From contig JBKPCR010000099.1 in assembly GCA_046727435.1 (NCBI GenBank), forward strand, positions 1 to 64,000: a stretch of DNA of 64,000 nucleotides, given 5' to 3'. Within the stretch, counting starts at the first letter, position 1. Every line of letters begins with the position of its first letter. The stretch is from CAVPRW01 sp046727435 [NCBI: bacterium]. Lineage in GTDB: Bacteria > Tectomicrobia > Entotheonellia > J063. The position numbers and the translations under genes were made by a program. The notes beneath the pieces are model-generated. The model searched no databases. It saw only the letters and a list, made by a program, of their open reading frames with translations, and was not told where the DNA came from. This document shows, in pieces, positions 1-64,000 of this stretch.

Positions 1-1250
1 CGATCCTTGATGACCTCCCAGACGATGCCGGCCACGGTGGCGGGCGCCATTGGCGTCTGGTCCGCCAGCTGCTGCGCGCGGTCACGCCAGCCCTGGCGCT
101 GTGTTTCATGCATGGCCTTGAGGCGCGCCCGGCGTTCGATGAAGCGCTCGCTCTGGGTGGCTGTGCGACCTAGCAGGTCGCGGCAGGCAGTGACAAGCTG
201 GCGCAGGGCCACCGAGGTATCGGCGGCAATGGGCAGGTCGATGCGATGCAGGCGCTGATAATCCCCAGCCCAACTGCGGATGGCGAAATCGCCCAGGGAG
301 ATATGCACGATCTTGGCGTTATCCGAGACGATGGACTGCAGGGTGCGGGTGTGACGATCCAGACGGTTCAACGACCGGAAGAGATCAACCACATCGAGAG
401 CCAGCACCACATCCGCGCGCGGCAAGAGTTCGGCGTCAGCGCCTGTACAATCGAGAGGATGCGTATTGGGCATGTTGAAGCGCGCGCCGTGATCTAGCAC
501 CGGAATGGCCAGTAATTCGGCCAGTTCGATGAGGGTGCGCACGGCGCCGGGATGCCGTCCGACGGCATCGGCGATGATCACCGGATGCTCCGCGCCCGCC
601 AACCATTCGGCCGCTTGCTGCACGGCGTCGGGGCTGGCGGCCAGCAGCGTGGGTGGGCCGTAGTGTTGCGGGTCCGGCAGCGAGATGGGCTCGGTGACGG
701 GACTCTCCTGCAACTCCACGTCATAGCAGACATAGACCGGACCTTGTGGCTCGGTCACCGCGGTTCGATAGGCGCGCAGGAGAGATTCGGGCACGGCGGC
801 GAGGGTGTAGGGTTGGTCATCCCATTTGACATAATCACGCACCAGGTTGCCCTGGACGAGCCCCGTATGGATCCAATCGATCCAGGGACGGCGCTTGGTC
901 AGATCCATGGGCCCGGTGCCTCCCAGCACAAGCATTGGCACGCGATCGCACCAGGCATTGAAAATGGCCATCGAGGCATGTTGCAGGCCGACGATGTTAT
1001 GGGCGATGGCCACCATCGGGCGGCCGGTGGCCTTGGCATACCCATGGGCGATGGCCACCGAGACCTCTTCGTGGCCGCACTCGATGACCTCAGGCAGGCG
1101 ATTGCCGCCGTAATTGACGATCGAGTCGTGCAGGCCGCGGAAGCTTGAGCCGGGGTTGAAGGCCGTATACTCAATGCCAAGGGCCTTCAAGAGATCGACG
1201 ATGACATCGGAGCCATATTGGGCGTGTGAGGTCCAGGGTGAGTTGGGCAT
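1..1250 (-). CDS. Thiamine-diphosphate-dependent enzyme, acetolactate-synthase-like (3' end beyond window)
   Basis: I translated this frame from the ATG at 1248-1250, which has AAAGGAG about six bases upstream; 416 codons are open to the window edge. The N-terminal part reads like the pyrimidine-binding domain of acetolactate synthase, benzoylformate decarboxylase and relatives: FNPGSSFRGLHDS near residue 32, then ECGHEEVSVAIAHGYAKATG near 58-77, which contains the Glu that activates ThDP in this superfamily. A central Rossmann-like domain with VIIADAVGRHPGA follows at about 230. The C-terminal ThDP-pyrophosphate domain would lie outside the window. The substrate is unknown; the family decarboxylates 2-keto acids or condenses them. 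It is probably unrelated to the polysaccharide genes that follow. Confidence 0.85.
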   Translation of the reverse strand, partial: MPNSPWTSHAQYGSDVIVDLLKALGIEYTAFNPGSSFRGLHDSIVNYGGNRLPEVIECGHEEVSVAIAHGYAKATGRPMVAIAHNIVGLQHASMAIFNAWCDRVPMLVLGGTGPMDLTKRRPWIDWIHTGLVQGNLVRDYVKWDDQPYTLAAVPESLLRAYRTAVTEPQGPVYVCYDVELQESPVTEPISLPDPQHYGPPTLLAASPDAVQQAAEWLAGAEHPVIIADAVGRHPGAVRTLIELAELLAIPVLDHGARFNMPNTHPLDCTGADAELLPRADVVLALDVVDLFRSLNRLDRHTRTLQSIVSDNAKIVHISLGDFAIRSWAGDYQRLHRIDLPIAADTSVALRQLVTACRDLLGRTATQSERFIERRARLKAMHETQRQGWRDRAQQLADQTPMAPATVAGIVWEVIKD

Positions 1251-1350
1251 GGGATGCTCCTTTCGGGCAGATGGATCAACCCTGTGATGAGGCGATGATG
1301 TCACAGTACAACGTGGTGAAGGGCCAGACAAAGAGAAGCCCATAGGACCG

Positions 1351-2292
1351 TTACGCCTGGGTAAGCGCTGCTTCCCAGCTTTCTTGATCCACTGTCCCAT
1401 CTTGGACGATGGCCACTCCTGACCGTCGGGCATCGTCTTGCATATTGGGTGGCCATTCCTGACCCGCGGCCACAGGCAGAGCCCTCAAACCAGCTTGCCG
1501 CAGCACTGCTGCGCATCTAGCGGCACGGTCGACATCGATGTGTCCTACTGTCCAGGAGGCTTCTAGTACAAGCACGATAGGCTGACGGCTGTCACGCGTT
1601 TGACCACCCCAAAGGAGGTCGGCTGCTAGCGCTTCCTGGTAGTCGCGATCGGAGATCACACCGGTCTGGCGAGCCTCCTGGAGACGATCGGCCACCTGGT
1701 TGGTGGCATCGTATCCTTGCACCAGAAGGCGCCCGAAGATCGCAGCTGCCCGGTCGCGGTAGAATTGTTCTTGCCCTAATCCCTTCAATTGTCCGATATC
1801 GCGTCGCATGTCACGCCGGTCGGCCGCAGCGTCGGTGAAGCCCTGTGCCATGTCTGTGCGAATGCGTTGACGATCTTCGGCGGCGTCGGTGAAGCCCTGC
1901 GCCATGTCTGTGCGAATGCGTTGACGATCTTCGGCAGCGTCGGTGAAGCCCTGCGCCATGTCTGTGCGAATGCGTTGACGATCTTCGGCGGCGTCGGTGA
2001 AGCCCTGCTCCACACGGTCGGTTAAGTGGTCCACACGCCCAGTTAGTTGGGTGAGATCCTGGCGTAACTCGTGGCGTTCGGTTGCGGCCTCAACGAAGCC
2101 CTGCTCCATACGTTCGGTCAAACGCGTTATGGCCTCCTCCGTGCGGCGTTGGGCAGTCGCCAATTCCTGTACAGTACGCGGCAAATCGAGTAAGTCCTGC
2201 GAGAGAAGCACCCGCCGTAGCTCAGTCTGCCAATCTGGATGCTCTTCGAGGAGGCGAATCAAATCGTGAAAATCCGCCACAGTAAACGGCAT
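1351..2292 (-). CDS. Coiled-coil protein with C-terminal PD-(D/E)XK nuclease-like domain
   Basis: The protein has about 313 residues. A TTG lies one codon upstream, but the ATG at 2290-2292 follows an AGGAG at good spacing and is the better start. Residues 1-50 form a helical head, residues 50-185 a charged heptad-rich rod, and 190-313 a globular domain with DLLWGG, then a VLVLEASW strand and a D..RAARCAAVL helix. That D...ExS...helix order resembles the core of predicted restriction-endonuclease-like proteins often seen with coiled-coil N-termini in Chloroflexi and Cyanobacteria. The rod contains three exact-length 18-residue repeats. No operon partner is evident. Nuclease activity is inferred from fold pattern only. 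Confidence 0.7.
   Translation of the reverse strand: MPFTVADFHDLIRLLEEHPDWQTELRRVLLSQDLLDLPRTVQELATAQRRTEEAITRLTERMEQGFVEAATERHELRQDLTQLTGRVDHLTDRVEQGFTDAAEDRQRIRTDMAQGFTDAAEDRQRIRTDMAQGFTDAAEDRQRIRTDMAQGFTDAAADRRDMRRDIGQLKGLGQEQFYRDRAAAIFGRLLVQGYDATNQVADRLQEARQTGVISDRDYQEALAADLLWGGQTRDSRQPIVLVLEASWTVGHIDVDRAARCAAVLRQAGLRALPVAAGQEWPPNMQDDARRSGVAIVQDGTVDQESWEAALTQA
1831..1992 (-). repeat. Tandem 54-bp in-frame repeat, three copies plus a partial fourth
   Basis: Units start at 1831, 1885 and 1939 and are nearly identical; a fourth begins at 1993 and diverges after about 19 bases. Each encodes one 18-residue segment of the coiled coil (core QGFTDAAEDRQRIRTDMA). The length preserves the reading frame and helical phase, so copy number could vary by slippage without breaking the gene. 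Confidence 0.95.
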
Positions 2293-2890
2293 CAACAGCT
2301 CCTAGCAGCAACTGATCGCGAAGGAAAAATGGCTTCCCTTAAAGCCTGAAATACCTGAATTTTACACTCTCGCAGTGCTATACGCAAACGTGACTCGCCT
2401 GCCTCGCAGCCATACCCCTCTCTGCGCCGTTCCTCTGGAAAGGGTTCTGCGCAGGGGCACAAGCGGACCTATCGACCGTAGTGAAGCATGTTTGGGGTGG
2501 AGGACAAGAGCTCTAGGTAACCAGGAGGGACTTGGTGACAGACTAGCGTCTGCGGGGCAATCCCATGGACTGGGGGGCGAGATCAGTAATTCGAAGCAGA
2601 GAGGCAGAGCTATCAGAGGCTACAGAGGCAAACAGGCCACGACGTGTGTCGCATGCGGTAGGCTGGGAGTGCATCCTAGGCTATGACCCTGTCTCCACGA
2701 GCCTGCAGCACTGATAATTCCACATGTGGTGGATGGATTGCGGGATATAGAGATGTGCCCGCTTGCGCAGGGCCGCATCGACGGCAGGCCATAGGTGTTT
2801 GCGGGCGTATGTCACAGGCTTGCGACGCTGTCATGAGGGAAAGGCCTGAAGTATGCCACTCCGAAAGTGCACAGTGGGGGTTCTGGGGGG
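2293..2890. other. Intergenic stretch with no supported gene
   Basis: Short open frames here have no recognisable domain, no good ribosome binding site and no coding-like composition. I see no RNA gene or clear repeat. The stretch separates the coiled-coil gene from a block of broken glycan genes. Confidence 0.6.
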
Positions 2891-3355
2891 TTATGCGCGA
2901 AATTCACGGGGACGTTTTGATAGCCGTCGTTCGCCCCCTACGTCTGCTCGCAACCCACGCCTAGAATGCACCGCCTCCCACCAAAACCCTACGGAGTTCG
3001 CCCCTTGCCACACCCCTAGCAACGCGGTCAGGCGCAGCGCCTGGGCGCCCGGCCGCTCTGAAAACCCCCAGCGCAGTAGGTCAGGCAGCCGCGCGTAAAA
3101 TGCGAAATCCGACCTGAAAAAGCCCGAGCCACGCCGCACACATGCCCGATGGAAGCGAAAGGCGCCGCGGCCATAGTTGAAGTGCTGCCGCCAGAAAGTG
3201 CGCAGCGTCAGTGGATACACGTGGGACATGATGACTTCCGGAGCGTAGGTCATACGATAGGCGTGGTGTAGCCAGCGGTCGCAAAGGTCGCGGTCCTCTG
3301 ACGTTCTGAAGGTCATGTCAAAGCCGCCGAGCGCGCGGAAGCGGTCCCGCCGCTT
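2891..3355 (-). pseudogene. C-terminal remnant of a family 2 glycosyltransferase
   Basis: The frame is open from a stop at 3356-3358. It reads RDRFRALGGFD, then the acceptor-site motif SEDRDLCDRW, then FWRQHFNYGRGAF, all typical of the second half of GT2 enzymes. Nothing of the nucleotide-sugar-binding N-terminal half (about 200 residues) exists upstream; that space is filled by the tail of the ArnT-like remnant. It lacks the DxD region and cannot be catalytic. The in-frame ATG at 3314-3316 lies inside the domain and is not a genuine start. A deletion joining two neighbouring genes is the simplest origin. Confidence 0.8.
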
Positions 3356-3381
3356 TCACCAATCCACCAATTGCGTAAAAA

Positions 3382-4044
3382 CTAGATGATGGCGGGGATC
3401 GCCGCGCCGCCGCCCACTGTGATCGCCCGCCTTATCTTGACTTCAGGCCTTCCTGGGCTGTCACAGACGAGGTACACGACGGTTGCCAAGAGCAGGGAGA
3501 GGCCGACGAGTCGTGTGAGGTAGGCAAGCGAGATCAGGGCTACGGCCATGGCCATGGCTCTCCCCGACCATTCTACTCGTCTCGAGCAGCGATGGACCTA
3601 GAGCAGGGCCAGGAGTGAAAGGCAGAGGTAGGGGATCTCCGCCATGATGGATTGGGAATAAGACAGTATGCCATGCGAAGTCGCCGTGAAGGTGACCACC
3701 AGGAAGGCCATCGGCTCTTCGGCGAGATCAGTAAGGAAGATATAGACGAGGTACAAGGTGAGCATGGCGAGGGCCACCATGAGCAGCTTCATGGCGAGAA
3801 CATGAAAACCGATGAGGCCGATCAGGGGAGCCAGGAAGGAGGGAAAAACGGGAGGATATCTGGTGTGGGGTGGATGCCCGGCGAGATAGGTCGAGCTGTA
3901 TCCCTGACCGGTGACAAGCGACTTTCCCAGGGCGATATAGACGCCGCTGTCATGCTCTACCTTAAGATCGCTATCCAAAGCGAGGATGGAAAAAATAGCA
4001 AAGAAGGACAATGCGAGCAGAGGGCTTATCGTTGTGAGGGACAT
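3382..4044 (-). pseudogene. ArnT/PMT-like membrane glycosyltransferase, interrupted and truncated
   Basis: From the ATG at 4042-4044 the frame encodes a first membrane helix and then an extracytoplasmic loop with HDSGVYIALGKSL and a TRYPPVFP motif. These match the N-termini of lipid-phosphate-sugar-dependent transferases (GT83/GT39-like), where the loop Asp is catalytic. An in-frame TAG at 3598-3600 stops it after about 148 residues. The same frame then reopens and encodes another family-like helix (ISLAYLTRLVGLSLLLATVV) before a second stop at 3382-3384. Intact relatives have roughly 450-600 residues, so the gene is dead in at least two ways. Confidence 0.8.
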
Positions 4045-4058
4045 CTTCTATTCAGCGT

Positions 4059-4508
4059 TCAGCCAACAACTAGGGAGGGCTTCCCGGCGGGTCGGTAGCT
4101 TGAAAGGGATGTGACGGATTGATGATCTACGAATGGATGATCGTCTTCGGAGAGCTTGACCGGCGCCTTGTTGGCTGACGCCTGGGTCGGTCGGTTCAGG
4201 GCGAGGCCCTCGACCACCGCCTTGCTGAGGGCACGACTCTTGAGGAGTTCGACCTCTGCCGTCAGGTCCTGCTGCTGCGGCAAGATGAACCCAGGGCTGG
4301 CACCCCCGCTCACCGCGGGTGAGAGCACGAGATCGGCGCGAGCCCGTGACACCAGGAGTTTCCCTGAAACTTCATAGATGATCGGTTGGCGGAAGATCGT
4401 GATGCCGATTCCCGCCGTCACGGCGAGAAAGACGCCGGCAATGAGCGCTTTTCTCTTGAAGATTACCCGCAAATAATCCCCTATCGCAAAATGTTCTCGC
4501 GCAGCCAT
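4059..4508 (-). pseudogene. Truncated Wzz/GumC-type polysaccharide chain-length regulator
   Basis: The 149-residue product has the start of a polysaccharide co-polymerase: a short cytoplasmic segment (IGDYLRVIFKRKALI), one membrane helix at about residues 22-40, and the periplasmic beginning YEVSGKLLVSRARAD, continuing into the helix where family members carry ELLKSRAL. Full proteins have 350-750 residues, with a long periplasmic coiled coil and a second membrane helix, and in GumC/Wzc types a kinase domain. All of that is missing. The neighbouring intact Wza/GumB-like gene is the usual operon partner, so the pair was once a Wzy-type export module. A residual function is unlikely. Confidence 0.75.
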
Positions 4509-4570
4509 GTGCTATCCCCTACCGTTGCTATCGAACTCGTGTTGCCGAACTCGCCCGGCCATGTCGACCA

Positions 4571-5299
4571 TTAAAATCCAAATGGAATTATCGGTCGAAT
4601 AGGGCTCCCGAACGGCATCATATTCCGGATATATTGCTCGACCCACACGTTGACCTTGGCGATGCCGGTTTGCGGGATGAAGATTAGATCGTCCTGGGCA
4701 AGCACGGCATCATCTGCGCTGTCTTGGTGCGCCAGGATCTTCGTGAGGTTGAGCTCGCGATAGCCAAACTGATTGTCCCCGGCGGATCGTAGCAGCACCA
4801 CCCGTTCGACGTTGCCCGTGTTCTTGGGCCCCCCAGCCTCAACGATGGCCTGCAGGGCGTTCATCTTCGGCTTTAGCTGGATGATTCCAGGGCGCTGCAC
4901 CTCACCTCCGACATAGACTTGACCGGTCTTCGCCGTCTTAACGTCGACGGTGACTTTCGGCTCTCGTAGGGTGAAGGAGTAGCGTTGGGCGATCTGCTCG
5001 GCGAGTTGCTCCGGCGTCAAGCCAGCGGCCTGGATGTCTCCGATGAGCGGCAATAGAAGCTTGCCGTCCGGACGGACGATAAGATCCCGCAGGTCGTGGT
5101 CCGGATGGTAGTAGAATCTAATATTCAATGTATCACCCACCTGCACGATGTAATCGCTCTGTGAGGCTGGAAGCTGGGAAACCATCGGGGTGAGAGGGAT
5201 CAAGGTCACTTGGCCTCCTTGGGAGGCGCATCCCATTACAACCCCCGCCAGCACAAGGATCAGCATGCCACACTTCAATACCCTCTCAACTCGTCGCAT
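4571..5299 (-). CDS. Outer-membrane polysaccharide export lipoprotein (Wza/GumB/OPX family)
   Basis: The product has 242 residues. Residues 1-23 are a lipoprotein signal ending in LAGVVMGC, with Cys24 as the lipidated residue. The export domain begins at about 49 (SDYIVQVGDTLNIRFYYHPD) and a SLBB-type domain follows from about 125 (GQVYVGGEVQRPGII). These proteins form the periplasmic and outer-membrane portal through which capsule or exopolysaccharide leaves the cell. The length suits the short GumB-like class. The C-terminus ends in Phe after Pro/Phe-rich residues. It is the only intact gene of its block; its Wzz/GumC partner downstream is truncated, so it may now work with a partner encoded elsewhere. 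Confidence 0.9.
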   Translation of the reverse strand: MRRVERVLKCGMLILVLAGVVMGCASQGGQVTLIPLTPMVSQLPASQSDYIVQVGDTLNIRFYYHPDHDLRDLIVRPDGKLLLPLIGDIQAAGLTPEQLAEQIAQRYSFTLREPKVTVDVKTAKTGQVYVGGEVQRPGIIQLKPKMNALQAIVEAGGPKNTGNVERVVLLRSAGDNQFGYRELNLTKILAHQDSADDAVLAQDDLIFIPQTGIAKVNVWVEQYIRNMMPFGSPIRPIIPFGF

Positions 5300-6345
5300 T
5301 GTTTCAACCCCTATGACAGTTTGCCGCTTCTGTCCCGGTGCCGAACGGCATCATGGGTGGCCTTTCTGGTGTCAACGATGATGGTGGAAAGCTCAACGAC
5401 TCGTCCATCGTGGACACAATGATCTGCCGTGATAATAGGGATGCCATCGGCACGGCTTATTCGTCAAGTGGGACCGCATGGAGCAATCAACCCCCGCACT
5501 TCGGAGCTAGGATGGCGGAGTCTTGCCTGGTGTGCAGGTCGGCGTGAAGCGCATTGATGGACATTGGCAGCCCGACTCGGAGCATGGACGGGTTGGAAAC
5601 AGTAAGAGCCAAGAGCCAGGATCTAGTGCCAGGCTGCTTCGGGAAGGGGGCATGCCGTACACGATTGCGGAGTGCACTCCATCTGCATGGTCAGCCTGCC
5701 GTGTGCACCCTGTCGCTGCCAGAGGCGAACATCACCGGACACAGCCTTCCACGAATCTCTGAAAGAGGTGGGTAGGTAATGAAGGTCCCAGGCTGACGAA
5801 GAATACTGTAAGGATCAATGCTGGGGCTTCGCCCCCTTCGGTTTCGCTCCCCTTTCCCGGGGGTTCATCCGCCCCTCAAGCCCAGGTGAGTATGTGTTGG
5901 CCAGCGGCAAGTTGTAGCAGGCCGACAATGGCACTCGAGAGCGTTTTCCCTCGTATGCCTAGATCATTGCGACTCAGATTTCCCGCGCCCATGTAGCAGT
6001 GCCTGTATGGTCTCGAGTTGCGTACCATAGGTGAGTAGCGCATAGCTTCGCACCCAGGCTGACGCGTGCGGTGAAAGTACTCCACCGCTGTTTGTGGGTA
6101 CAAATGTAGGGCATGCCGGTAGGAGCAACAATTTAACAGCAGATACATTTTTCTATAACTATGGATAAACAACCAGCCTGACGGCGTTCCGCATGAATCT
6201 ACCTTAACAGATTTCGTTTAAAGGGATTTTTGTATCAGGAATCGAAATGGCGGGGCGTACTGCGAGGACATGGAATGATGCGAGACGATCAAAATATATC
6301 TGGTGCTATAGTGTCGTCGTGTAGTATATCCCGTAGATTATACAT
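5300..6345. other. Long intergenic region with no supported gene
   Basis: About one kilobase separates the divergent Wza-like and PilZ genes. The open frames here are short, conflict with each other and match nothing I recognise. A C-rich patch near 5830-5875 can fold but lacks the conserved core of any riboswitch class I know. Promoters for both flanking genes presumably lie here, but I could not place them with confidence. Confidence 0.5.
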
Positions 6346-6687
6346 ATGGCCGATACATCGAAGATTCCAGACATGCGGAAAACTCCCAGATTTCGGGTCG
6401 CGCTACCCGTGGAACTGCTGGAAGGAACCGGCATCACGCGTGACCTCAACGCCGGTGGTGTGTTCTTTGAGACGGACCGTATGTTCGCCCTCGGGGAGGT
6501 CATCCAGTTTGCCCTTGTCTTAGAATACATCGATCCAAGACAGCCGGTGCGTCTGCAATGCCGTGGCCATGTGGTGCGCCTCGAACGGCAGGGCAATACC
6601 ATGGGAGTGGCGGTAGCCATTACGGCATACCGGCTTGACGCGCAGTCACACGGTGGGATGGGAGCCCGAAGTCCAACGGCTCAATAA
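6346..6687 (+). CDS. PilZ-domain protein, probable c-di-GMP receptor
   Basis: The 113-residue product is essentially one PilZ domain. It has the RxxxR-type element (RKTPRFRV, residues 11-18) and the second motif as DLNAGGVFFET (33-43); these two segments bind cyclic di-GMP in the family. PilZ proteins commonly switch exopolysaccharide synthesis, export or motility, which fits the setting, but its partner is unknown. No convincing ribosome binding site precedes the ATG. The last 20 or so residues (from about SHGGMG) look non-native, and there the gene overlaps an antisense LuxR remnant, so the original 3' end may have been replaced. Confidence 0.85.
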   Translation: MADTSKIPDMRKTPRFRVALPVELLEGTGITRDLNAGGVFFETDRMFALGEVIQFALVLEYIDPRQPVRLQCRGHVVRLERQGNTMGVAVAITAYRLDAQSHGGMGARSPTAQ

Positions 6688-6844
6688 ACTGGGGTCGCAC
6701 TACTCCCTTTGCCTGAGTATAGCGCAGCAAGGCCATACGGTTGTCCACGTAGAGCTTCTCGTCGCGGCGGTACAAGTGGGTCTTGATGGTATCTGTGCTA
6801 ATGGTCGACTTATCGGCGATCTCTTTTACCGCGGATTGTATGAC
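6620..6844 (-). pseudogene. Remnant of a LuxR-family HTH regulator (DNA-binding domain only)
   Basis: Translating the minus strand after a stop at 6845-6847 gives VKEIADKSTISTDTIKTHLY and then EKLYVDNRMALLRYTQAKG. These match the scaffold, recognition helix and last helix of GerE/LuxR DNA-binding domains. No start codon and no receiver or ligand domain lie upstream. Recognisable homology ends near 6690; the rest of the frame runs into the PilZ gene on the other strand and stops at 6620-6622. The piece is probably left from a two-component or NarL-type regulator. Confidence 0.7.
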
Positions 6845-6961
6845 TTAACGTTTTGGCGATCGCTCTGGTATACGACTGAGGTTTTTCTTTCCCCCTAAGT
6901 ATCTTCCCTCCGCGAGACGATCACCCTGTTGCCCTCTGTGTCATTTGTATCTTTGCGAGGT

Positions 6962-6990
6962 CGTGTCGCTTGCCGACGCGAGCCGACACG
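6962..6990. promoter_or_regulatory. Inverted repeat upstream of the broken Fn3 gene
   Basis: CGTGTCG at 6962-6968 is matched by CGACACG at 6984-6990 across a 15-base spacer. It lies about 120 bases before the start of the Fn3 remnant and could be an operator or part of a terminator. The sequence alone does not say which. Confidence 0.3.
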
Positions 6991-7109
6991 CTTTACCCCC
7001 AGAAAGATGGAGATGAATGCGTGCCGTCCCCCTAGTGGTTGTGTTCTTACTCGCCCGACAGCATGAGTTACACCGGAATTCGTGCAGACCCACGATGTGA
7101 GGGAGCGTG

Positions 7110-7518
7110 ATGACCGAGCGAAAGTCCATTGTTCTGCTGTTGACTGTCCTGAGCCTTTTCCTCATCGCCTCAGAGCTTTACGCTGCACAAGCGCCACTCT
7201 CTCATGGAGCGCCCCGACGACGAACGCTGGCGGCACCTCCCTGAGCGATCTCGCAGGGTACAAGGTCTATTCTGGCGTGACGAGCCGGACCTATGGTACG
7301 TCGATCGACGTCGGCAACAGAACGACCTATACCCTCACCGGCCTCGCAAACGGCACGCAATATTACATTGCCGTCAAAGCCTACGAGACCTCGGGGAATG
7401 AAAGCGGTTTTTCGGCGGAAGTGCCCTTTCCGGATAGGACTCTAGCCGCAAACTTCACCGCCATCGCCACCTCAGGCCCAGCCCACCTCATGGTTACTTT
7501 TACCGACAGTTCTAGGGC
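7110..7518 (+). pseudogene. Frameshifted exported Fn3/PKD protein, 3' truncated
   Basis: ATG at 7110 starts a clear signal peptide (hydrophobic LLLTVLSLFLIAS, cleavage near ELYAAQA). Around 7186-7196 the homologous frame changes: the Fn3 domain continues one frame away as ATLSWSAPTTNAGG, SDLAGYKVY and TTYTLTGLANGTQYYIAV. It then enters the first strand of a PKD domain (NFTAIATSGPAHLMVTFTDSS) and homology stops near 7515. A single-base change explains the frameshift; the C-terminus is simply absent. The design (signal, Fn3, PKD) is the same as in the broken gene at 23773, so the two are paralogous surface proteins. Confidence 0.75.
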
Positions 7519-7710
7519 GTGCATGCTTGCGGCAGTGATAATTCTAAATCTGTTGAATCGCTTACGAGGTATAAATAAGCGTCCGCTTGCGCAGAGCTTT
7601 GGCGTCGAAACTTCGGATGAATGTACCTGTGGCCTGGGCCGTGAGCTGTGCACCGCAGGCCTGTTCTCTATCGAGCCACACGACATTAGCACACGTGAGT
7701 TACCAAGGCC

Positions 7711-7917
7711 CTATTCAGGCCGTTTTTCGGCGAAGCTGCCTGTAGCAATCTCGTGTAAGCAGATATAGCAGGAGCGCCACCACCCGGGCTTCCTCTCGAT
7801 TCCAAGAATGCGGCATGCGATGGCGAACTCCTCCAACAACAGGCGGTCGCCTTCTGAGGTGAGCCCCCGTGCAAGAGCCTCGCTTGCCCAATTATTCTCT
7901 ATTTGAGGTAACTTATG
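7711..7917 (-). other. Possible coding remnant of unknown origin
   Basis: Between stops at 7918-7920 and 7711-7713 the minus strand is open for 68 codons without an ATG. The product (for example EGDRLLLEEFAIACRILGIE followed by KPGWWRSCYICLHEIATG) has a natural amino-acid balance, unlike the other frames. I do not recognise a family. It may be the tail of a displaced gene. Confidence 0.3.
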
Positions 7918-7955
7918 TTAAAGTTAGTTATTTTAATGCATAGTGATAAGGCAGC

Positions 7956-9530
7956 TCAAAAAACAGGAAATGCTGCGGATAGGGAAAGAATCACCCGGTT
8001 TTCGCTGTATTTGCCTCCTAGGCTAGGGTCACCAATATTGCTACTCGGTACGTCCGAGTCGCGATGTTGATAACGATATGCCGCGCTGACCGACCAGAGC
8101 CGACTTAACGCATAGGAAAGACTGGCACCGGTGCTCCAGTAGGTGAAGTCTTGGAGGTTTTGGTCTTGAGTGGAACCGTCTGTAGCGATGTCTTCGAGCA
8201 TTTGCGTGCGGCCGAAATTGGCGAATACCGAGGCGAAGAGATTACGAGAAACAGTATGAGTCAGAGTCAACGTGGCCGATTGGCTTAACACCAGTCCCAC
8301 ATCGTTGATATCGCCTGCGGTATCGTTGATATTCTGTTGAGTAGACAAGCTCATACTGGTGCGTTGTGTCAGGGGTATAGAGCCATCCAAACTCACTTGC
8401 CAATTGGCGAATAGTCGCGTCGGGCGGCGCTGGCGGTCGACTACAGTAGGGCCAACCGAGGCGAACGCAGTGAGGAGGGTCGTGAGCTGCCGACGCACAC
8501 CAAAACTCACGCCAAAAATCTGGGCGTCCCCGCTTGTGCTGACGTCCGAGGTCCCCTGGTGCTGATCGATCAGTGTGCCAAATGCGCGGAACGAGGCCGT
8601 TGTCCTGGGACTGATGATGTATGCGAGATCGCCTAAGGCGGCATGAGTTTGGGTATCGCCAGATTCTTTGCTGTTGGTCAGGCTAAAGAGATAGCCCACG
8701 CTACCGCTGAGATCACGCCTGAACCAATGCTGAAGCCCAGCACTCAAGGCATTAGTCACACTGTTTCCCACAACACCACCGAGATTGCTTGCTGAGGGAT
8801 CCGTATTGTCCTGTTCCACACTGCCATTCCATACCAAGGTGTTGGTATACGCCCAAGTAAGCGCGGTGGTCGGTGTCAACGCATAGCGGAGCTGGGGGCT
8901 GACGATGTTTTGCGAAAAAGGCTGCCGTTGACGCCTAACGCCAATGGGCGTGGCCTCGTCGGGCTCATCGCTGCGAATAAAGCTCTCGCTGAGGGATAAT
9001 GACAATCGCGGCAGCTCATACCCCGCAGTGAATGATAGATTCGCAAAAGCGAAGGTACCCTGCCCTGCCCCAATGTCGTATGAGCCACGCAGCGAGTTGG
9101 CCAACGAAACGAAGCCGCGCCCGCTTTCCACGCGATACACCGTCCCGAGGTTCAAACTCGTGCGAAATACATCTTGGGGATCGCTATCCGACAAGAAGAA
9201 ATTGTCGGAGTACTCTTCGGTGAGAGAGACTGCCATCAGCAGACGAGGAGTCACCTCTCGCAGGCGCAACAGGGATTCGAGGAGAGGATTGGAGCGGACC
9301 GTCCGACGCATCCAGTCAAACTGTTTCGGAATAGGCGTCAGAATCTGTTCCTGAGGAGGGGGAAGTGGGCCGGGGGCGACGGGAACGGCTTCGACGGGCG
9401 CTGGGGCTTCCTCGGGGGCGCCACCTTCCCCCGTCGCGCCCAGCAAAAGCGCCAGGCAGAGAAAGCTGGCCCAGAAGTAGATGCGGACAACCGTACGAGT
9501 GGACTCCGGAACCTTGCATGTTCTGGACAT
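7956..9530 (-). CDS. Outer-membrane beta-barrel protein, exosortase/EPS-associated type
   Basis: The ATG at 9528-9530 follows AGGA at seven bases and is preferred over a GTG eight codons upstream. The 524-residue product has an N-terminal hydrophobic signal, a Pro/Glu-rich linker (residues about 38-65), then about 430 residues of alternating short strands rich in Ser, Thr, Tyr and Leu, ending in AAFPVF with a terminal Phe as barrel proteins do. The opening SLTEEYSDNFFLS is typical of the TIGR03016-like barrels found with PEP-CTERM/EPS loci. The likely role is in the outer-membrane stage of exopolysaccharide handling. It is transcribed alone, with a remnant gene on the far side. Confidence 0.75.
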   Translation of the reverse strand: MSRTCKVPESTRTVVRIYFWASFLCLALLLGATGEGGAPEEAPAPVEAVPVAPGPLPPPQEQILTPIPKQFDWMRRTVRSNPLLESLLRLREVTPRLLMAVSLTEEYSDNFFLSDSDPQDVFRTSLNLGTVYRVESGRGFVSLANSLRGSYDIGAGQGTFAFANLSFTAGYELPRLSLSLSESFIRSDEPDEATPIGVRRQRQPFSQNIVSPQLRYALTPTTALTWAYTNTLVWNGSVEQDNTDPSASNLGGVVGNSVTNALSAGLQHWFRRDLSGSVGYLFSLTNSKESGDTQTHAALGDLAYIISPRTTASFRAFGTLIDQHQGTSDVSTSGDAQIFGVSFGVRRQLTTLLTAFASVGPTVVDRQRRPTRLFANWQVSLDGSIPLTQRTSMSLSTQQNINDTAGDINDVGLVLSQSATLTLTHTVSRNLFASVFANFGRTQMLEDIATDGSTQDQNLQDFTYWSTGASLSYALSRLWSVSAAYRYQHRDSDVPSSNIGDPSLGGKYSENRVILSLSAAFPVF

Positions 9531-9739
9531 CAGGCGATCCTGAAGGTTTTCCACTCTGACATACCAAATGCTGCCGAATTATAGCCGGTTCGATTGCCTG
9601 CCGCCACTGCGCGCTTGCACGCGCTGCTGATGCAAGAGGTTACAGAACGTGGTGGCAAAGTAGGAATGTGATGCTACCGCTTGCTCCAGTGCGCTAGCAG
9701 CGATAGACATAAGCGTTAATCTCGATTTATAGTATACTG

Positions 9740-9760
9740 GGCCTCCAACGAAAGGAGGCC
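9740..9760. repeat. Perfect 7-bp inverted repeat at the left side of the IS
   Basis: GGCCTCC at 9740-9746 and GGAGGCC at 9754-9760 flank seven bases. It lies about 50 bases before the transposase start, so it may sit near the insertion-sequence end or fold as a protective hairpin that limits transcription read-in. Confidence 0.5.
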
Positions 9761-9811
9761 ATTGCCATGGGCACGTGACGGTTCGCCGATCGGCAGACCC
9801 GCCCGACAGAG

Positions 9812-10746
9812 GTGCTCGATTTGACCAGTCTCACGGTGGACGAGTTTCGGCAGGTAGTGCCGCCCTTTGAGGCCGCGTTCCAAGCCCATATGGCCGCCTG
9901 GCGCCTTGACGCGAAGCCGTGCACGGCCCGTCGCTACACGACCTACACCAACTGTCCGCTGCCCACGCCCGAGGACCGACTGCTGTGTATCCTAGTCTAC
10001 CTGAAGACCTCTCCCCTCCAAGTGGTGCAGGGGCGGCTGTTCGGGATGGGCCAGAGCCAAGCCCATCAGTGGATTCCTGCCCTCTTGGTGGTGCTGCGGG
10101 CGACGCTGCGCGGGCTCGGGGATGCCCCGACCCGGTCCTTGACGGAGTTGGCGACGCGCCTCGGCGTGGCCGAGGCCGCAGTGGCGGCCATGGTCGAGCC
10201 GACGGCGGGGTCGCCGCCGGCCGATCTGCCCACGGCGGCAGCGGTACCGGTGCCTGCCTCCCCCCTTTTAGCCACGATGGCACCGCACGGCGCATCGAGC
10301 GCCCCCAGGCTCCGACTGAGCAGACGCGCTATGATAGCGGCAAGAAAACATACCATACGGTGAAAAACGTGCTGCTGATCAACGCGGCACTCACGATCTT
10401 CTTGCTGCGTGAGACCTATGCCGGCAGCACCCACGATAAACGCATTGCCGATGCCACCCCGTACCCCTTGCCTGCAGGGAGCCGGTTGCTCCAGGATCGG
10501 GGCTTCCTGGCGTTTACGCTGGACCAGGTGGAGATCATCATACCGACCCGGAAGCCGCGAGGCCGCGCCCTCACGCGTTCCCAAAAAGCCGCCAATCGGC
10601 GCATCGCGCGTCGCCGTGTGCGCATTGAGCACGTCAACAGCAGTGTCAAGCGCTGTCGCATCGTCCACGACACCAACCGTCTGCGGAAGGCGGGTGTTCG
10701 CGACCTGGTCATGGAAGTCTGCTGTGCGCTGCATAACTAGCGCGTG
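9812..10746 (+). pseudogene. IS5-family DDE transposase, frameshifted and intron-interrupted
   Basis: Frame one gives an N-terminal helix-turn-helix-like region (PLPTPEDRLLCILVYLKTSP, GRLFGMGQSQAHQW). Near 10262-10275, in a CCCCCCTTTT run, homology moves to the -1 frame: FSHDGTARRIERPQ, HTVKNVLLINA, STHDKRIAD, LLQDRGFLAF and RIEHVNSSVKR. The Asp of HDGT, the Asp of HDKR or QDRG and the Glu of RIEH are the expected DDE residues. A TAG at 10738-10740 follows ALHN. Two further in-frame codons (Arg-Val) reach the intron at 10747, and the true C-terminus (RLLPWQPMV) resumes after it. With a frameshift, a stop and an intron, it is inactive unless each is bypassed. Confidence 0.8.
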
Positions 10747-11259
10747 GTGTGCCTTGAAAGTCACCGCTTGCTTGCCGGTGTAAGTCCGGCCGTGGTAATT
10801 ACCGGAGAGCCACGTAGCAGGCGCCCAGTGCTCTTGGAGGACCGAGGGTGCTGAAGCGGCGTGTCCCTCTGAGAAAGAGGAGCAAACCAGCAGTCCGTAA
10901 CATCAAGTGAATCCTGCAGCGCCGTGATGTTAACCCGCAAGGGACAAGGGAGAGCCGAGCCTATTACGCGAGGCGAAGGCCAGGGAAGGGGTGAAGAATC
11001 CGGAAGCGCAGCCCCGAAGAACTCTCCGGCGTAGGGCGAACGGAATGCTGGGACAGGAAACGGTGGAACAAGGGAGACCTCAAGCAGTCAGTGGCCCACA
11101 TCCGCTGTAACCCCTGGTATAAGACACCAGTCGAAGTCCAAGGGAATGCTGTTTGAGGAGTCGGAGGAGGTCATAGTACTGTCGATCAGCGAGACAACAG
11201 AACTCGCTGGGAGGGAAGGACCTCTGCTTCAACCAAGCTCAGCGAGGGGGTAAGTGACG

Positions 11260-12552
11260 ATGCATGCCCGGCAGGGCCAACCACATCCGTTCGATTCATC
11301 ACGACAACTCCAGCGCAAGCTATACCAGGCGGCCAAGAGGAGTAGGAATCGCCGATTCCATGCGCTCTACGACCGTATATTCCGGCCTGACATTCTGAGG
11401 CGGGCCTGGCGAGAAGTGCGCGCCAATGGAGGAAGTGCCGGCGTCGACGAGGTGCAGATAGACGACGTCGAGCGGCAGGGGGTAACCGTCTTTCTCCAGG
11501 CGCTTGAACAAGACCTGCGGGCTGGGAGCTACAGACCGCAGCCGGTGCGGCGGGTCTATATCCCCAAACCGGACGGACGGGAACGCCCACTAGGGATTCC
11601 GACCGTGCGAGACCGGGTGGTTCAACAGGCGTGCAAGATCGTGATCGAGCCGCTCTTTGAAGCCAAATTCCAAGACACTTCCTACGGCTTTCGCCCGAAG
11701 CGGAGCGCCACCCAAGCGGTCAAGGTGGTCAAAGAACAACTCATATCGAACGGCTATGTAGTCGAGGTCGATATCGAACGCTTCTTTGACACCATCGACC
11801 ATGAGCTGCTGATGCGGCTGGTCGCATGGCGGATCAGTGACCGGAGGGTCTTAAAGCTGATACGCCAGTGGCTGAAGGCGGGTGTGGTGGAAGCGGGCCA
11901 GTGGCACCCGACCACGATGGGGTCACCCCAGGGAGGCGTCATCAGCCCTGTGTTGGCCAATATTTACTTGCATGTGCTCGATATGTACTGGACACAACAG
12001 TACAGCGCGCTGGGACACCTCACACGGTATGCGGACGATATGGTGATCGTCTGTCGCACGCGAGGGGCGGCCGAGCAAGCCCTACAAGCCGTCACGCAGG
12101 GCTTGCAGAAACTCAAGCTGACGGTGCATCCCACCAAGACGCGCATCGTCGACGTGAAGAGCGCCGGGTTTGAGTTTCTCGGGTTCCACTGTCACAAAGG
12201 CAGAGCACGCACGTCAGGGAAGCTGATCCCCCTGATATGGCCTGGCCAGAAAGCCATGAAAGCCATACGCCGCCAAATTCGGGAACAGACGGAACGACGA
12301 GGCTTGAGGGGCACATTTACGGCAATAGTGGCAAAACTCAACCCAATCATTCGGGGGTGGCGCAACTACTTCCGTGTGGGCAACTCGACCAAGAAGTTTC
12401 AGGACCTGGACCGCTATGTGCGGCAACGGGTGGGACAGTGGGAACGGGCACGCCTGAAGCGAGCGGCAACCGCCGGACAACTCCAGGCTCTGCTCAGCAC
12501 CAGTGGACTCGAATCCTTCTCAGCGCGAGGAAGATGCGGCACGCGACCTTGA
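11260..12552 (+). CDS. ltrA: Group II intron reverse transcriptase/maturase
   Basis: The product has about 430 residues. A GTG lies two codons upstream, but the ATG at 11260 is better placed behind GAGGGGG. The order is an N-terminal RT-0 region, RT motifs with IPKPDGRERPLGIPTVRDRV, YGFRPKRSATQAV, VEVDIERFFDTIDH, GSPQGGVISPVLANIYL and the active-site YADD at residues 257-260. The thumb/X maturase domain contains RGWRNYFRVGN. There is no C-terminal HNH endonuclease, so the protein belongs to the endonuclease-minus group, which typically targets single-stranded or replicating DNA. It reads intact and should bind the surrounding intron RNA to help splicing and mobility. Confidence 0.92.
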   Translation: MHARQGQPHPFDSSRQLQRKLYQAAKRSRNRRFHALYDRIFRPDILRRAWREVRANGGSAGVDEVQIDDVERQGVTVFLQALEQDLRAGSYRPQPVRRVYIPKPDGRERPLGIPTVRDRVVQQACKIVIEPLFEAKFQDTSYGFRPKRSATQAVKVVKEQLISNGYVVEVDIERFFDTIDHELLMRLVAWRISDRRVLKLIRQWLKAGVVEAGQWHPTTMGSPQGGVISPVLANIYLHVLDMYWTQQYSALGHLTRYADDMVIVCRTRGAAEQALQAVTQGLQKLKLTVHPTKTRIVDVKSAGFEFLGFHCHKGRARTSGKLIPLIWPGQKAMKAIRRQIREQTERRGLRGTFTAIVAKLNPIIRGWRNYFRVGNSTKKFQDLDRYVRQRVGQWERARLKRAATAGQLQALLSTSGLESFSARGRCGTRP

Positions 12553-12576
12553 AAGCCTCTGGAAGAAGGTTGTCGG

Positions 12577-12610
12577 AAAGCCGTATGCGGGAGAACTGCA
12601 CGTACGGTTT
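12577..12610 (+). ncRNA. Group II intron domain V
   Basis: The 34-nt hairpin pairs AAGCCGTA (12578-12585) with TACGGTTT (12603-12610), including one G-U pair. It contains the AGC catalytic triad and the conserved GTACGG side. This is the ribozyme active site and places the intron core beyond doubt. Confidence 0.85.
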
Positions 12611-12767
12611 GAGGTGGCGGGGGTTGGAAACGTAGCCATGGTGGAATTGTGAACCCACCCCGCAATTGAAAGAGCGGGACCGGAAACCCTCCACCTACAG
12701 CAGGCGCGCCAGTCCTCGACCCTACCGTCTGCTGCCATGGCAACCGATGGTTTAATCGGGATGAACT

Positions 12768-12983
12768 CTATTCAGCATCGAGGAGCGTTGGAAAAACCCA
12801 TGCGGTGATGGTGAACTGTTGGACATTCAAATTCGGGTTGCCGGTGACCAAAACTTCACCCGTTCCATCCAAACTGAATGCCTGTTCGACTTGGCCCGGG
12901 ATAAACGATACGCTGCCGTGCAATTCCCCATCATTCGCATCCCTCCTCAATGGGATGACAGGCTTCCGACCACCTCGGCCCAC
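12768..12983 (-). pseudogene. Fragment of a LamG (concanavalin-like) domain
   Basis: The frame reads NDGELHGSVSFIPGQVEQAF, SLDGTGEVLVTGNPNL and QFTITAWVFPT before a stop at 12768. This matches the middle of LamG-type jelly-roll domains, which normally need about 150-200 residues. The beginning is partly visible upstream in another frame but broken by a stop, and the end is cut off near the IS boundary. It is probably the surviving part of a surface protein disrupted by the IS. Confidence 0.7.
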
Positions 12984-13100
12984 TCGGTGGCACGAACGAG
13001 CCCGCTCCTAATCCATACTTGGAGCCTAAGAACCGTTCTTAGCCCGTCGGTGTAAATTAGGGAGACAGGGCGGGGGGCGTCCGACTACGACAGGCGAAGA

Positions 13101-13126
13101 GCAGCTGGCGGGCCGAGGCCAGCTGC
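13101..13126 (-). terminator. Candidate terminator after the copper-radical oxidase gene
   Basis: A perfect 9-bp stem, GCAGCTGGC (13101-13109) with GCCAGCTGC (13118-13126), and an eight-base loop lie 28 bases beyond the stop codon. No run of T follows on the minus strand, so termination strength is uncertain. Confidence 0.5.
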
Positions 13127-13153
13127 CGGCAGGGGCGGATGGAGATCTATGCG

Positions 13154-16100
13154 CTAGGGCACCGGTGTCACCATGTCGGCCTGGATCTCGGCGGCACTCA
13201 GACCTCGGTTGTAGATCCGGACTTCGTCGATCTGGCCCGCAAACCATTCACTCCACACTGCATTGCCGCCGATCCGGAGGCGGCCGGTCGAGACCTGGAT
13301 AATGCCCGTGACCGCCCGGCTGCCGACCTCTATGCCATTGACGTACAGGCGTAAGGTGGCACCGTCGTACGTCGTCGCCAGATGCGTCCAGGTGTGTAGG
13401 GGCAGGGCCGAGACGCCCACCACGCTCACATCCGCGCTACCGATCCGCACGTAAGCGGCGGGCTTCGGCGCATTATCATGCGCATAGAGGGCATAGGCCA
13501 GTCCTCCCGGCCGCTCCTTCAGAACGACCGTGCGCCAGCCGCTGAGGACCGTTGGATACACCCAGGCCTCTAGCGTCATCCCTCCCGTCAGGTCGAGTGA
13601 GGCCGAGTCATTGACGTCGACACGGTCATTGACCCCGTCAAAGGATAGGCCCACACCAGCCAGCCCGGCAGTGGTCCATGTCGTGCCGGAAAGCGTTCCG
13701 GTATTACCGTTACCTGAACGGTCGCTAGTCGTAGTGCCACTTCCCTCACTAAAGGCATAGGCTGCCACCACGCCTGTCGCCGGTGGTGGAGCCGTGTTCG
13801 ATACGGTGACCGTGACGGCACTCGACGTGGTCTGGTTGCCCGCTATGTCGCGGGCGACTGCGGTAAGGACGTGGGTGCCGTTCGGGAAGGTCTGTGTATC
13901 CCACGAACGGCTGTAGGGGGCAGCAGTGTCCTCAGCCCCGAGGTCCGCGCCATCGATTCGAAAGCGCACACCCGCCACCCCCTGATCGTCGGAGGCGGTG
14001 GCGGCGATGGTCACCGTGGCGGACACCGTGGCGCCGCTTGTAGGCGTGGTAATGCTGACAATGGGTGCCTGGGTGTCAGGGAGCGCGGTGCCTGACGCTT
14101 CGTTCGAGGGCGTGCTCGCGTTGCCGGCCGCGTCCTCGGCGGTCACCCGGTAGTAGTATGTACCTGGGGCGAGCCCAGCATCCGTGTATGCAGTAGTAGT
14201 CATCTCAGCGATGTAGTTGGCGGCCGAGGGCGTAAAGCCGGCCGCGGTGGCGCGGTACACGTGGTAGCGGACGACATCCCCGGCGCCGCTCGGCGCGCTC
14301 CAGCTCAGGACAACGCGCTGGACGTCGCCGGCGGCGGTGAGGGCGACCGGCGGTCCGGGCGGCGTTGTATCCTCGGTTGGGGATGGCAGGCGGACCCAGC
14401 GCGCGACAGACGGCACGCCGGCCGTGTTCAGCACGAACAGCATGTAGTAGCCAGGCGGGGTGAGGGTCGCACTTGCCGGCGCATCGACGCTGAGAGTGCT
14501 GCCGCTCTGCTGGAACGCGAGGTTCAGATAGCGTTGGTCCTCGTCGAACTGGTGCGTCACCGCGCCTGGCCGCAGCAGTGCTACCGCGTCAACGGTCGCG
14601 GTGTTGGAGAGGCTGACGGCGAAGGCGGTGCCGTAGGGGATCACCGCGGGGACGGAGGCAATCGCGGGCTGAGTTCCCTTAAAGAGATAGGGTGGCGAGT
14701 AAAACTCCGCTGTCGTCTGGTCCGGCCCACCGTAACTGTCCCCACTACCGGCCACGACGACGCGGCCATCGGTGAGGAGCAGGGCCGTCGAGTGGTATAG
14801 CCGCGGCACCTGCATAGCGGCCATGGTCTGCCACGTCTCGGTGGCCGGCGACCACAGCTCGGCCTCGAAGACAGCGGCTGAGACGTCCTTGCCTTCGGTC
14901 GTGACCCCGCCACCAGTCACCAGGACGTTCCCGTCCGGCAGCACCGTCAGCGTGTGGTACGCGCGCGGGAAGGCCATTGGGGCCGTCTGCCGCCAAGCCG
15001 GCGACGGCTCGGTCATGTCGAGGACGTACGTCGACGCCTCGGCGGGGTCATTTGAGACGTCTGTCGTCGCCGATGTGCCCGACTTGAGCACCTGGCCGGG
15101 GCGGTACATCGCGGCGCTGCCCCCATCGACGACCAGCGGATCCACGGTTGTCCACTGCTGGCTCGCAAGGTTGAGCGTGCGCGCGGGGGCCGGCTGCTCT
15201 CCAGCCCCCGCATTCAGAACGCGACCGTCCGGAAGCACGAAGATGAATGGGTAATAGGGGAACGCCAGTTCTGCGCCGGTAAGCTGCGTCCACGAGTTCG
15301 TCTGGGGGTTATAGATCTCCGGGATGTCTGCAATACACTCGAAGCAGGTGGTCGCGCCAGACGTCACGAGGACACGGCCGTCCGGCAGGGTTGTCGCGGT
15401 TGGATACCAGCGCCGGTATGTCATCGATGGCACCGACGTCCATGATTCGCTGATGGGATCGAAAATGGCTGCCTGGTTGGAGCCGAGGACGCCGCCAGCA
15501 TTGTCATGCCCGCCGACGACCAGGATACGGCCGTCAGCCAGGGCCGAATGGCCGGAGCAGAACACGTTGTAGGGGGCGGGGATTAGGCGGAGGGTTCCAG
15601 TCGCTGGGTTCCACACGGTGGCCGACGTCCCTCCATGGGTCTCGCCGCCGTACATGAGGATCTTGCCCGTGTGAAGGTGGATCATGTTAACCGCTACGAG
15701 ACCCAGCTCGACCGGAGTCGACCACTGGCCGATCGTGGAAGCCCCAGGTGGTGGGGGTGGCGGCGGCGGCAGCCCGATGGGCGTGGCCATGTCGGCCTGG
15801 ATCTCGGCCGGACTCAGTGCCCGACTGTAGATCCGGACCTCGTCTATGCGGCCCGCGAAATATTCGCCCCACAGCGCGTCGCCTCCGATGCGGAGGGGCA
15901 TGGTGGAGGCGACAAGGGCGCCACCCAGGGGCCTGCTGCCGACCTCGCTGCCGTTGACGTAGAGCCGGAGGGTCACGCCGTTGTAGGTGGCGGCCAAGTG
16001 CGTCCAAGTGTTCAGGGGGAGTTGAGAGGCACCATAGATCCCTTGTTCCACCCCGGTATTGACAAAGGTATTGGGGCGATTAGAGTCGGCATTGGCGTAC

Positions 16101-16537
16101 AGCGCATAGGACAGATTGCCGGGAATTTCCTTCAGGATCACCGACCGCCAGCCGTTGGTGGCTCCTCCAGAGAGCGCTGTGGGATATACCCAGGCCTCCA
16201 GTGTCATGCCGGTCCCCAGGTCGAGGTCAGCGGCATTGGCCACGGTGACCCAGTCGTTCAGCCCATCGAAGCTGAGTGCGCTGTCGAACATCCCTCCCGT
16301 CGTCCACGTCGCACCCGTGATCGTGCCCGTATGGGCATGGCCGGACGCATCCCCTACCACGGTGCCGGCACCCTCATCGAAGGAAAACGCCGCGACAGGC
16401 CCCGTTGGCTGGCTCGTCGCAGGACCCGCGAGCAAAGCGATCAAAACGACGACCACGGCAGCAGCCGCGACGCGAGGTCCCTCCATCGTGAATGGATTCC
16501 ACCTGCAAGGGGTGCAGGTAGACTTAACGTTTTTCAT
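13154..16537 (-). CDS. Secreted galactose/glyoxal-oxidase-like copper-radical oxidase with LamG domains at both ends
   Basis: The protein has 1127 residues. A signal segment (AAAAVVVVLIALLAGPATS) is followed by LamG 1 (about 42-246), a Pro-rich linker, a Kelch-type propeller (266-628), a DUF1929 galactose-oxidase C-terminal domain (629-717), Fn3 (722-818), an Ig-like domain (829-912) and LamG 2 (925-1120). All residues needed for an AA5 copper-radical site appear: Cys327 (FCSGHSALADG), Tyr378 (RRWYPTATTL), Tyr581-His582 (RLYHSTALLL) and His662 (VTHQFDED). The family oxidises primary alcohols or aldehydes with O2, producing H2O2. LamG domains suggest glycan binding. The start is the ATG at 16535-16537 behind AAGGA; the TTG two codons earlier is discounted. 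Confidence 0.92.
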   Translation of the reverse strand: MKNVKSTCTPCRWNPFTMEGPRVAAAAVVVVLIALLAGPATSQPTGPVAAFSFDEGAGTVVGDASGHAHTGTITGATWTTGGMFDSALSFDGLNDWVTVANAADLDLGTGMTLEAWVYPTALSGGATNGWRSVILKEIPGNLSYALYANADSNRPNTFVNTGVEQGIYGASQLPLNTWTHLAATYNGVTLRLYVNGSEVGSRPLGGALVASTMPLRIGGDALWGEYFAGRIDEVRIYSRALSPAEIQADMATPIGLPPPPPPPPGASTIGQWSTPVELGLVAVNMIHLHTGKILMYGGETHGGTSATVWNPATGTLRLIPAPYNVFCSGHSALADGRILVVGGHDNAGGVLGSNQAAIFDPISESWTSVPSMTYRRWYPTATTLPDGRVLVTSGATTCFECIADIPEIYNPQTNSWTQLTGAELAFPYYPFIFVLPDGRVLNAGAGEQPAPARTLNLASQQWTTVDPLVVDGGSAAMYRPGQVLKSGTSATTDVSNDPAEASTYVLDMTEPSPAWRQTAPMAFPRAYHTLTVLPDGNVLVTGGGVTTEGKDVSAAVFEAELWSPATETWQTMAAMQVPRLYHSTALLLTDGRVVVAGSGDSYGGPDQTTAEFYSPPYLFKGTQPAIASVPAVIPYGTAFAVSLSNTATVDAVALLRPGAVTHQFDEDQRYLNLAFQQSGSTLSVDAPASATLTPPGYYMLFVLNTAGVPSVARWVRLPSPTEDTTPPGPPVALTAAGDVQRVVLSWSAPSGAGDVVRYHVYRATAAGFTPSAANYIAEMTTTAYTDAGLAPGTYYYRVTAEDAAGNASTPSNEASGTALPDTQAPIVSITTPTSGATVSATVTIAATASDDQGVAGVRFRIDGADLGAEDTAAPYSRSWDTQTFPNGTHVLTAVARDIAGNQTTSSAVTVTVSNTAPPPATGVVAAYAFSEGSGTTTSDRSGNGNTGTLSGTTWTTAGLAGVGLSFDGVNDRVDVNDSASLDLTGGMTLEAWVYPTVLSGWRTVVLKERPGGLAYALYAHDNAPKPAAYVRIGSADVSVVGVSALPLHTWTHLATTYDGATLRLYVNGIEVGSRAVTGIIQVSTGRLRIGGNAVWSEWFAGQIDEVRIYNRGLSAAEIQADMVTPVP

Positions 16538-16556
16538 ATGCAAGTCCTTCTTTCAT
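16524..16556 (-). promoter_or_regulatory. Duplicated ribosome-binding site and 10-codon leader ORF over the oxidase start
   Basis: An 18-base block (16533-16550) holding the SD and start codon is repeated 19 bases upstream (16552-16569) with one substitution. The upstream copy opens a mini-ORF at 16556 that ends in TAA at 16524-16526, inside the oxidase coding start but in another frame. Translation of the mini-ORF would compete with, or couple to, the oxidase start. Confidence 0.5.
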
Positions 16557-16742
16557 GTGCAAGTCCTTCAATAAGAGATGGTAGTACCAAACAGAAAGCG
16601 TGGCCGATCTTCCGCACTTTTGGTGAGGTGAAGTGAGGCTGAGCTGATAAGAGGGGTGGAGTAAGACGCAGGATCACCGCGGTGGTAGGCCGATGAAGAG
16701 GGGGCTAGCGGTGTCAAACGGCCGTCACGCTGTATAGATCGC

Positions 16743-16774
16743 GTAGCCGTCCCAGGCTAGCCTGGGACGGCTAC
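16743..16774. terminator. Perfect 32-bp palindrome between secreted-protein genes
   Basis: The bases from GTAGCCGT to ACGGCTAC read identically on both strands, giving a stem of up to about 14 bp. It lies 50 bases beyond the stop of the gene at 16825 and about 200 bases before the oxidase start. It probably acts as a terminator; a dimeric binding site is the alternative. Confidence 0.55.
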
Positions 16775-16824
16775 ATTTCGGGTCGCAATGACCTCCCCTC
16801 ACTTACCCCAGGTGTGGGGCAGCG

Positions 16825-17745
16825 CTAGGGGAGGCAGTATACGTCGATGAACCAAGTGCGGTTCTTGTCGCGGGGACGCACGCGGACGGTCACTGTCTGC
16901 GGCCCCGACCCCTGCTCGACGTCATCGAGCAAGACGCGCTCGACCGTGCAGCCGTCCTGGTTGCCGATAGCGATGTAGTGGATACCGACCTCAGGCGCCT
17001 CCACATGCGCCTCATGCATGATTACGAGCTCGGGCTTGTAATAGGACCATTTGGTGTTGTTAGCGCCGTGGATGTCGGTCCAGGTCACTCCCCGGCCATC
17101 CAGGAGGTTACCGCTGCTGTCGAAGAACCGCGTGTCAATCTCGCGGACGTCCGAGTCCTCGACCTTGAAGTTATCGGTCTTGCTGTGGCTAGGAATGAAG
17201 CCGTGACGATTCGCGGGTGCGTTACCGCAGTCTACCTCGTCCAAGCCCGTGATCCCAGCCTTACCAAGTTCCTGGCAACCGAGCAAGAAGTCCTCAAGGC
17301 GGGTCACCCATACCTTGTACTCGCCCCCAGGGTTGGGGGTATCATTATAGGGGACCAGCTGCACGGTCTTTGCGGGGGGATGATCCACATCATTTCCCGT
17401 GGCATGCTCACAGTCGGTGTCAACCACACTGCTGATAACCCCGCTGCTCACTACAAATTGACGACAGCGCGCAAAGTCCGTCGAGAGCAGCGTCTTGCCC
17501 GATGGGTCCGTGACCTGGAAGACGTATGTCCCATCGTCGAGGCCTGCCGCGTCTTGGGGCGCTCCGACCCCGGGGCCGCCATCCAGATAGACGTCATTCT
17601 TGTCATCGTAGATATTGAAGTTGACTTCGCTGCCATCCGGGAGCGTCGTGAAAATCGCCCCCGAGGGCGCGTGCGCCGCCGCCGGCACAACCAGGGCCGA
17701 TGCCACACCGACGGCCAGGACCAACCTGATGATTCCTTGCTTCAT
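16825..17745 (-). CDS. Secreted protein of unknown function
   Basis: The start is the ATG at 17743-17745, with GGAGAG four bases upstream, which leaves a clean signal peptide (IIRLVLAVGVASALVVPAAAHA). The upstream in-frame part of the open frame has no SD. The mature chain of about 280 residues is rich in beta-prone segments, with VNFNIYDDKNDVYLDGGPG near the front and YVFQVTDPSGKTLLSTD after it. It has several cysteines (around CRQF, DTDCEH, GCQEL, DCGNA, DGCTVE, VYCLP), fitting a disulfide-bonded periplasmic or extracellular protein. I recognise no family. It is preceded by 440 bases without a gene and followed by a palindrome, so it is probably its own transcription unit. Confidence 0.75.
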   Translation of the reverse strand: MKQGIIRLVLAVGVASALVVPAAAHAPSGAIFTTLPDGSEVNFNIYDDKNDVYLDGGPGVGAPQDAAGLDDGTYVFQVTDPSGKTLLSTDFARCRQFVVSSGVISSVVDTDCEHATGNDVDHPPAKTVQLVPYNDTPNPGGEYKVWVTRLEDFLLGCQELGKAGITGLDEVDCGNAPANRHGFIPSHSKTDNFKVEDSDVREIDTRFFDSSGNLLDGRGVTWTDIHGANNTKWSYYKPELVIMHEAHVEAPEVGIHYIAIGNQDGCTVERVLLDDVEQGSGPQTVTVRVRPRDKNRTWFIDVYCLP

Positions 17746-18184
17746 GGTACTCTCCATTCTGTTGTGATGCCCCACTGACGGGGGCCATGCGAAAGGGCGC
17801 AGGCTGCCGGTGTCGTGGTCACCCACTCCCCGGCGGATAGCCGGGGCAGCCACCGAGCGCGTGCGCCGTGTTGCCAGCCATGGCCGTACCAGCAGACGAG
17901 AGCGTATCAGGCAGCCTGTGCTGGCGCAGGCTTGAAGAGCAGCGAGGGTTGTGACCGAGGGACAGCCAAGCCTTGTAGGTGGATATAAGTGTGAGGAGCT
18001 GCAGGCGCGCAGCGATATACGATTCGTACTATTGTGCGCTACCGTTCGTTATCGCGTGAGGGGCAAGGGGCGGTACATATGCCCCACGAGGGTCAGCCGA
18101 TGCGCTGGACGTGAGAGGTGCCGCAGGACGGTGATGAGACAAGAGACGGTCCGAGCCGAGTGGACATAGCCCAGCGCCCGGACC
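17746..18184. other. Intergenic region with no supported gene
   Basis: No frame here has a domain, signal peptide or start-site support. The promoter for the secreted protein gene is expected within the first 100 bases, but no convincing -35/-10 pair stands out. The 3' end of the AT-rich glycosyltransferase pair begins at the far side. Confidence 0.5.
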
Positions 18185-19291
18185 TCACGCCAGAAGGGTG
18201 TCTATAAGCGTCTGGTAGCAGCGGACCATCGTGGTCTCCTGGAAACCCATGATGATCTTGGATCTCGCTGCGCGACTCATGGTTTGCAGATTCGATGAAT
18301 CCTTCAGCCTGAGCAGCGCGGAGGCAAATCCCTCGCCTCCGTCGCCGGTATTTCTGAGGAAACCATCCTTGCCATCATCGATAATATTGCGGATTTCACC
18401 AACGTCTGAAGCGATCACTGGCAAGCCGACGGACATAGCTTCCAGGATGGTGAGAGGCATTTGCTCGGTAAATGACGTGAGTAAAAAGACATCTCCTGCC
18501 CTGAGATAGGGCAGCACCTCAACGCGCTGTCCCACCATGACGAGGCCTGTATGAATGTCTTTTTGAATGCTTAACTGCTCTATCTTTCGTCGTTCTGGAC
18601 CATCACCTATAATGAGCAATTTGGTTTTCTTGTCTCTCTTATAGCAGTATTCAAAGACTTCCAATAACAGTGCGAAGTTTTTAACCGGATCCAGGCGACC
18701 AGAAAATATGATGACGAAATCTTCTTCGTCAAAATTTAATTCCTTTCTCATGCATCGACGGATATGATTGTCTGGTGAATAATAGTCCGAATCTATGCCG
18801 TTGGGAATCATCAGAACATGATTATCACGCAGCCAATACTTTTTCTGCACAGAGATCTTTAAATTGGAGCTCACGGTCACGAGTGCGGATGCCATCCGAT
18901 ACACAATAAATCGATAAACATCTCTCTTCCATATGGTCATTCGTGCTTCTTCAATACTGAAGCCATGCTCATGATGGATAATTTTCTTAATTCCAGCTAG
19001 TCTCCCCACCCATATGGCATCCGTCGCTCCCCAATTATAGGTCATTAATAAACCTGGAGACACTTTCTTGATTTCTCTATATAGCTTCATAAGGTATTGA
19101 GAGAAATCTTTACTTTTATGAAAGATTATTTTTTCGATGTTATTCGTTTTAATCCACTGAAAAGCACGATCGTTTCCATCCAAACTAAGTATAATATGTT
19201 GATATTTGGAAAAAGTATGGTTAATAATCGAACAGATGACTTTTTCCATCCCTCCGAGGCCAAATGATGGAATGACATGGAGAATTTTCAT
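18185..19291 (-). CDS. Family 4 glycosyltransferase (GT-B fold)
   Basis: The 368-residue product opens with MKILHVIPSFGLGGMEKVI, the glycine-rich acceptor-side loop of GT4 enzymes. It continues with INHEHGF-like elements (IIHHEHGFSIEE), the interdomain VTVSSNLK and IPNGIDSDYYSP, and the donor-binding FSGRLDPVKNFALLLE and EQMPLTILEAMSVGLPVIAS, which holds the catalytic-type E(x7)E. It should transfer a nucleotide-activated sugar to a lipid-linked glycan at the cytoplasmic face. The following gene on this strand is another glycosyltransferase 32 bases upstream, so the two are probably one operon. Both are richer in A+T and Lys/Ile than the neighbouring genes, which suggests transfer. Confidence 0.9.
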   Translation of the reverse strand: MKILHVIPSFGLGGMEKVICSIINHTFSKYQHIILSLDGNDRAFQWIKTNNIEKIIFHKSKDFSQYLMKLYREIKKVSPGLLMTYNWGATDAIWVGRLAGIKKIIHHEHGFSIEEARMTIWKRDVYRFIVYRMASALVTVSSNLKISVQKKYWLRDNHVLMIPNGIDSDYYSPDNHIRRCMRKELNFDEEDFVIIFSGRLDPVKNFALLLEVFEYCYKRDKKTKLLIIGDGPERRKIEQLSIQKDIHTGLVMVGQRVEVLPYLRAGDVFLLTSFTEQMPLTILEAMSVGLPVIASDVGEIRNIIDDGKDGFLRNTGDGGEGFASALLRLKDSSNLQTMSRAARSKIIMGFQETTMVRCYQTLIDTLLA

Positions 19292-19323
19292 GGCGAGTAG
19301 CTTTCCTTACTGGAACATATCTC

Positions 19324-20490
19324 TCAATGCATGGCGGAAGATCGCGTGATTTCTGTGATCAGCTCATCAAACCTCTGCAAATTCTTTTCCCAACAAAAAT
19401 TTTGCTCAATAAATTGCTTGGCGTTCTTCCGAAGCCTTTCTCTCAGGCTTGCATCGTTGAGTAGTCTGATGGTGGCTGCGGCAAAATCTTCTGGGTCGTC
19501 CGCCATGAGAATTTCTTGGCCGGGCACCGCGTTAATGCCTCGATTCGCCATGGAGGTGGCGACCACGGGAACTCCCATAGCCATTGCTTCAAGGATCTTG
19601 TTTTGGACGCCCATGGCTACACGTAAGGGCACCACGCAGACAGCGGCTTTGGAGAGATAGGCGCGGATATCCGGCACGAAACCTGTCACAGTCGTATGGC
19701 GATCGGCCAGTTTTCGAATTTGCGCGGTCGGATGCATGCCCGCGATGATAAACTGGGCAGCTGGAATCTCACGTTTAATTAACGGGAAAATATAGCGGTG
19801 AAAATGCAGGACGGCGTCAGTGTTGGGAAAGTAATTCATCACGCCAGTAAAGATGATCGAGCCGTCATTGGGAGTATTGTCTGTGGAGAAATACTGTTGA
19901 TCGACCCCATTTGGGAGGACGGTGATACGAGAACTATTGTCAAGCAGGGACTTCTCATGCTGAGAGGTTACCAAGCAGTGGTCAAATTGTTTAGAGAGGA
20001 ACTGTTCAAAGCGAAAAAGCCTGCGAGACTCCGTCCGGTAAATCATCGAATAAGGAAAGGGAGCCATCGAAGAGAGATGTTCCCATTTCTTTGAATCAAT
20101 GTCAACGTAATCAAGAATTTTCGGTGAAGATATATTGAGAGCATATTGAGCCATAGTTGAGCAATCGGCAAGTACTACATCTGGAGAAAGTCTTTGCACC
20201 ACCTTTGCTAACACTCCTGAATAAAAATATGCAACGGATAATGGATAATTCGAAAAAAGAGATGTAAGACAAGATAAATAGGAAACAACGGTCTTATATT
20301 TAATTGGAAAAATGGATTCGCAGTATTGCCTCAGATGTTCTTGGCATGCATAATGTTCAGCACTAAATACTGGGTATACAAGCGTCAGATCATAATTCTT
20401 GGAGAGATGTTTGAGGAGATTATAACAGCGGATACGATCGCCTCGATTTGGCGGATATGGACATGTATGGGCCAGATACAGTATTTTCAT
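19324..20490 (-). CDS. Glycosyltransferase of the Stp1/TIGR03087 type (exosortase-A associated)
   Basis: The ATG at 20488-20490 gives the typical start MKILYLAHTCPYPPNRGDRIR; the upstream in-frame extension is rejected because the family begins here. The product has 388 residues. It carries KILDYVDIDSKKWEH near 135, then VTSQHEKSLLD, VLPNGVDQQYF and FTGVMNYFPNTDAV, ending in the donor-site VGVQNKILEAMAMGVPVVATS-like region. These signatures match the sugar transferases that accompany PEP-CTERM/exosortase-A polysaccharide loci. It probably adds one sugar in assembly of the exopolysaccharide repeat. Composition is AT-rich compared with genes on either side. Confidence 0.88.
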   Translation of the reverse strand: MKILYLAHTCPYPPNRGDRIRCYNLLKHLSKNYDLTLVYPVFSAEHYACQEHLRQYCESIFPIKYKTVVSYLSCLTSLFSNYPLSVAYFYSGVLAKVVQRLSPDVVLADCSTMAQYALNISSPKILDYVDIDSKKWEHLSSMAPFPYSMIYRTESRRLFRFEQFLSKQFDHCLVTSQHEKSLLDNSSRITVLPNGVDQQYFSTDNTPNDGSIIFTGVMNYFPNTDAVLHFHRYIFPLIKREIPAAQFIIAGMHPTAQIRKLADRHTTVTGFVPDIRAYLSKAAVCVVPLRVAMGVQNKILEAMAMGVPVVATSMANRGINAVPGQEILMADDPEDFAAATIRLLNDASLRERLRKNAKQFIEQNFCWEKNLQRFDELITEITRSSAMH

Positions 20491-20772
20491 AAAGTACCCA
20501 TGAATGAGGGCGTCCCAGGCTGAACGCAAGATTGTCAAGATGTGCATTGCGTCCGCCACAAGGTTATGGGGGTCCGATCGAACTGATCGGACGTGTTCAG
20601 TGCCGCGATCACCGCATTATAACAAGAGTGGCATTGCGATGCAGAGATTTTTGCGCAGAGATGATCAGAAAATATATAAATACCCTAAATCTCAGAGACA
20701 CCGAGGGTGATCAGGTGTTATTATCAGTTTTGCAAGGTACCCTTCGCGGCGATGGCTTTCAGAGGTGGCGGC

Positions 20773-23373
20773 ATGCTGTGCTCGCTTATCATCACAGAAG
20801 AGAGTGGAATCGCTCGCTTTGACGAGCCGGTAATTTTGGGCCTTCCATTTCCGCGCGGCGTGCTATCGCAGACCCAGCGATTATCGCTGATCGCTGACCG
20901 ACAACAGCAACGACTGCCGTTGCAGGTGGAGGTGCTCGATCGCTGGATTGACGGTAGTGTCAGATGGGCACTGTTGGATTTCCAGGCCACTGTCGCGGCC
21001 GGCCAGACCATGGAATACCACCTCCGGTCCGCGCCTGATTCCCCGCCAGTCCAAGATTCACAGGTTTCTCTGGTGCAGGCTCAGGACGCCTGGACGATCG
21101 ATACCGGTGTGGCCCGCTTCACGTTGAATACCCACACGCTCAGGCTCTTTGATGAAGTGGTCAGCGGGGGGGCGGTGATCGGCGAGGTTGCGGGGAGCCA
21201 GATTGTGCTCACCGACGCGGAAGGCCAGACATACGAGCCGAAAATCGATCGCATCGCGGTGGAGGCTTCTGGACCGCTCAGGCTTTCCCTCGACATACAT
21301 GGGAAATTGATCTCTCCAGGCCGGGAACCTCTGGCAGAATACAGTGCCCGTTTGAGCTTCTATGCCGGAAGCGGCGTGGTTGAACTGAAGTTGACCATTC
21401 ATAATCCCAGAGCCGCCAAACACCCGGGCGGTGTCTGGGACCTTGGCGATCCCGGATCGATCTACTTCAAAGACCTCTCTCTGCACACCGCTTTGCGCAC
21501 AGACAGGGCTGCCGCCATGTGGACCGCCCAGCCGCAAGAGCCCTTTGTTGCGGTCGCGGGTGCAGCGGTAGAGATCTATCAAGACTCCAGCGGTGGGACG
21601 AACTGGCAGAGTACCAATCACGTCAATGCCGATGGTCGGGTCATGCAGCGGTTTCAGGGATATCGCGTGCAGGTCGGTGAGATGACGGTCGCGGCGGGGA
21701 AGCGCGCCGCCCCGACTATCCTCGTCTATGATCCCAGTGATCACCGGAGTATCGCCGGTGCTGTAGAGGGATTCTGGCAAAATTTTCCGAAGGCGCTTGA
21801 GGTCCATGGCAATCGACTAACCATTGGGGTGTTCCCACGCCAGTCCGCCGATGTCTATGAGCTACAGGGGGGTGAACAAAAGACACATACGCTGTTTTTA
21901 ACATTCGGCCAGCATCGGCACCACGCCGCAGGGCTGACCTGGGTGCATGATCGATTGGTGCCACGCGCGCAGCCTGAATGGTATGCGCAGTCTAAGGCCA
22001 TCAGTTATCTCATACCGCAAGCTCGGGATGACCATCGCGACTGCCTGGCCCTCATCGATACCGCCATCGCCGGGCCGAACTCGTTCTTCGAGCGGCGAGA
22101 GATCAGCGATGAATACGGCTGGCGTCATTTTGGAGACCTCTATGCCGATCACGAAGCTGTCGGCCATCAGAGGGCATTTCCGCTTATCTCGCATTACAAC
22201 AATCAATACGATGCCATCTATGGGATGCTGATCCAGTATCTCAGAAGCGGCGACGTGCGCTGGTTCCACCTCATGCGCGATTTGGCAAGACATGTCATCG
22301 ATATCGATATCTACCATACACAGGAAGACCGTCCAGACTACAACGGTGGTCTGTTCTGGCATACAGATCATTACGTCGATGCGGCCACCGCCAGCCACCG
22401 CAGCTATTCACAGGCCAATCGGGAGACGCAGGGAGGGTGTCGCTATGGCGGAGGGCCGTCGAACGAACACAACTACACCACCGGTTTGCTCTACTATTAC
22501 TTTATAACTGGCGACATCGGCGCACGTGAAGCCGTTCGCAGCCTCGCCGATTGGGTCATCAAGATGGATCAGGGCTGGCGAGCGCTTCTGAGTTGGTTCG
22601 ACAGACGTCCAACTGGCCTGGCCAGTGCCACAACGAGTCGGCAATACCATGGCCCCGGGCGCGGAGCTGGGAATTCTATCAATGCGCTGATCGATGCCTA
22701 CCTGCTGACTCGTGAGGAGCGGTATCTGACCACAGCTGAGGTGCTAATCCGTCGGTGCATTCATCCCGCCGACAATATTCAGGCGAGAAATCTGCACGAT
22801 GTGGAACATCGCTGGTCCTATACGGTCTTCTTGCAGGCCCTCGGTAAGTATCTGGACGTGAAGATCGAGCAGAATTCCCTCGATTTCATGTACGGCTATG
22901 GTCGGGAGAGTTTGCTCCACTATACTCGCTGGATGCTTGAGCATGAAGTGCCCTATGCCACGGTCTTAGATCGGGTCGAGATTCCGACAGAAACATGGCC
23001 GGCACAGGACATCAGGAAAACGAATGTCTTCGATGTTGCGGCGAAGCATGCCGATGAACCGCTCCACACAGCCTTTCGTCAGAAAGCCGATTTCTTCTTC
23101 CACGCTTGTATCCGCGATTTGCGGTCGTTCGACACCTGCACCCTAACCCGCCCACTTGTGTTACTCATAACCAACGCGTTTCGGCATACATACTTCCAGC
23201 TCCACCCAGATGAGCTCGCTCCCCGCCCCGACCAGCCGTATGATTATGGGAAACCGGAGCACTTCACCCCGCAGCTCGCTGAGCTCTATCAGGCTAAAGA
23301 ATGGCTGATCGCGCTGTCACAAACGGCGAAGCACCTCGGCCGGTGCCTTATTAGACCATACGGGAACGGTTAA
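20773..23373 (+). CDS. PcRGLX/YetA-like protein (candidate exo-rhamnogalacturonan-lyase-type polysaccharide lyase)
   Basis: The ATG at 20773 has AGAGGTGG at good spacing; a GTG at 20707 and an ATG at 20752 are poorer. The product has 866 residues. The N-terminal region (to about 110) with LGLPFPRGVLSQ and DGSVRWALLDFQ resembles the RIFT-barrel domain of PcRGLX. A beta-sandwich follows (about 115-400), then an alpha-rich C-terminal part (about 420-800) with EYGWRHFGDLYADHE, SHYNNQYDAIYG and PSNEHNYTTGLLYYY, which are conserved-looking and rich in His and Tyr. Family PL26 enzymes release unsaturated disaccharides from rhamnogalacturonan. There is no clear signal peptide, so action may be intracellular. 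Activity on the cell's own polymer is possible. The family call is moderately sure. Confidence 0.65.
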   Translation: MLCSLIITEESGIARFDEPVILGLPFPRGVLSQTQRLSLIADRQQQRLPLQVEVLDRWIDGSVRWALLDFQATVAAGQTMEYHLRSAPDSPPVQDSQVSLVQAQDAWTIDTGVARFTLNTHTLRLFDEVVSGGAVIGEVAGSQIVLTDAEGQTYEPKIDRIAVEASGPLRLSLDIHGKLISPGREPLAEYSARLSFYAGSGVVELKLTIHNPRAAKHPGGVWDLGDPGSIYFKDLSLHTALRTDRAAAMWTAQPQEPFVAVAGAAVEIYQDSSGGTNWQSTNHVNADGRVMQRFQGYRVQVGEMTVAAGKRAAPTILVYDPSDHRSIAGAVEGFWQNFPKALEVHGNRLTIGVFPRQSADVYELQGGEQKTHTLFLTFGQHRHHAAGLTWVHDRLVPRAQPEWYAQSKAISYLIPQARDDHRDCLALIDTAIAGPNSFFERREISDEYGWRHFGDLYADHEAVGHQRAFPLISHYNNQYDAIYGMLIQYLRSGDVRWFHLMRDLARHVIDIDIYHTQEDRPDYNGGLFWHTDHYVDAATASHRSYSQANRETQGGCRYGGGPSNEHNYTTGLLYYYFITGDIGAREAVRSLADWVIKMDQGWRALLSWFDRRPTGLASATTSRQYHGPGRGAGNSINALIDAYLLTREERYLTTAEVLIRRCIHPADNIQARNLHDVEHRWSYTVFLQALGKYLDVKIEQNSLDFMYGYGRESLLHYTRWMLEHEVPYATVLDRVEIPTETWPAQDIRKTNVFDVAAKHADEPLHTAFRQKADFFFHACIRDLRSFDTCTLTRPLVLLITNAFRHTYFQLHPDELAPRPDQPYDYGKPEHFTPQLAELYQAKEWLIALSQTAKHLGRCLIRPYGNG

Positions 23374-23392
23374 CTCAGCTCTCCGACAAACT

Positions 23393-23427
23393 TCCCTCTC
23401 CCTCCGGGAGCGGGCGAGGGTGAGGGA
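23393..23427. repeat. REP-like intergenic palindrome
   Basis: TCCCTC at 23393-23398 pairs with GAGGGA at 23422-23427. The centre has CTCC and GGAG arms, so the whole resembles the dispersed CCCTCTCCC...GGGTGAGGGA palindromes common between bacterial genes. It lies 20 bases after a stop codon and may terminate transcription or stabilise mRNA. Confidence 0.5.
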
Positions 23428-23772
23428 GGCTGCCCCTACTCCTGCCGAACTACCTCTAACCGCCAGCGCTGAGGTCCCTGCGCTGGCACGCCTCGTCCCT
23501 CTGGTGTCGAGTGAGCCAGGGGGACTTCTAAGCTCAACCGCTCGCGAGAGATGGCGAAATAGGTGGTCAAGAAGTGCTCGTCCTTATTGGCAAAGTAGTA
23601 TTATAGATAATAATTAATTTATATTAATGAATTAATGTTATTATGAGTACTCATTGAAAGCGATAGCAGCTGTCTAAAACACTAAGAAGCGATGGACCCG
23701 AGACACGAGAGCACTGCTAGAAACCTGCGAGACGACGGGGAGGATTGGAAGGGTGGGCGTCTGTCGAGCAAG

Positions 23773-26114
23773 ATGCGAGTTTTCCCAAACCCCATTGCAA
23801 CACTGCTCATGACCATCGTGATGAGTGCCCAGCTGCATGCAGCCGAGGTCCAGCTTACATGGACTGCCCCGGCCACCAATGTCGACGGCACCCCCCTGAC
23901 CGACCTAGCCGGGTATCGGGTGTACTATGGGCAAACAAGCGGCAACTTGACACTTAAAGTCGATGTCGGGAACCAGACTACGTACCTGCTCTCTGGGTTA
24001 ATAGGCGGTCAAGTATACTACTTCGCAGTCACCGCCTATGATACCTCTGGCAACGAAAGCGGGCTCTCCGACGGGGCAAGTGCCACGACTCTCAGTGATA
24101 CCCCACCCCCATCAGTGGCAAGCTTTACCGGCACGCCCATCACAGGATCAGCACCGCTCACCGTCACGTTCACCGATACCTCTACGGGGCAAATCACAAC
24201 ATGGGGCTGGAGCTTCGGGGATAACACTGGCAGCTCCGTGCAGCACCCCCAGCATACCTATGCCAGCGCTGGTACCTATGCTGTGACGCTTACCATTAAT
24301 GGTCCCGGTGGTTCCAAGACTGCTACCAGGCAGGGGTATATCACCGTCATTGCCCCTCCCCACACCAAGCACAGGACTGGTGGCCGCTTATGGCTTCGAT
24401 GAGGGAACAGGCTCGACACTCACCGATATCTCCGGTAACGGCAATCACGGCACCATTTCTGGGGCACATTGGATCAATTCGGGACGATACGGCAAGGCTC
24501 TCATCTTTGGTGGCGTCAACGATTGGGTGACCGTGAACGATGCGCCCTCCCTCGACCTCACCACTGGAATGACGCTAGTGGCTTGAGTTTATCTGACCGC
24601 CTTGAGCGGGGGTTCAAGGAACGGATGGCGCACCGTCATTCTGAAACAATCGCCGGGTCAGTTATAGCGGTTTTCACTCCGATATATGGGGCAACTGGAG
24701 GCTAAACTCCCGTCTCCCAGGGGAAGTTGTGGTGGATGCCATACAGCTGCTCGGGAACCGCTCTAGGTTATGCCCTCTATGCCAATTCCGATCACAATTG
24801 TCCCAGTGGATATGTCTATACCAGGGGGGAGCAGGGAGTGTTCGGAAACGCCCAATTGCCGCTGAACATCTGAAGGCACCTGGCCACTACCTATGATGGG
24901 GCGGCGCTTAGGTTGTGTGTGAACAGCTCGCTAGTCGGGAGTCGATCCCTGACCGCCTGCATCAGGGCCTCAGGGAGTCCGCTACATATTGCTGGGAACA
25001 GAGTCTGGGGTGACTATTTCAAGGGCCGCATCGACGAGGTGCGTGTATACAATCGCGCACCAACGTCCAGCCAGCTGCAGACGGCTATGAATCCCCTGTG
25101 TCGCCCCCGGAGGGTTACGCTCGCCTGCAACACCCCGCTAGCAATGCAGCTGGAGGAGGCATTACGTGGTAACGCCCGTGCGGGCATAGAGAAGACTGTC
25201 GGATGGTCTATGGTGGACAGCGCTACCAACCGAAACCTACGTCTGCGTGATGCAAGCGCCTCCTCAGAGGCCCAACCGCATCTCGTTGATGTCGGTGAGC
25301 TACAATTAACGCCGCAATGGCAACGGATTGAGATCAGCGAAACGTTCGTCAATCCAGTCGTCATAGCCTGTGCCGTAAGCACCGCTGGGAGCGCCGCAGC
25401 ACTCATCGACGTTCGCCATGTAGAGCCCTCAGGTTTCGAAATTCGCTTACAGCAAATGATCGCTGGAGCCGGAACACCTCTCAGTGGCGTCGCAGGCTTC
25501 CTGGTGCTAGAACGAGGGACGTATACTCTATCAGATGGCACCCTTGTGGAAGCCGCAAGCGCTGTGGCGACGTTGTCCGGGGCGTCGTATGGACGCCCTT
25601 CAGCCGTCCCTTTAACCGCATCCTCGTGGTGCTGACCGCCGTTAGGAGCGACGATGAGGTGGGGCCCGTCGCCCGTCACCAGTCGTGTCCAGGTGTTGAC
25701 GCAGAGCTACCTCCGTGTTGACCTGTACAGAGGAGGTTCCACGACTCATGCCAGCGGCAATACCAAGCTGTCCTACATCGCCTGGGAGCCGTCAGCGGGC
25801 ACGCTGCAGGGCATAACGTTTGAAGCACAGAGAGCCCAGGACATCGCACGTGGGCAATGGCATGCTCTGGCATTCCTCGGCGCGTTCGACGCCCCCCGGT
25901 TTTACTCGCCGAGGTCCAGGGAGGTGGCTCCGGCCATCCCCTGACCTTGCGCTGGGATGCCATGCGCGCGGACGGCGTCGAGGTGACGATCGACGCCAGG
26001 CCGTATGGCGACGCACACGACGTCCCGCCGCGATGGTGGGCTATATCGCGCTGCGCTGACGTCACCGATCGGTGTGAATTGGGGGGGACAATTTGGCTTG
26101 ACGGCTGTACATAG
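23773..26114 (+). pseudogene. Decayed exported Fn3-PKD-LamG surface protein with lectin-like tail
   Basis: The start at 23773 gives a signal peptide and mature AEVQLTWTAPATN. Fn3 (to about 24100) and PKD (24110-24350, with WGWSFGDNTGSS) are in frame. A shift near 24350-24400 moves the LamG domain to another frame (LVAAYGFDEGTGSTL). At 24585-24587 the expected Trp of LEAWVY is TGA. Then a 99-bp insertion, a second stop (TGA at 24871-24873 in place of Trp) and further shifts follow. The tail (25280-26060) has two repeated beta domains, QWQRIEISETFVNPVVIA and then VLLAEVQGGGSGHPLTLRWD, which resemble H-type-lectin-like modules. The gene is clearly non-functional as a unit. Confidence 0.8.
24665..24763. 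mobile_element. MITE-like 99-bp insertion with imperfect terminal inverted repeats
   Basis: Removing 24665-24763 together with one flanking TA joins CAGTTA to GGTTAT, restoring the expected LamG frame (GQL|GYALYAN). The element begins TAGCGGTTTTC and ends GGGAACCGCTC, so the ends share AGCGGTT in inverted orientation. TA lies on both sides. TA duplication is typical of IS630/Tc1-mariner elements, so this is probably a non-autonomous derivative; no transposase is encoded. Confidence 0.6.
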
Positions 26115-26374
26115 ATGTGATAGTTATTAATTCCCCCGCTGGACTCCCCCTGATGAGTCAGCCTCAACATTCCCTGAATCGTTCAACTATGAGGCGTCCC
26201 TCACCGCCGCAGTCGTGTGGGGCGAGCCATGAGGCCAGCTGCGGGCAACCGCGAGACGAACGTGGCAGAGTGTGGCTGCGGGCTCGGCAGGCAGCTGACT
26301 CTGCCGCACCTGTCTGGCGGTGGTGAAGACGTGATCCGAGGGCAACCATTCGTCCCTGGTGATGGGAAGGGGTA

Positions 26375-27103
26375 ATGATGGAAAGCCTGCCCGCATATGG
26401 AAAGACCGCCGACCATAGGCGAGCGAAAACACCTGACGGTGCGCTCAACCGCGCTGTCTGGCATGTGCTTATGGCGTTGATCGGAGCACTCTCTGTGAGC
26501 ATGTTTGTAGGGCCGGAGATCGCCCGTGGACAGAGCACTGGGAGTCCATGCTTAGCGGCACCAACCCTGGCGATGGCCGGGACGAGAATCGTTAACGTCG
26601 CGTCTGCAGCACAACTTCAAAGTGCCATGGGTAATCTACAGACTGGGGATACCATTGTCCTGGCGAACGGCACATATAACCTGAGCAGCATCCTATATGT
26701 GAATGGCCGCGACATTGAGTTTCGGTTTTCGACAACCGGGGCTGAGGCCAGGAATAACCTGGGAGACGCACCGATCGGCCTGCGTGATGGCGCCACCTTC
26801 ACTCAAAGCGGTAATCTCTTGACGGCGACGGCAAGCCTGTTCGTCAACCCCAGCGCCGGAGACCTGCATCTAAAGAGCACCGCCACAGCGGTAATCGATC
26901 AGGTGCCAGCGTTGAGTAGCGTGACGAACGACATCGACGGCAACACTCGTCCATTAGGAGTCGGCTACGACATCGGCGCCGATGAATTTGTCGGAGGTGG
27001 TGGAGATATTACTCCCCCATCGGCTCCCACTGGGCTTACAGTTACTCCCATTGCTGCATTTGAGAGGATCCATGAAATGAAAACACCGGAACGCAAAATG
27101 TGA
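26375..27103 (+). CDS. Exported right-handed beta-helix protein with internal deletion
   Basis: The 242-residue product has a signal region (VLMALIGALSVSMFVGPEIA). It then has the opening of a parallel beta-helix protein (RIVNVASAAQLQSAMGNLQTG and DTIVLANGTYNLSS, residues about 70-110), as in pectate- or alginate-lyase-like helices. After NGRDIEFRF the text jumps directly to a typical C-terminal part, with GDLHLKSTATAVID and DGNTRPLGVGYDIGADEF, then an incipient Fn3 linker (ITPPSAPTGLTV). The 200-300 residues of helix coils expected between are missing, although the frame is kept. It is probably not an active lyase. The next gene starts 16 bases downstream. Confidence 0.65.
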   Translation: MMESLPAYGKTADHRRAKTPDGALNRAVWHVLMALIGALSVSMFVGPEIARGQSTGSPCLAAPTLAMAGTRIVNVASAAQLQSAMGNLQTGDTIVLANGTYNLSSILYVNGRDIEFRFSTTGAEARNNLGDAPIGLRDGATFTQSGNLLTATASLFVNPSAGDLHLKSTATAVIDQVPALSSVTNDIDGNTRPLGVGYDIGADEFVGGGGDITPPSAPTGLTVTPIAAFERIHEMKTPERKM

Positions 27104-27119
27104 AACTGAGGAGGAGATC

Positions 27120-28442
27120 ATGCGATCAAAAACCATGTACGTGGGACTTGTCCTGATAGCGTTCATGAGCGGCTTCCACCTCCACGGAAGCATGAATATG
27201 TCTAGTGGCCAAGTATATGCTCAAACAAGTCTCCCCCGTGTGGCGCTGAGCGATCTAGTCTACCAGGGTGCGTTTCGCGTACCGGGCAGCCAGGTCGGCC
27301 CCGGTCCTAATGATTATTTCGAATACGCCAATGAGGGCATCGCCTACAACTCCGCCAACAATTCTCTCTTTATCAAATGCAAAGGTGCCAACCTGAATGA
27401 TACCACCCAGCAGCACGTTGCGGAGATGAACATTCCGGCGCTGGTCAACAGCACGAATATTGGCAGCCTAAATACCGGAACGGTGCGTCAAAATTGCGCG
27501 GACATCACCGAGAATCATCTGAACCCGCAGGGCATTGCCAACGGCATGACCATTGGCGGGCTCCTCGTGCACAACAACAAATTGATCGGTTCGGAATGGG
27601 CGTATTACGACGGCGGCGCAGATCAGACGACGTCGCATTTCTCTCACAGCCTCACGCTGAGCCAAACTGGTACCTATCAGGGCCAGTATGCGCTCACCGC
27701 GCCTTTTGCGGCATATGTGGGCGGGTACATGACGCCAATCCCCTCCGAATGGCAGAGCGCGTTTGGCGGCCCTGCATTAACCGGCCACTGCTGCACGTCC
27801 ATAATCAGCCATCAATCCACTGGGCCGTCCGCGTTTGTCTTTGATCCGAATAAGCTGGGGGCAGTAAACCCTGTTCCGGCAACACCGGTGGTTTACTACA
27901 ACACGTCCCATCCCACCCTTGGGACATGGGATCATCCCTTGCCTGCCAATCCGGTGTACAATATCTCAACCCTGATCACGGGTATTGTCTTTCCGGCGGG
28001 AACGAGAAGCGTCATGTTTTTTGGCCGGACGGGGATGGGCAGTCAGTGTTACGGTGATGGCGTAGCCAGCGGAAGCAATATAGACGGGACGCAGTGCTAC
28101 GACCCCAATTATGTCGGATGGAAAGGCACCCATTCTTATCCGTACGCCTATTATGTATGGATGTACGATGCAAATGATATGGTTGCGGTAAAGAACGGTA
28201 CGAAACACCCGTGGGATATCACTCCGTATTATCACGGAACGATCACGCTGCCATTTGCAAGCGGAGCATGGCGCCCTGAGCTGAACGGTGCAGCATATGA
28301 CCCGGCCACCAAGCGAATTTATATCTCTCAATATTTGGCAGATAATGGTAAGCCCATCATCCATGCCTTCCAGGTGAATGTGGGCTCTCCTTCCGCCGAC
28401 ACTACCCCTCCCGCGGCTCCCACTGCGCTAAAAGTGCAGTAA
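27120..28442 (+). CDS. Secreted protein of unknown function ending at a lost Fn3 domain
   Basis: ATG at 27120 follows GGAGGAGATC. The 440-residue product has a signal peptide (YVGLVLIAFMSGFHLHG) and a mature chain rich in Gly, Tyr and Asn. Segments such as DLVYQGAFRVPGSQ, ANEGIAYNSANNSLFIKCKG, GYMTPIPSEWQSAFGGPALTG and NGAAYDPATKRIYISQYLA look like blades of a beta-propeller repeated about every 50-70 residues. It ends with DTTPPAAPTALKVQ, the usual linker into an Fn3 domain, so the C-terminal domain seems lost. I recognise no named family. It is probably cotranscribed with the beta-helix gene, and the strong hairpins downstream end the unit. Confidence 0.75.
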   Translation: MRSKTMYVGLVLIAFMSGFHLHGSMNMSSGQVYAQTSLPRVALSDLVYQGAFRVPGSQVGPGPNDYFEYANEGIAYNSANNSLFIKCKGANLNDTTQQHVAEMNIPALVNSTNIGSLNTGTVRQNCADITENHLNPQGIANGMTIGGLLVHNNKLIGSEWAYYDGGADQTTSHFSHSLTLSQTGTYQGQYALTAPFAAYVGGYMTPIPSEWQSAFGGPALTGHCCTSIISHQSTGPSAFVFDPNKLGAVNPVPATPVVYYNTSHPTLGTWDHPLPANPVYNISTLITGIVFPAGTRSVMFFGRTGMGSQCYGDGVASGSNIDGTQCYDPNYVGWKGTHSYPYAYYVWMYDANDMVAVKNGTKHPWDITPYYHGTITLPFASGAWRPELNGAAYDPATKRIYISQYLADNGKPIIHAFQVNVGSPSADTTPPAAPTALKVQ

Positions 28443-28502
28443 TCAATTACAGGCGGGATCAGACGTTCTTTTGGGGTGAGCACTACCTGCTTCTGGCAAA
28501 AC

Positions 28503-28564
28503 CAGGTAGAGTCTACCTGACGTCCTCGGCTCGTGGCGCGGCGCAATCTGCGCCCCGACCGAGG
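28503..28564. terminator. Bidirectional terminator between convergent genes
   Basis: Two hairpins lie in the 130-base gap between convergent genes. The first pairs CAGGTAG (28503-28509) with CTACCTG (28513-28519). The second pairs CCTCGG (28524-28529) with CCGAGG (28559-28564) around an inner GGCGCA/TGCGCC stem (28540-28554). Position and symmetry favour termination of both transcripts. Confidence 0.6.
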
Positions 28565-28571
28565 TGTAGAC

Positions 28572-29912
28572 TTATGTGGTCTTCGCACAGGAGGGCGCTA
28601 TGTTGGGTAGGGGAAAAGAGGAGGAAGGAAGATCGATGGTTGGAGGGCTCGGGGCTTTGATGGCCCCAAAGGCGGCTCGATGGGCCACTTGATCGACAAT
28701 GAATGAAAGGAAAATATAGTGCCAGAACATTTCATTGTATTGAAAAGGGAGAAAACTACCACCAACAAGGTAGACGCAAAGCCCCGATCGCAGAGCTATA
28801 GCTGTGGATTCAAGGTGTATAAGCTCGGGATGACCTGAAACCAGCTTAGATACGCGGGAACAGGAGCGGAATGCGCAGAGGAGAATCAAAGCATACAAGG
28901 CGAGGCCTAGAAATCCTAACTCCGCGGTAATACCTAGCGGAGAGCTATGCACAGAGCGCATGCGTCCGTACCTACCTTGGGAAAAGTCGTAGGTGTCGTA
29001 GGCCTGATTGTAAGCGTTGAAACCGATGCCGAAGAAGGGATGAGCTTGGGCCATAACAAGGGCTACTTGCCAGAAGTGAAGACGGCCCAGAGCAGATTCG
29101 TCCTCTTCTTCTTCATACGTTTGGATGGTATTCATTCGATTCCAGAACGCCTCGGGTAACGTTGCGACGATGATCATCATGACTATTAATAGAGCCATCA
29201 AGTTGCGGAATTTGTAGCGAGATTGTAACCAATAAATCACTGCCAGAGCGATGCAAGCGACAAAGCCTCCACGGGAATAGGTCGATAGGGCCCGATAGAA
29301 CACCCCGATGAGCAGGGCCCAATAAGCTGGACGTACCCACTTCCACGCTGTTGATTGAGCGAGCAAGCCGACGACGGGCACCAGCATCAGCATTCCGACA
29401 GCAACGCCATTATTGTCGCCGAGGAATGGTAGCGGATTGACGTTTGGCGATCCTGGTGACGTAAGCAGAGCAAACCATCCTTGTCTGGCGCCCTCAAGAC
29501 CTAGCGACAAGGCAATCACGAGCAGCGTCAGGCGCAGTTTCGAAAAATCGTCGATAAGAATAAGCATTAGATAACCTATAATATTTATCTTTAAGAATTC
29601 TTTCCAAAAAGGCCAACTATATTCATAATAGGATGATACCCATATAGAAAAAAATGTCTGTACTAGAAAAATGAAAATAAGTACAGTACGAGTGTTTAGA
29701 ACAAATTTTTTTCTGGATAGTAATGTTATAATTATTGTGTAGAATCCAATGAAATAGGAAAGGTTGATACGTTGTAGAGAATTGTCCCAGAGCCAAATTT
29801 CTGGCCTGAAATATGCGTTCCACAAATAGAAGAGGAGTGCATAAAATGGCCCTTGCAAGGCATAGTACGTGCCAATGATTATCATACTAAAAGCAATAAT
29901 GGGACGGAGCAT
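28572..29912 (-). CDS. O-antigen-ligase-like / O-glycosylation ligase, exosortase-A-associated type
   Basis: The 446-residue protein has about ten or eleven membrane helices and one large periplasmic loop between about 265 and 330. The loop carries RMNTIQTYEEEEDESALGRL and HPFFGIGFNAYNQAYDTY, which match the Wzy_C region of TIGR03097 ligases tied to exosortase-A polysaccharide loci; the following HSSPLGITAELGFLG is the usual end of that domain. Such enzymes join or polymerise lipid-linked glycans at the periplasmic face. The first half is A+T-rich, like the two glycosyltransferases at 18-20 kb. It is the promoter-distal end of a minus-strand run of glycan genes, with a gap of about 180 bases before FemAB. 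Confidence 0.88.
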   Translation of the reverse strand: MLRPIIAFSMIIIGTYYALQGPFYALLFYLWNAYFRPEIWLWDNSLQRINLSYFIGFYTIIITLLSRKKFVLNTRTVLIFIFLVQTFFSIWVSSYYEYSWPFWKEFLKINIIGYLMLILIDDFSKLRLTLLVIALSLGLEGARQGWFALLTSPGSPNVNPLPFLGDNNGVAVGMLMLVPVVGLLAQSTAWKWVRPAYWALLIGVFYRALSTYSRGGFVACIALAVIYWLQSRYKFRNLMALLIVMMIIVATLPEAFWNRMNTIQTYEEEEDESALGRLHFWQVALVMAQAHPFFGIGFNAYNQAYDTYDFSQGRYGRMRSVHSSPLGITAELGFLGLALYALILLCAFRSCSRVSKLVSGHPELIHLESTAIALRSGLCVYLVGGSFLPFQYNEMFWHYIFLSFIVDQVAHRAAFGAIKAPSPPTIDLPSSSFPLPNIAPSCAKTT

Positions 29913-30095
29913 AGTTAAATCCCAATAAAGTTGAAAAATATCTGTGTTAAATTGTGAAAGTCTTTTATTAGAAAGAATGGGTATGAATTGCGAGAGATAT
30001 GTAGGTAGTACTGGGAACGCTGACTAGCTCATGTGAAGTGGGGATTTGATGAAAGCAGCATACTATCTCGCACCTGCGGCTTAAGACCATGAGGT

Positions 30096-31163
30096 CTACT
30101 GAGTAAGATATTTTCGAACATGAGGACCAAGCCATCGTGTCACATGCAGAGGGAGATATCTCCAGAGTTGCGCCAGTAGAACGGCTTTCGGGTCCGCGCC
30201 CGATAGCCTTAGGCATTGGGGGGCCACGGTCGGGATCGTGTACCAAAATAACGGCTCCTCAACGGCGCCCCACTGACGCTTGAACCGGTAGGTTCCCGAG
30301 TTGCGGCTTGAGCGCCCGAAATCGAACCGCAGGAAACCCTCAAGACAAGCGCTGCGGAGCACCTCCCAATAGAGGAGCATGTTAGGACATAGAGGAAGGT
30401 ATTGGCGTAGCGAAGAGGCCCACGGGACAATCAGGGAGTTTTTGAACGCCAAAGCGATCAACCCGCCGATGGGTTGTGCATCTTTGCGTACGAGCACGAC
30501 GCGGGCACAGTCACCGAAGGCTTCGAGGATAGCCTGAAAAAATCCCCGGGCGTGTACAGGCGATCCAAGATCGCGCATGTTCTGGGCGAAGATCTCATAA
30601 AAGCCATCTAACCTATTGGATTGTCCGAACTCCACCGACAGGCCCGAGCGTTCCGCCTTGCGCACTTGATTGCGCACCTTGGCGTCGAGCTGATTCCAGA
30701 GGCGCCCTGGATCCTTGGGAAGCGACCGAAAGAGGTTCACCTTATCGCCGGTGGCTGCGACCGGCAGGTCCAGCGGCACAGTGCAGCGCAGCTCAACCAG
30801 CCTCGCTCCATGGTGTGCAGCTTCTTCTATCAAGCGTGTCAGGAGCATGCGGCTGAGAGCCGGTGAGGAACTACAAGGGCCTCCCGTGTCAAGGAATGGC
30901 ATCGACGTTACCACTGTCCCGAATAGACGGCTGCGGACGAGGAACGCCGGCAGGATAGCCATCTGCCCTGTACTATTCTCAGCCTGCAGGTATAGAGGAG
31001 TATGGCCATAGGCCCTATGGATGGCTGCGTACCACCGCGGCGACTGTGCCACGTTGGCATCGTCCATCTGATGAATGAGAGTAGACCACTCACCCTCCAC
31101 ATCAGGTTGGCAGCAGAGAACCTGAACCGTAGAATTGGGTGACTGCAAAGTTTTGAAGTTCAT
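30096..31163 (-). CDS. FemAB-like GNAT-fold protein (PEP-CTERM/exosortase-associated)
   Basis: The ATG at 31161-31163 has GGAG nine bases upstream; a GTG at 31184 directly abuts the previous stop and is the alternative. The 355-residue product has two GNAT-like halves, with SPRWYAAIHRAYGHTPLYL near 40 and KVRNQVRKAERSGLSVEFG near 160. The second half holds VRKDAQPIGGLIALAFKN and the C-terminal GRSSRNSGTYRFKRQWG, characteristic of TIGR03019 proteins. FemAB proteins transfer aminoacyl groups from tRNA in peptidoglycan; members in EPS loci are thought to add amino acids or acyl groups to the glycan. It sits directly behind a glycosyltransferase, so the two are probably cotranslated. Confidence 0.88.
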   Translation of the reverse strand: MNFKTLQSPNSTVQVLCCQPDVEGEWSTLIHQMDDANVAQSPRWYAAIHRAYGHTPLYLQAENSTGQMAILPAFLVRSRLFGTVVTSMPFLDTGGPCSSSPALSRMLLTRLIEEAAHHGARLVELRCTVPLDLPVAATGDKVNLFRSLPKDPGRLWNQLDAKVRNQVRKAERSGLSVEFGQSNRLDGFYEIFAQNMRDLGSPVHARGFFQAILEAFGDCARVVLVRKDAQPIGGLIALAFKNSLIVPWASSLRQYLPLCPNMLLYWEVLRSACLEGFLRFDFGRSSRNSGTYRFKRQWGAVEEPLFWYTIPTVAPQCLRLSGADPKAVLLAQLWRYLPLHVTRWLGPHVRKYLTQ

Positions 31164-31184
31164 AATAAAGGTCTCCACGGGCAC

Positions 31185-32453
31185 CTAGGCTCGGCCGACT
31201 GAGCGTCTGTAGAACGCGTCTAACGTGTCACCGATGACCTGCCAAGAGTAACGACGCTCAACCAATTGCCTCCCCTCCATTGCGAGGCGTTCGCGCAACT
31301 CCTCGCGATCCAATAATGCGATAAGCTGCTGCGCGAAATCCCCCGCCGCATCGGCGACGAGGACGTGTTGACCGTGGACGCACTCGATGCCTTGAACGCC
31401 GACTGTGGTTGAGACAATGGGAACCCGCATGGCCATCGCCTCGAGTACTCTGAGCCGCGTGCCACCACCCGCCAACAGGGGCACCACAAAGGCAGCCGCA
31501 TCGCGCACATGCTCTCTGATGTCTGCGACCGATGCGGCCACGCTGACACCACGAGAGACCTGACGCAGGAGCGCCCGCTGGGGGTTACGCCCGACGATGT
31601 GTAAAGTAGCGTCTGGCCGCGCCTCCATCACCGACGGCCACACTTGGTTGAGGAACCAGAGTAACCCTTCGACATTGGGCAGCCAGTCGAGTGATCCAAC
31701 CGACACTACCCGATAAGGGCGAGGCCGACGGGGGATGTCGAAGAAGGCGGGGTCAACTCCGTTCGGTATGACCTCCTGGTCAGTGTGCGGTGCTACTGCC
31801 TCCACCATATGGGCGTCCCGCGCAGAGACGACACCGACGGCATCCACAGCCTGTAATGTCTCTTGTTCGAAACGGGCGAGCTTTCGCAGTTGCGAGCCAA
31901 GATACCAGCGGAGAAGTGCTTTCGAGGTGTTATCGCGAGTTGAGCGCAGAAGACTCGTTTCATAATTATGCTCATCCAAATATACAGCCGGTCTTGGACA
32001 GCAACTCTGCAGATACACTGCAGCATCCAGGTGATCCAAGTGCACAAGATCAAAAGACTCACGACTCATAAGGCTGCTGATCAGACGAGCCAAGCCCTCG
32101 CGATAATGGCTATATGCAGCCACATACGGTCTGGCACTGGCGACGAAAGCCACTGGGTCAAGGATTTTACTTACAACCGATGGGGGCTTTAACGGAACAG
32201 AATAGAGCTGAGAAACCAACGCGCGGATTTGCTCCTCCCCCTCTGTGTCCTTTGGAGCTTTTTGCGTCACGAGTGTTACCTCATGGCGCAGCCCAACTTG
32301 TCGGAGGATGTGATAGGTACGAATTCTCCCACCGGTGTTGAGAGGCCATGGAAGAAACTCTGTAATGAACAGTACACGGAGTTTTCTCTTCCAAGCACTG
32401 GATTCGAGCCTATAATATCTTCTCTTGTGGTGACGTTGACTTCTGGGGATCAT
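31185..32453 (-). CDS. Family 4 glycosyltransferase, TIGR03087-related
   Basis: The product has 422 residues. It begins with a basic leader and then KLRVLFITEFLPWPLNTGGRIR, the acceptor loop of this group. Middle elements LDEHNYETSLLRS and IPNGVDPAFFDIP, and the donor site VPLLAGGGTRLRVLEAMAMR followed by VPIVSTTVG, show a complete GT-B enzyme. It is the second member of the Stp1-like group in the window and should add one residue of the repeat unit. The stop codon is directly followed by the possible GTG of the FemAB gene. The ATG used is the only one before the conserved start, but the conserved part begins only at about residue 26, so a later non-ATG start is possible. Confidence 0.87.
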   Translation of the reverse strand: MIPRSQRHHKRRYYRLESSAWKRKLRVLFITEFLPWPLNTGGRIRTYHILRQVGLRHEVTLVTQKAPKDTEGEEQIRALVSQLYSVPLKPPSVVSKILDPVAFVASARPYVAAYSHYREGLARLISSLMSRESFDLVHLDHLDAAVYLQSCCPRPAVYLDEHNYETSLLRSTRDNTSKALLRWYLGSQLRKLARFEQETLQAVDAVGVVSARDAHMVEAVAPHTDQEVIPNGVDPAFFDIPRRPRPYRVVSVGSLDWLPNVEGLLWFLNQVWPSVMEARPDATLHIVGRNPQRALLRQVSRGVSVAASVADIREHVRDAAAFVVPLLAGGGTRLRVLEAMAMRVPIVSTTVGVQGIECVHGQHVLVADAAGDFAQQLIALLDREELRERLAMEGRQLVERRYSWQVIGDTLDAFYRRSVGRA

Positions 32454-32540
32454 GGGCTGAGTCCCGACTTGTTATATGATGTCCGGCTTTTTGGTTGGAC
32501 TGTGGCGCACAGCTGTCGTGTTTGTGCCATACACCAGTGG

Positions 32541-33617
32541 TCAGATAAGTTCTTGCTCTACGCGGCGCTGGCCGGCCTTGTGGTGCTGATTGATGAGTTT
32601 CCAGAGCGCGTCCCGCAGCTTTGTGGGCTGGAGCCAGCGCATGACCACCACGGAGACAATTGCGAGGCCTGGATAGAGAATAAGCATGAGGAGGCCGATA
32701 CGCGGCCAATAGCTGGGAATCACATAGCGCAGCGGCGGCTGCAGCGCGAATAGCAGGGGCATATGCGCAATAAAGATGAATAACGAATGACGGGCGAAGA
32801 ACGCAACTATAGCATAAGCAGGGAGACGCCTGGCAACCTCGAAGACGAGCCAGGTATAGGCAACGTAGAGGAAGGTGACACATGCAGAACGCGTCAGCAC
32901 CATGGCCGAGCCAGCCATACCAATAAAATTCCGGAAGGGGAATGCCTCATCGAGAACAACCTGGCGCATGCCAAGAGTCCAGGCGATGAGCAAAGTCGCT
33001 AGGCTTAACAGGTACATGGGCAGGGCCGCGTCGTTTGCCTTCTGCTCTCGGTCGCGCATGTACATACCTAACAGGAACACTGTGGCCCAATTCGGAAGCA
33101 TCATATACGTGCGGAAGAGGGCTCCGCTGTCCAGCATTACGGCTCGAAGAATGATTTCTCCCAGTGCGACAATGCCAACCATCCAGAGCCGAACGCGCAC
33201 TTTGTGAAGCACCAGCGCCCAGAGCAGGACCACATGTATATAAGTGCCGATATACCAGGTCGTCGGATTGGCCGGGAAGTAGTCCAGCAGAACATTGATC
33301 CCAAGGAAGAAGGGGAGATAGTTGCTTTCGTTTAAGTCACGCTGCGTCACGAAGAGGATTGCACTCATCACCATGGCAAAGCCGAGACCCACGAGAATGA
33401 CCGGAAATAACCTATTGTAGACGACTTGAAAGCGATGCCGCGATTCGCGTGCCAATCCCCATCCGATGACGAAGATGAAGAACGCCACACCGAGCTGCTT
33501 GGCATAGATTGGTGGGGTCAGGTACATAATTGAACCGGTGGCGACGTGTCCCAAGACAATTAGGAACATGCCCAGGCTCTTCATCCAATCGATGAAATGG
33601 ATATGTGGACGATCCAT
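32541..33617 (-). CDS. Membrane acyltransferase, acyltransferase-3 family
   Basis: The start is the ATG at 33615-33617; the open frame extends upstream into the previous gene but has no family match there. The 358-residue product has about ten membrane helices and the opening HFIDWMKSLGMFLIVLGHVA, with the conserved His after the first helix, as in O-acetylases such as OafA. Further features are FFIFVIGWGLARES and an ARHSLFIFIAHMPLLF motif near 300. The family moves acyl groups from a cytoplasmic donor to extracytoplasmic sugars. It lies downstream of an ACP, a ligase and another acyltransferase, which suggests it delivers a carrier-bound acyl group rather than plain acetyl-CoA. Confidence 0.87.
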   Translation of the reverse strand: MDRPHIHFIDWMKSLGMFLIVLGHVATGSIMYLTPPIYAKQLGVAFFIFVIGWGLARESRHRFQVVYNRLFPVILVGLGFAMVMSAILFVTQRDLNESNYLPFFLGINVLLDYFPANPTTWYIGTYIHVVLLWALVLHKVRVRLWMVGIVALGEIILRAVMLDSGALFRTYMMLPNWATVFLLGMYMRDREQKANDAALPMYLLSLATLLIAWTLGMRQVVLDEAFPFRNFIGMAGSAMVLTRSACVTFLYVAYTWLVFEVARRLPAYAIVAFFARHSLFIFIAHMPLLFALQPPLRYVIPSYWPRIGLLMLILYPGLAIVSVVVMRWLQPTKLRDALWKLINQHHKAGQRRVEQELI

Positions 33618-33642
33618 GCTAGTCTGCTCCTGAGCCACCAGT

Positions 33643-34275
33643 TCAGCCCTGACTCTGCGTCTGCAGCTCGTCTCTGAGTTGTCGGACGAATCGACTTGGG
33701 TTGCCCGCCAGCAGAATCCCAGCCCGTGCATCCTGCTCAACAACCGCCCCGGCCGCCACCATGGTCCCTGCCCCAACATTGGCCATGACGATGGCGCCCT
33801 CTCCGATCCATGCGTAGTCCCCGATTTTGATCTGGTGCAGTCGCGTCTTGTCGCAGGGGCCCCAGCGACCCTGCTCGTCCAGTTCGTGTAAGGCAGTGCC
33901 ACTGAGGAGACTTGCTCGGCTGCCGATCAGACACCCTTCACCGAGATGAGTCGAGCCCACCAAGGCGTATGCCCCGATGTAAGCGTTCTGCTCTACAACA
34001 GCACAACGATGCGTGAAGAGCGCGCCAAAGCCAATGTAGAAATTGGACGCACAGCGGTCCAAGGTCAAGCGGTAGTATGCACGGCGCAGAAACACTCCCG
34101 GTACCCCAGGGAAGACGGAGAATATGTGGGCCCAGAACAGAAACATGGATTCCGAGCCGTCAGTGATGCGCTCCTCGAGCCAACAACTGAAGGCGCACGG
34201 TGACACCAGCGCCAGACATACGCCATTCATGAGCGTTTTGATAGTTATCCGAATCTTGGGCAATCGTTTCTTCAT
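33643..34275 (-). CDS. Hexapeptide-repeat (LbH) acyltransferase
   Basis: The ATG at 34273-34275 has GGAG seven bases upstream. The 210-residue product has a hydrophobic N-terminal part (about 15-60) that may lie along the membrane. Left-handed beta-helix turns follow from about 80 (ALFTHRCAVVEQNAYIG, LVGSTHLGEGCLIGSRASL). A loop with KTRLHQIKIGDYAWIGEGA precedes the final coils, and the closing VVEQDARAGILLAGNPSRFV is typical of NeuD/WbbJ-type O- or N-acyltransferases. A catalytic His is expected, but which of those present serves cannot be fixed. It is 25 bases upstream of the membrane acyltransferase gene, so the two may act in sequence. Confidence 0.83.
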   Translation of the reverse strand: MKKRLPKIRITIKTLMNGVCLALVSPCAFSCWLEERITDGSESMFLFWAHIFSVFPGVPGVFLRRAYYRLTLDRCASNFYIGFGALFTHRCAVVEQNAYIGAYALVGSTHLGEGCLIGSRASLLSGTALHELDEQGRWGPCDKTRLHQIKIGDYAWIGEGAIVMANVGAGTMVAAGAVVEQDARAGILLAGNPSRFVRQLRDELQTQSQG

Positions 34276-34331
34276 AACAATTCTCCGTGGATGGTGAAAG
34301 CCCTGCTACTCTCAGACCTTTCCTCGCGGCG

Positions 34332-35684
34332 TTACAAGGCCTGACTGGCTGCCCGACGCATTCGCTTGAATCGTTCAGTATGCAGAGGTTCGTTGGTGAA
34401 GCGCACCCGCGTCGGAATTTGGTATGGCGCGAGCCGGTCCTTACAGAAACGGCGCATCCGTATCTTGAATTGCGCCGCCGACTCCTCGCGTTGTAATTTG
34501 ATGGTCGCCGCCACCATATGACCAGTGAGCGGGTTGGGCTCGGCATACACCACTGCGTCTTGCACATTGTCCAATGTCAGTAAAACGCTCTCGACTTCCG
34601 CAGGGAAAACTTTGCTGCCACCGACGTTAATGATCTCACTTGCCCGACCAAGGATGCGCAGCCATTCGCCATCGACTTCGACCACGTCGCCGGTGTCGAA
34701 ATAGCCTTGCTCATCCAACGAGCTTGCGGCATTGAGGTAGCCCAGCATCGCCGACTCAGCTTTGATCCACAGCCGATTGTCGATGACTTTCATCTGGTAC
34801 CCTTCCCCGCCGAGTCGCACCCACCGCGACGTCGAGTCGCGTGATTGCGATCGGAGAATGCCCAACTCGGACAGGCCGTAGGTCTGCTGCAGCGTCACCG
34901 CCGGAAAGACTTGAGCTACCCAGTCTAACGTGCTCTGTGGCATAGGCTCAGTGCCATAGGTAATCAGCCGCAATGATGATAAGTCGTATGCCTTGTCCGC
35001 ACCGGAAAGGAGCAAGAAATTAAGGAACGTTGGTGACGTCGGCAACAGTTCCACACGGTGCTGCTGGATGGCCTGACACACTCCGCTCGGACTTCGATCC
35101 GCCGCCACGACCGCCATACCGCCATTCGATAAGGTATAAAAAAGCGTGTTGATGCCACCGATATGATCGAGTCCGAGAAAGAGCAGTGTGCGCCATCGGC
35201 GTCGTGGTTGTTGAAACTTCTTCAGTAACAGATGTAGATCATGCACCACTGCCTTGTTTTTCCCCGTTGAGCCGGATGAAAACAGCACCAGCCCTGGGGC
35301 TTCGCGCTGTTGGAGTAAATCATATAACGGCTGTTGTGCATGTCGCCCAGTTGACTCGATTGTCGGGGTGGTACCAGCCAGGCGGATGTAATATTCGACC
35401 TGAGCAATGTCACAGAACTCATCATGATGCGACTGGGCTTCTCGCGACAGCGGCACGATGATGGTGCGACGTTGCATCAAAGCGAGCAGCAGGGAAAGCG
35501 TCTGGGCACTGTAGTGGCCGTCTATGCCCACCACAGTGCCGGGGCTGAGGAGGGCCTGGCCAAGATGATCCTGCCAGGCTCGAACGTGGTCCCACAGGCT
35601 TTGGTAGGTCATGACAGTGATGTCGGAGGCGAGGGCCTCGCAGTCTGCATGCGCCCGCATCGTCTCCAGTAGAAACGTCATCAT
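34332..35684 (-). CDS. AMP-forming acyl ligase (adenylate-forming enzyme)
   Basis: The 450-residue product carries the phosphate-binding loop LFSSGSTGKNKAVVHD (134-149), the substrate-pocket region with TYGTEPM and the motif QQTYGLSELGILRS, the ATP-ribose Asp in YFDTGDVVEVDG, and the hinge GRASEIINVGGSKVFPAEVE. The C-terminal lysine appears within TERFKRMRR instead of the usual TGKIDR. It is somewhat short compared with 500-550-residue family members. It should activate an organic acid as an adenylate and load it on the nearby acyl carrier protein or on CoA. Its ATG overlaps the stop of the SDR gene by four bases (ATGA), which couples their translation. Confidence 0.88.
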   Translation of the reverse strand: MMTFLLETMRAHADCEALASDITVMTYQSLWDHVRAWQDHLGQALLSPGTVVGIDGHYSAQTLSLLLALMQRRTIIVPLSREAQSHHDEFCDIAQVEYYIRLAGTTPTIESTGRHAQQPLYDLLQQREAPGLVLFSSGSTGKNKAVVHDLHLLLKKFQQPRRRWRTLLFLGLDHIGGINTLFYTLSNGGMAVVAADRSPSGVCQAIQQHRVELLPTSPTFLNFLLLSGADKAYDLSSLRLITYGTEPMPQSTLDWVAQVFPAVTLQQTYGLSELGILRSQSRDSTSRWVRLGGEGYQMKVIDNRLWIKAESAMLGYLNAASSLDEQGYFDTGDVVEVDGEWLRILGRASEIINVGGSKVFPAEVESVLLTLDNVQDAVVYAEPNPLTGHMVAATIKLQREESAAQFKIRMRRFCKDRLAPYQIPTRVRFTNEPLHTERFKRMRRAASQAL

Positions 35685-36394
35685 CCTAGTCCTCCCAGAT
35701 AGATGACCTGTCCGGTGATCATCTGGCTTTCAGGATGGAGAAAGAAATCGATGATATGCGCCACATCGCTGGGTTGAGCCATACGCCTGATGGCTTGCTG
35801 TTCCACGAGGTGGCGAATCTTCTCTGCCCCCACACCTTTGAGCAGATCTGTATCGATCGGGGTTGGGCCGACGGCATTACAGGTGATGCCGAAGGCACCC
35901 AACTCCCGGGCTGCTATGCGGGTTAGGGTTTCAATGGCGCTTTTTGAGGCAGCGTAGATTGCCTCGCCCGCCAACCGCAATGGCACCGCGACACTAGACA
36001 TGTTGACAATGCGCGGTGCAGGGGATTTACGCAGCAGGCGAATCGCCGCTTGGCTCAGCAGGAACGTGCCCAGAAAGTTTGTTTCCATGATACGGCGTGC
36101 CACCTCCACTGGCGTCAGCGCGATCGGATTCATATTGGCGACGCCGGCATTGTTGATCAGCGCATCTAGGCCGCCCACGTCCCGTTGCACGTCATGTAAC
36201 AGTGTCTGCACGGCGTGCGCATCCGTCACATCGACACGATAATGGCGATACCCCTCATGGCTAATGAGGCGTTCCGACGCTTCAGTGCGCGCGCAACCGA
36301 TGACGAAGTCACCCTGGTCAAGGTAGTGACCCGCCAGATAGCATCCCAGTCCTCGGCTGGCACCCGTGATGAGGATGTGACGTCTCCTGCTCAT
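35681..36394 (-). CDS. Short-chain dehydrogenase/reductase (FabG-like)
   Basis: The 237-residue product is a classical SDR: cofactor loop TGASRGLG (10-17), NNAG (81-84), the catalytic Ser in NMSSVAV (133-134) and YAASK with Tyr147 and Lys151. The product-side PTPIDTDLL and the C-terminal SQMITGQVIYLGG complete it. The acidic or basic residue selecting NAD or NADP is not obvious (GCART suggests NADP). FabG-like enzymes reduce 3-oxoacyl-ACP to 3-hydroxyacyl-ACP. Lying three bases behind an acyl carrier protein gene and overlapping an acyl ligase, it probably makes or adjusts a hydroxyacyl group for sugar decoration. Reduction of a sugar intermediate is the alternative. Confidence 0.9.
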   Translation of the reverse strand: MSRRRHILITGASRGLGCYLAGHYLDQGDFVIGCARTEASERLISHEGYRHYRVDVTDAHAVQTLLHDVQRDVGGLDALINNAGVANMNPIALTPVEVARRIMETNFLGTFLLSQAAIRLLRKSPAPRIVNMSSVAVPLRLAGEAIYAASKSAIETLTRIAARELGAFGITCNAVGPTPIDTDLLKGVGAEKIRHLVEQQAIRRMAQPSDVAHIIDFFLHPESQMITGQVIYLGGLG

Positions 36395-36397
36395 CGC

Positions 36398-36688
36398 TCA
36401 GCTGGCCAGACGATCTTCGATGAAGGCCACCAGGGACGGCACATCTTTGAAAGGACTCCGTGCACGCGACATCGCCCGCTCGTTTGTTAGGATAATGTTG
36501 TAGCCCGCTTCCCCAAGGGCCTCCTCGATGTCGATAATGAGGGCGACGAGGCCCATGGAGTCAAGTTGACCATCATTGCCAAACAACGGGGCATCGGGCG
36601 AGACGGTTAACTGTTGGTTGTCCTCGCGCGCCTGATTGGCCATACGTAGCGCGTCAAGAATAATTGTTTGAATCTGACTACAATCCAC
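36398..36688 (-). CDS. Acyl carrier protein
   Basis: The start is a GTG at 36686-36688 with a strong AAGGAG upstream; the nearby ATG at 36693 is in another frame. The 96-residue product is acidic and helical, with Ser44 in QLDSMGLVAL as the 4'-phosphopantetheine attachment site; the usual motif is DSL. The SDR, ligase and two acyltransferase genes follow at once, which marks it as a dedicated carrier and not the housekeeping ACP. It probably holds an acyl group made or trimmed by the SDR and passes it to the transferases. The gap of 124 bases to asnB upstream may contain an internal promoter. Confidence 0.92.
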   Translation of the reverse strand: MDCSQIQTIILDALRMANQAREDNQQLTVSPDAPLFGNDGQLDSMGLVALIIDIEEALGEAGYNIILTNERAMSRARSPFKDVPSLVAFIEDRLAS

Positions 36689-36812
36689 TGCATGCTCTCC
36701 TTAATCGCGATATCTCAAAGGGCAACCATGGCAGCGAGAATGCGTTTGGGAGGAGGTTTCTCATAAGGAGTTGCCATGGTCCACGACGTGTGTCGGTTAG
36801 GGGCCTCCCTCC

Positions 36813-38753
36813 TCAGCCTACGGAGAGGGGAGAACTGCTTATTGCAGGCCTCTTTTGTGTGAGGCCTTCGCCATCGATGAAGGTTCGATGCCAGAGTTCC
36901 AGTATCAACAAATCCCAGAGGTACTTCGCGTGATCTGCTTCCCCACGACAATGGGCCTCGAGCAACTTCGCGATTGCCTCGGACTGAAAATACCCCCGCT
37001 GCAGAGCACGCGGGGTGAGGAGGACGTCGTGCGCCATCTCCCGTAATTCCTTGCGGAACCAGCGCGCCAGGGGGACACAGAAACCCATTTTAGGTCGCTT
37101 CAAGACAGCCTCTGGAAGCTCATCACGGAACGCAGCCTTCAGCACACGCTTCTGCTGCCTACCTGTGAGCTTCAAGCATGCTGGTAAACTTGCGACAAAT
37201 TCCATCAGCTCATGGTCGAGGAAGGGTGATCGAGCCTCCAGAGAGTGAGCCATCGTCGCCCGATCGATTTTGACCAACAGATCCTCGGGGAGAAACAGGT
37301 TGACATCTGTGTCGAGCATTGTATCAACCCATTCCTCGGTGTCACTCCGAGCAAAAGCCTCTCCAAATAATCCTTCTGGATTGCTCTCTATGACCTGTGC
37401 GCCAAATGATGAGGTATATAACCGCTGTCGCGCCTCTGGGGAGAAGTGTTCCATCCAGTAGGCATAGCGGCATGCTGGTGACAAGGCGAGTAACTCTGTC
37501 AAATGTGTGATCTTGCGTAACAGTCGGTGCTGCCTCCTGACCGACGACAGGCCTCGCCCCCACGAAGCAATCCATTGCCGCAGCCACAATGGGATGACCT
37601 CTCCTCGTCGCACTAATAGATCTTTGACGTACCACTCATACCCTGCAAAGTTCTCATCCCCCCCATCGCCATTGAGAACCACTGTGACATGCTGGCTGGT
37701 GAGCTCGGCAATCGCGTAGCTCGGCACCGCCGAGGTATCCCCAAATGGCTCGTCGTAATGCCAGACAAGACGTGGGAGAATATCGGTCACTGGAGCCTTT
37801 ACTACCAGCTCTGTATGAATAGTCCCAAAGCGTTCTGCTACCAGTCGGGCATATGGGCGCTCATCAAATGACGCATCCTCAAATCCCACCGAAAACGTCC
37901 GCACCGGATGTCCCATTTCTTGTGCCATGGCGGCCACGACAGCGCTTGAGTCAACACCACCACTGAGGAATGCCCCAAGCGGGACATCGCTGACCAGGCG
38001 GAGACGGACGGCCTCGGCAAAACGCCAGCGTAATTCGGCTACAGCCTCTGGCAGGGTGATCTGGCGTTTGGGGGTGTATTGGAGTTTCCAGTAACGCCCT
38101 ATCTCTAAGTGACCATCGCGGACTTCAAGCCAGTGAGCTGGAGGAAGTTTTCGTATGCCCCGAAAAGCCGTCAGCGGCGCTGGGATATATTGCAAGGCGA
38201 GGAAATGATCCAGGGCCACCGGATCGGGTTCAGCCGGAATAGTGTGATCAGCGAGCAGCGCCTTGATCTCGGACCCAAACAGAAAGCAATCGCGGCCGAG
38301 ATAATAAAATAGGGGTTTCTTTCCTACCCGATCACGCGCCAAGAATAAAAGACGCTGGCGCGCATCCCAGATGGCGAAGGCGAACATGCCGCGTAACCGC
38401 TCGACACACGTGCGACCATACTCCTCATAGGCATGGACGATGACTTCAGTATCACTCTGGGTGCGGAAAATGTGCCCTTTGGCTTGGAGTGCTTGACGCA
38501 GCTCCTGGAAGTTGTAGATCTCGCCATTGAACGTAATCCAGATGGTGCCGTCTTCATTGCACATTGGCTGATCGGCCACAGCACGTAGGTCGATAATCGC
38601 CAGACGGCGATGGGCCAGCCCCACATGTTGAGCTGCCCAGACCCCGTCACCGTCGGGGCCACGATGGCTGAGGGCCGTGGCCATCTGTTGCAGTTCCTTG
38701 GGGTCGACGGTGCGTGTCTGGTCGAAATAGAGCTTTCCACAAATACCGCACAT
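36813..38753 (-). CDS. asnB: Asparagine synthase-type glutamine amidotransferase
   Basis: The product has 646 residues. After Met, Cys2 (MCGICG) is the glutaminase nucleophile, supported by HRGPDGDG, FNGEIYN and GSEIKALL in the N-terminal domain (to about 205). The synthetase domain has the ATP pyrophosphate loop SGGVDSS (264-270) and SVGFEDASFDE. In polysaccharide loci such enzymes amidate uronic acids or make asparagine as donor; the XrtA-associated amidotransferase 1 group has the same size and layout, but I cannot separate the two. The neighbouring glycosyltransferase ends 33 bases upstream, so they are likely one operon. Amidation of the 2,3-diamino-uronic acid predicted from the 57-60 kb genes is an attractive target. 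Confidence 0.9.
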   Translation of the reverse strand: MCGICGKLYFDQTRTVDPKELQQMATALSHRGPDGDGVWAAQHVGLAHRRLAIIDLRAVADQPMCNEDGTIWITFNGEIYNFQELRQALQAKGHIFRTQSDTEVIVHAYEEYGRTCVERLRGMFAFAIWDARQRLLFLARDRVGKKPLFYYLGRDCFLFGSEIKALLADHTIPAEPDPVALDHFLALQYIPAPLTAFRGIRKLPPAHWLEVRDGHLEIGRYWKLQYTPKRQITLPEAVAELRWRFAEAVRLRLVSDVPLGAFLSGGVDSSAVVAAMAQEMGHPVRTFSVGFEDASFDERPYARLVAERFGTIHTELVVKAPVTDILPRLVWHYDEPFGDTSAVPSYAIAELTSQHVTVVLNGDGGDENFAGYEWYVKDLLVRRGEVIPLWLRQWIASWGRGLSSVRRQHRLLRKITHLTELLALSPACRYAYWMEHFSPEARQRLYTSSFGAQVIESNPEGLFGEAFARSDTEEWVDTMLDTDVNLFLPEDLLVKIDRATMAHSLEARSPFLDHELMEFVASLPACLKLTGRQQKRVLKAAFRDELPEAVLKRPKMGFCVPLARWFRKELREMAHDVLLTPRALQRGYFQSEAIAKLLEAHCRGEADHAKYLWDLLILELWHRTFIDGEGLTQKRPAISSSPLSVG

Positions 38754-38786
38754 AGTTTACTGGTTCCCGAAGATTGTTGAGGAATG

Positions 38787-40037
38787 TTAGGACGAAGTCG
38801 CCGCGTAAGCTGAGGAGATCCCTGCGGGCTGTACCCCTATGAGATGTTCATAGAGGCTTTCAATGCGCTGCAAGCGCCCAGTAAAAGAGAATTCACGCTC
38901 CACGTGCCTCCGGCCAGCTTGACCCATTCGCCACCGCATATCTTGATTGTCTGATAAAGTGTTCAGGGCTTCGGCTAATCCGTAGACATCCTGCTGTGGT
39001 AAGACAAAGCCGGTCTCGCCGTTGATGACCAGTTCTTTCGCCCCGGCCACGTCCGTGGTCACGACAGGGAGACCCAGTGCCATGGCTTCGAGGATCGAAT
39101 TCGGCAGACCTTCGCGACGGGAGCTCATGAAGAAGATGTCGAAGCTACGGTAAAACGGCGGTAGGTTTTCCTGATAACCTGAGAAGATCACGCGCTTATT
39201 GATTCCGAGTGAGGCCGCCAAGTCACGAAGCTGATGCAATGTGTGTCCGTCACGGCCCTCGCCTACCAATACAAAGCCGGCGTGTGGAAATTTTTCGGCC
39301 ACCAGGGCGGCCGCACGCAGCCAGGTCTCGAGATCCTTCTCGGGCATAATCCGACCGACATAACCAATGATTGGAGAAGCATGGCCCAGTCCCAACTCTT
39401 CACGAAGGTTTCTGCTCACTTGGGTGGGTGACCAGGTATCTGTCTCGATGGCATTATGGATAACACTAATCATCGCTGCTGGCACTCCAGCCGCAGTCAT
39501 TTCATCCTTGGTCGCCTGGGAGACCGCGATCAGATGCGTGAAACGGCGCATCAGGAAGAGATCGAGGCGACGATAGAGACGGCCGCGTGGTCCCAACATC
39601 ACCCAGGCATGGGCTGTTGACAGCAAAGCGAGACGTCGTCGGCGCAACCGTAGGCCGACCACATAGGCAAACAGGTCGCTTTTATAGTCGTGGGCATGAA
39701 TGAGGTTAATATCGTGCTTGATGATGATGTCCCGGATGGCTCGTAAGACATGCAGGTCAAACTTGCCATGCTCCACGATCTCATAGAAGGTGAGACCCAA
39801 GGCACGAGCTTTGTCGGCGATTCTGAATTCATGGTCATGAGCATCGCGGACATAAGCGACGACGACCGAGACCCGGCTTGGGTCGTGTTGGGCTGCCGAG
39901 AGCAGGATGGTCTTGTCAGGACCACCACCCCATTTATACGTATTGCGGAGTTCGAGAAGACGAATCGGAGGCATTGTTCCTTTTGGCTCAGGGCTGCCCA
40001 TCGTAGGCTGGGCAGCGCAAGCTGTGCTGCATTGCAT
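38787..40037 (-). CDS. Family 4 glycosyltransferase
   Basis: The recognised domain starts with PPIRLLELRNTYKWGGGPDK. Two starts are possible: ATG at 40037, overlapping the stop of the previous gene in TAATG, or ATG at 39974 with AAGGA closely upstream. The product has 416 or 395 residues. It shows NLIHAHDYKSDLFAYV, LIAVSQATKDEM, VIHNAIETDTWSP, GYVGRIMPEKDLETW and the donor-site SRREGLPNSILEAMALGLPV, ending in FSFTGRLQRIESLYEHL. It is a full GT-B enzyme of the WcaC/GtfA-like group. Overlap with the upstream genes places it in the GT2-GT4-kinase operon. Confidence 0.9.
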   Translation of the reverse strand: MQCSTACAAQPTMGSPEPKGTMPPIRLLELRNTYKWGGGPDKTILLSAAQHDPSRVSVVVAYVRDAHDHEFRIADKARALGLTFYEIVEHGKFDLHVLRAIRDIIIKHDINLIHAHDYKSDLFAYVVGLRLRRRRLALLSTAHAWVMLGPRGRLYRRLDLFLMRRFTHLIAVSQATKDEMTAAGVPAAMISVIHNAIETDTWSPTQVSRNLREELGLGHASPIIGYVGRIMPEKDLETWLRAAALVAEKFPHAGFVLVGEGRDGHTLHQLRDLAASLGINKRVIFSGYQENLPPFYRSFDIFFMSSRREGLPNSILEAMALGLPVVTTDVAGAKELVINGETGFVLPQQDVYGLAEALNTLSDNQDMRWRMGQAGRRHVEREFSFTGRLQRIESLYEHLIGVQPAGISSAYAATSS

Positions 40038-40327
40038 TAGTGTGCTGCGCCGAGGCGCGACTGTTCAACCTTTAACTGATAGAGCATACGTCTGCTAGCT
40101 GTTTGAGGCCCACCACGTGGGACGAGCCAACCATCGTCCAGCACGTCGAGATCGTGGGTCCGTGATTTTCCGAGCTCGGCAAGGTAGGCTACCATCGGCT
40201 CCAAAGCCTTTGCGACTTCGTGCGCCGTCTGTTGCTCCGCGGACATGAATGCCCGAGGGTTCGGCGGAAAAAGCCGATCCAGGAGCCGCAGCGTCCGCCC
40301 GTGAACGTTCCGATCGAGAGTCATCAT
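40037..40327 (-). CDS. Small protein of unknown function in the glycan operon
   Basis: The 96-residue protein is helical and charged: RTLRLLDRLFPPNPRAFMSA, then EVAKALEPMVAYLAELGKS. It has no signal peptide or membrane helix and no family I recognise. Its start overlaps the end of the kinase-like gene by four bases (ATGA), and its stop overlaps the ATG of the next glycosyltransferase (TAATG). Such tight packing on both sides means it is translated. It could be a separated C-terminal piece of a transferase (the end of sulfotransferases looks loosely similar) or a small adaptor. Confidence 0.6.
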   Translation of the reverse strand: MMTLDRNVHGRTLRLLDRLFPPNPRAFMSAEQQTAHEVAKALEPMVAYLAELGKSRTHDLDVLDDGWLVPRGGPQTASRRMLYQLKVEQSRLGAAH

Positions 40328-41253
40328 CGCGTTAGATCTCCAAGAAAGGCTTCAGGAGCGCCAGCCAGATCCTCGACCCAGTCGAGGAGAATCCGGCGCA
40401 GCCTCGTCCGCCGTTCCAGGCCATAACATTGGTTGATCCGCCAAAGCAAATGATGCATTAGCAGGCCGGGGAGATGCTCCCCCACGACTGCACGGTCCAT
40501 CAGGCTTCTCTCCACGCAGATCCTGATGCAATCGCTTCGTGACAATGGGCATCGTTCGTCCTGAGAGAGGGGCAGCGAGAGCGCCAGGCCAAACGCATCA
40601 TGCAACGGCATGAGCGTGCTGCCAAACTCGTCGAAATCGATCACCGCCAGCGAATCGGCCGAGACGAGGAGGTTGTTGAGGGAGAAGTCGCCGTGCTGCC
40701 AGATGCCTGGCCAGTCATCACCCCCGAAAACTTCGCCCCACTCCTCGACCCGCCGGAGCGCGAGCGCCGATAGCGAGATATTCCTCAACTCGAACAGGCG
40801 CACCTGCCGGGCCAGCTCAGCGCGGACGTTAACACACCCCACCCACGCCGGCACTGCGCCGATCGCCGAGTGCAGCGGGAGCATGGCGGAGACCGCGCGA
40901 ACCAGCAGATGCTGCCAATCGGCAGCTGTGGTGAGCCCGTCCGCCACGCGAAACCACGGTATACCCGGCAGGCCTTCCTGGACGTGCACGTACATCTTGC
41001 CATGCCACGAACTGCAGCAGAGGGAGCGAGGAACCCCTCCGGGCACTCGGTGGTGCAGCTCGGAGAGAATTGCAACGACGCGCAGCAGACGATCGGCGGT
41101 GCCGAAGTCCACCACACACACGGGCCATGTCGAATCGTTGTCGAAGACCAGGTACTTTGGACGCGTGGTCCGGATACATGCGACAGTCGGCCGGCTGCCC
41201 TGCAGCAGCCCAGGCAGGAGTTGGCGGACGAGTGGAACGACTTCCAGCATCAT
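40324..41253 (-). CDS. Aminoglycoside-phosphotransferase-like (APH) kinase
   Basis: The 309-residue protein has the catalytic loop IWQHGDFSLNNLLV, with His-Gly-Asp at 187-189 and Asn193/194, followed by the metal-binding IDFDEFG (206-211). These define the APH/choline-kinase fold. The N-lobe, with PKYLVFDNDSTWPVCVVDFG, is divergent and its Lys-like position is unclear. Relatives phosphorylate small hydroxyl compounds (sugars, choline, homoserine) or act in teichoic- and lipopolysaccharide decoration. It overlaps the preceding GT4 by four bases, so both are made together, and its substrate is probably the sugar or glycolipid handled by that enzyme. Phosphorylation of a glycan residue is an inference. 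Confidence 0.8.
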   Translation of the reverse strand: MMLEVVPLVRQLLPGLLQGSRPTVACIRTTRPKYLVFDNDSTWPVCVVDFGTADRLLRVVAILSELHHRVPGGVPRSLCCSSWHGKMYVHVQEGLPGIPWFRVADGLTTAADWQHLLVRAVSAMLPLHSAIGAVPAWVGCVNVRAELARQVRLFELRNISLSALALRRVEEWGEVFGGDDWPGIWQHGDFSLNNLLVSADSLAVIDFDEFGSTLMPLHDAFGLALSLPLSQDERCPLSRSDCIRICVERSLMDRAVVGEHLPGLLMHHLLWRINQCYGLERRTRLRRILLDWVEDLAGAPEAFLGDLTR

Positions 41254-42812
41254 GGGTGTCTGCCCACGACGACGACCCCGCCGAGCGCGGGGTCACACAT
41301 AAACCATCGCGCCAGAATCCGTCGCAATGCCTGGGCCGAGCCGCGTGGGCGCAGGCAGTGATCGGCATACTCGGCGGCGGGACTGTTCAGCTCGTACACG
41401 CAGGACGGTGCGTCAAGGCTGGGATCGACGCCGTATCTTCCCACAACCTTGGCACCGCCGCGTGCGATCGCTCGCTCGACGCGCCGCAGGCGCAACGGCA
41501 GCGTGGCAAGCGTCACCAGGCGAGCAACGGGTGGAGCATTGAGTCCAATTGCGTACGCGATCCAGTCACCTGAAGACATCCCATCCAGAGCCGTACGAAG
41601 AGCTTCACGGTCGAAGCGAAGCGGATTGCGTTCCAGCAGCACGTTGCAGCGCGGGCCGGTTCCAGCCGTTGCTGCGACCTCGCCGAAAAGCAGAGCCGCG
41701 AGCACCTCAGGATCTGGGCGCGCGCCAATCAGCCGACGATACAGCCGCACGTACTCGAACGCCGTCCGCTCGGGGCGGCAATTCTCCTCCATGCGCTGGC
41801 GGCCAGCCGCACCCAGCCGGTGGCACAGGTCGGGAGATTGAATCAGCCGATCGATTGCTGCCGCCAGGGCGCCGGCATCGCCAGCCGGCACCAGCAGACC
41901 TGTTTCTTCATGGGCAACGAGCGAGGGAATGCCGCCGACGTCGCTCGCGACGACCGGAATCCCGAGCGACATCGCCTCAATGATGCTCCGGGGCCTGGCT
42001 TCGCTGAATGAGGGGAGGACGAACACGTCGCCTGCGCTCAGGACTGCGCCGATATCCTGCCGATGATTTTCGAAATGGACGCGCGAGGCCACGCCCGCGT
42101 CCTGCGCCATGACCTTGAGGTGCTGCGGATATCCCGGGGTGCCCCAGTCCCCACCGGCGATCAGCAGCTCCGAGGAACCTTGAAGGCGGGCGAACGCCTC
42201 AATAAGTACGTGGAGGCCTTTCCGCTCGACGACCTGGCCGAGAAAGACCAAACGTGCGACGCCCAGGCGTCTTGGCGGCAGCGCACGTTCGGGCACCATT
42301 GTCAAGCGCACCCGGTCGGGACGGAATAAGTCACCGGTGATAACCACCCTTGGCGCGAGCGGCGAGTCGAGTAGATCGGCCGCGTGCGCGCGGCAGTTCG
42401 CGACGTAGGCATCAACCCACCGGTTTGAGAGATTGTCGGGAATGACCGATCCACCAGCACGCGCGACGATTGGTATTCCACAGATATAGGCTGCGCAGGC
42501 GAGCGATGGACCGTAGCCAGCATAGTTCAGGTGGACCACATCGGGACGCCACCTCGCGAGACGGAGCATCCACGCGAGCACATCGATCGTGTAGAGTGGG
42601 AGGCCGCGCCTAGAGATCGGGCGGCTCCGCGCCCGTAACGTCTCGATGCCACGGCGGGCCGCTTCGTCGCAGAGCTCAGGGGAGAGGGAACCGCACAGGG
42701 CGATACGCACATCTTCCGGGGCGGCGAGCTCTGCGAGATCGAGCGCGTCGTTGACAGCGCCGATGCGCAGATCGGCGCTGTTCAGCTCAATCAAAATTCG
42801 CAAGTCTGCCAT
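41250..42812 (-). CDS. Family 4 glycosyltransferase with extra C-terminal domain
   Basis: The 520-residue protein consists of a GT-B enzyme (1 to about 375) and an additional region of about 140 residues. The GT part has VHLNYAGYGPSLACAAY, VFLGQVVERKGLHVLIEAF, SFSEARPRSIIEAMSLGIPV and GLLVPAGDAGALAAAIDRL. The extension, with NPLRFDREALRTALDGMSSG, the hydrophobic LVTLATLPLRLRRVERAIA and then APSCVYELNSPAAEY, ends in GGVVVVGRHP. I do not recognise it; it may be a small alpha/beta domain that binds the product or the kinase. The gene overlaps the kinase by four bases. Higher G+C and many Arg codons set it apart from flanking DNA. Confidence 0.88.
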   Translation of the reverse strand: MADLRILIELNSADLRIGAVNDALDLAELAAPEDVRIALCGSLSPELCDEAARRGIETLRARSRPISRRGLPLYTIDVLAWMLRLARWRPDVVHLNYAGYGPSLACAAYICGIPIVARAGGSVIPDNLSNRWVDAYVANCRAHAADLLDSPLAPRVVITGDLFRPDRVRLTMVPERALPPRRLGVARLVFLGQVVERKGLHVLIEAFARLQGSSELLIAGGDWGTPGYPQHLKVMAQDAGVASRVHFENHRQDIGAVLSAGDVFVLPSFSEARPRSIIEAMSLGIPVVASDVGGIPSLVAHEETGLLVPAGDAGALAAAIDRLIQSPDLCHRLGAAGRQRMEENCRPERTAFEYVRLYRRLIGARPDPEVLAALLFGEVAATAGTGPRCNVLLERNPLRFDREALRTALDGMSSGDWIAYAIGLNAPPVARLVTLATLPLRLRRVERAIARGGAKVVGRYGVDPSLDAPSCVYELNSPAAEYADHCLRPRGSAQALRRILARWFMCDPALGGVVVVGRHP

Positions 42813-42836
42813 TGTTGACTCCGCCGCAGAGCCCGA

Positions 42837-43868
42837 TCACTCAAGCGTGGCGCCGGGCCGGTGCGGCTCGATGTGGCCGTGCTGATGCGTCGGCTTACGC
42901 ACTCGAGTGATGACCGGCTCCAGCCAGTGCCACGCCAACGCCCCGACACGGCGCTTCCAGCGGAACCGCCGCCACGCGCCCCACAACTCGATATCCGGAG
43001 AGATGCCAGCCGCGAGCGCGAGAAAGGCATCGCACGTGCGCTGGTCGCCATTCTCGAAGGCTGTCGTGCCGCTCCAGAACGCCGCTTCGGCAATTGTGCG
43101 ATTCGCTGCGCGCTCGAAGTCGGCAATCTGGGGCCACGGCGGGGCGTATTCGCGGAAGTGCGTATCGAAGGCCCGCTTCTGTTCTTCCAGCCGGCGAAGC
43201 GGCGAATACTCCAGGCTCATGTTAGCGGCGTGGAGACGCCGGAATGCCTGCTCCGCGTCGATCTCGGCGACCGCGGCATGAACGGCCATCCGCAGCCAGA
43301 TCTCAGTGTCGCCGCTGTGCGGCAACTCGGCTCGATAGCCGCCAATCTCGCGGTGCAGCGCCGTACGAACGATCGCCGTCGGCGCCTGAATAGGCGTGTG
43401 ACCGAGCCTGCACGAGATGTCGAGGAACTCGAGATAAGTTAGGATCCGGTTTCCACAGTACTCCCCGCCGGTGGTGAGATGGGAGGGCGGTGCATCCCGA
43501 AACGTGATATCATGCCCGTAGGTGAGCCCTACCTCGGGATGGGCGTCCATGAGACGCGTTGCGCGCATCAGCGAGCCCGGCGTCAGCAGATCATCGGCCG
43601 AGAGGATCATACAATAGTCACCGGTCAAGTCGTCCAACGCCTCGTTGTACGTGGCGATATGCCCACGATTGACGTCGTGGCGCCGGTACTCGACGCGTGG
43701 ATCCTGTGCCGCCAAGCGCCTGCCGATTTCGGGTGTAGTGTCCGTCGACGCGTCGTCCATGATGATGATTCGTGCATCGACCTCCTGCTGTGACAACACG
43801 CTGGCGACGCACGCGTCGAGCAGGTCGCCATAGTTGTAGCAGGGCACGATGACATCTACGCGCGGCAT
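42837..43868 (-). CDS. Family 2 glycosyltransferase
   Basis: The 343-residue protein begins MPRVDVIVPCYNYGDLLDAC, the usual GT-A start. It has MDDASTDTTPEIGRRLAA, with the first Asp for UDP binding, and YCMILSADDLLTPGSL as the DxD-type metal site near 90-97. The acceptor part contains GGYRAELPHSGDTEIWLRM, with the catalytic-type Asp-x-Glu. A C-terminal extension of about 90 residues ends in basic, His-rich residues that could sit at the membrane surface. It is the first gene of the high-G+C set (GT2, GT4, kinase, small protein, GT4), 24 bases before the GT4. Confidence 0.9.
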   Translation of the reverse strand: MPRVDVIVPCYNYGDLLDACVASVLSQQEVDARIIIMDDASTDTTPEIGRRLAAQDPRVEYRRHDVNRGHIATYNEALDDLTGDYCMILSADDLLTPGSLMRATRLMDAHPEVGLTYGHDITFRDAPPSHLTTGGEYCGNRILTYLEFLDISCRLGHTPIQAPTAIVRTALHREIGGYRAELPHSGDTEIWLRMAVHAAVAEIDAEQAFRRLHAANMSLEYSPLRRLEEQKRAFDTHFREYAPPWPQIADFERAANRTIAEAAFWSGTTAFENGDQRTCDAFLALAAGISPDIELWGAWRRFRWKRRVGALAWHWLEPVITRVRKPTHQHGHIEPHRPGATLE

Positions 43869-44050
43869 AGTCTGTGGTCTCCCAGGAACGGGCTGAGCAC
43901 CCTCACATGCCCGACCGCTCGACGTCCAGCCTTGAACCCTTCCAATCTTCGAGTCAACATCGCGGGCGAGCCCTCAGCCTGTGAACGGCGGCAGCACAGA
44001 CGGTACAAAATGTTCTGTGAGTATTAATGTCTGTACGGGCTCGATCCTGT

Positions 44051-44632
44051 TCATATCACACCCCGGCTTGTGGCTCCAGGCTGCTTAATGATGGCCGGCA
44101 CACCGACGGCCAGACACCCTGCAGGTACTGGGGTTCGAACGACAGCATTGGCGCCAATGCGACAATAGTCCCCTACTTCAATCCGTCCCAATATTTTGGC
44201 CCCAGCACCAATCACTACATGGTTGCCGATGCTTGGAGCACCACCCCAGCCCCCGAGATCTCCCAGGGTGACACCATGATAGATGGTGCAGCCTTCGCCG
44301 ATGACGGCCTCGGAATGGACGATGATGCCTCCGAAATGATGAATGCGCAAGCCTCTCCCGATCCGGGCTTGCACCGGAATCGAGATGCCAGTGGTGATCT
44401 CTGTAAAGCGTTCGATGAAGAAGCGAATCGGCTGCGTCGGAATGCCACGCTCATGGAACCAGCGAAAGATCCGGTAGACCAAGAGCGCCTGGAACCCCTG
44501 AGAGAGCACTCCACGGGTTAGGGTGCGCAGGCCCGGATTCTCCTCGCGGAGCCGCTTAACATCAGCTCGGATTATCTGCCAGAACGGCTCTGACTTCGAC
44601 TGTAGGTTTGACTCGTTGAGTATCCTGGCCAT
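44051..44632 (-). CDS. Serine-acetyltransferase-like hexapeptide protein
   Basis: The ATG at 44630-44632 is chosen over a TTG nine codons earlier; neither has a strong SD. The 193-residue product has an N-terminal helical part (FWQIIRADVKRLREENPGL) and the CysE-like left-handed helix with GRGLRIHHFGGIIVHSEAVI, EGCTIYHGVTLGDLGGWGG, and the closing VPAGCLAVGVPAIIK. The His in IHHFGG and in YHGVTLG are those used by serine acetyltransferases. In glycan loci such proteins often acetylate sugars and not serine. It is separated from the GT2 by 180 bases without a gene and from a GT2 remnant upstream. Confidence 0.85.
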   Translation of the reverse strand: MARILNESNLQSKSEPFWQIIRADVKRLREENPGLRTLTRGVLSQGFQALLVYRIFRWFHERGIPTQPIRFFIERFTEITTGISIPVQARIGRGLRIHHFGGIIVHSEAVIGEGCTIYHGVTLGDLGGWGGAPSIGNHVVIGAGAKILGRIEVGDYCRIGANAVVRTPVPAGCLAVGVPAIIKQPGATSRGVI

Positions 44633-44715
44633 TTTTACTGTAAGAGGGGGGTTAGTCAATAGTCTTTATGAACTGCGTTAGCACCACGCATGAAGTGGGA
44701 CTCGGCGCAGAGAAT

Positions 44716-44985
44716 TTAGCGACGACCAACGAGGGCGAGCAATTCACCGGCGAGACCGTTGAGCACACGCGGCAGCGCTACCACCTCGCACGTCAACGCC
44801 TGCAACGGGCAGCTGCGGCATGGAATTGTACCGGGAAGCGACCCAAGTCTATCCATCCAAGCAGCATCGACGACAATGATCTTGTTCGCGGCATGTGTCT
44901 GCCCGAGCACTGATGCAATCGTGTCGCTCACAAGGTGCACCGCGTTAAAGCGAGGAAGATAACGTTCATCTAAATCATGCTTTCT
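44716..44985 (-). pseudogene. N-terminal remnant of a family 2 glycosyltransferase
   Basis: The minus-strand frame reads HLVSDTIASVLGQTHAANKI and IVVDAAWMDRLGSLP before losing similarity, then continues to a stop at 44716. SVLGQTHAANKIIVVD is the second strand and UDP-binding region of GT2 enzymes, with the normal DDGSTD replaced by DAAWMD. No ATG-led N-terminus and no DxD half follow. It is the only recognisable content between the acetyltransferase gene and the Cys-rich protein gene. Confidence 0.65.
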
Positions 44986-45066
44986 CCCTGCATTGTCAAG
45001 AAGTGGAAGACTCGCTCATGAGCGGTCGATACCGTTCGCTCCAATCAGCTTCTTGTGGATTCAGAA

Positions 45067-45408
45067 TCATTCACACTTATCGAGGCAATCGATATATTTT
45101 TCTTGGCACTTTGTTGATGCTTCCCAATTATTCTTAGTACCAGGTTTATCTTTCTCCTTCGCGTCTTTCTCGCAATCGTATCTAGGTTTATTACAGCGTT
45201 CCAAGCACTTAAATTTCTTATCCATTTGGGCCAGGAGAAAAATCCCCTCGGGAAGCCTCTCGGGTGAATTGGGGTCTAGATCGCATACCGCCTCCACCGC
45301 GTCACCTAATGTGTCCTTCGGCGCAGTTGCAAGTCCGGCTAGACCGAGAACTGCGGTTCCGCCCAGAGTGGCCAGGCCCAGAAGCACAGCAAGAAAAGTC
45401 TTCCTCAT
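45067..45408 (-). CDS. Small exported cysteine-rich protein
   Basis: The second Met codon (45406-45408) lies seven bases after AAAGGA, so it is preferred over the Met at 45414. The 113-residue product has a signal peptide (FLAVLLGLATLGGTAVLGLAGLATA). The mature chain has seven Cys: one in AVCDLD, then the spaced set KCLERC, YDCEKD, TKCQEK and DCLDKC. The last Cys pairs, with C-x3-C-like spacing and many Lys, suggest a disulfide-stapled helical hairpin. I recognise no family. It begins 34 bases after the giant surface protein gene on the same strand, so the two are likely cotranscribed and might interact. Confidence 0.75.
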   Translation of the reverse strand: MRKTFLAVLLGLATLGGTAVLGLAGLATAPKDTLGDAVEAVCDLDPNSPERLPEGIFLLAQMDKKFKCLERCNKPRYDCEKDAKEKDKPGTKNNWEASTKCQEKYIDCLDKCE

Positions 45409-45442
45409 TGGCATATCCTTTCTGCTTTATCGGTTCAGTAGC

Positions 45443-48400
45443 TTACATAGCTCCCGGGTTGTAAGTAAGGGTGAGGTTGTGGAGGACTGGGGTTTGTCCA
45501 GGAATCGTGGTGATCAGCTGGGCCTGATACTGAATGTAGCGCGTGCTACCGCCGATCGTCGCCCCCGAGCTTGACAGAGGGGTGAACGGGGTCCACGTCC
45601 CATCCGGGATCGGCGTGGTGCCCTGGCGCACGCTGATGCGGAGACTCGTGCCACTGGGCACGGTACTCGTCCAGCTGGCTGTGCCCCAGCTCACCAGTGC
45701 CCCCGCATTGAACACCTGGGAGGTGAAGATGCCCGATGTGGCATAGGGGGTCATGCGCAACCAGTCCACCACCACCGTGCCGCCCCCCGCCGTGGCGTCG
45801 CTGACCAAGGGCCGCATGGGGGTCGTACTGGCACGCGCGTGGGTGGCCACCACGGTGCCGTCGACCGAATAGACCACGTTCGTCGCATTCCAGTCGATGC
45901 GGAAGCGATGCGGGGCACCCAGCCGGCCGCTGCCCAGCGGCGTACTAGTTGTGGTCGACCCGAACCGGGTCTGGGCGAGGAGGTTGCCGCCCTGGGTGGT
46001 GAACCTCGCCCAAGGCGCGATGCTAAAGTCAGTGCCGAAGCCAACGTTCTGGTTCGCCGCGCCGCTGAAGGTGGCCACGAATTCGAGCGAGCGGCCGGCT
46101 CCGAACGTGGCCGTGGTGCCGGCACGCGCGCCATCGATGGTGAGCATGCCGTTGGCGACCGTGGCGGTGCCGGAGAAGGCGGTCCAGCCGCTGGGTAGGG
46201 CGGTGCCATCGAACTCGGTCCGGATGGTCGGGGCTAGGAGCACTTCGCCGTCAGCGGTCTGGCCGATGTAGGTGCCAGCCTCGGGCGTGCCGGTACGGAA
46301 GTCGACGACTGTGGTATCCAGGAAGGTTCCGGGCGGTAAGGATGGGGTGAACACGACATCGACCCAGTAGTTGCTGGCATTGAAGGTTTGGGTGGGGAAG
46401 GCGCTGCTGGCACTATAGATATAGACGCCGTTGCCGCCCGCCTCGCCATCGGCCAGGGCCCGTAGCGGGCCGTTGGTGAAGGCGGTGCCAAAGTAGGGCT
46501 CGTTGAGGGCGTAGTGCCCCGTGTCGGTGTGGTAGGAGGCGACGTAGATGATGCCGGCTTTGATGGGGACGGGGCTGGCGAAGCTGGCCTGCTGCCAGCC
46601 CGAGGCCGTCTCGCCGCTGAAAGTGACGCTGGTCAGCGGTATGCCGGCGGCCGTCCACAGGGTGCCCACATGTACCCCGGTGTTGGTCGTGCCCTTGTAG
46701 AAGCGCAGGCCGGTGATGTAGCCATCGCTCTGGGCTTGGAACTTCACGCCGACCTCCACCCGCTTCGCATCGTTATCGGCCGCCACCGCCGGCACCGTCG
46801 CATCGCTCCACAAACTACACGGACACGCCGCCGACGCCGAGATGGTGAAGGTTTGGGTATTGGAGGTGCCACCACCTGGGGCTGGGTTGAAGACCGTCAC
46901 CGCAGCAGTCCCGGTTGCGGCGATGTCTGCAGCCGCAATCGCGGCCGTCAGCTGTGTTGCGGAGACAAATGTCGTCGGCCGATTTGCCTCATTCCAGCGG
47001 ACCACCGAGTTGGTGACAAAATTCGTCCCGTTCACCGTCAGTGTAAACGCTGCTCCGCCCGCTATCGCCGAATTTGGCGCGAGGCCGCTCGTTGTCGGCA
47101 CGGGGTTATTGGATGGCGGCGCCTGGGTGGTGAACACGACATCGACCCAGTAGTTGCTTGAGTTAAAGGTCTGGCTGGGGAAGGCGCTCGCGCCATAGAC
47201 AAAGAGGCCGTTGCCACCCTCCTCGCCATTGGCCAGTGCCCGCAGCGGCGGATTACTGACGCCTGAGCTCGCAAAGTATGCCCCATCGAACGCGTAATTC
47301 CCCGCGGTGGTGTGATACGACGCAACATAGGTAGTGTTGGTGGTGATCGCCACCGGCGCAGATAGGGTGACCTGCTGCCAGCCGGAGGCAGTCTCATTGG
47401 TGAAGGTAGCGCTTGCCAGCAGGGTCCCGCTGCTGGTCCAAAGATTGCCCACATGCGTACCCGTATTACTCGCCCCCTTGTAGAAGCGCAGCCCCGTGAT
47501 GAAGCCATTCACGGTTGACTGGAACTTCACTCCGAGCTCGACGGCATTCGGATCGTTCGCCGACGCCACTGTCGGGGTCGTGGCGTTACTCCACAGGCTG
47601 CACGGACATGCAAGCGGTGTGGTGGTGAATGAGGAGGTGACGTTGGCCAAAGCATTGCCAGCCTGATCCTTGGCGCCGGTGATGGTCATCGTATAGGTCG
47701 TCCCGAACGCCAGCGTGTCAATTGGATTTACGGTAGCAGTATGCGTCGCAGCGTTATAGGTGACGGTGACGGGCACGAGGGTGCCATTGGCATCCCGGAG
47801 CTCGATGGTACTTGTATTGATCGTCGCCGGATCCATCGCCTCGCTAAAGGTGATGGTGAAGCTGGCTGCGGGATCGACATTGGTCGCGCCGTTCGGCACG
47901 GAGGTCGAGCCGACCGTTGGCGGCGTCGTATCGGGTGCATAGGTGGCTTGATAGGTGCCCACGGTGGCTGCAAAGAAGGCATAGTCGATACCTTTAACGA
48001 CCTGTGTTGAGTAGGACACCGAGGCGCCATTCCGTGTGATACCAGTCAGTGCACCAGCGGCAACCGTTGTCGGCAACATGGCCTGGATGCCATTCGTGCC
48101 CGAGCCCGGAGTTATGGTGAAGCTCAGGGTATTCCCATTCCAGGCCAGTGACCCAAACGACGAGCTATCGCGGCCGTCCAGCCAGGTCAACATTTGTCGG
48201 GCGGAGACCACGGGCACGCCGCGAGCCTGCGCCGAGGCGATGATTGCATCCGATCCGCTTGAGGACACGGAGTCCGTGTGCATGTTGGCGGTGAAGGCAC
48301 CGTAATAGCCCTCAGTGCCGATTGCTTTGTCCAAAAGCGCATTGATTGTAAAGGGGTATGTCTGGCCGGACTCGTCGGTCATCTGCGTCGTCGCTTGATA

Positions 48401-51400
48401 GATATCGATCATGGTGCCGTCCAGAAGCGCAAAGCGCATCGGCATACCAGAGCCGGTAAAGAACCCTGGACGGTCAGCGAGCCAACTGGGCGGCCAGTAG
48501 TAGTAGTTCGTGTCAAGACGAATGCCGTGGGCCAGCTCGACCTGAGGCTGGGTCATGTAGTCACTCCACACGATGCAGTGCGTCCGGTTGGTCGTGGGGG
48601 CTGGGACGCTCGGGAAGGTCGAAGCGAACGTGGCGAGCTGGTCGCTATAGAATGATTCAAGCGACGAAGGTGTCGTCCAGTTATCGCATCCAGTGGTGAC
48701 GTGTAGGCCCACCTCGAAGCCCTGGGCGACGTAGGAGGCGGCCTGTGCATCCGTCAGTGGAGTGGTTGGATAGATGTACGAGGTGCTGCGGATACACTCC
48801 CAGTCGGCGACCAAGCAACCTGCTGGGCTATTCGCTTTGTATTGGTCAAAGCGGCCAGCGGTACCACCATTCGCATGATCGTCGCCGGTCATGATGACGA
48901 CGGCCTTTTTGCCGTGAGGGAAGTACCAAAAGCGCGGCAGCGGCTTTTTGTCGCGGTTCATGGACAGGATGAGATTTGCCAGCAGGCGCTGCTGCTCATC
49001 CGCCTGTGGGATCGCAACCTTGTTCAGGTCGACCCAGTCTGGCTGAGGGTCACCGGAGGCGTTTCCGAAGAACATGTCGTCGGAACGCCTCGGTGGGAAG
49101 CCATCGCGCTCTTGTCCAGCCCAGTCGGTATTGCCCTGCCGCATGTCGACGACCGAGAGCGCCAGGTCGTATGTGAAGGCGGCTGCTTGACCTCCGTTCG
49201 TGCCAACGCTGCGTAGCGTGACAGCTGGGTTCGCGGTCGCCGTGCTGGCATTCGAGTAGAGCGTGGCGAGACGTGAGGCGCCGCTGAGTGTGTAGCGATC
49301 GGCGATGCCACGGTATTGAATGGTCTGGCTTACGATCCCCGCGCCGGGCCCCGTCGAGGTGTCCACCAGGAGGTAGGCATTCGCCAGTATCGACGACGTA
49401 TCGGTCAGCCCGAGCAGGCTGGCGAGTTGCTTGTCCGGGCGCATGGCGATCAATTTTCCGCCAGCGTTGACCCAATCACTGAACATTGTAACCTGGGCGG
49501 GTGTGAGCGATAGCGGGCCGAGAATGACCACGTCATAAGCAGCCAGCGTTGGTGTCGAGACCGCAGAGATGTCGCTGACATCGAAGGCGTTGAAGCCTTC
49601 GGTACGTAGAATCTCGGCGTAATAGCGACTGAAGGGGTTTGATGCGCCAGCAACGACTAAGATCGGTCCACCCGGCCCCTGGTCGGGCGCGGACGCTGCA
49701 GAGGGGGCCGCTGCGGCCAACGACGAGGGGCCGTCGGCGCTTAGTGTGTTGGCTGTTAGTGTGTTGCCTGACGGATCCTGCACGCCATCGGCGCCGCCTT
49801 TGAGCGTAGTCGCTAAGGTTCCCATCTGCGCCAGGGACCCGCTCGGCGCAAACGTGTCGGCGACAGCTGTGGAGCTGAAGCTGCTGGCGCCCGTCATCGT
49901 CCCGCCCGCCGCCTCGTTAATGGTGAGGTCGTGGAGGACTGGGGTTTGTCCAGGAACGGTGCTGGCGAGCCTGGCTTGATACTGAATGTATTGCGAGCTG
50001 CCCACAATAGTTGCCCCCGAGCCCGACAGGGGAATCCAGGAGCCCGTCAGGGGTAGCGTGTTGCCTAGCCGCACACTGATGCTGAGACTCGTCCCACTCG
50101 GCAGCTGGCTCGTCCAGCTGGCCGTCCCCCAACTCACCTGTGCCCCCGCATCGAACACGCGGGAGGTGAAGATGCCCGATGTGGCATAGGGGCTCAGCCG
50201 CAGCCAGTCCACTACGACACTGCCGCCCCCCACTGTGCGGTCGCTGGCCAGGGGGCTCATGTTTTGGCTAATGGCACGGTTGTGGGTGGCCACCACGGTG
50301 CCGTCGACCGAATAGACCACGTTTGAAGCATTCCAATCGATGCGGAAGCGATGCGGGGCCCCAAGCCGGCCGCTCCCTAGCGTCGTATTATTTGTGGTCG
50401 ATCCGAGTCGGGTTTGGGCGTAGAGGTTGCCGCCGCCGCGCGTGGTAAACATCGCCCACGGCGCGGTGCTGAAGTCGGGCGTGGTGGTGTTGGTGAAGCC
50501 GACGTTCTGGTTGGCCGCCCCGCTGAAGGTGGCCACGAATTCGAGCGAGCGGCCCGGCCCGTATGGGGCCACCTGACCGGCACGTGCCCCATCCAGGGTG
50601 AGCACGCCATTGGCGACAGTAGCGGTGCCGCCGGTGCTCCAGGCAGGGGCAGTCCAGCCGGCGGGCAGGGTAGTGCCCGTGAATTCGGTCCCGACGGTCG
50701 GGAGCAGGAGCACTTCGCCATCGGCGGTCTGGCCGATGTATGTGTTGGCCCCAGGGGTGCCATTGGGGGTGCCAGCGCCGAAGTCGGCTACAGTGGTGTC
50801 GGTAAAATGCGGGGGCACCTGCGTGGTGAACACGACATCGACCCAGTAGTTGCTGGCGTTAAAAGTTTGGGTGGGGAAGGCGCTGGCGCCATAGACATAG
50901 ACGCCGTTGCCGCCCGGTGTGCTGCTGGCCAGGGCTTGCAGCGGGCCATTGGTGAAGGCGGTGGCGAAGTAGCCCTCGTTGACGGCGTAATGCCCCGTAT
51001 TGGTGTGGTAGGAGGCGACATAGGTGGTGTTGGCGGCGATCGCCACCGGCGAGGCGAAGCTGACTTGCTGCCAGCCGGAGGCGGTCTCGCCTGTGAAGGT
51101 GACGCTGGTCAGCAACGTGCCAGTCGCGGTCCACAGGGTGCCCACATGCGTCCCGGTGTTAGTCGTGCTCTTGTAGAAGCGCAAGCCGGTGATGAAACCA
51201 GCGGCCTGGGCCTGGAACTTCACCCCCACCTCGATGGCCTGATTGTCCGGGTCGGCCGCCACCGCCGGCACCGTCGCGTTACTCCACAAACTGCATGGAC
51301 AGATCGGCGAGGATGAAGCCGCTGTGGTGAACGACCAGGTTACGTCGGCACTCAGTTGGTTACCCGCGGCATCCTTGACGCCATTGGTTCCACTCTTGAT

Positions 51401-54088
51401 GGTAACCCTATAAGTCGTCGAGGATGCCAGCGATGCGGTCGGATCCAGGGTGACGGTATTAGTCGCGGCATTATAGGTGATACTAGCGGGCACGAGATTC
51501 CCCGCTGAGTCGCGCAGCTGGACAGTGTTGGTGTTGATGGTTGTCGGATCCATCGCCTCGCTAAAAGTAGCGGTGACGTTTGCGCCAGGATCAACGTTGG
51601 TCGTGCCATCGGGTTGGGATACCGTGCTGATCGTGGGCGGGGTCGTATCTGACGATCCGGATGTGGTGAACACGACATCAACCCAGTAATTGCTGGCATT
51701 GAAGGTTTCAGTGGGGAAGGTGCTGGTGGAACTATAACGGTAGACGCCATTGCCCCCTGCTTGGCTTGTGGCCAAGGCGCTCAGCGGGGGGGTCGTGAAC
51801 GTGGTGCCGAAGTAGCCCTCGTCTACGGCGTAATGCCCTGTATTGGTGTGGTAGGAGGCGACATAGGTGCTATTGGCGGTGATACGGACGGCACTGGAGA
51901 AATTAGCCTGCTGCCAGCCCGAGGCCGTCTCGCCAGCGAAGGTGATCTGGGCCAGCGGTGCACCGGTGGCGGTCCACAGCGTGCCCACATGCGTCCCGGT
52001 GTTCCCGGACCCCTTGTAGAAGCGCAGGCCGGAGATGAAGCCATCAACCTGGGCTTGGAACTTCACCCCGACTTCCACCGCCTGGTTGTCGGAATCGGCT
52101 GCCACAGCCGGTACTGTCGCATTACTCCACAGACTACACGGACAGGCACGCGGCTCAACAGAGACGGTGACAGTCGCCGGTGAGGGCTCGAGATTGCCGC
52201 TATCATCGACGGCGCGACTCATGATGGTTACTGATCCGAGGGCGCTGGGGGCCCAGGTGTAGCTCCAACTTGCGCGGCCGTTGGCCGGATGCCAGGTCGT
52301 TCCACCGTCAACGGAAACTTCGACACCGCCCACAACACCGCCGCCTGCATCCGTCGCGGTGCCAGAGATTGTGATAGGACTGCCACTTTGCACGGTGGAA
52401 CCCGCCGCCGGAGAAGTGATCGTCGAGATAGGGTGGGCATTATCGGTTGAGGCGGTGGCCGTCACCAGGCCAGATTGAAGTGTATCCGGCTGCACGCCCA
52501 TGTCGGCGAACAGATTGACCATGGCCTGCTGCATTCGCACATCTGGAGCGGCGCTACCACGATCATGATGGCTGTCGAGCCCCCAGGACCACTGCACTGT
52601 ACCGGCGCCGAACACGAGAGCACCACTACTACTGTGGCGATACAACGTGAGCCGGTGAGTGGCGGTCCCCGAGCCGTAGGTCGAGCCGTAATCAAGGAGG
52701 ACCTCCACACCGCTAACAGCAGTTGTGGACAGCCGGACAAGGCCTGCGGGTCGGACGCCGTTGTCAAGCTCTTCATCCCACTCATAACCCAGCGTTCCAC
52801 TGGGCAAGGTGGCCGTCTGACCAGACGCCAAGGTCGCGATGCTCGTGTTGCGCCAGAAGCGCATCTCGCCGTCGGCCGCAGGCACCTTAATGGCGGACGT
52901 GCCAGAATTGACTTTAAAGATCGTGCCCGTCAGGGCGTTCTCGGGGCGGCCCCCGTCAGCCGGAGGGCTGAAGCGCGGATCGCGCCAGGTGCCGGTCCAG
53001 ACGTTTGGCAGCGGGTCGATCTTCGCATTGGCATGCGTCTCCTTGTAACATACCAGTGTGCGATAGTCTGTGCCTGAGCCATCGATACTGCTCTCCCAAC
53101 GGGTCTTCCAGAAGACTTCATTGCCGCTGAAGAAGGCTAGGTGGACGCCGGCATTGCGTGCCGCTTCGACGTTGGCGCGCTGCCCCCCCGACCAGTACTC
53201 ATCATGGCCGACCGATAGGAAAGCTTGATGCTTAAGGATTTGAGTGCCCCTGCGGTCGCTGTCGACACCGGTGAAATAGCTCACATCATAGCCGTTGGCT
53301 TCCAGCCAGCGGACCATTGGATATTCGGCGTTGAAGACCCAGTCCTCGGGGCCGTTGCTGCGCGTGTTGAACGGGCGATTATAGCTAACCTTGTAGGCGC
53401 GGCCTGCTGGCGAGCCAGCGTAGAGGCTATTGCCGCCGTAGTTGTTGTAGGCCTGCCAGGTCGTGTCAGAGGTTTGGAACAGCAGGTCGGAGCCGACCTC
53501 GTTAGGGTCTACGTCATTGCGTACGATAAAGACGATATGGCTCGCGCCCGATACCCCGCTCTCGCGCACGAGCTTCGCAAAATAAATCCCCGAGGTGGCG
53601 TCAGGCGGGACTGCCCACGATGCCGATTCGGCCCAGTTGCCGCAATCGATAAGTCCAGTCGCCCCATCCGTGAGACAGTTTGGCTGATTTTGGGGGAGTG
53701 GCACGGAAGGTCGGACCGTCGCCACCTTCCGTGCACCCATGCCCCCGTAATAGCCCATCCGGTAGATATCGAGTCGATAGGCGCTGGCGTCGGTATCGAC
53801 CTTGAAATGGACCGTCTCCCCCTGATTGACGCTGATGTCGGTGGCGAAGCCCTGAATACTGGAACTGCCGGCACCGCTGATGTCCCACTCGCTGGCAGGG
53901 TTCCCGGGCTTAGAGTTTTCGCACACGATTGGGTTGAGGAGAGGCGTATCGCAAGGCGCAGCGAAGGCCAGCTGACCGCCCGGCCTCGAGTCGAAGACCA
54001 GCCAGGCTCCCATGAGCAGAACAGTAGCTAGACACGAGCGCATGACCTTTACGAACTGTTGCTTAGTTTGTTCCAACTCATGGTTCAT
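45443..54088 (-). CDS. Giant secreted multidomain protein: DMFase-like, DUF4082 repeats, deacetylase-like core
   Basis: The 2881-residue product starts at an ATG with AGGAGG nine bases upstream. Order: signal peptide; a domain like the C-terminal part of N,N-dimethylformamidase large subunits (about 45-545, with [13 protein letters not shown] and FSGNEVFWK); Ig-like (555-646); DUF4082 (648-808); SbsA-type Ig (813-925); DUF4082 (928-1089); a jelly-roll-like module (1095-1390); a glutamine-amidotransferase-like fold (about 1480-1700); a NodB/deacetylase-like domain with [10 protein letters not shown] and GLHVTTG (1731-1975); SbsA Ig (2050-2155); DUF4082 (2159-2320); IPT/TIG (2325-2418); DUF4082 (2421-2581); and a second jelly-roll-like module to the end. 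It probably acts on or binds surface glycans. No sorting signal or PEP-CTERM is seen. Confidence 0.85.
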
Positions 54089-54158
54089 TTATGGCTGCCT
54101 CCTGCGAGAAGCTCGCAAATATTGTACCTGACAACTCCTGCAGCTATGGGCTCGCGGA

Positions 54159-55313
54159 TCAAGGGCGCAGGGTTCTGAGAAGGTGCTCGATGACGTATTC
54201 CTGTTCGTCGTCGGTCATCGTCGCATAGATGGGGAGCAACAGGGTCTGGGACGCTGCGTTTTCTGTGACGGGCAACTTTACCTGGGGAAAGCGCTGGCGG
54301 TAATAAGGCTCCAAGTGGATGGCCATGACGCCACGTCGCGTTGCGACCCCCACCTCCAACATCTGCTGCATGGCCTGCTCGCGGGGTTTGGTCAGCTGCG
54401 GCCGCAATTGGATGATGTAGGATTGGTAGCTATGCGGGGTATCGCTTGAACTGAAGGGCAGCTGCACACACTCGAGGCTGGCGAAGGCTTCGTTATAGCG
54501 TGCAGCGATCTGCTCGCGTTGTGTGAGCATGAAGTCCAGCTTCTTCAGCTGCTCGATCCCAACGGCTGCATGCAGGTCGCTCAATCGGTAGTTGTACCCG
54601 AGGTCGTGGTATTCCTCAATGGCGATGTTTTTTGCATGATGACGCGCCAGATCGGATAGTGACATGCCGTGGGTGCGTAGGATACGAGCGCGGTTCGCGA
54701 GGGCTTGGTCAGCTGTGAGAATCATCCCACCTTCCCCGGCTGTGATAACTTTCCGTGGATGAAAGCTGAGGCAGGTGACATTGCCCAGGCCGCCGACTCG
54801 TCTCTCTTTGTACATGGCCCCCAGTGCGGGCGCGGCATCTTCGATGACGGCCAAGCCATGGCGGTGGGCGACGGCGTTGATGCAGTCCATATCCGCCGCC
54901 AGTCCGATCTGATGGACCGGCATGATCGCCCTGGTACGCGGCGTTATCGCAGCCTCGATGGCATCCGGGTCGAGGTTATATGTTTGTGGGTCGATATCGA
55001 CGAATACCGGCGTAGCGCCCGTATAACATACGACATTGGCGGTGGCGATAAAGGTGAATGAGGGGACGATCACTTCGTCCCCCGGTCCAATTCCAAGCAG
55101 CACCAGCGCCAGATGCAGCGCTGTGGTACAGCTTGAGGTGGCAACGGCTTCCGGCACGTCGACGTAGTCGGCCACAAGGCGTTCGAATTCCGCCACCTTC
55201 GGCCCCTGGACGACCCACCCAGACCGCAGAACCTCGACGACGGCGCGTTCTTCGTCCTCTCCAAACATGGGTTTTGTGATGGGAATTTTCATGCGTGTTG
55301 AAACGATGCTCAT
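54159..55313 (-). CDS. DegT/DnrJ/EryC1-family PLP sugar aminotransferase
   Basis: The ATG at 55311-55313 follows AGAGGA; a long upstream extension of the frame is discarded because it overlaps another gene and lacks homology. The 384-residue product shows the fold-type I pattern: SSCTTALHLAL (61-70), VPSFTFIATANVV, FVDIDPQTYNLD, VIEDAAPALGA with the PLP-ring Asp, and Lys188 within FHPRKVITAGEGG. It should aminate a nucleotide-linked keto sugar, or with a different partner dehydrate one. The first nearby partner is the epimerase/dehydratase upstream by 73 bases. It is distinct from the fused aminotransferase at 57.1 kb, so two different amino positions or sugars may be made. Confidence 0.92.
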   Translation of the reverse strand: MSIVSTRMKIPITKPMFGEDEERAVVEVLRSGWVVQGPKVAEFERLVADYVDVPEAVATSSCTTALHLALVLLGIGPGDEVIVPSFTFIATANVVCYTGATPVFVDIDPQTYNLDPDAIEAAITPRTRAIMPVHQIGLAADMDCINAVAHRHGLAVIEDAAPALGAMYKERRVGGLGNVTCLSFHPRKVITAGEGGMILTADQALANRARILRTHGMSLSDLARHHAKNIAIEEYHDLGYNYRLSDLHAAVGIEQLKKLDFMLTQREQIAARYNEAFASLECVQLPFSSSDTPHSYQSYIIQLRPQLTKPREQAMQQMLEVGVATRRGVMAIHLEPYYRQRFPQVKLPVTENAASQTLLLPIYATMTDDEQEYVIEHLLRTLRP

Positions 55314-55386
55314 GTGAGTCCTCTTCGATTGGATATTTGGGTGGAATCGCACCCGTTGACGACTCTTGGGCGGGCTGACGGCCGTC

Positions 55387-56385
55387 TCAGACTGTTGCTG
55401 GGATCTTGTCAGCGGTGAGACGTTTCTCCTGCCACCAAGCGACGAGGCGGCGCAGGCCCTCCGCAAGTGACACCTGGGTTTCGAAACCCAGGAGCTGCCG
55501 AGCCTTACTGACATCGGCAAGGCGACGCGGCACCGGATTGACCTTGCGTTCAGGGCCGTGGACTGGCTGTACCGTCGACCCCATGATGCTGATGAGCGTC
55601 TGCGCCAGATCGCTGAGGCTGGTCTCGACACCACTCGCGACGTTGAACACTGCGTCCGTCACCGGAGCTTTAGCGGCGAGGATGTTGGCCCGTGCCACAT
55701 CTTCGACATACACAAAATCCATAGTTTGCAAGCCGTCTCCAAAGATCAGCGGCGGTTGGCCTGCAGTGATACGCTCCATCCAGCGGATGAGCACCTCGGT
55801 GTAGGCTCCATAGATGTCCATGCGCGGCCCGTACACGTTGAAATAGCGCAGCGCGACATAGTTCAGGCCGTACATATCATGAAAGCTGCGTAGCAGGCCT
55901 TCATTGAACACCTTCGCGGCCCCGTAAAGCGTCCGATTGTTGTATGGATGATGCTGTTCATCCGTGGGGAAGGCCTCGGCTAAGCCGTACACCGACGCGG
56001 AGGAGGCGGCGACAACCTTCTTCACGCCGGCCTGCACCGCCGCTTCCAGAACATTGAACGTGCCGGTGGCGAGAACCTCCAGTGCCAACCGTGGGTCCTC
56101 AGCGCATTGCGTAATGCGAATAGCGGCCTGGTGGAAGACGAGGTCGACGTCACGCATGACCTCGGCCACACACTGCGTGTCACGGATGTCGCCGTCGACA
56201 AGGGTTACAGAGCCATGCAAACGGGCGGCGGATAAATTATCCGGATGGCCACGGGTGAAATTATCCAGCACGATAATTTCTCGGCAGCCGAGGGCACGGC
56301 GTTCCTGCATAAGACAATCGACGATATGTGAACCGATAAGACCTGCGCCACCCGTGACCAAAATGCGTTCCCAGCCATTACTCAC
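55387..56385 (-). CDS. NAD-dependent nucleotide-sugar epimerase/dehydratase
   Basis: The start is a GTG at 56383-56385 with a strong AAGGAGG six bases upstream; the frame continues open but without homology. The 332-residue extended SDR has TGGAGLIG (11-18), VDGDIRDT, AASSASVYG, and Tyr154/Lys158 in LYGAAK. The sugar-binding RYFNVYGPRMD and a C-terminal GFETQVSLAEGLRRLVAWW complete it. It is similar to UDP-glucose/GlcNAc 4-epimerases and 4,6-dehydratase relatives; the substrate cannot be read out. Situated between two amino-sugar enzymes, it likely supplies or reshapes their nucleotide sugar. Confidence 0.92.
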   Translation of the reverse strand: MSNGWERILVTGGAGLIGSHIVDCLMQERRALGCREIIVLDNFTRGHPDNLSAARLHGSVTLVDGDIRDTQCVAEVMRDVDLVFHQAAIRITQCAEDPRLALEVLATGTFNVLEAAVQAGVKKVVAASSASVYGLAEAFPTDEQHHPYNNRTLYGAAKVFNEGLLRSFHDMYGLNYVALRYFNVYGPRMDIYGAYTEVLIRWMERITAGQPPLIFGDGLQTMDFVYVEDVARANILAAKAPVTDAVFNVASGVETSLSDLAQTLISIMGSTVQPVHGPERKVNPVPRRLADVSKARQLLGFETQVSLAEGLRRLVAWWQEKRLTADKIPATV

Positions 56386-56451
56386 AATCAGCCTCCTTGG
56401 GCTTACTCTGCCACTGCGTAACAATGGCCTGAATCACTAGCCATGAGAGCG

Positions 56452-57126
56452 TCATGGCGCCACCCTCCGTCGGAGTACCCTGGCGGGATTACCGGCGACC
56501 ACCACATTCTCCGAAACGTTCCGTAGCACTACGCTCCCCATACCGATCAGGCAGTGGTCTCCGATTTTGATATTGGCGATGACAGAGGCGTTGGTGCCGA
56601 GGTAGCAGGACGTGCCGATTTCAACCCCACCTGAAATACACACGCCACCCGCGATGCACGTATAATCGCCAATGGCATCATCGTGACTGATAACCGTATT
56701 TGGTAGGACGATGACATGGTCGCCTATGCGAACATTGGAGGTGATGGTGACATGCTGAAATATGACGACACCACGACCGATCATAGACAGACGTGACACA
56801 CTCGCAGTGGGATGGATAATGGTTTCAAAGCGCTCAATAGGTAGGCCAGTTTTTCCGATGATCGCCTGCTTTCGCCAGAAATTTGTTGGACTCCCAATAC
56901 CATTTACAAAGTAACAATCATGATAGGTTTGTGCACTGCTCAGCGGTCCTAATATCTTTGCACCATGTAATTCCGTTCCCCACTTCCTCTCATCATCATC
57001 GAGGAAGCCTTTGCAAGTGTATACAGTCTTTCCAAAGGAGTCATTGATGTCACAAATCGTGTCGAGGACATCGATACAATTCCCATTAGTTCCTAAAATA
57101 ATGATCTCTTTTGGCAGCATGCTCAT
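56452..57126 (-). CDS. NeuD/PglD-like sugar N- or O-acyltransferase
   Basis: The 224-residue product has an N-terminal Rossmann-like domain for the sugar nucleotide (EIIILGTNGNCIDVLDTI, GFLDDDERKWG) and a C-terminal left-handed beta-helix (GRGVVIFQHVTITSNVRIG, ISHDDAIGDYTCIAGGVCI). The catalytic His is probably in the ISHDDAIGDY segment, as in PglD where a His in VSHDCVIGDF acts as base. It closes with VAGNPARVLRRR. The family acetylates UDP-4-amino-sugars or sialic acid. It starts six bases after the stop of the fused enzyme gene, so they act in one pathway. Confidence 0.88.
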   Translation of the reverse strand: MSMLPKEIIILGTNGNCIDVLDTICDINDSFGKTVYTCKGFLDDDERKWGTELHGAKILGPLSSAQTYHDCYFVNGIGSPTNFWRKQAIIGKTGLPIERFETIIHPTASVSRLSMIGRGVVIFQHVTITSNVRIGDHVIVLPNTVISHDDAIGDYTCIAGGVCISGGVEIGTSCYLGTNASVIANIKIGDHCLIGMGSVVLRNVSENVVVAGNPARVLRRRVAP

Positions 57127-57132
57127 GGGCGG

Positions 57133-58773
57133 CTAGCGGGATCCAACGAGCGAGGCTGAATTGTGGTCAGCGAAGGCATACACGCTCTGCACAATGGCAT
57201 CAATATCCAGTGGGGCTAATTCTGGATACATCGGCAGGGACAGGACCTCCATCGCCGCACGCTCGGAGTGTGGGAAGGTCCCGGCAGAGTACCCTAAATC
57301 GGCATACGCTGGTTGCAGGTGAACGGGGATGGGGTAATGAATGCCGGTCTGGATCCCTTGGCTCTGGAGCCATTGCTGTAGAACGTCACGAGATGGTGTG
57401 CGGATGGCATAGACATGGTAGACATGACGTGCCCATGGCATCGCCTGTGGTGGCTGCACGCAGCTTCCTATGAGTTGCTTGTCGTAGCAGCTGGCATGCG
57501 ATCGACGGGCCTCAGTCCATCTCTCCAAATAGCGCAATTTCACCCGCAGTACGGCGCCCTGCAGGGCATCCAGGCGATAATTATACCCCTGTAGCACGTG
57601 ATGATACTTGCGATCCTGCCCCCAGTCGCGCAGGATGCGGATGGTGCGGTCGTACTCGGGGTTGTTGGTGACGACGATTCCCCCTTCACCATAGGCCCCG
57701 AGGTTCTTGGCCGGGTAAAAACTAAAACACCCCAGATCGCCGAGTCCTCCGACGCGTTTGCCCTTATACTCGGCCCCATGCGCTTGCGCGGCATCTTCGA
57801 TGACCACGAGCCTATAGCGGCGAGCGATGTCCAGAATGGGATCCATATCGGCTGGCTGGCCATAGAGGTGCACAGGTAAGATCGCCTTGGTCCGGGGTGT
57901 AATCGCCTGCTCGATCTGGTTGACATCGATGGTGTAGGAGTGGGGATCGATATCGACGAACACGGGGCACGCTCCCGCATATAGAATGGCGGCAGCCGTG
58001 GCCACGAACGTGAAGGGGACGGTAATTACCTCATCTCCAGCGCCTATCCCCGCTGCTAAGAGCGCCAGATGCAGGGCACTGGTGCCGGAGTTGACGGCGA
58101 TGCTGCAGTGCGCCCCCGAATAGGCGGCGAACTCTCCTTCAAAGGCCGCGACCTCCTCCCCCAGGACGTATGAGGAACTGTCCAGCACTCGATTAATTGC
58201 CTCGTGAATCTCCACTTTGATGGTCTCATACTGCGCCTTGAGGTCGACCAATGGCACGCTCACTCGGCCCTCTTGGCCGTTTTGGAGAACGTCTCTTCTC
58301 TCCAGACGGCGTATGACTTGCGCTGGTACACCGGCGACTACAGCATGGGCTGGCACATCCTTAGTGACGACGCTGCCCGCCCCGACGATGGCCTGCTCGC
58401 CGATAGTGACGCCGCAGAGGATCGTGGCGCTGGTGCCAACGGAGGCGCCCCGTTTGACTAACGTCGGGACGCATTCCCAATCGGCCTCGGTTTGTGGGCA
58501 GCCGTTGACCGTGGCCCGGGGGTATTTATCGTTGATAAAGGAGACGTTGTGGCCGATGAACACGTCGTCCTCGATCGTCACCCCCTCGCAAATAAACGTA
58601 TGGCTGGAGATCTTTACATTGCGGCCGATCTTGGCGCCCTTCTGGATCTCAACGAAAGCGCCGACCTTGGAGTGATCGCCGATTTCGCAGCTGTAGAGGT
58701 TCACGAAATCATAGATTTTGACGTTGTCGCCGAGCGTGACATCTCGAAGATTCTGTTTGGGATTGTCGGTCAT
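57133..58773 (-). CDS. Fused N-acyltransferase/PLP aminotransferase (WlbB/WbpD- plus WlbC/WbpE-like)
   Basis: One 546-residue frame joins two enzymes. Residues 1-165 form a left-handed beta-helix acyltransferase (YDFVNLYSCEIGDHSKVGAF, HNVSFINDKYPRA) like WbpD/WlbB, which acetylate the 3-amino group of a UDP-uronic sugar. Residues 172-546 are a DegT-type aminotransferase with NSGTSALHLAL, IEDAAQAHGA and the PLP Lys356 in FYPAKNLGAYGEGG, like WbpE/WlbC. In the organisms I know these are separate genes, doing consecutive steps. The linker (about 160-172) has no stop or shift. Its ATG overlaps the stop of the dehydrogenase gene by four bases. Product: UDP-2,3-diacylamino sugar, inferred. Confidence 0.92.
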   Translation of the reverse strand: MTDNPKQNLRDVTLGDNVKIYDFVNLYSCEIGDHSKVGAFVEIQKGAKIGRNVKISSHTFICEGVTIEDDVFIGHNVSFINDKYPRATVNGCPQTEADWECVPTLVKRGASVGTSATILCGVTIGEQAIVGAGSVVTKDVPAHAVVAGVPAQVIRRLERRDVLQNGQEGRVSVPLVDLKAQYETIKVEIHEAINRVLDSSSYVLGEEVAAFEGEFAAYSGAHCSIAVNSGTSALHLALLAAGIGAGDEVITVPFTFVATAAAILYAGACPVFVDIDPHSYTIDVNQIEQAITPRTKAILPVHLYGQPADMDPILDIARRYRLVVIEDAAQAHGAEYKGKRVGGLGDLGCFSFYPAKNLGAYGEGGIVVTNNPEYDRTIRILRDWGQDRKYHHVLQGYNYRLDALQGAVLRVKLRYLERWTEARRSHASCYDKQLIGSCVQPPQAMPWARHVYHVYAIRTPSRDVLQQWLQSQGIQTGIHYPIPVHLQPAYADLGYSAGTFPHSERAAMEVLSLPMYPELAPLDIDAIVQSVYAFADHNSASLVGSR

Positions 58774-59774
58774 AGCTTGACTTCTCTTCCACGTCGTTTA
58801 ATGGACATTTCTGCGGCTTCCAAAATCTTCACCACGTTCAACCCGCTGGCGCCATCGGTGAGTGGGCGGCGTCCAGTAATAATGCAGTCGATGAACTCCG
58901 TCGTCATGTGGCGCAGGGCCTCGGTTGGGTCTAATTGCGGCGCCCACATGTCACCGAGACGATAGGAGATGAGCGCACGGTGGACAACTTCGGTGTTGGT
59001 GATGTCCACCCCACGGTCGTAGACCTTGACCTTCTCGCTGATCTGCATGTCGTCGTAGAGGATCATGCGCTTGCTGCCGCCGACGATGACGCTACGGATC
59101 TTGACCGGTGCTAACCAGTTGTTGTGGAAATGGGCGATGAAGCCACTGTCGAAGTACACCGTCAAATAGGCGACGTTTTCGATACCATTGCCGATGTGGC
59201 AGGCGCCATTGGCGCAGACGCTTACAGGCGGCTCCTCGACGAGATGGTCCAAGATGGCGATATCGTGCGGGGCCAGATCCCAAAGCACGTTGACATCGCG
59301 CTGGATGAGGCCGAGGTTGATGCGCACTGAATCGAAGTAGTACAGATCGCCCAGGTCGCCGCGCGCGACCATCTCCTTCATCTTGCGTACCGCACCGGTA
59401 TAGATGAAGGTGTGGTTGACCATGAGCGTGAGGCTGCGTTTGGTGGCGATCTCAATCAGGCTTTCGGCCTCGGCCACCGAGGCGGCGAGCGGCTTCTCCA
59501 CCAGCACATGCTTGCCGTGTTCGAGGGCCTTCCGCGCGAACTCGTAATGCGTCCCGACGGGGGTGGCAATGGCGACGGCATCCACCGCGGGGTTGGTTAA
59601 GACCTCATCGTAATCAGTGGTGAGCAGCAGCGAGGGGTGCTTCAGCTTCGCCTGAGCCAAGCGCTGCTGGCTCATGTCGCAGCACGCCAGCATGTGCGCT
59701 CCCTCGGTTTCATGAAAGTTACGTACCAGGTTCGGACCCCAATAGCCATAGCCGATAACTGCGACATGGATCAT
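58770..59774 (-). CDS. Gfo/Idh/MocA-family sugar dehydrogenase (WlbA/WbpB-like)
   Basis: The ATG at 59772-59774 gives the family start MIHVAVIGYGYWGPNLVRN; the open upstream part lacks homology. The 334-residue product has a nucleotide-binding domain with VAIATPVGTHYEFA, the EKP triplet at 93-95, and a C-terminal domain with DVNVLWDLAPHDIAIL and GNGIENVAYLTVYFD. WlbA/WbpB enzymes oxidise C3 of UDP-N-acetylglucosaminuronate to a 3-keto sugar, which the aminotransferase then aminates. The four-base overlap with the fused enzyme gene fits channelled steps. The first enzyme of that route (UDP-GlcNAc 6-dehydrogenase) was not found in the window and may be encoded elsewhere. Confidence 0.92.
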   Translation of the reverse strand: MIHVAVIGYGYWGPNLVRNFHETEGAHMLACCDMSQQRLAQAKLKHPSLLLTTDYDEVLTNPAVDAVAIATPVGTHYEFARKALEHGKHVLVEKPLAASVAEAESLIEIATKRSLTLMVNHTFIYTGAVRKMKEMVARGDLGDLYYFDSVRINLGLIQRDVNVLWDLAPHDIAILDHLVEEPPVSVCANGACHIGNGIENVAYLTVYFDSGFIAHFHNNWLAPVKIRSVIVGGSKRMILYDDMQISEKVKVYDRGVDITNTEVVHRALISYRLGDMWAPQLDPTEALRHMTTEFIDCIITGRRPLTDGASGLNVVKILEAAEMSIKRRGREVKL

Positions 59775-59853
59775 ACGTAAGACACCTCTCGCGAGTGGGC
59801 CAAAGTGACGGCCTGATCTCGCGGCAAAATGATTGGCAAGAAAAGCAATCTCT

Positions 59854-60954
59854 TCACTGGGGGACCGCTTGTGGCCAGATGTTTTGCGACTGCGACGGAC
59901 GGACCGCGACGGGAGAATAGGCCTGCGCGGCAAATAGACGGGGCTCGCCGCCCCCATCGGCAGGGACAGCCCAGGTGTGCATAGCGGCGGAGCGCGTGGT
60001 CCGATCCGGCAGGGCATACAACACTGTCGCGTCATCGAGCCATTCAGCCTGGTCATCGATGCTGCGAGTTTCGGCGAGCAACCATTCCCGCTTGGTGGCC
60101 AGGTCAAGCACCGCTAGCCTCCAGGTCACCGGCACCCAGGTGCCGCCCTCACGTTTCTTGAAGGCGATCCGGCTCTCGTCGGGAGAGAGTGCAGGGCACT
60201 CGATGTCGCCCCACCGCACCCAGGCGGTTTGCTCCCGCGTATCCCCTTCGATCAAGTAAGTACGTCCGCCGCTCCCGAGGGTGGCATAGAAGCGGTGGCG
60301 ATCGTGGCTGAAGGTTACTCCCCAAAAGTTGGAATCGATGGCCTGAAGGCGCTCCCCGTCGCGCCAGACCGTGAACTTCTCCAAGTCAGGGGCGATAAAT
60401 GCCCCCGTCTGCAGATCGATGATGCTGGTATGCGTAGAGAAACCAGCGGCGGCGTATGAGTGGCCGCTGACGAATACTGTCATGGCGGCCACACGGCCAT
60501 CAGCGGAGACGCGGACGCGACTCGGCGTGCCGCGTAACGGTATCGTGTGTAGAGGTTGGAAAGCCGCATCGAATACGGTGGCCTCGTACGTGGTAAAGAC
60601 CCCTCGGCGAGCGGTCAGACAAACACCGCGCCCGGCCGCGAAGTGCACGCGATCGCAGCGCAGGCTGGCCACGGCAGGGGGTGATTCCGGGTGATCGAGA
60701 CGCACAAACGCCAGCCTGCCGTATGTATCGCCCAACGCAGTATGACGGAACAACAGTGAGGGGGATTCCCCGATTGAAGGCTCTACTGGTGAGGATTTCG
60801 ACGGCAGTGTATGAGGTTGTTCGACCTCCAGGGTCATGCGCGAAAGACTTGAGGGGCTGCCATGAACGATGTAGGCAATGGCAATCAAAGTGCAGACGAT
60901 GCAGAGCATCCCCACCCACCAAATCCGTGCTAAAGGCTGGTTGATGGTCTTCAT
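59854..60954 (-). CDS. Membrane-anchored beta-propeller (TolB/WD40-like) protein
   Basis: The ATG at 60952-60954 sits inside the end of the MFS gene (ATGA overlap); the longer frame upstream is a shadow. The 366-residue product has a short basic start, one membrane helix (WWVGMLCIVCTLIAIAYIV) and then a periplasmic part of repeated strands. Blade-like motifs include GRLAFVRLDHPESPPAVAS, VSADGRVAAMTVFVSG, FSHDRHRFYATLGSGGRTYL and LSPDESRIAFKKREGG. These resemble the DPDG/SPDG-type blades of TolB and related propellers. The role is unknown; coupling to an MFS transporter within an export operon suggests a periplasmic helper. Confidence 0.8.
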   Translation of the reverse strand: MKTINQPLARIWWVGMLCIVCTLIAIAYIVHGSPSSLSRMTLEVEQPHTLPSKSSPVEPSIGESPSLLFRHTALGDTYGRLAFVRLDHPESPPAVASLRCDRVHFAAGRGVCLTARRGVFTTYEATVFDAAFQPLHTIPLRGTPSRVRVSADGRVAAMTVFVSGHSYAAAGFSTHTSIIDLQTGAFIAPDLEKFTVWRDGERLQAIDSNFWGVTFSHDRHRFYATLGSGGRTYLIEGDTREQTAWVRWGDIECPALSPDESRIAFKKREGGTWVPVTWRLAVLDLATKREWLLAETRSIDDQAEWLDDATVLYALPDRTTRSAAMHTWAVPADGGGEPRLFAAQAYSPVAVRPSQSQNIWPQAVPQ

Positions 60955-62222
60955 TGCGCTGCAGGCTCCTGTTTCCGAGCGAGGCTGAGAGTGGCAAAGA
61001 GTATCGCGGTGGTCAACCCGATGATGAACATCAACAGTGCGATGCGTGGACCTTCCCAGCTCCAGAGCATGCCATACAGGATAGAGGCGACAACCCGCGA
61101 CAGGATGGTCGTGGTGGTAAGGAGCGCCAACCCACTGGTGAGCTGACCTTGCGGCAAGGTCTCGCTGGCCAGCGCCATGAGCACGCCCTCGGTAGCTGCA
61201 TAGTAGGTTCCGAAAAGGATCAGACAACCTCCTAGTGCGAACAGTCCCAAATGCGGAAGCAGGAGGAGAGCATAGACCCCCAACAGCACGACATAGCCTC
61301 CCAGGAACACGCGATTACGTCCCACTCGATCAGCCAGGCGTCCCAGAGGCATGGCCAGTGACAAGTAGATGAGAGCCGTCCCCAGGTAAAGCAGGGGAAA
61401 GAAATGGAGATTGAGATCGGACAGACGCTGAAATGTCAGATAGATGAAGGCATCGCTCACCGAGAGTAGGGCCAAGGGCGCAGCAGCCAGGAGGAGCCGG
61501 CGAAATGAGAGCAGCCGGAGAAGCTCCAAGAGAGACCGCCATGACATACCGGATGGTGATGACTGCTGGGTGGAGTCGGGTAATCGATTGTGAACGAGCG
61601 GTATTAGGATCGCTAATCCACATACTCCCATGATAAAACTCACCATGAAGAGCCAATGGAAGGCGCTGGGAAAAAGACCGAGAAGACCAAAAGCAACGAT
61701 CGGTCCCAAAAGAGCGCCAGCGGTATCAAGAGTTCGGTGCATGCCGAACGCCTCAGCACGCCTGGAGCGTGGACTGCTCAGCGAGATCAGAGCGTCGCGC
61801 GGGGCGGTTCTGATACCTTTGCCGATGCGGTCAAGAAACAGACATGCGGTAGCTGGTAGCCAGGCACCATAGACTGCCAGGAGACCCAGCTTACACCCCG
61901 TGGAAAGCGCATAACCGACGGTCGCCACTTCCTTGTAGCGGTGGTGACGATCAGCTATCAGCCCGCTGGCCAGACGCAGCACCGCCGTCATTCCCTGGTA
62001 AATGCCGTCGAAGAACCCGAATTGTAGGACGGTAAATCGGAGCTCGAAGGTAAGATACACCGGCAGTACTGCGGCTATCATCTCCGAGGAGATGTCGGTG
62101 AACATGCTGGTCAGTCCCAGAAACAGAACGTTCCCACCCATCAGGCCAAGGCGCGACCATGCTGCGATACGGGGGACACGACCCACAGTGTCGACGGCTT
62201 GATGCTGTTGAGAGAAATACAT
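60951..62222 (-). CDS. Major facilitator superfamily transporter
   Basis: The 423-residue protein has 12 predicted helices in two bundles. The first loop motif appears as SGLIADRHHRYKEVATVG and its repeat as GRLADRVGRNRVFLGGYVV. Other family marks are FLDRIGKGIRTAPRDALIS, seen in a group of MFS proteins whose substrates are mostly unknown, and ASETLPQGQLTSGLALLTTT. A cytoplasmic loop lies at about 215-235. The substrate cannot be predicted. The stop overlaps the start of the beta-propeller gene, and the gene begins 11 bases after the Wzt-like ATPase gene. Confidence 0.88.
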   Translation of the reverse strand: MYFSQQHQAVDTVGRVPRIAAWSRLGLMGGNVLFLGLTSMFTDISSEMIAAVLPVYLTFELRFTVLQFGFFDGIYQGMTAVLRLASGLIADRHHRYKEVATVGYALSTGCKLGLLAVYGAWLPATACLFLDRIGKGIRTAPRDALISLSSPRSRRAEAFGMHRTLDTAGALLGPIVAFGLLGLFPSAFHWLFMVSFIMGVCGLAILIPLVHNRLPDSTQQSSPSGMSWRSLLELLRLLSFRRLLLAAAPLALLSVSDAFIYLTFQRLSDLNLHFFPLLYLGTALIYLSLAMPLGRLADRVGRNRVFLGGYVVLLGVYALLLLPHLGLFALGGCLILFGTYYAATEGVLMALASETLPQGQLTSGLALLTTTTILSRVVASILYGMLWSWEGPRIALLMFIIGLTTAILFATLSLARKQEPAAQ

Positions 62223-62233
62223 ATGTGGATCCG

Positions 62234-63529
62234 TTAAGATGGTTGGGATTGCGCTGCAGTCGTGCAGACTTGATGCATTGGAGGAGATTCGCCCTTATCT
62301 GGCTCCCAATGCCATTCCGCCGCCTCATGGAAGACGCCGAAATGGGGACTGAGCAGATGGTGCCGTACGTGGAACGTCATACCCATCTGCGCCGAGTAAA
62401 GCTGTTGGAACTTTGTATCCCACACCATTACATGAATGGCATACAGTTCGGCCACCAGTTTGAGAGGAGGCGTCAAGACTTCGATCATTCCCTTGCCATA
62501 GAGGGAGAGGATACTGAGCCCATCCATGGCGGTGTTGTAATTGCAACAGGGCACGTTGTCGCCGCGTATGAAGCTGACATTGAAATTGGGACACTCGATC
62601 GGCTGGGTCGCATCGAAGTGCAAGCGTATCCGCATGCGCTCGCCGTAATCGAAAATGCGCCGCGATTGGCCATGTTCATCGAGGACTTCGATGTCGGTAA
62701 TGGCGATGGGGCGCTTGGACGGATCGGCATCGATCATGCCCTGGGCCCAGGGGGCCGTGCTCAAGCGGCTGTCCCCTTCGTATAACTGAATGGCGTCCTC
62801 CGGCGGACCATCGAATTGCACCTGCCCGTCGGCCATATAGATGACGCGATTGCAGAGGGCTTTGACGGCGAACATGTTGTGCGACACGAACAGCACGGTT
62901 GCATTGCCTTCCTGGAGGCGTTTGGCGTACTCCAGACATTTGCGCTGGAAGGCCAGATCGCCGACCGACAAGACCTCATCGATCAGCAGGATGTCCGGGT
63001 CTAAGTGAGCAGCCACCGCGAAGGCCAAACGCATGTACATGCCGCTGGAATAGTGCTTCACGGGCGTATCCATGAATTTTTCAACCTCGGCAAAAGCGAC
63101 GATCTGGTCGAACTTGCGGTCGATCTCAGCCTTCGGCATGCCCAGAATGGCGCCGCTCAGGTAAAGGTTCTCACGTCCCGTGAGCTCCGAATGAAAGCCG
63201 GTGCCGACCTCGAGCAGCGATCCTATCCGTCCCCAAAGCTCTGCGCGCCCTGTTGTCGGTCGGGTTATGCGCGACAGGATTTTCAGCAGTGTGCTCTTGC
63301 CGGCACCATTGCGCCCGATGATCCCAACCAGTTCCCCACGCCTGACCTCGAATGACACATCTCGAAGGGCCCAGAGCGTGCCATCGCCCACATGCAGGCG
63401 GCCATTACGCCGAAAGAGCGCTCTGGTGCTCGCCATCAGTTGGTCGCACAGGGTAGTATGGTGCTCTCTGGTCTGGCCGATCTTGTACTGCTTACCGAGA
63501 TGCTCTGCTCTTAGCGCTAGTTCATTCAT
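62234..63529 (-). CDS. wzt: ABC transporter ATPase with C-terminal carbohydrate-binding domain (Wzt type)
   Basis: The ATG at 63527-63529 shares a base with the stop of the permease gene (TGATG). The 431-residue product has Walker A GRNGAGKST (72-80), the RIGSLLEVGTGFHSELTGREN region typical of polysaccharide exporters, signature HYSSGMYMRLAFA, Walker B DILLIDEVLSVGD and the switch His in FVSHNM. From about 265 a beta-sandwich follows (ITDIEVLDEHGQ, IRLHFDATQPIECPNFNVSF), as in Wzt where it recognises the modified non-reducing end of the glycan. It powers export of an undecaprenyl-linked polysaccharide. The carbohydrate domain implies the chain end carries a specific decoration. Confidence 0.94.
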   Translation of the reverse strand: MNELALRAEHLGKQYKIGQTREHHTTLCDQLMASTRALFRRNGRLHVGDGTLWALRDVSFEVRRGELVGIIGRNGAGKSTLLKILSRITRPTTGRAELWGRIGSLLEVGTGFHSELTGRENLYLSGAILGMPKAEIDRKFDQIVAFAEVEKFMDTPVKHYSSGMYMRLAFAVAAHLDPDILLIDEVLSVGDLAFQRKCLEYAKRLQEGNATVLFVSHNMFAVKALCNRVIYMADGQVQFDGPPEDAIQLYEGDSRLSTAPWAQGMIDADPSKRPIAITDIEVLDEHGQSRRIFDYGERMRIRLHFDATQPIECPNFNVSFIRGDNVPCCNYNTAMDGLSILSLYGKGMIEVLTPPLKLVAELYAIHVMVWDTKFQQLYSAQMGMTFHVRHHLLSPHFGVFHEAAEWHWEPDKGESPPMHQVCTTAAQSQPS

Positions 63530-64000
63530 CAAATCACATCCGCAAAGGTCTGTTCCATGTGTTTGAAGAAGATCACCCCGCCGATCAGCAGCGCGATGAC
63601 CGCGATGACGCTCACCATCATGATGCCGACATCCGGGCTCTGTTTTCCGAGGAGTGCCCAGCGGAAGCCCTCGATAACGCCGGCCATAGGGTTCAGGCCA
63701 TAAAGCACCCGCCACCCCTCTGGCACCACGCTCACCGGGTAAGCGACGGGCGAGGCATACATCCAGCATTGGATGAGGAAGGGGACCGTGTGTCGAACAT
63801 CACGGTAGCGGACGTTGAGGGCCGAGAGCCACAGACCAACAGCCAGAGCGGTGAGGAGCCCCAGGAGGAGGAAGCCGGGAAGCATGATGATGCCCCAGGT
63901 CGGGCTCACGCCATACCACGCCATCATGGCCAAGAGGAGGATGAAGGCCAGGAGGAAGTCGACCGCCGGTGAGACGACTGCCGCCAGCGGCATGATGAGT
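63529..64000 (-). CDS. wzm: ABC-2 type polysaccharide export permease (Wzm-like), 5' end beyond window
   Basis: About 157 C-terminal residues are visible. The features are those of Wzm/TagG permeases: PLAAVVSPAVDFLLAFILL, the conserved LNVRYRDVRHTVPFLIQCWMY, YASPVAYPVSVVPE, and LNPMAGVIEGFRWALLG, with four to five helices. The start would lie past position 64000 on this strand. It pairs with the ATPase downstream through an overlapping stop and start. Together they move the lipid-linked glycan across the inner membrane. Confidence 0.92.
   Translation of the reverse strand, partial: LIMPLAAVVSPAVDFLLAFILLLAMMAWYGVSPTWGIIMLPGFLLLGLLTALAVGLWLSALNVRYRDVRHTVPFLIQCWMYASPVAYPVSVVPEGWRVLYGLNPMAGVIEGFRWALLGKQSPDVGIMMVSVIAVIALLIGGVIFFKHMEQTFADVI

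What the first reader, a model, noticed from the sequence alone, without database searches (positions are those of the whole stretch)
32541..36688. A dedicated carrier-protein acyl-tailoring set inside a polysaccharide locus
Seen: five adjacent minus-strand genes encode an acyl carrier protein (GTG start, strong SD), an SDR three bases later, an AMP-forming ligase overlapping it by four bases, a hexapeptide acyltransferase and an acyltransferase-3 membrane protein. Known: D-alanylation (Dlt) works by ligase, carrier and membrane acyltransferase; FabG-like SDRs act on carrier-bound 3-oxoacyl groups. Inference: an organic acid is activated, loaded on this ACP, reduced or checked by the SDR, then put on a sugar, first in the cytoplasm by the hexapeptide enzyme and/or across the membrane by the acyltransferase-3 protein. 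I do not know this exact five-gene combination as a described system, which makes it my best candidate for a new glycan modification route.
Basis: partly seen in the sequence, partly recalled or inferred. Interest (0 to 1): 0.72.

Follow-up and report, generated by a model that had tools for sequence, protein, structure and literature searches.

The report
Carrier-protein cassette that acylates surface sugars
Five adjacent bacterial genes form a portable set that appears to build a small acid on a carrier protein and attach it to a surface sugar; a related core set starts the antibiotics mupirocin and thiomarinol, which suggests what the acid may be.

Summary
Five intact minus-strand genes (32541-36688) encode an acyl carrier protein, an SDR, an AMP-forming ligase, a hexapeptide acyltransferase (HEX) and an AT3 membrane protein, inside an XrtA/PEP-CTERM-type exopolysaccharide locus. 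The set recurs: in 10 of 196 sampled genomes of one unnamed proteobacterial family the five genes lie together (8 in the window's order). The window's AT3 protein matched exactly those 10 of the 196.

The trio ACP-SDR-ligase belongs to a wider family. The ligase groups with that of the thiomarinol plasmid (97/98 against generic ligases); the mupirocin counterpart MupQ/MupS/MacpD is published to make a hydroxyacyl-ACP. In five other loci the trio sits among pseudaminic acid genes, beside a PseH-type N-acyltransferase.

I favour a hydroxyacyl-ACP cassette that decorates glycans. A short omega-hydroxyacyl (3-hydroxypropionyl, 4-hydroxybutyryl) is the leading candidate but not shown: the ACP is not of the Mup/Tml type, the SDR's kinship is unresolved, no chemistry was tested. 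4-Hydroxybutyryl on bacterial sugars, including pseudaminic acid, is reported. Such a trio, called fatty-acid genes, is reported in Aeromonas flagellar islands. My searches found no paper on the five-gene set.

The parts
36398..36688 (-). acyl carrier protein (96 aa, GTG start); Ser44 in LDSMGLV is the expected phosphopantetheine site
   Evidence: LDS invariant in the 15 ACPs; AxSxxxSPF signature shared by the glycan-type ACPs aligned; no Pfam hit
35681..36394 (-). short-chain dehydrogenase/reductase with Ser-Tyr-Lys pattern (SSVA...YAASK) and TGASRGLG cofactor motif
   Evidence: PF13561, PF00106; clade of glycan-type cassette SDRs 99/99
34332..35684 (-). AMP-forming ligase of the family that includes the thiomarinol-plasmid (TmlQ-type) ligase
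   Evidence: PF00501, PF13193; 38% identical to the pTML1 ligase; clade 97/98 with cassette ligases
33643..34275 (-). left-handed beta-helix (hexapeptide) acyltransferase with invariant His130 and a helical N-terminal part
   Evidence: PF00132; alignment A1; model of low confidence, mean pLDDT 62.5
32541..33617 (-). acyltransferase-3 membrane protein, invariant Lys13-x10-His24; start at 33617
   Evidence: PF01757, 56 bits; alignment A2; in 196 genomes matches only the ten five-gene ones
36697..36702 (-). ribosome-binding site AAGGAG, eight bases before the ACP GTG
   Evidence: sequence
36813..38753 (-). upstream neighbour: asparagine-synthase-like XrtA/PEP-CTERM amidotransferase (context, not part of the cassette)
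   Evidence: TIGR03108, 659.5 bits, below its 816.9 cut-off
28572..32453 (-). downstream neighbours: GT4 glycosyltransferase, XrtA FemAB protein, O-antigen-ligase-like protein (context)
   Evidence: TIGR03087, TIGR03019, TIGR03097

Best explanation
The five genes are one acyl-tailoring cassette. The ligase adenylates a small carboxylic acid and loads it on the cassette's own ACP. The SDR reduces the bound acyl group, giving a hydroxyacyl-ACP. The hexapeptide enzyme transfers that group to a sugar of the exopolysaccharide precursor in the cytoplasm, and the AT3 protein completes the modification at the membrane (moving the group to, or adding another acyl group on, the exported glycan). Shown: gene content, intact catalytic motifs, conserved linkage, kinship of the ligase with the thiomarinol one, and the same trio beside PseH in pseudaminic acid loci. 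Inferred: loading of this ACP, reduction, acceptor, and the division of labour between the two acyltransferases. Leading substrate guess: an omega-hydroxyacyl group (3-hydroxypropionyl from malonyl-CoA or 4-hydroxybutyryl from succinyl-CoA), by analogy with MupQ/MupS and TmlQ/TmlS; I give that chemistry alone about 0.35-0.4.
For: Five genes together in 10 of 196 sampled genomes of the family of G380, eight in the window's order, with ACP 48%, SDR 52%, LIG 54%, HEX 43% and AT3 37% identity in G380. The window's AT3 protein alone (E<=1e-8) matched exactly those 10 of 196 genomes, each at E<=1e-64. The ten lie in about six different flanks, one of them an exosortase locus with a sugar transferase and a polysaccharide deacetylase (L054). 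HEX and AT3 keep invariant catalytic-type residues. Ligase clade with the thiomarinol ligase 97/98. The mupirocin trio MupQ, MupS, MacpD makes 3-hydroxypropionyl-ACP from malonyl-CoA; thiomarinol is primed with 4-hydroxybutyryl (PMC10098928, abstract and passages). The trio lies between PseG/PseI-type and PseH-type genes in L056-L060 (named by NCBIfam in L056, by protein cluster in the other four). 4-Hydroxybutyryl on Pse and on 3-amino-3,6-dideoxygalactose is reported (PMC9912281, PMC3210612, passages).
Against: The window ACP is not similar to thiomarinol-type ACPs (12-14% to three of them in alignment; no BLAST hit at E 1). The glycan-locus SDRs and the thiomarinol-type SDRs are separate clades; their union has only 87/93 support and FabG as sister is not rejected. 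Gene order differs from pTML1 (ACP-SDR-LIG against LIG-SDR-ACP). Nineteen of the 30 mapped ligase loci have no relative of the window's HEX or AT3 at E 1e-3, and L106 has HEX without AT3, so the trio does not need them. In L047-L051 the operon lies between pspA and dus genes and none of eight flanking proteins scanned in L048 is a glycan enzyme by Pfam. The 376.14 Da Pse derivative of an Aeromonas strain whose island group holds such a trio fits a dihydroxybutyryl group (376.148) and not 4-hydroxybutyryl (360.153).
Confidence: 0.62

Rival explanations
1. Preformed-acid route, as in Vibrio cholerae O1: the ligase loads an already made hydroxy or oxo acid on the ACP, and the SDR is a FabG-type 3-oxoacyl reductase, giving for instance 3-hydroxybutyryl-ACP for sugar acylation. 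No thioester reduction is involved.
For: The best solved-structure and NCBIfam matches of the SDR are FabG enzymes, the NCBIfam ones below their cut-offs; FabG as sister is not rejected (p-AU 0.354). [quoted passage not shown] Several marine polysaccharides carry 3-hydroxybutyryl sugars (PMC3210612, passages). The 376 Da Aeromonas sugar fits a dihydroxybutyryl group.
Against: The ligase groups with the thiomarinol ligase, not with generic ligases; the union of glycan-locus SDRs with thiomarinol-type SDRs is in the best tree (87/93). No ketosynthase or acid-making gene is among the five.
Confidence: 0.3
2. Only the ACP-SDR-ligase trio works together; HEX and AT3 are ordinary O-acetyltransferases using acetyl-CoA that happen to travel with it.
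For: The HEX profile's best solved matches are maltose and galactoside O-acetyltransferases. HEX-like proteins occur without the cassette: 45 of 196 genomes match the HEX profile at E<=1e-30, 35 of them not among the ten five-gene genomes. Nineteen of 30 mapped ligase loci lack relatives of both.
Against: The ten cassette HEX proteins stand apart (321 bits or more against 189 or less, profile built on them), and in 196 genomes the window's AT3 matched only the five-gene genomes.
Confidence: 0.2
3. The cassette makes a small secreted metabolite or modifies a lipid rather than a glycan.
For: Operon between pspA and dus genes in five related genomes (L047-L051); ligase relatives serve polyketides.
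Against: Window, L052 and L054 lie among polysaccharide genes; trio relatives sit with pseudaminic, legionaminic-type and other amino-sugar genes.
Confidence: 0.12

Closest known systems
Mupirocin MupQ/MupS/MacpD and thiomarinol TmlQ/TmlS/TacpD priming cassettes (PMC10098928, abstract and passages; Walker et al. 2020, ACS Chem Biol 15:494-503, cited there, its abstract and the Tml gene names recalled)
   Same: adenylating ligase, SDR and dedicated ACP encoded together; the pTML1 ligase and the window's are in one clade
   Different: reverse gene order and a different ACP type on pTML1, separate SDR clade, and a polyketide synthase gene next on pTML1 and in Bradyrhizobium (in Burkholderia a 2108-aa protein annotated as SDR family, probably a PKS, not checked), not HEX and AT3
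[quoted passage not shown]
   Same: same three gene types beside pse genes, as in L056-L060
   Different: described as fatty-acid genes, no specific function assigned in the passages seen; no HEX/AT3 mentioned there; sequences not compared here
Vibrio cholerae O1 tetronate pathway RfbK-RfbO (RfbL/RfbK in PMC12208996, passages; other members recalled)
   Same: carrier protein and ligase in a surface-polysaccharide cluster that acylates an amino sugar (acceptor recalled)
   Different: RfbM iron alcohol dehydrogenase and FkbH-like RfbN (recalled), no SDR or AT3 (recalled); sequences not compared
D-alanylation (DltA-DltD)
   Same: ligase plus carrier protein plus membrane acyltransferase
   Different: DltC model 19.3 bits against 68 cut-off; DltB is an MBOAT and there is no SDR or hexapeptide enzyme (recalled)
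XrtA-associated acyl-CoA ligase TIGR03098
   Same: AMP-forming ligase linked to XrtA systems by its model name
   Different: window ligase scores 83.8 bits against 592.35 cut-off

Membership tests
Mup/Tml-type hydroxyacyl priming cassette | ligase in the MupQ/TmlQ family | tested here: met
   29 cassette ligases, the pTML1 one included, form one side of a branch against 11 generic ligases, 97/98; MupQ itself was not available
Mup/Tml-type hydroxyacyl priming cassette | SDR of the MupS/TmlS clade | tested here: inconclusive
   six thiomarinol-type SDRs are their own clade 100/100; union with glycan-locus SDRs 87/93; FabG as sister p-AU 0.354
Mup/Tml-type hydroxyacyl priming cassette | MacpD/TacpD-type ACP | tested here: not met
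   no BLAST hit at E<=1; 12-14% identity to the pTML1 ACP and two relatives; MacpD not available
Mup/Tml-type hydroxyacyl priming cassette | adjacent ketosynthase or PKS that takes the starter | tested here: not met
   HEX and AT3 follow instead; none among the ten proteins scanned
Mup/Tml-type hydroxyacyl priming cassette | converts malonyl-CoA or succinyl-CoA to hydroxyacyl-ACP | not testable with these tools
   needs enzyme assay
Dlt D-alanylation | DltC-type carrier protein | tested here: not met
   19.3 bits against cut-off 68
Dlt D-alanylation | MBOAT acyltransferase DltB (recalled) | tested here: not met
   membrane protein is PF01757 AT3; no MBOAT among the ten proteins scanned
XrtA acyl-CoA ligase TIGR03098 | score above the model cut-off | tested here: not met
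   83.8 bits against 592.35
AT3 acyltransferase (PF01757) | Pfam score and conserved R/K-x10-H motif (motif recalled) | tested here: met
   56 bits against 31; Lys13 and His24 invariant in 11 of 11
Left-handed beta-helix acyltransferase (PF00132) | hexapeptide repeats and catalytic His | tested here: met
   44.2 bits against 27; His130 invariant in 11 of 11; its catalytic role is inferred from maltose acetyltransferases, recalled
Vibrio cholerae O1 tetronate pathway | homology of ACP and ligase to RfbK and RfbL | not tested
   sequences not fetched; only paper passages seen

The most novel reading that the evidence does not exclude
A portable cassette, related in its core to antibiotic starter synthesis, makes an omega-hydroxyacyl-ACP (3-hydroxypropionyl or 4-hydroxybutyryl) and passes it to sugar acyltransferases. 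It serves exopolysaccharides in the five-gene form and pseudaminic acid in the PseH form, and is the missing source of the 4-hydroxybutyryl groups known on bacterial sugars. Its free terminal hydroxyl could then carry a further sugar, so the acyl group may be part of the chain itself.
Probability: 0.35. Interest if true: 0.76.

Novelty: new variant of a known kind. Interest (0 to 1): 0.62.

Why it matters
It links two subjects that the passages I saw treat apart: polyketide starter-unit enzymology and surface-glycan decoration. If right, it gives a genetic handle on where 4-hydroxybutyryl and related hydroxyacyl substituents on bacterial sugars come from (I know of none, but did not search for that alone). 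It would let part of a glycan's chemistry be predicted from a gene trio in XrtA exopolysaccharide, pseudaminic and legionaminic-type loci, and it turns an unexplained trio in flagellin glycosylation islands into a testable pathway.

Tried and rejected
Dlt-like system: rejected on the DltC score and the absence of MBOAT among ten scanned proteins.

XrtA ligase TIGR03098: rejected on score.

Ligase-HEX fusion in L106: a 675-aa open frame covered both, but its translation shows no ligase sequence ahead of HEX and no Pfam ligase hit; the ligase lies in another frame. Not a fusion.

Genome-contig relatives L001-L005 of the ligase: 23-30% identity, generic ligases; used only as outgroups.

Window genome and taxon: no genome held; the taxon stays unknown.

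HEX structure: model of mean pLDDT 62.5, too weak, so no fold search was run. The AT3 profile found no solved structure at E<=1.

AT3 in viral contigs: 26 stretches matched a pattern, none confirmed. HEX in 190 genomes of the class of G002 at E<=1e-15: none; only 20 of the 190 handles are printed, so I cannot tell whether G1066, whose locus L106 has a 46% HEX, was among them, and the result says little.

Phage records: 34 matched a pseudaminic-type cassette ligase; the 20 shown are at 24-27% identity, so generic ligases.

Aeromonas mass check: 376.14 Da does not fit 4-hydroxybutyryl-Pse; kept as evidence against that chemistry for that strain. The Aeromonas trio was not compared by sequence.

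The AT3 and HEX profile searches used profiles built from the cassette rows, so those hits are by construction; the fairer test is with the window protein alone. The hypergeometric value 2.4e-12 ignores relatedness: L047-L051 share 13 to 15 flanking gene families and count as about one site. In the SDR test nine long-branch rows were dropped beforehand.

Papers that gave nothing for the question: PMC6367315 (passages), PMC3069032 and PMC7371886 (no occurrence of the terms).
Full report
Observation. The ACP has a GTG start eight bases after AAGGAG, and Ser44 lies in LDSMGLV. The SDR begins three bases after the ACP stop, and the ligase overlaps the SDR by four bases. The one addition is the AT3 start, most likely ATG 33617. 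Pfam confirms SDR, ligase, hexapeptide and AT3 above cut-off; the ACP has no Pfam hit at E 0.01 and only a sub-threshold DltC hit, but carries the LDS motif.

Surroundings. The cassette lies between an XrtA/PEP-CTERM-type amidotransferase and glycosyltransferase, FemAB and O-antigen-ligase-like genes. Elsewhere in the window are a polysaccharide export protein, more glycosyltransferases, a hexapeptide-DegT fusion, a UDP-GlcNAc 3-dehydrogenase-like gene and an ABC exporter ATPase. An exopolysaccharide locus is therefore well supported. No genome is held for the window, so the organism is unknown.

Conservation. A search with the window ligase in 398 genomes drawn from one phylum (that of G004, Rugamonas) gave 5 matches at E<=1e-40; one, G380, holds all five genes in the same order at 48, 52, 54, 43 and 37% identity. 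In G380's family, 18 of 196 sampled genomes matched. Ten of the 18 carry all five genes: eight in the window's order (L024, L047-L052, L054) and two (L053, L055) with AT3 and HEX 3.6-4.8 kb from the ligase, beyond a large gene. Searches at E<=1e-60 of an order (4 of 345 genomes) and of a class (5 of 240) added seven genomes. The samples overlap, and only the first few candidates per genome were scored, so the counts are lower bounds. In all, 29 genomes with 30 loci were mapped.

The 30 loci sort as follows (my grouping): ten five-gene loci; one with ACP-SDR-LIG-HEX and no AT3 relative (L106); five with the trio in a pseudaminic acid locus (L056-L060); three with SDR and ligase near amino-sugar or nonulosonate genes (L103, L104, with an ACP; L107, no ACP found); L028 with a GNAT gene beside the ligase and a weak ACP match; L026 and L027 with SDR and ligase only, neighbours not identified; L105 near a DegT aminotransferase and an XrtA-type amidotransferase relative; L108 and L109 with a CmlS-like halogenase; three with thiomarinol-type SDRs (L061-L063); and two unassigned (L025, L064). 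Nineteen of the 30 have no relative of the window's HEX or AT3 at E 1e-3.

Linkage test. The window's AT3 protein alone, at the lax limit E<=1e-8, matched 10 of 196 genomes of the family, exactly the ten five-gene genomes, each at E<=1e-64. Profile searches agree, though their hits on the ten are by construction: AT3 10 of 196; HEX 45 of 196, but the ten cassette copies score 321 bits or more and every other listed match 189 or less. The ten loci represent about six sites, since L047-L051 share flanks. One site, L054, is an exosortase locus with a sugar transferase and a polysaccharide deacetylase, paralleling the window. L052 has a pyruvyl transferase, a glycosyltransferase and another AT3 protein fused to SGNH. 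L047-L051 lie between pspA and dus genes; of eight flanking proteins scanned in L048 none is a glycan enzyme by Pfam and two have no match. That setting is unexplained.

Residues. Across 11 HEX proteins His130 and many fold residues are invariant. Across 11 AT3 proteins Lys13 and His24, the K-x10-H pattern, and the segment NPTTW.IGTY.H are invariant. The SDR keeps its Ser-Tyr-Lys pattern and glycine motif, and the ligase its core motifs. These are active-looking enzymes.

Kinship. Of the 20 plasmid records listed for the ligase, the best lie beside an SDR and an ACP-sized gene, ahead of a polyketide synthase in Bradyrhizobium (47.7%) and on the thiomarinol plasmid pTML1 (38.1%), and ahead of a 2108-aa protein annotated as SDR family in Burkholderia (45.7%); Rhizobium plasmids carry ACP, SDR and ligase with a NeuD-like hexapeptide protein and a halogenase. 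In a tree of 40 ligases the 29 cassette ligases, that of pTML1 included, stand together against 11 generic ones (97/98). The thiomarinol-type ligases fall among the window's and the pseudaminic-type ones, in a group of 24 with weak support (82/85). The SDRs of glycan loci form one clade (99/99) apart from thiomarinol-type SDRs (100/100) and FabG. With nine long-branch rows dropped the two cassette groups join at 87/93, and FabG as sister of the glycan group is not rejected. The glycan-type ACPs aligned share an AxSxxxSPF signature that three thiomarinol-type ACPs lack.

Known chemistry. PMC10098928 (abstract and passages) states that MupQ, MupS and MacpD make a 3-hydroxypropionate starter from malonyl-CoA, and that thiomarinol uses 4-hydroxybutyryl. 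PMC4685789 (passage) reports incorporation of labelled succinate and 4-hydroxybutyrate into thiomarinol. I recall from the abstract of Walker et al. 2020 (cited in PMC10098928) that succinyl-CoA is the thiomarinol substrate; I did not see that paper.

Glycan branch. In L056 the trio lies after PseB, PseC, PseF, PseI and PseG and before PseH, all six above NCBIfam cut-offs. L057-L060 carry members of the same six protein clusters, with the PseH cluster next to the ligase. A FliD-like gene is seen in three of the five and a Maf-type glycosyltransferase in three. In L103 the trio lies near LegC-type, NeuB-type and WecE-type genes. Two IMG/VR contigs, L110 and L111, also hold SDR, ligase and a weakly matching ACP near PseI- or PseF-like genes. 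The Aeromonas paper PMC7874193 (passages) lists an ACP, a 3-oxoacyl-ACP reductase and an AMP-dependent synthetase in its group II flagellin islands (98 strains), as fatty-acid genes. So such a trio had been seen; no specific role is assigned in the passages I read.

Does the product exist? 4-Hydroxybutyric acid amide-linked to Pse in a polysaccharide backbone is stated in PMC9912281 (passages), and 3,6-dideoxy-3-(4-hydroxybutyramido)-D-galactose in Pseudoalteromonas in PMC3210612 (passage). Against a simple match, Aeromonas piscicola AH-3, placed in the island group that holds the trio, has a 376.14 Da Pse derivative. That fits one dihydroxybutyryl in place of acetyl (376.148) and not 4-hydroxybutyryl (360.153). 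Other compositions may fit too, and I did not test whether its trio is of this family.

Conclusion. The five genes are a conserved acyl-tailoring unit (about 0.75 in my judgement). They most likely make and transfer a hydroxyacyl group to a glycan (0.62). The omega-hydroxyacyl identity is an analogy (0.35-0.4). By sequence the set is not a member of the Mup/Tml cassette: the ACP test failed, the SDR test was inconclusive and there is no ketosynthase. It may still work like one.

Novelty. Searches touching the trio, the set or the acyl group in glycan contexts gave the Aeromonas paper and, in the listings and passages I saw, no description of the five-gene set. The library holds open-licence papers only. 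I class it as a new variant of a known kind.

Noticed in passing
L008:8037-13690, L011:11977-17633, L108:8297-17669, L109:8640-18001: Rhizobium plasmids and two genomes of the class of G002 carry the ligase, SDR and ACP with a NeuD-like hexapeptide protein and a CmlS-like FADH2 halogenase (49% identity between the two sets): possibly a halogenated acyl group on a sugar.
   Followed up: partly
L024:4725-8336, L053:11218-13935, L055:2540-5074: A large protein of one homologous family lies beside the cassette; the copies in L024 and L055 show a PcRGLX-like RIFT-barrel domain (polysaccharide-lyase-like) near the N-terminus; the L053 copy had no Pfam match at 1e-5.
   Followed up: partly
L110:4252-7027, L111:4176-7119: IMG/VR contigs carry SDR, ligase and a weakly matching ACP near PseI- or PseF-like genes, so putative viral or prophage DNA may move the trio.
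   Followed up: partly
window 57133-58773 and 58770-60107: A hexapeptide domain fused to a DegT aminotransferase, and beside it a UDP-GlcNAc 3-dehydrogenase-like gene: an amino-sugar pathway about 20 kb from the cassette.
   Followed up: no
window 13154-16543: A 1129-aa protein with laminin-G, kelch and galactose-oxidase-like domains.
   Followed up: no
window 45443-54088: A 2881-aa open frame with one matched 'choice-of-anchor Z' repeat domain (NF058597).
   Followed up: no
L047-L051: The five-gene operon sits between pspA and dus genes, with no glycan enzyme among eight flanking proteins scanned in L048, so its acceptor in these genomes is unclear.
   Followed up: partly
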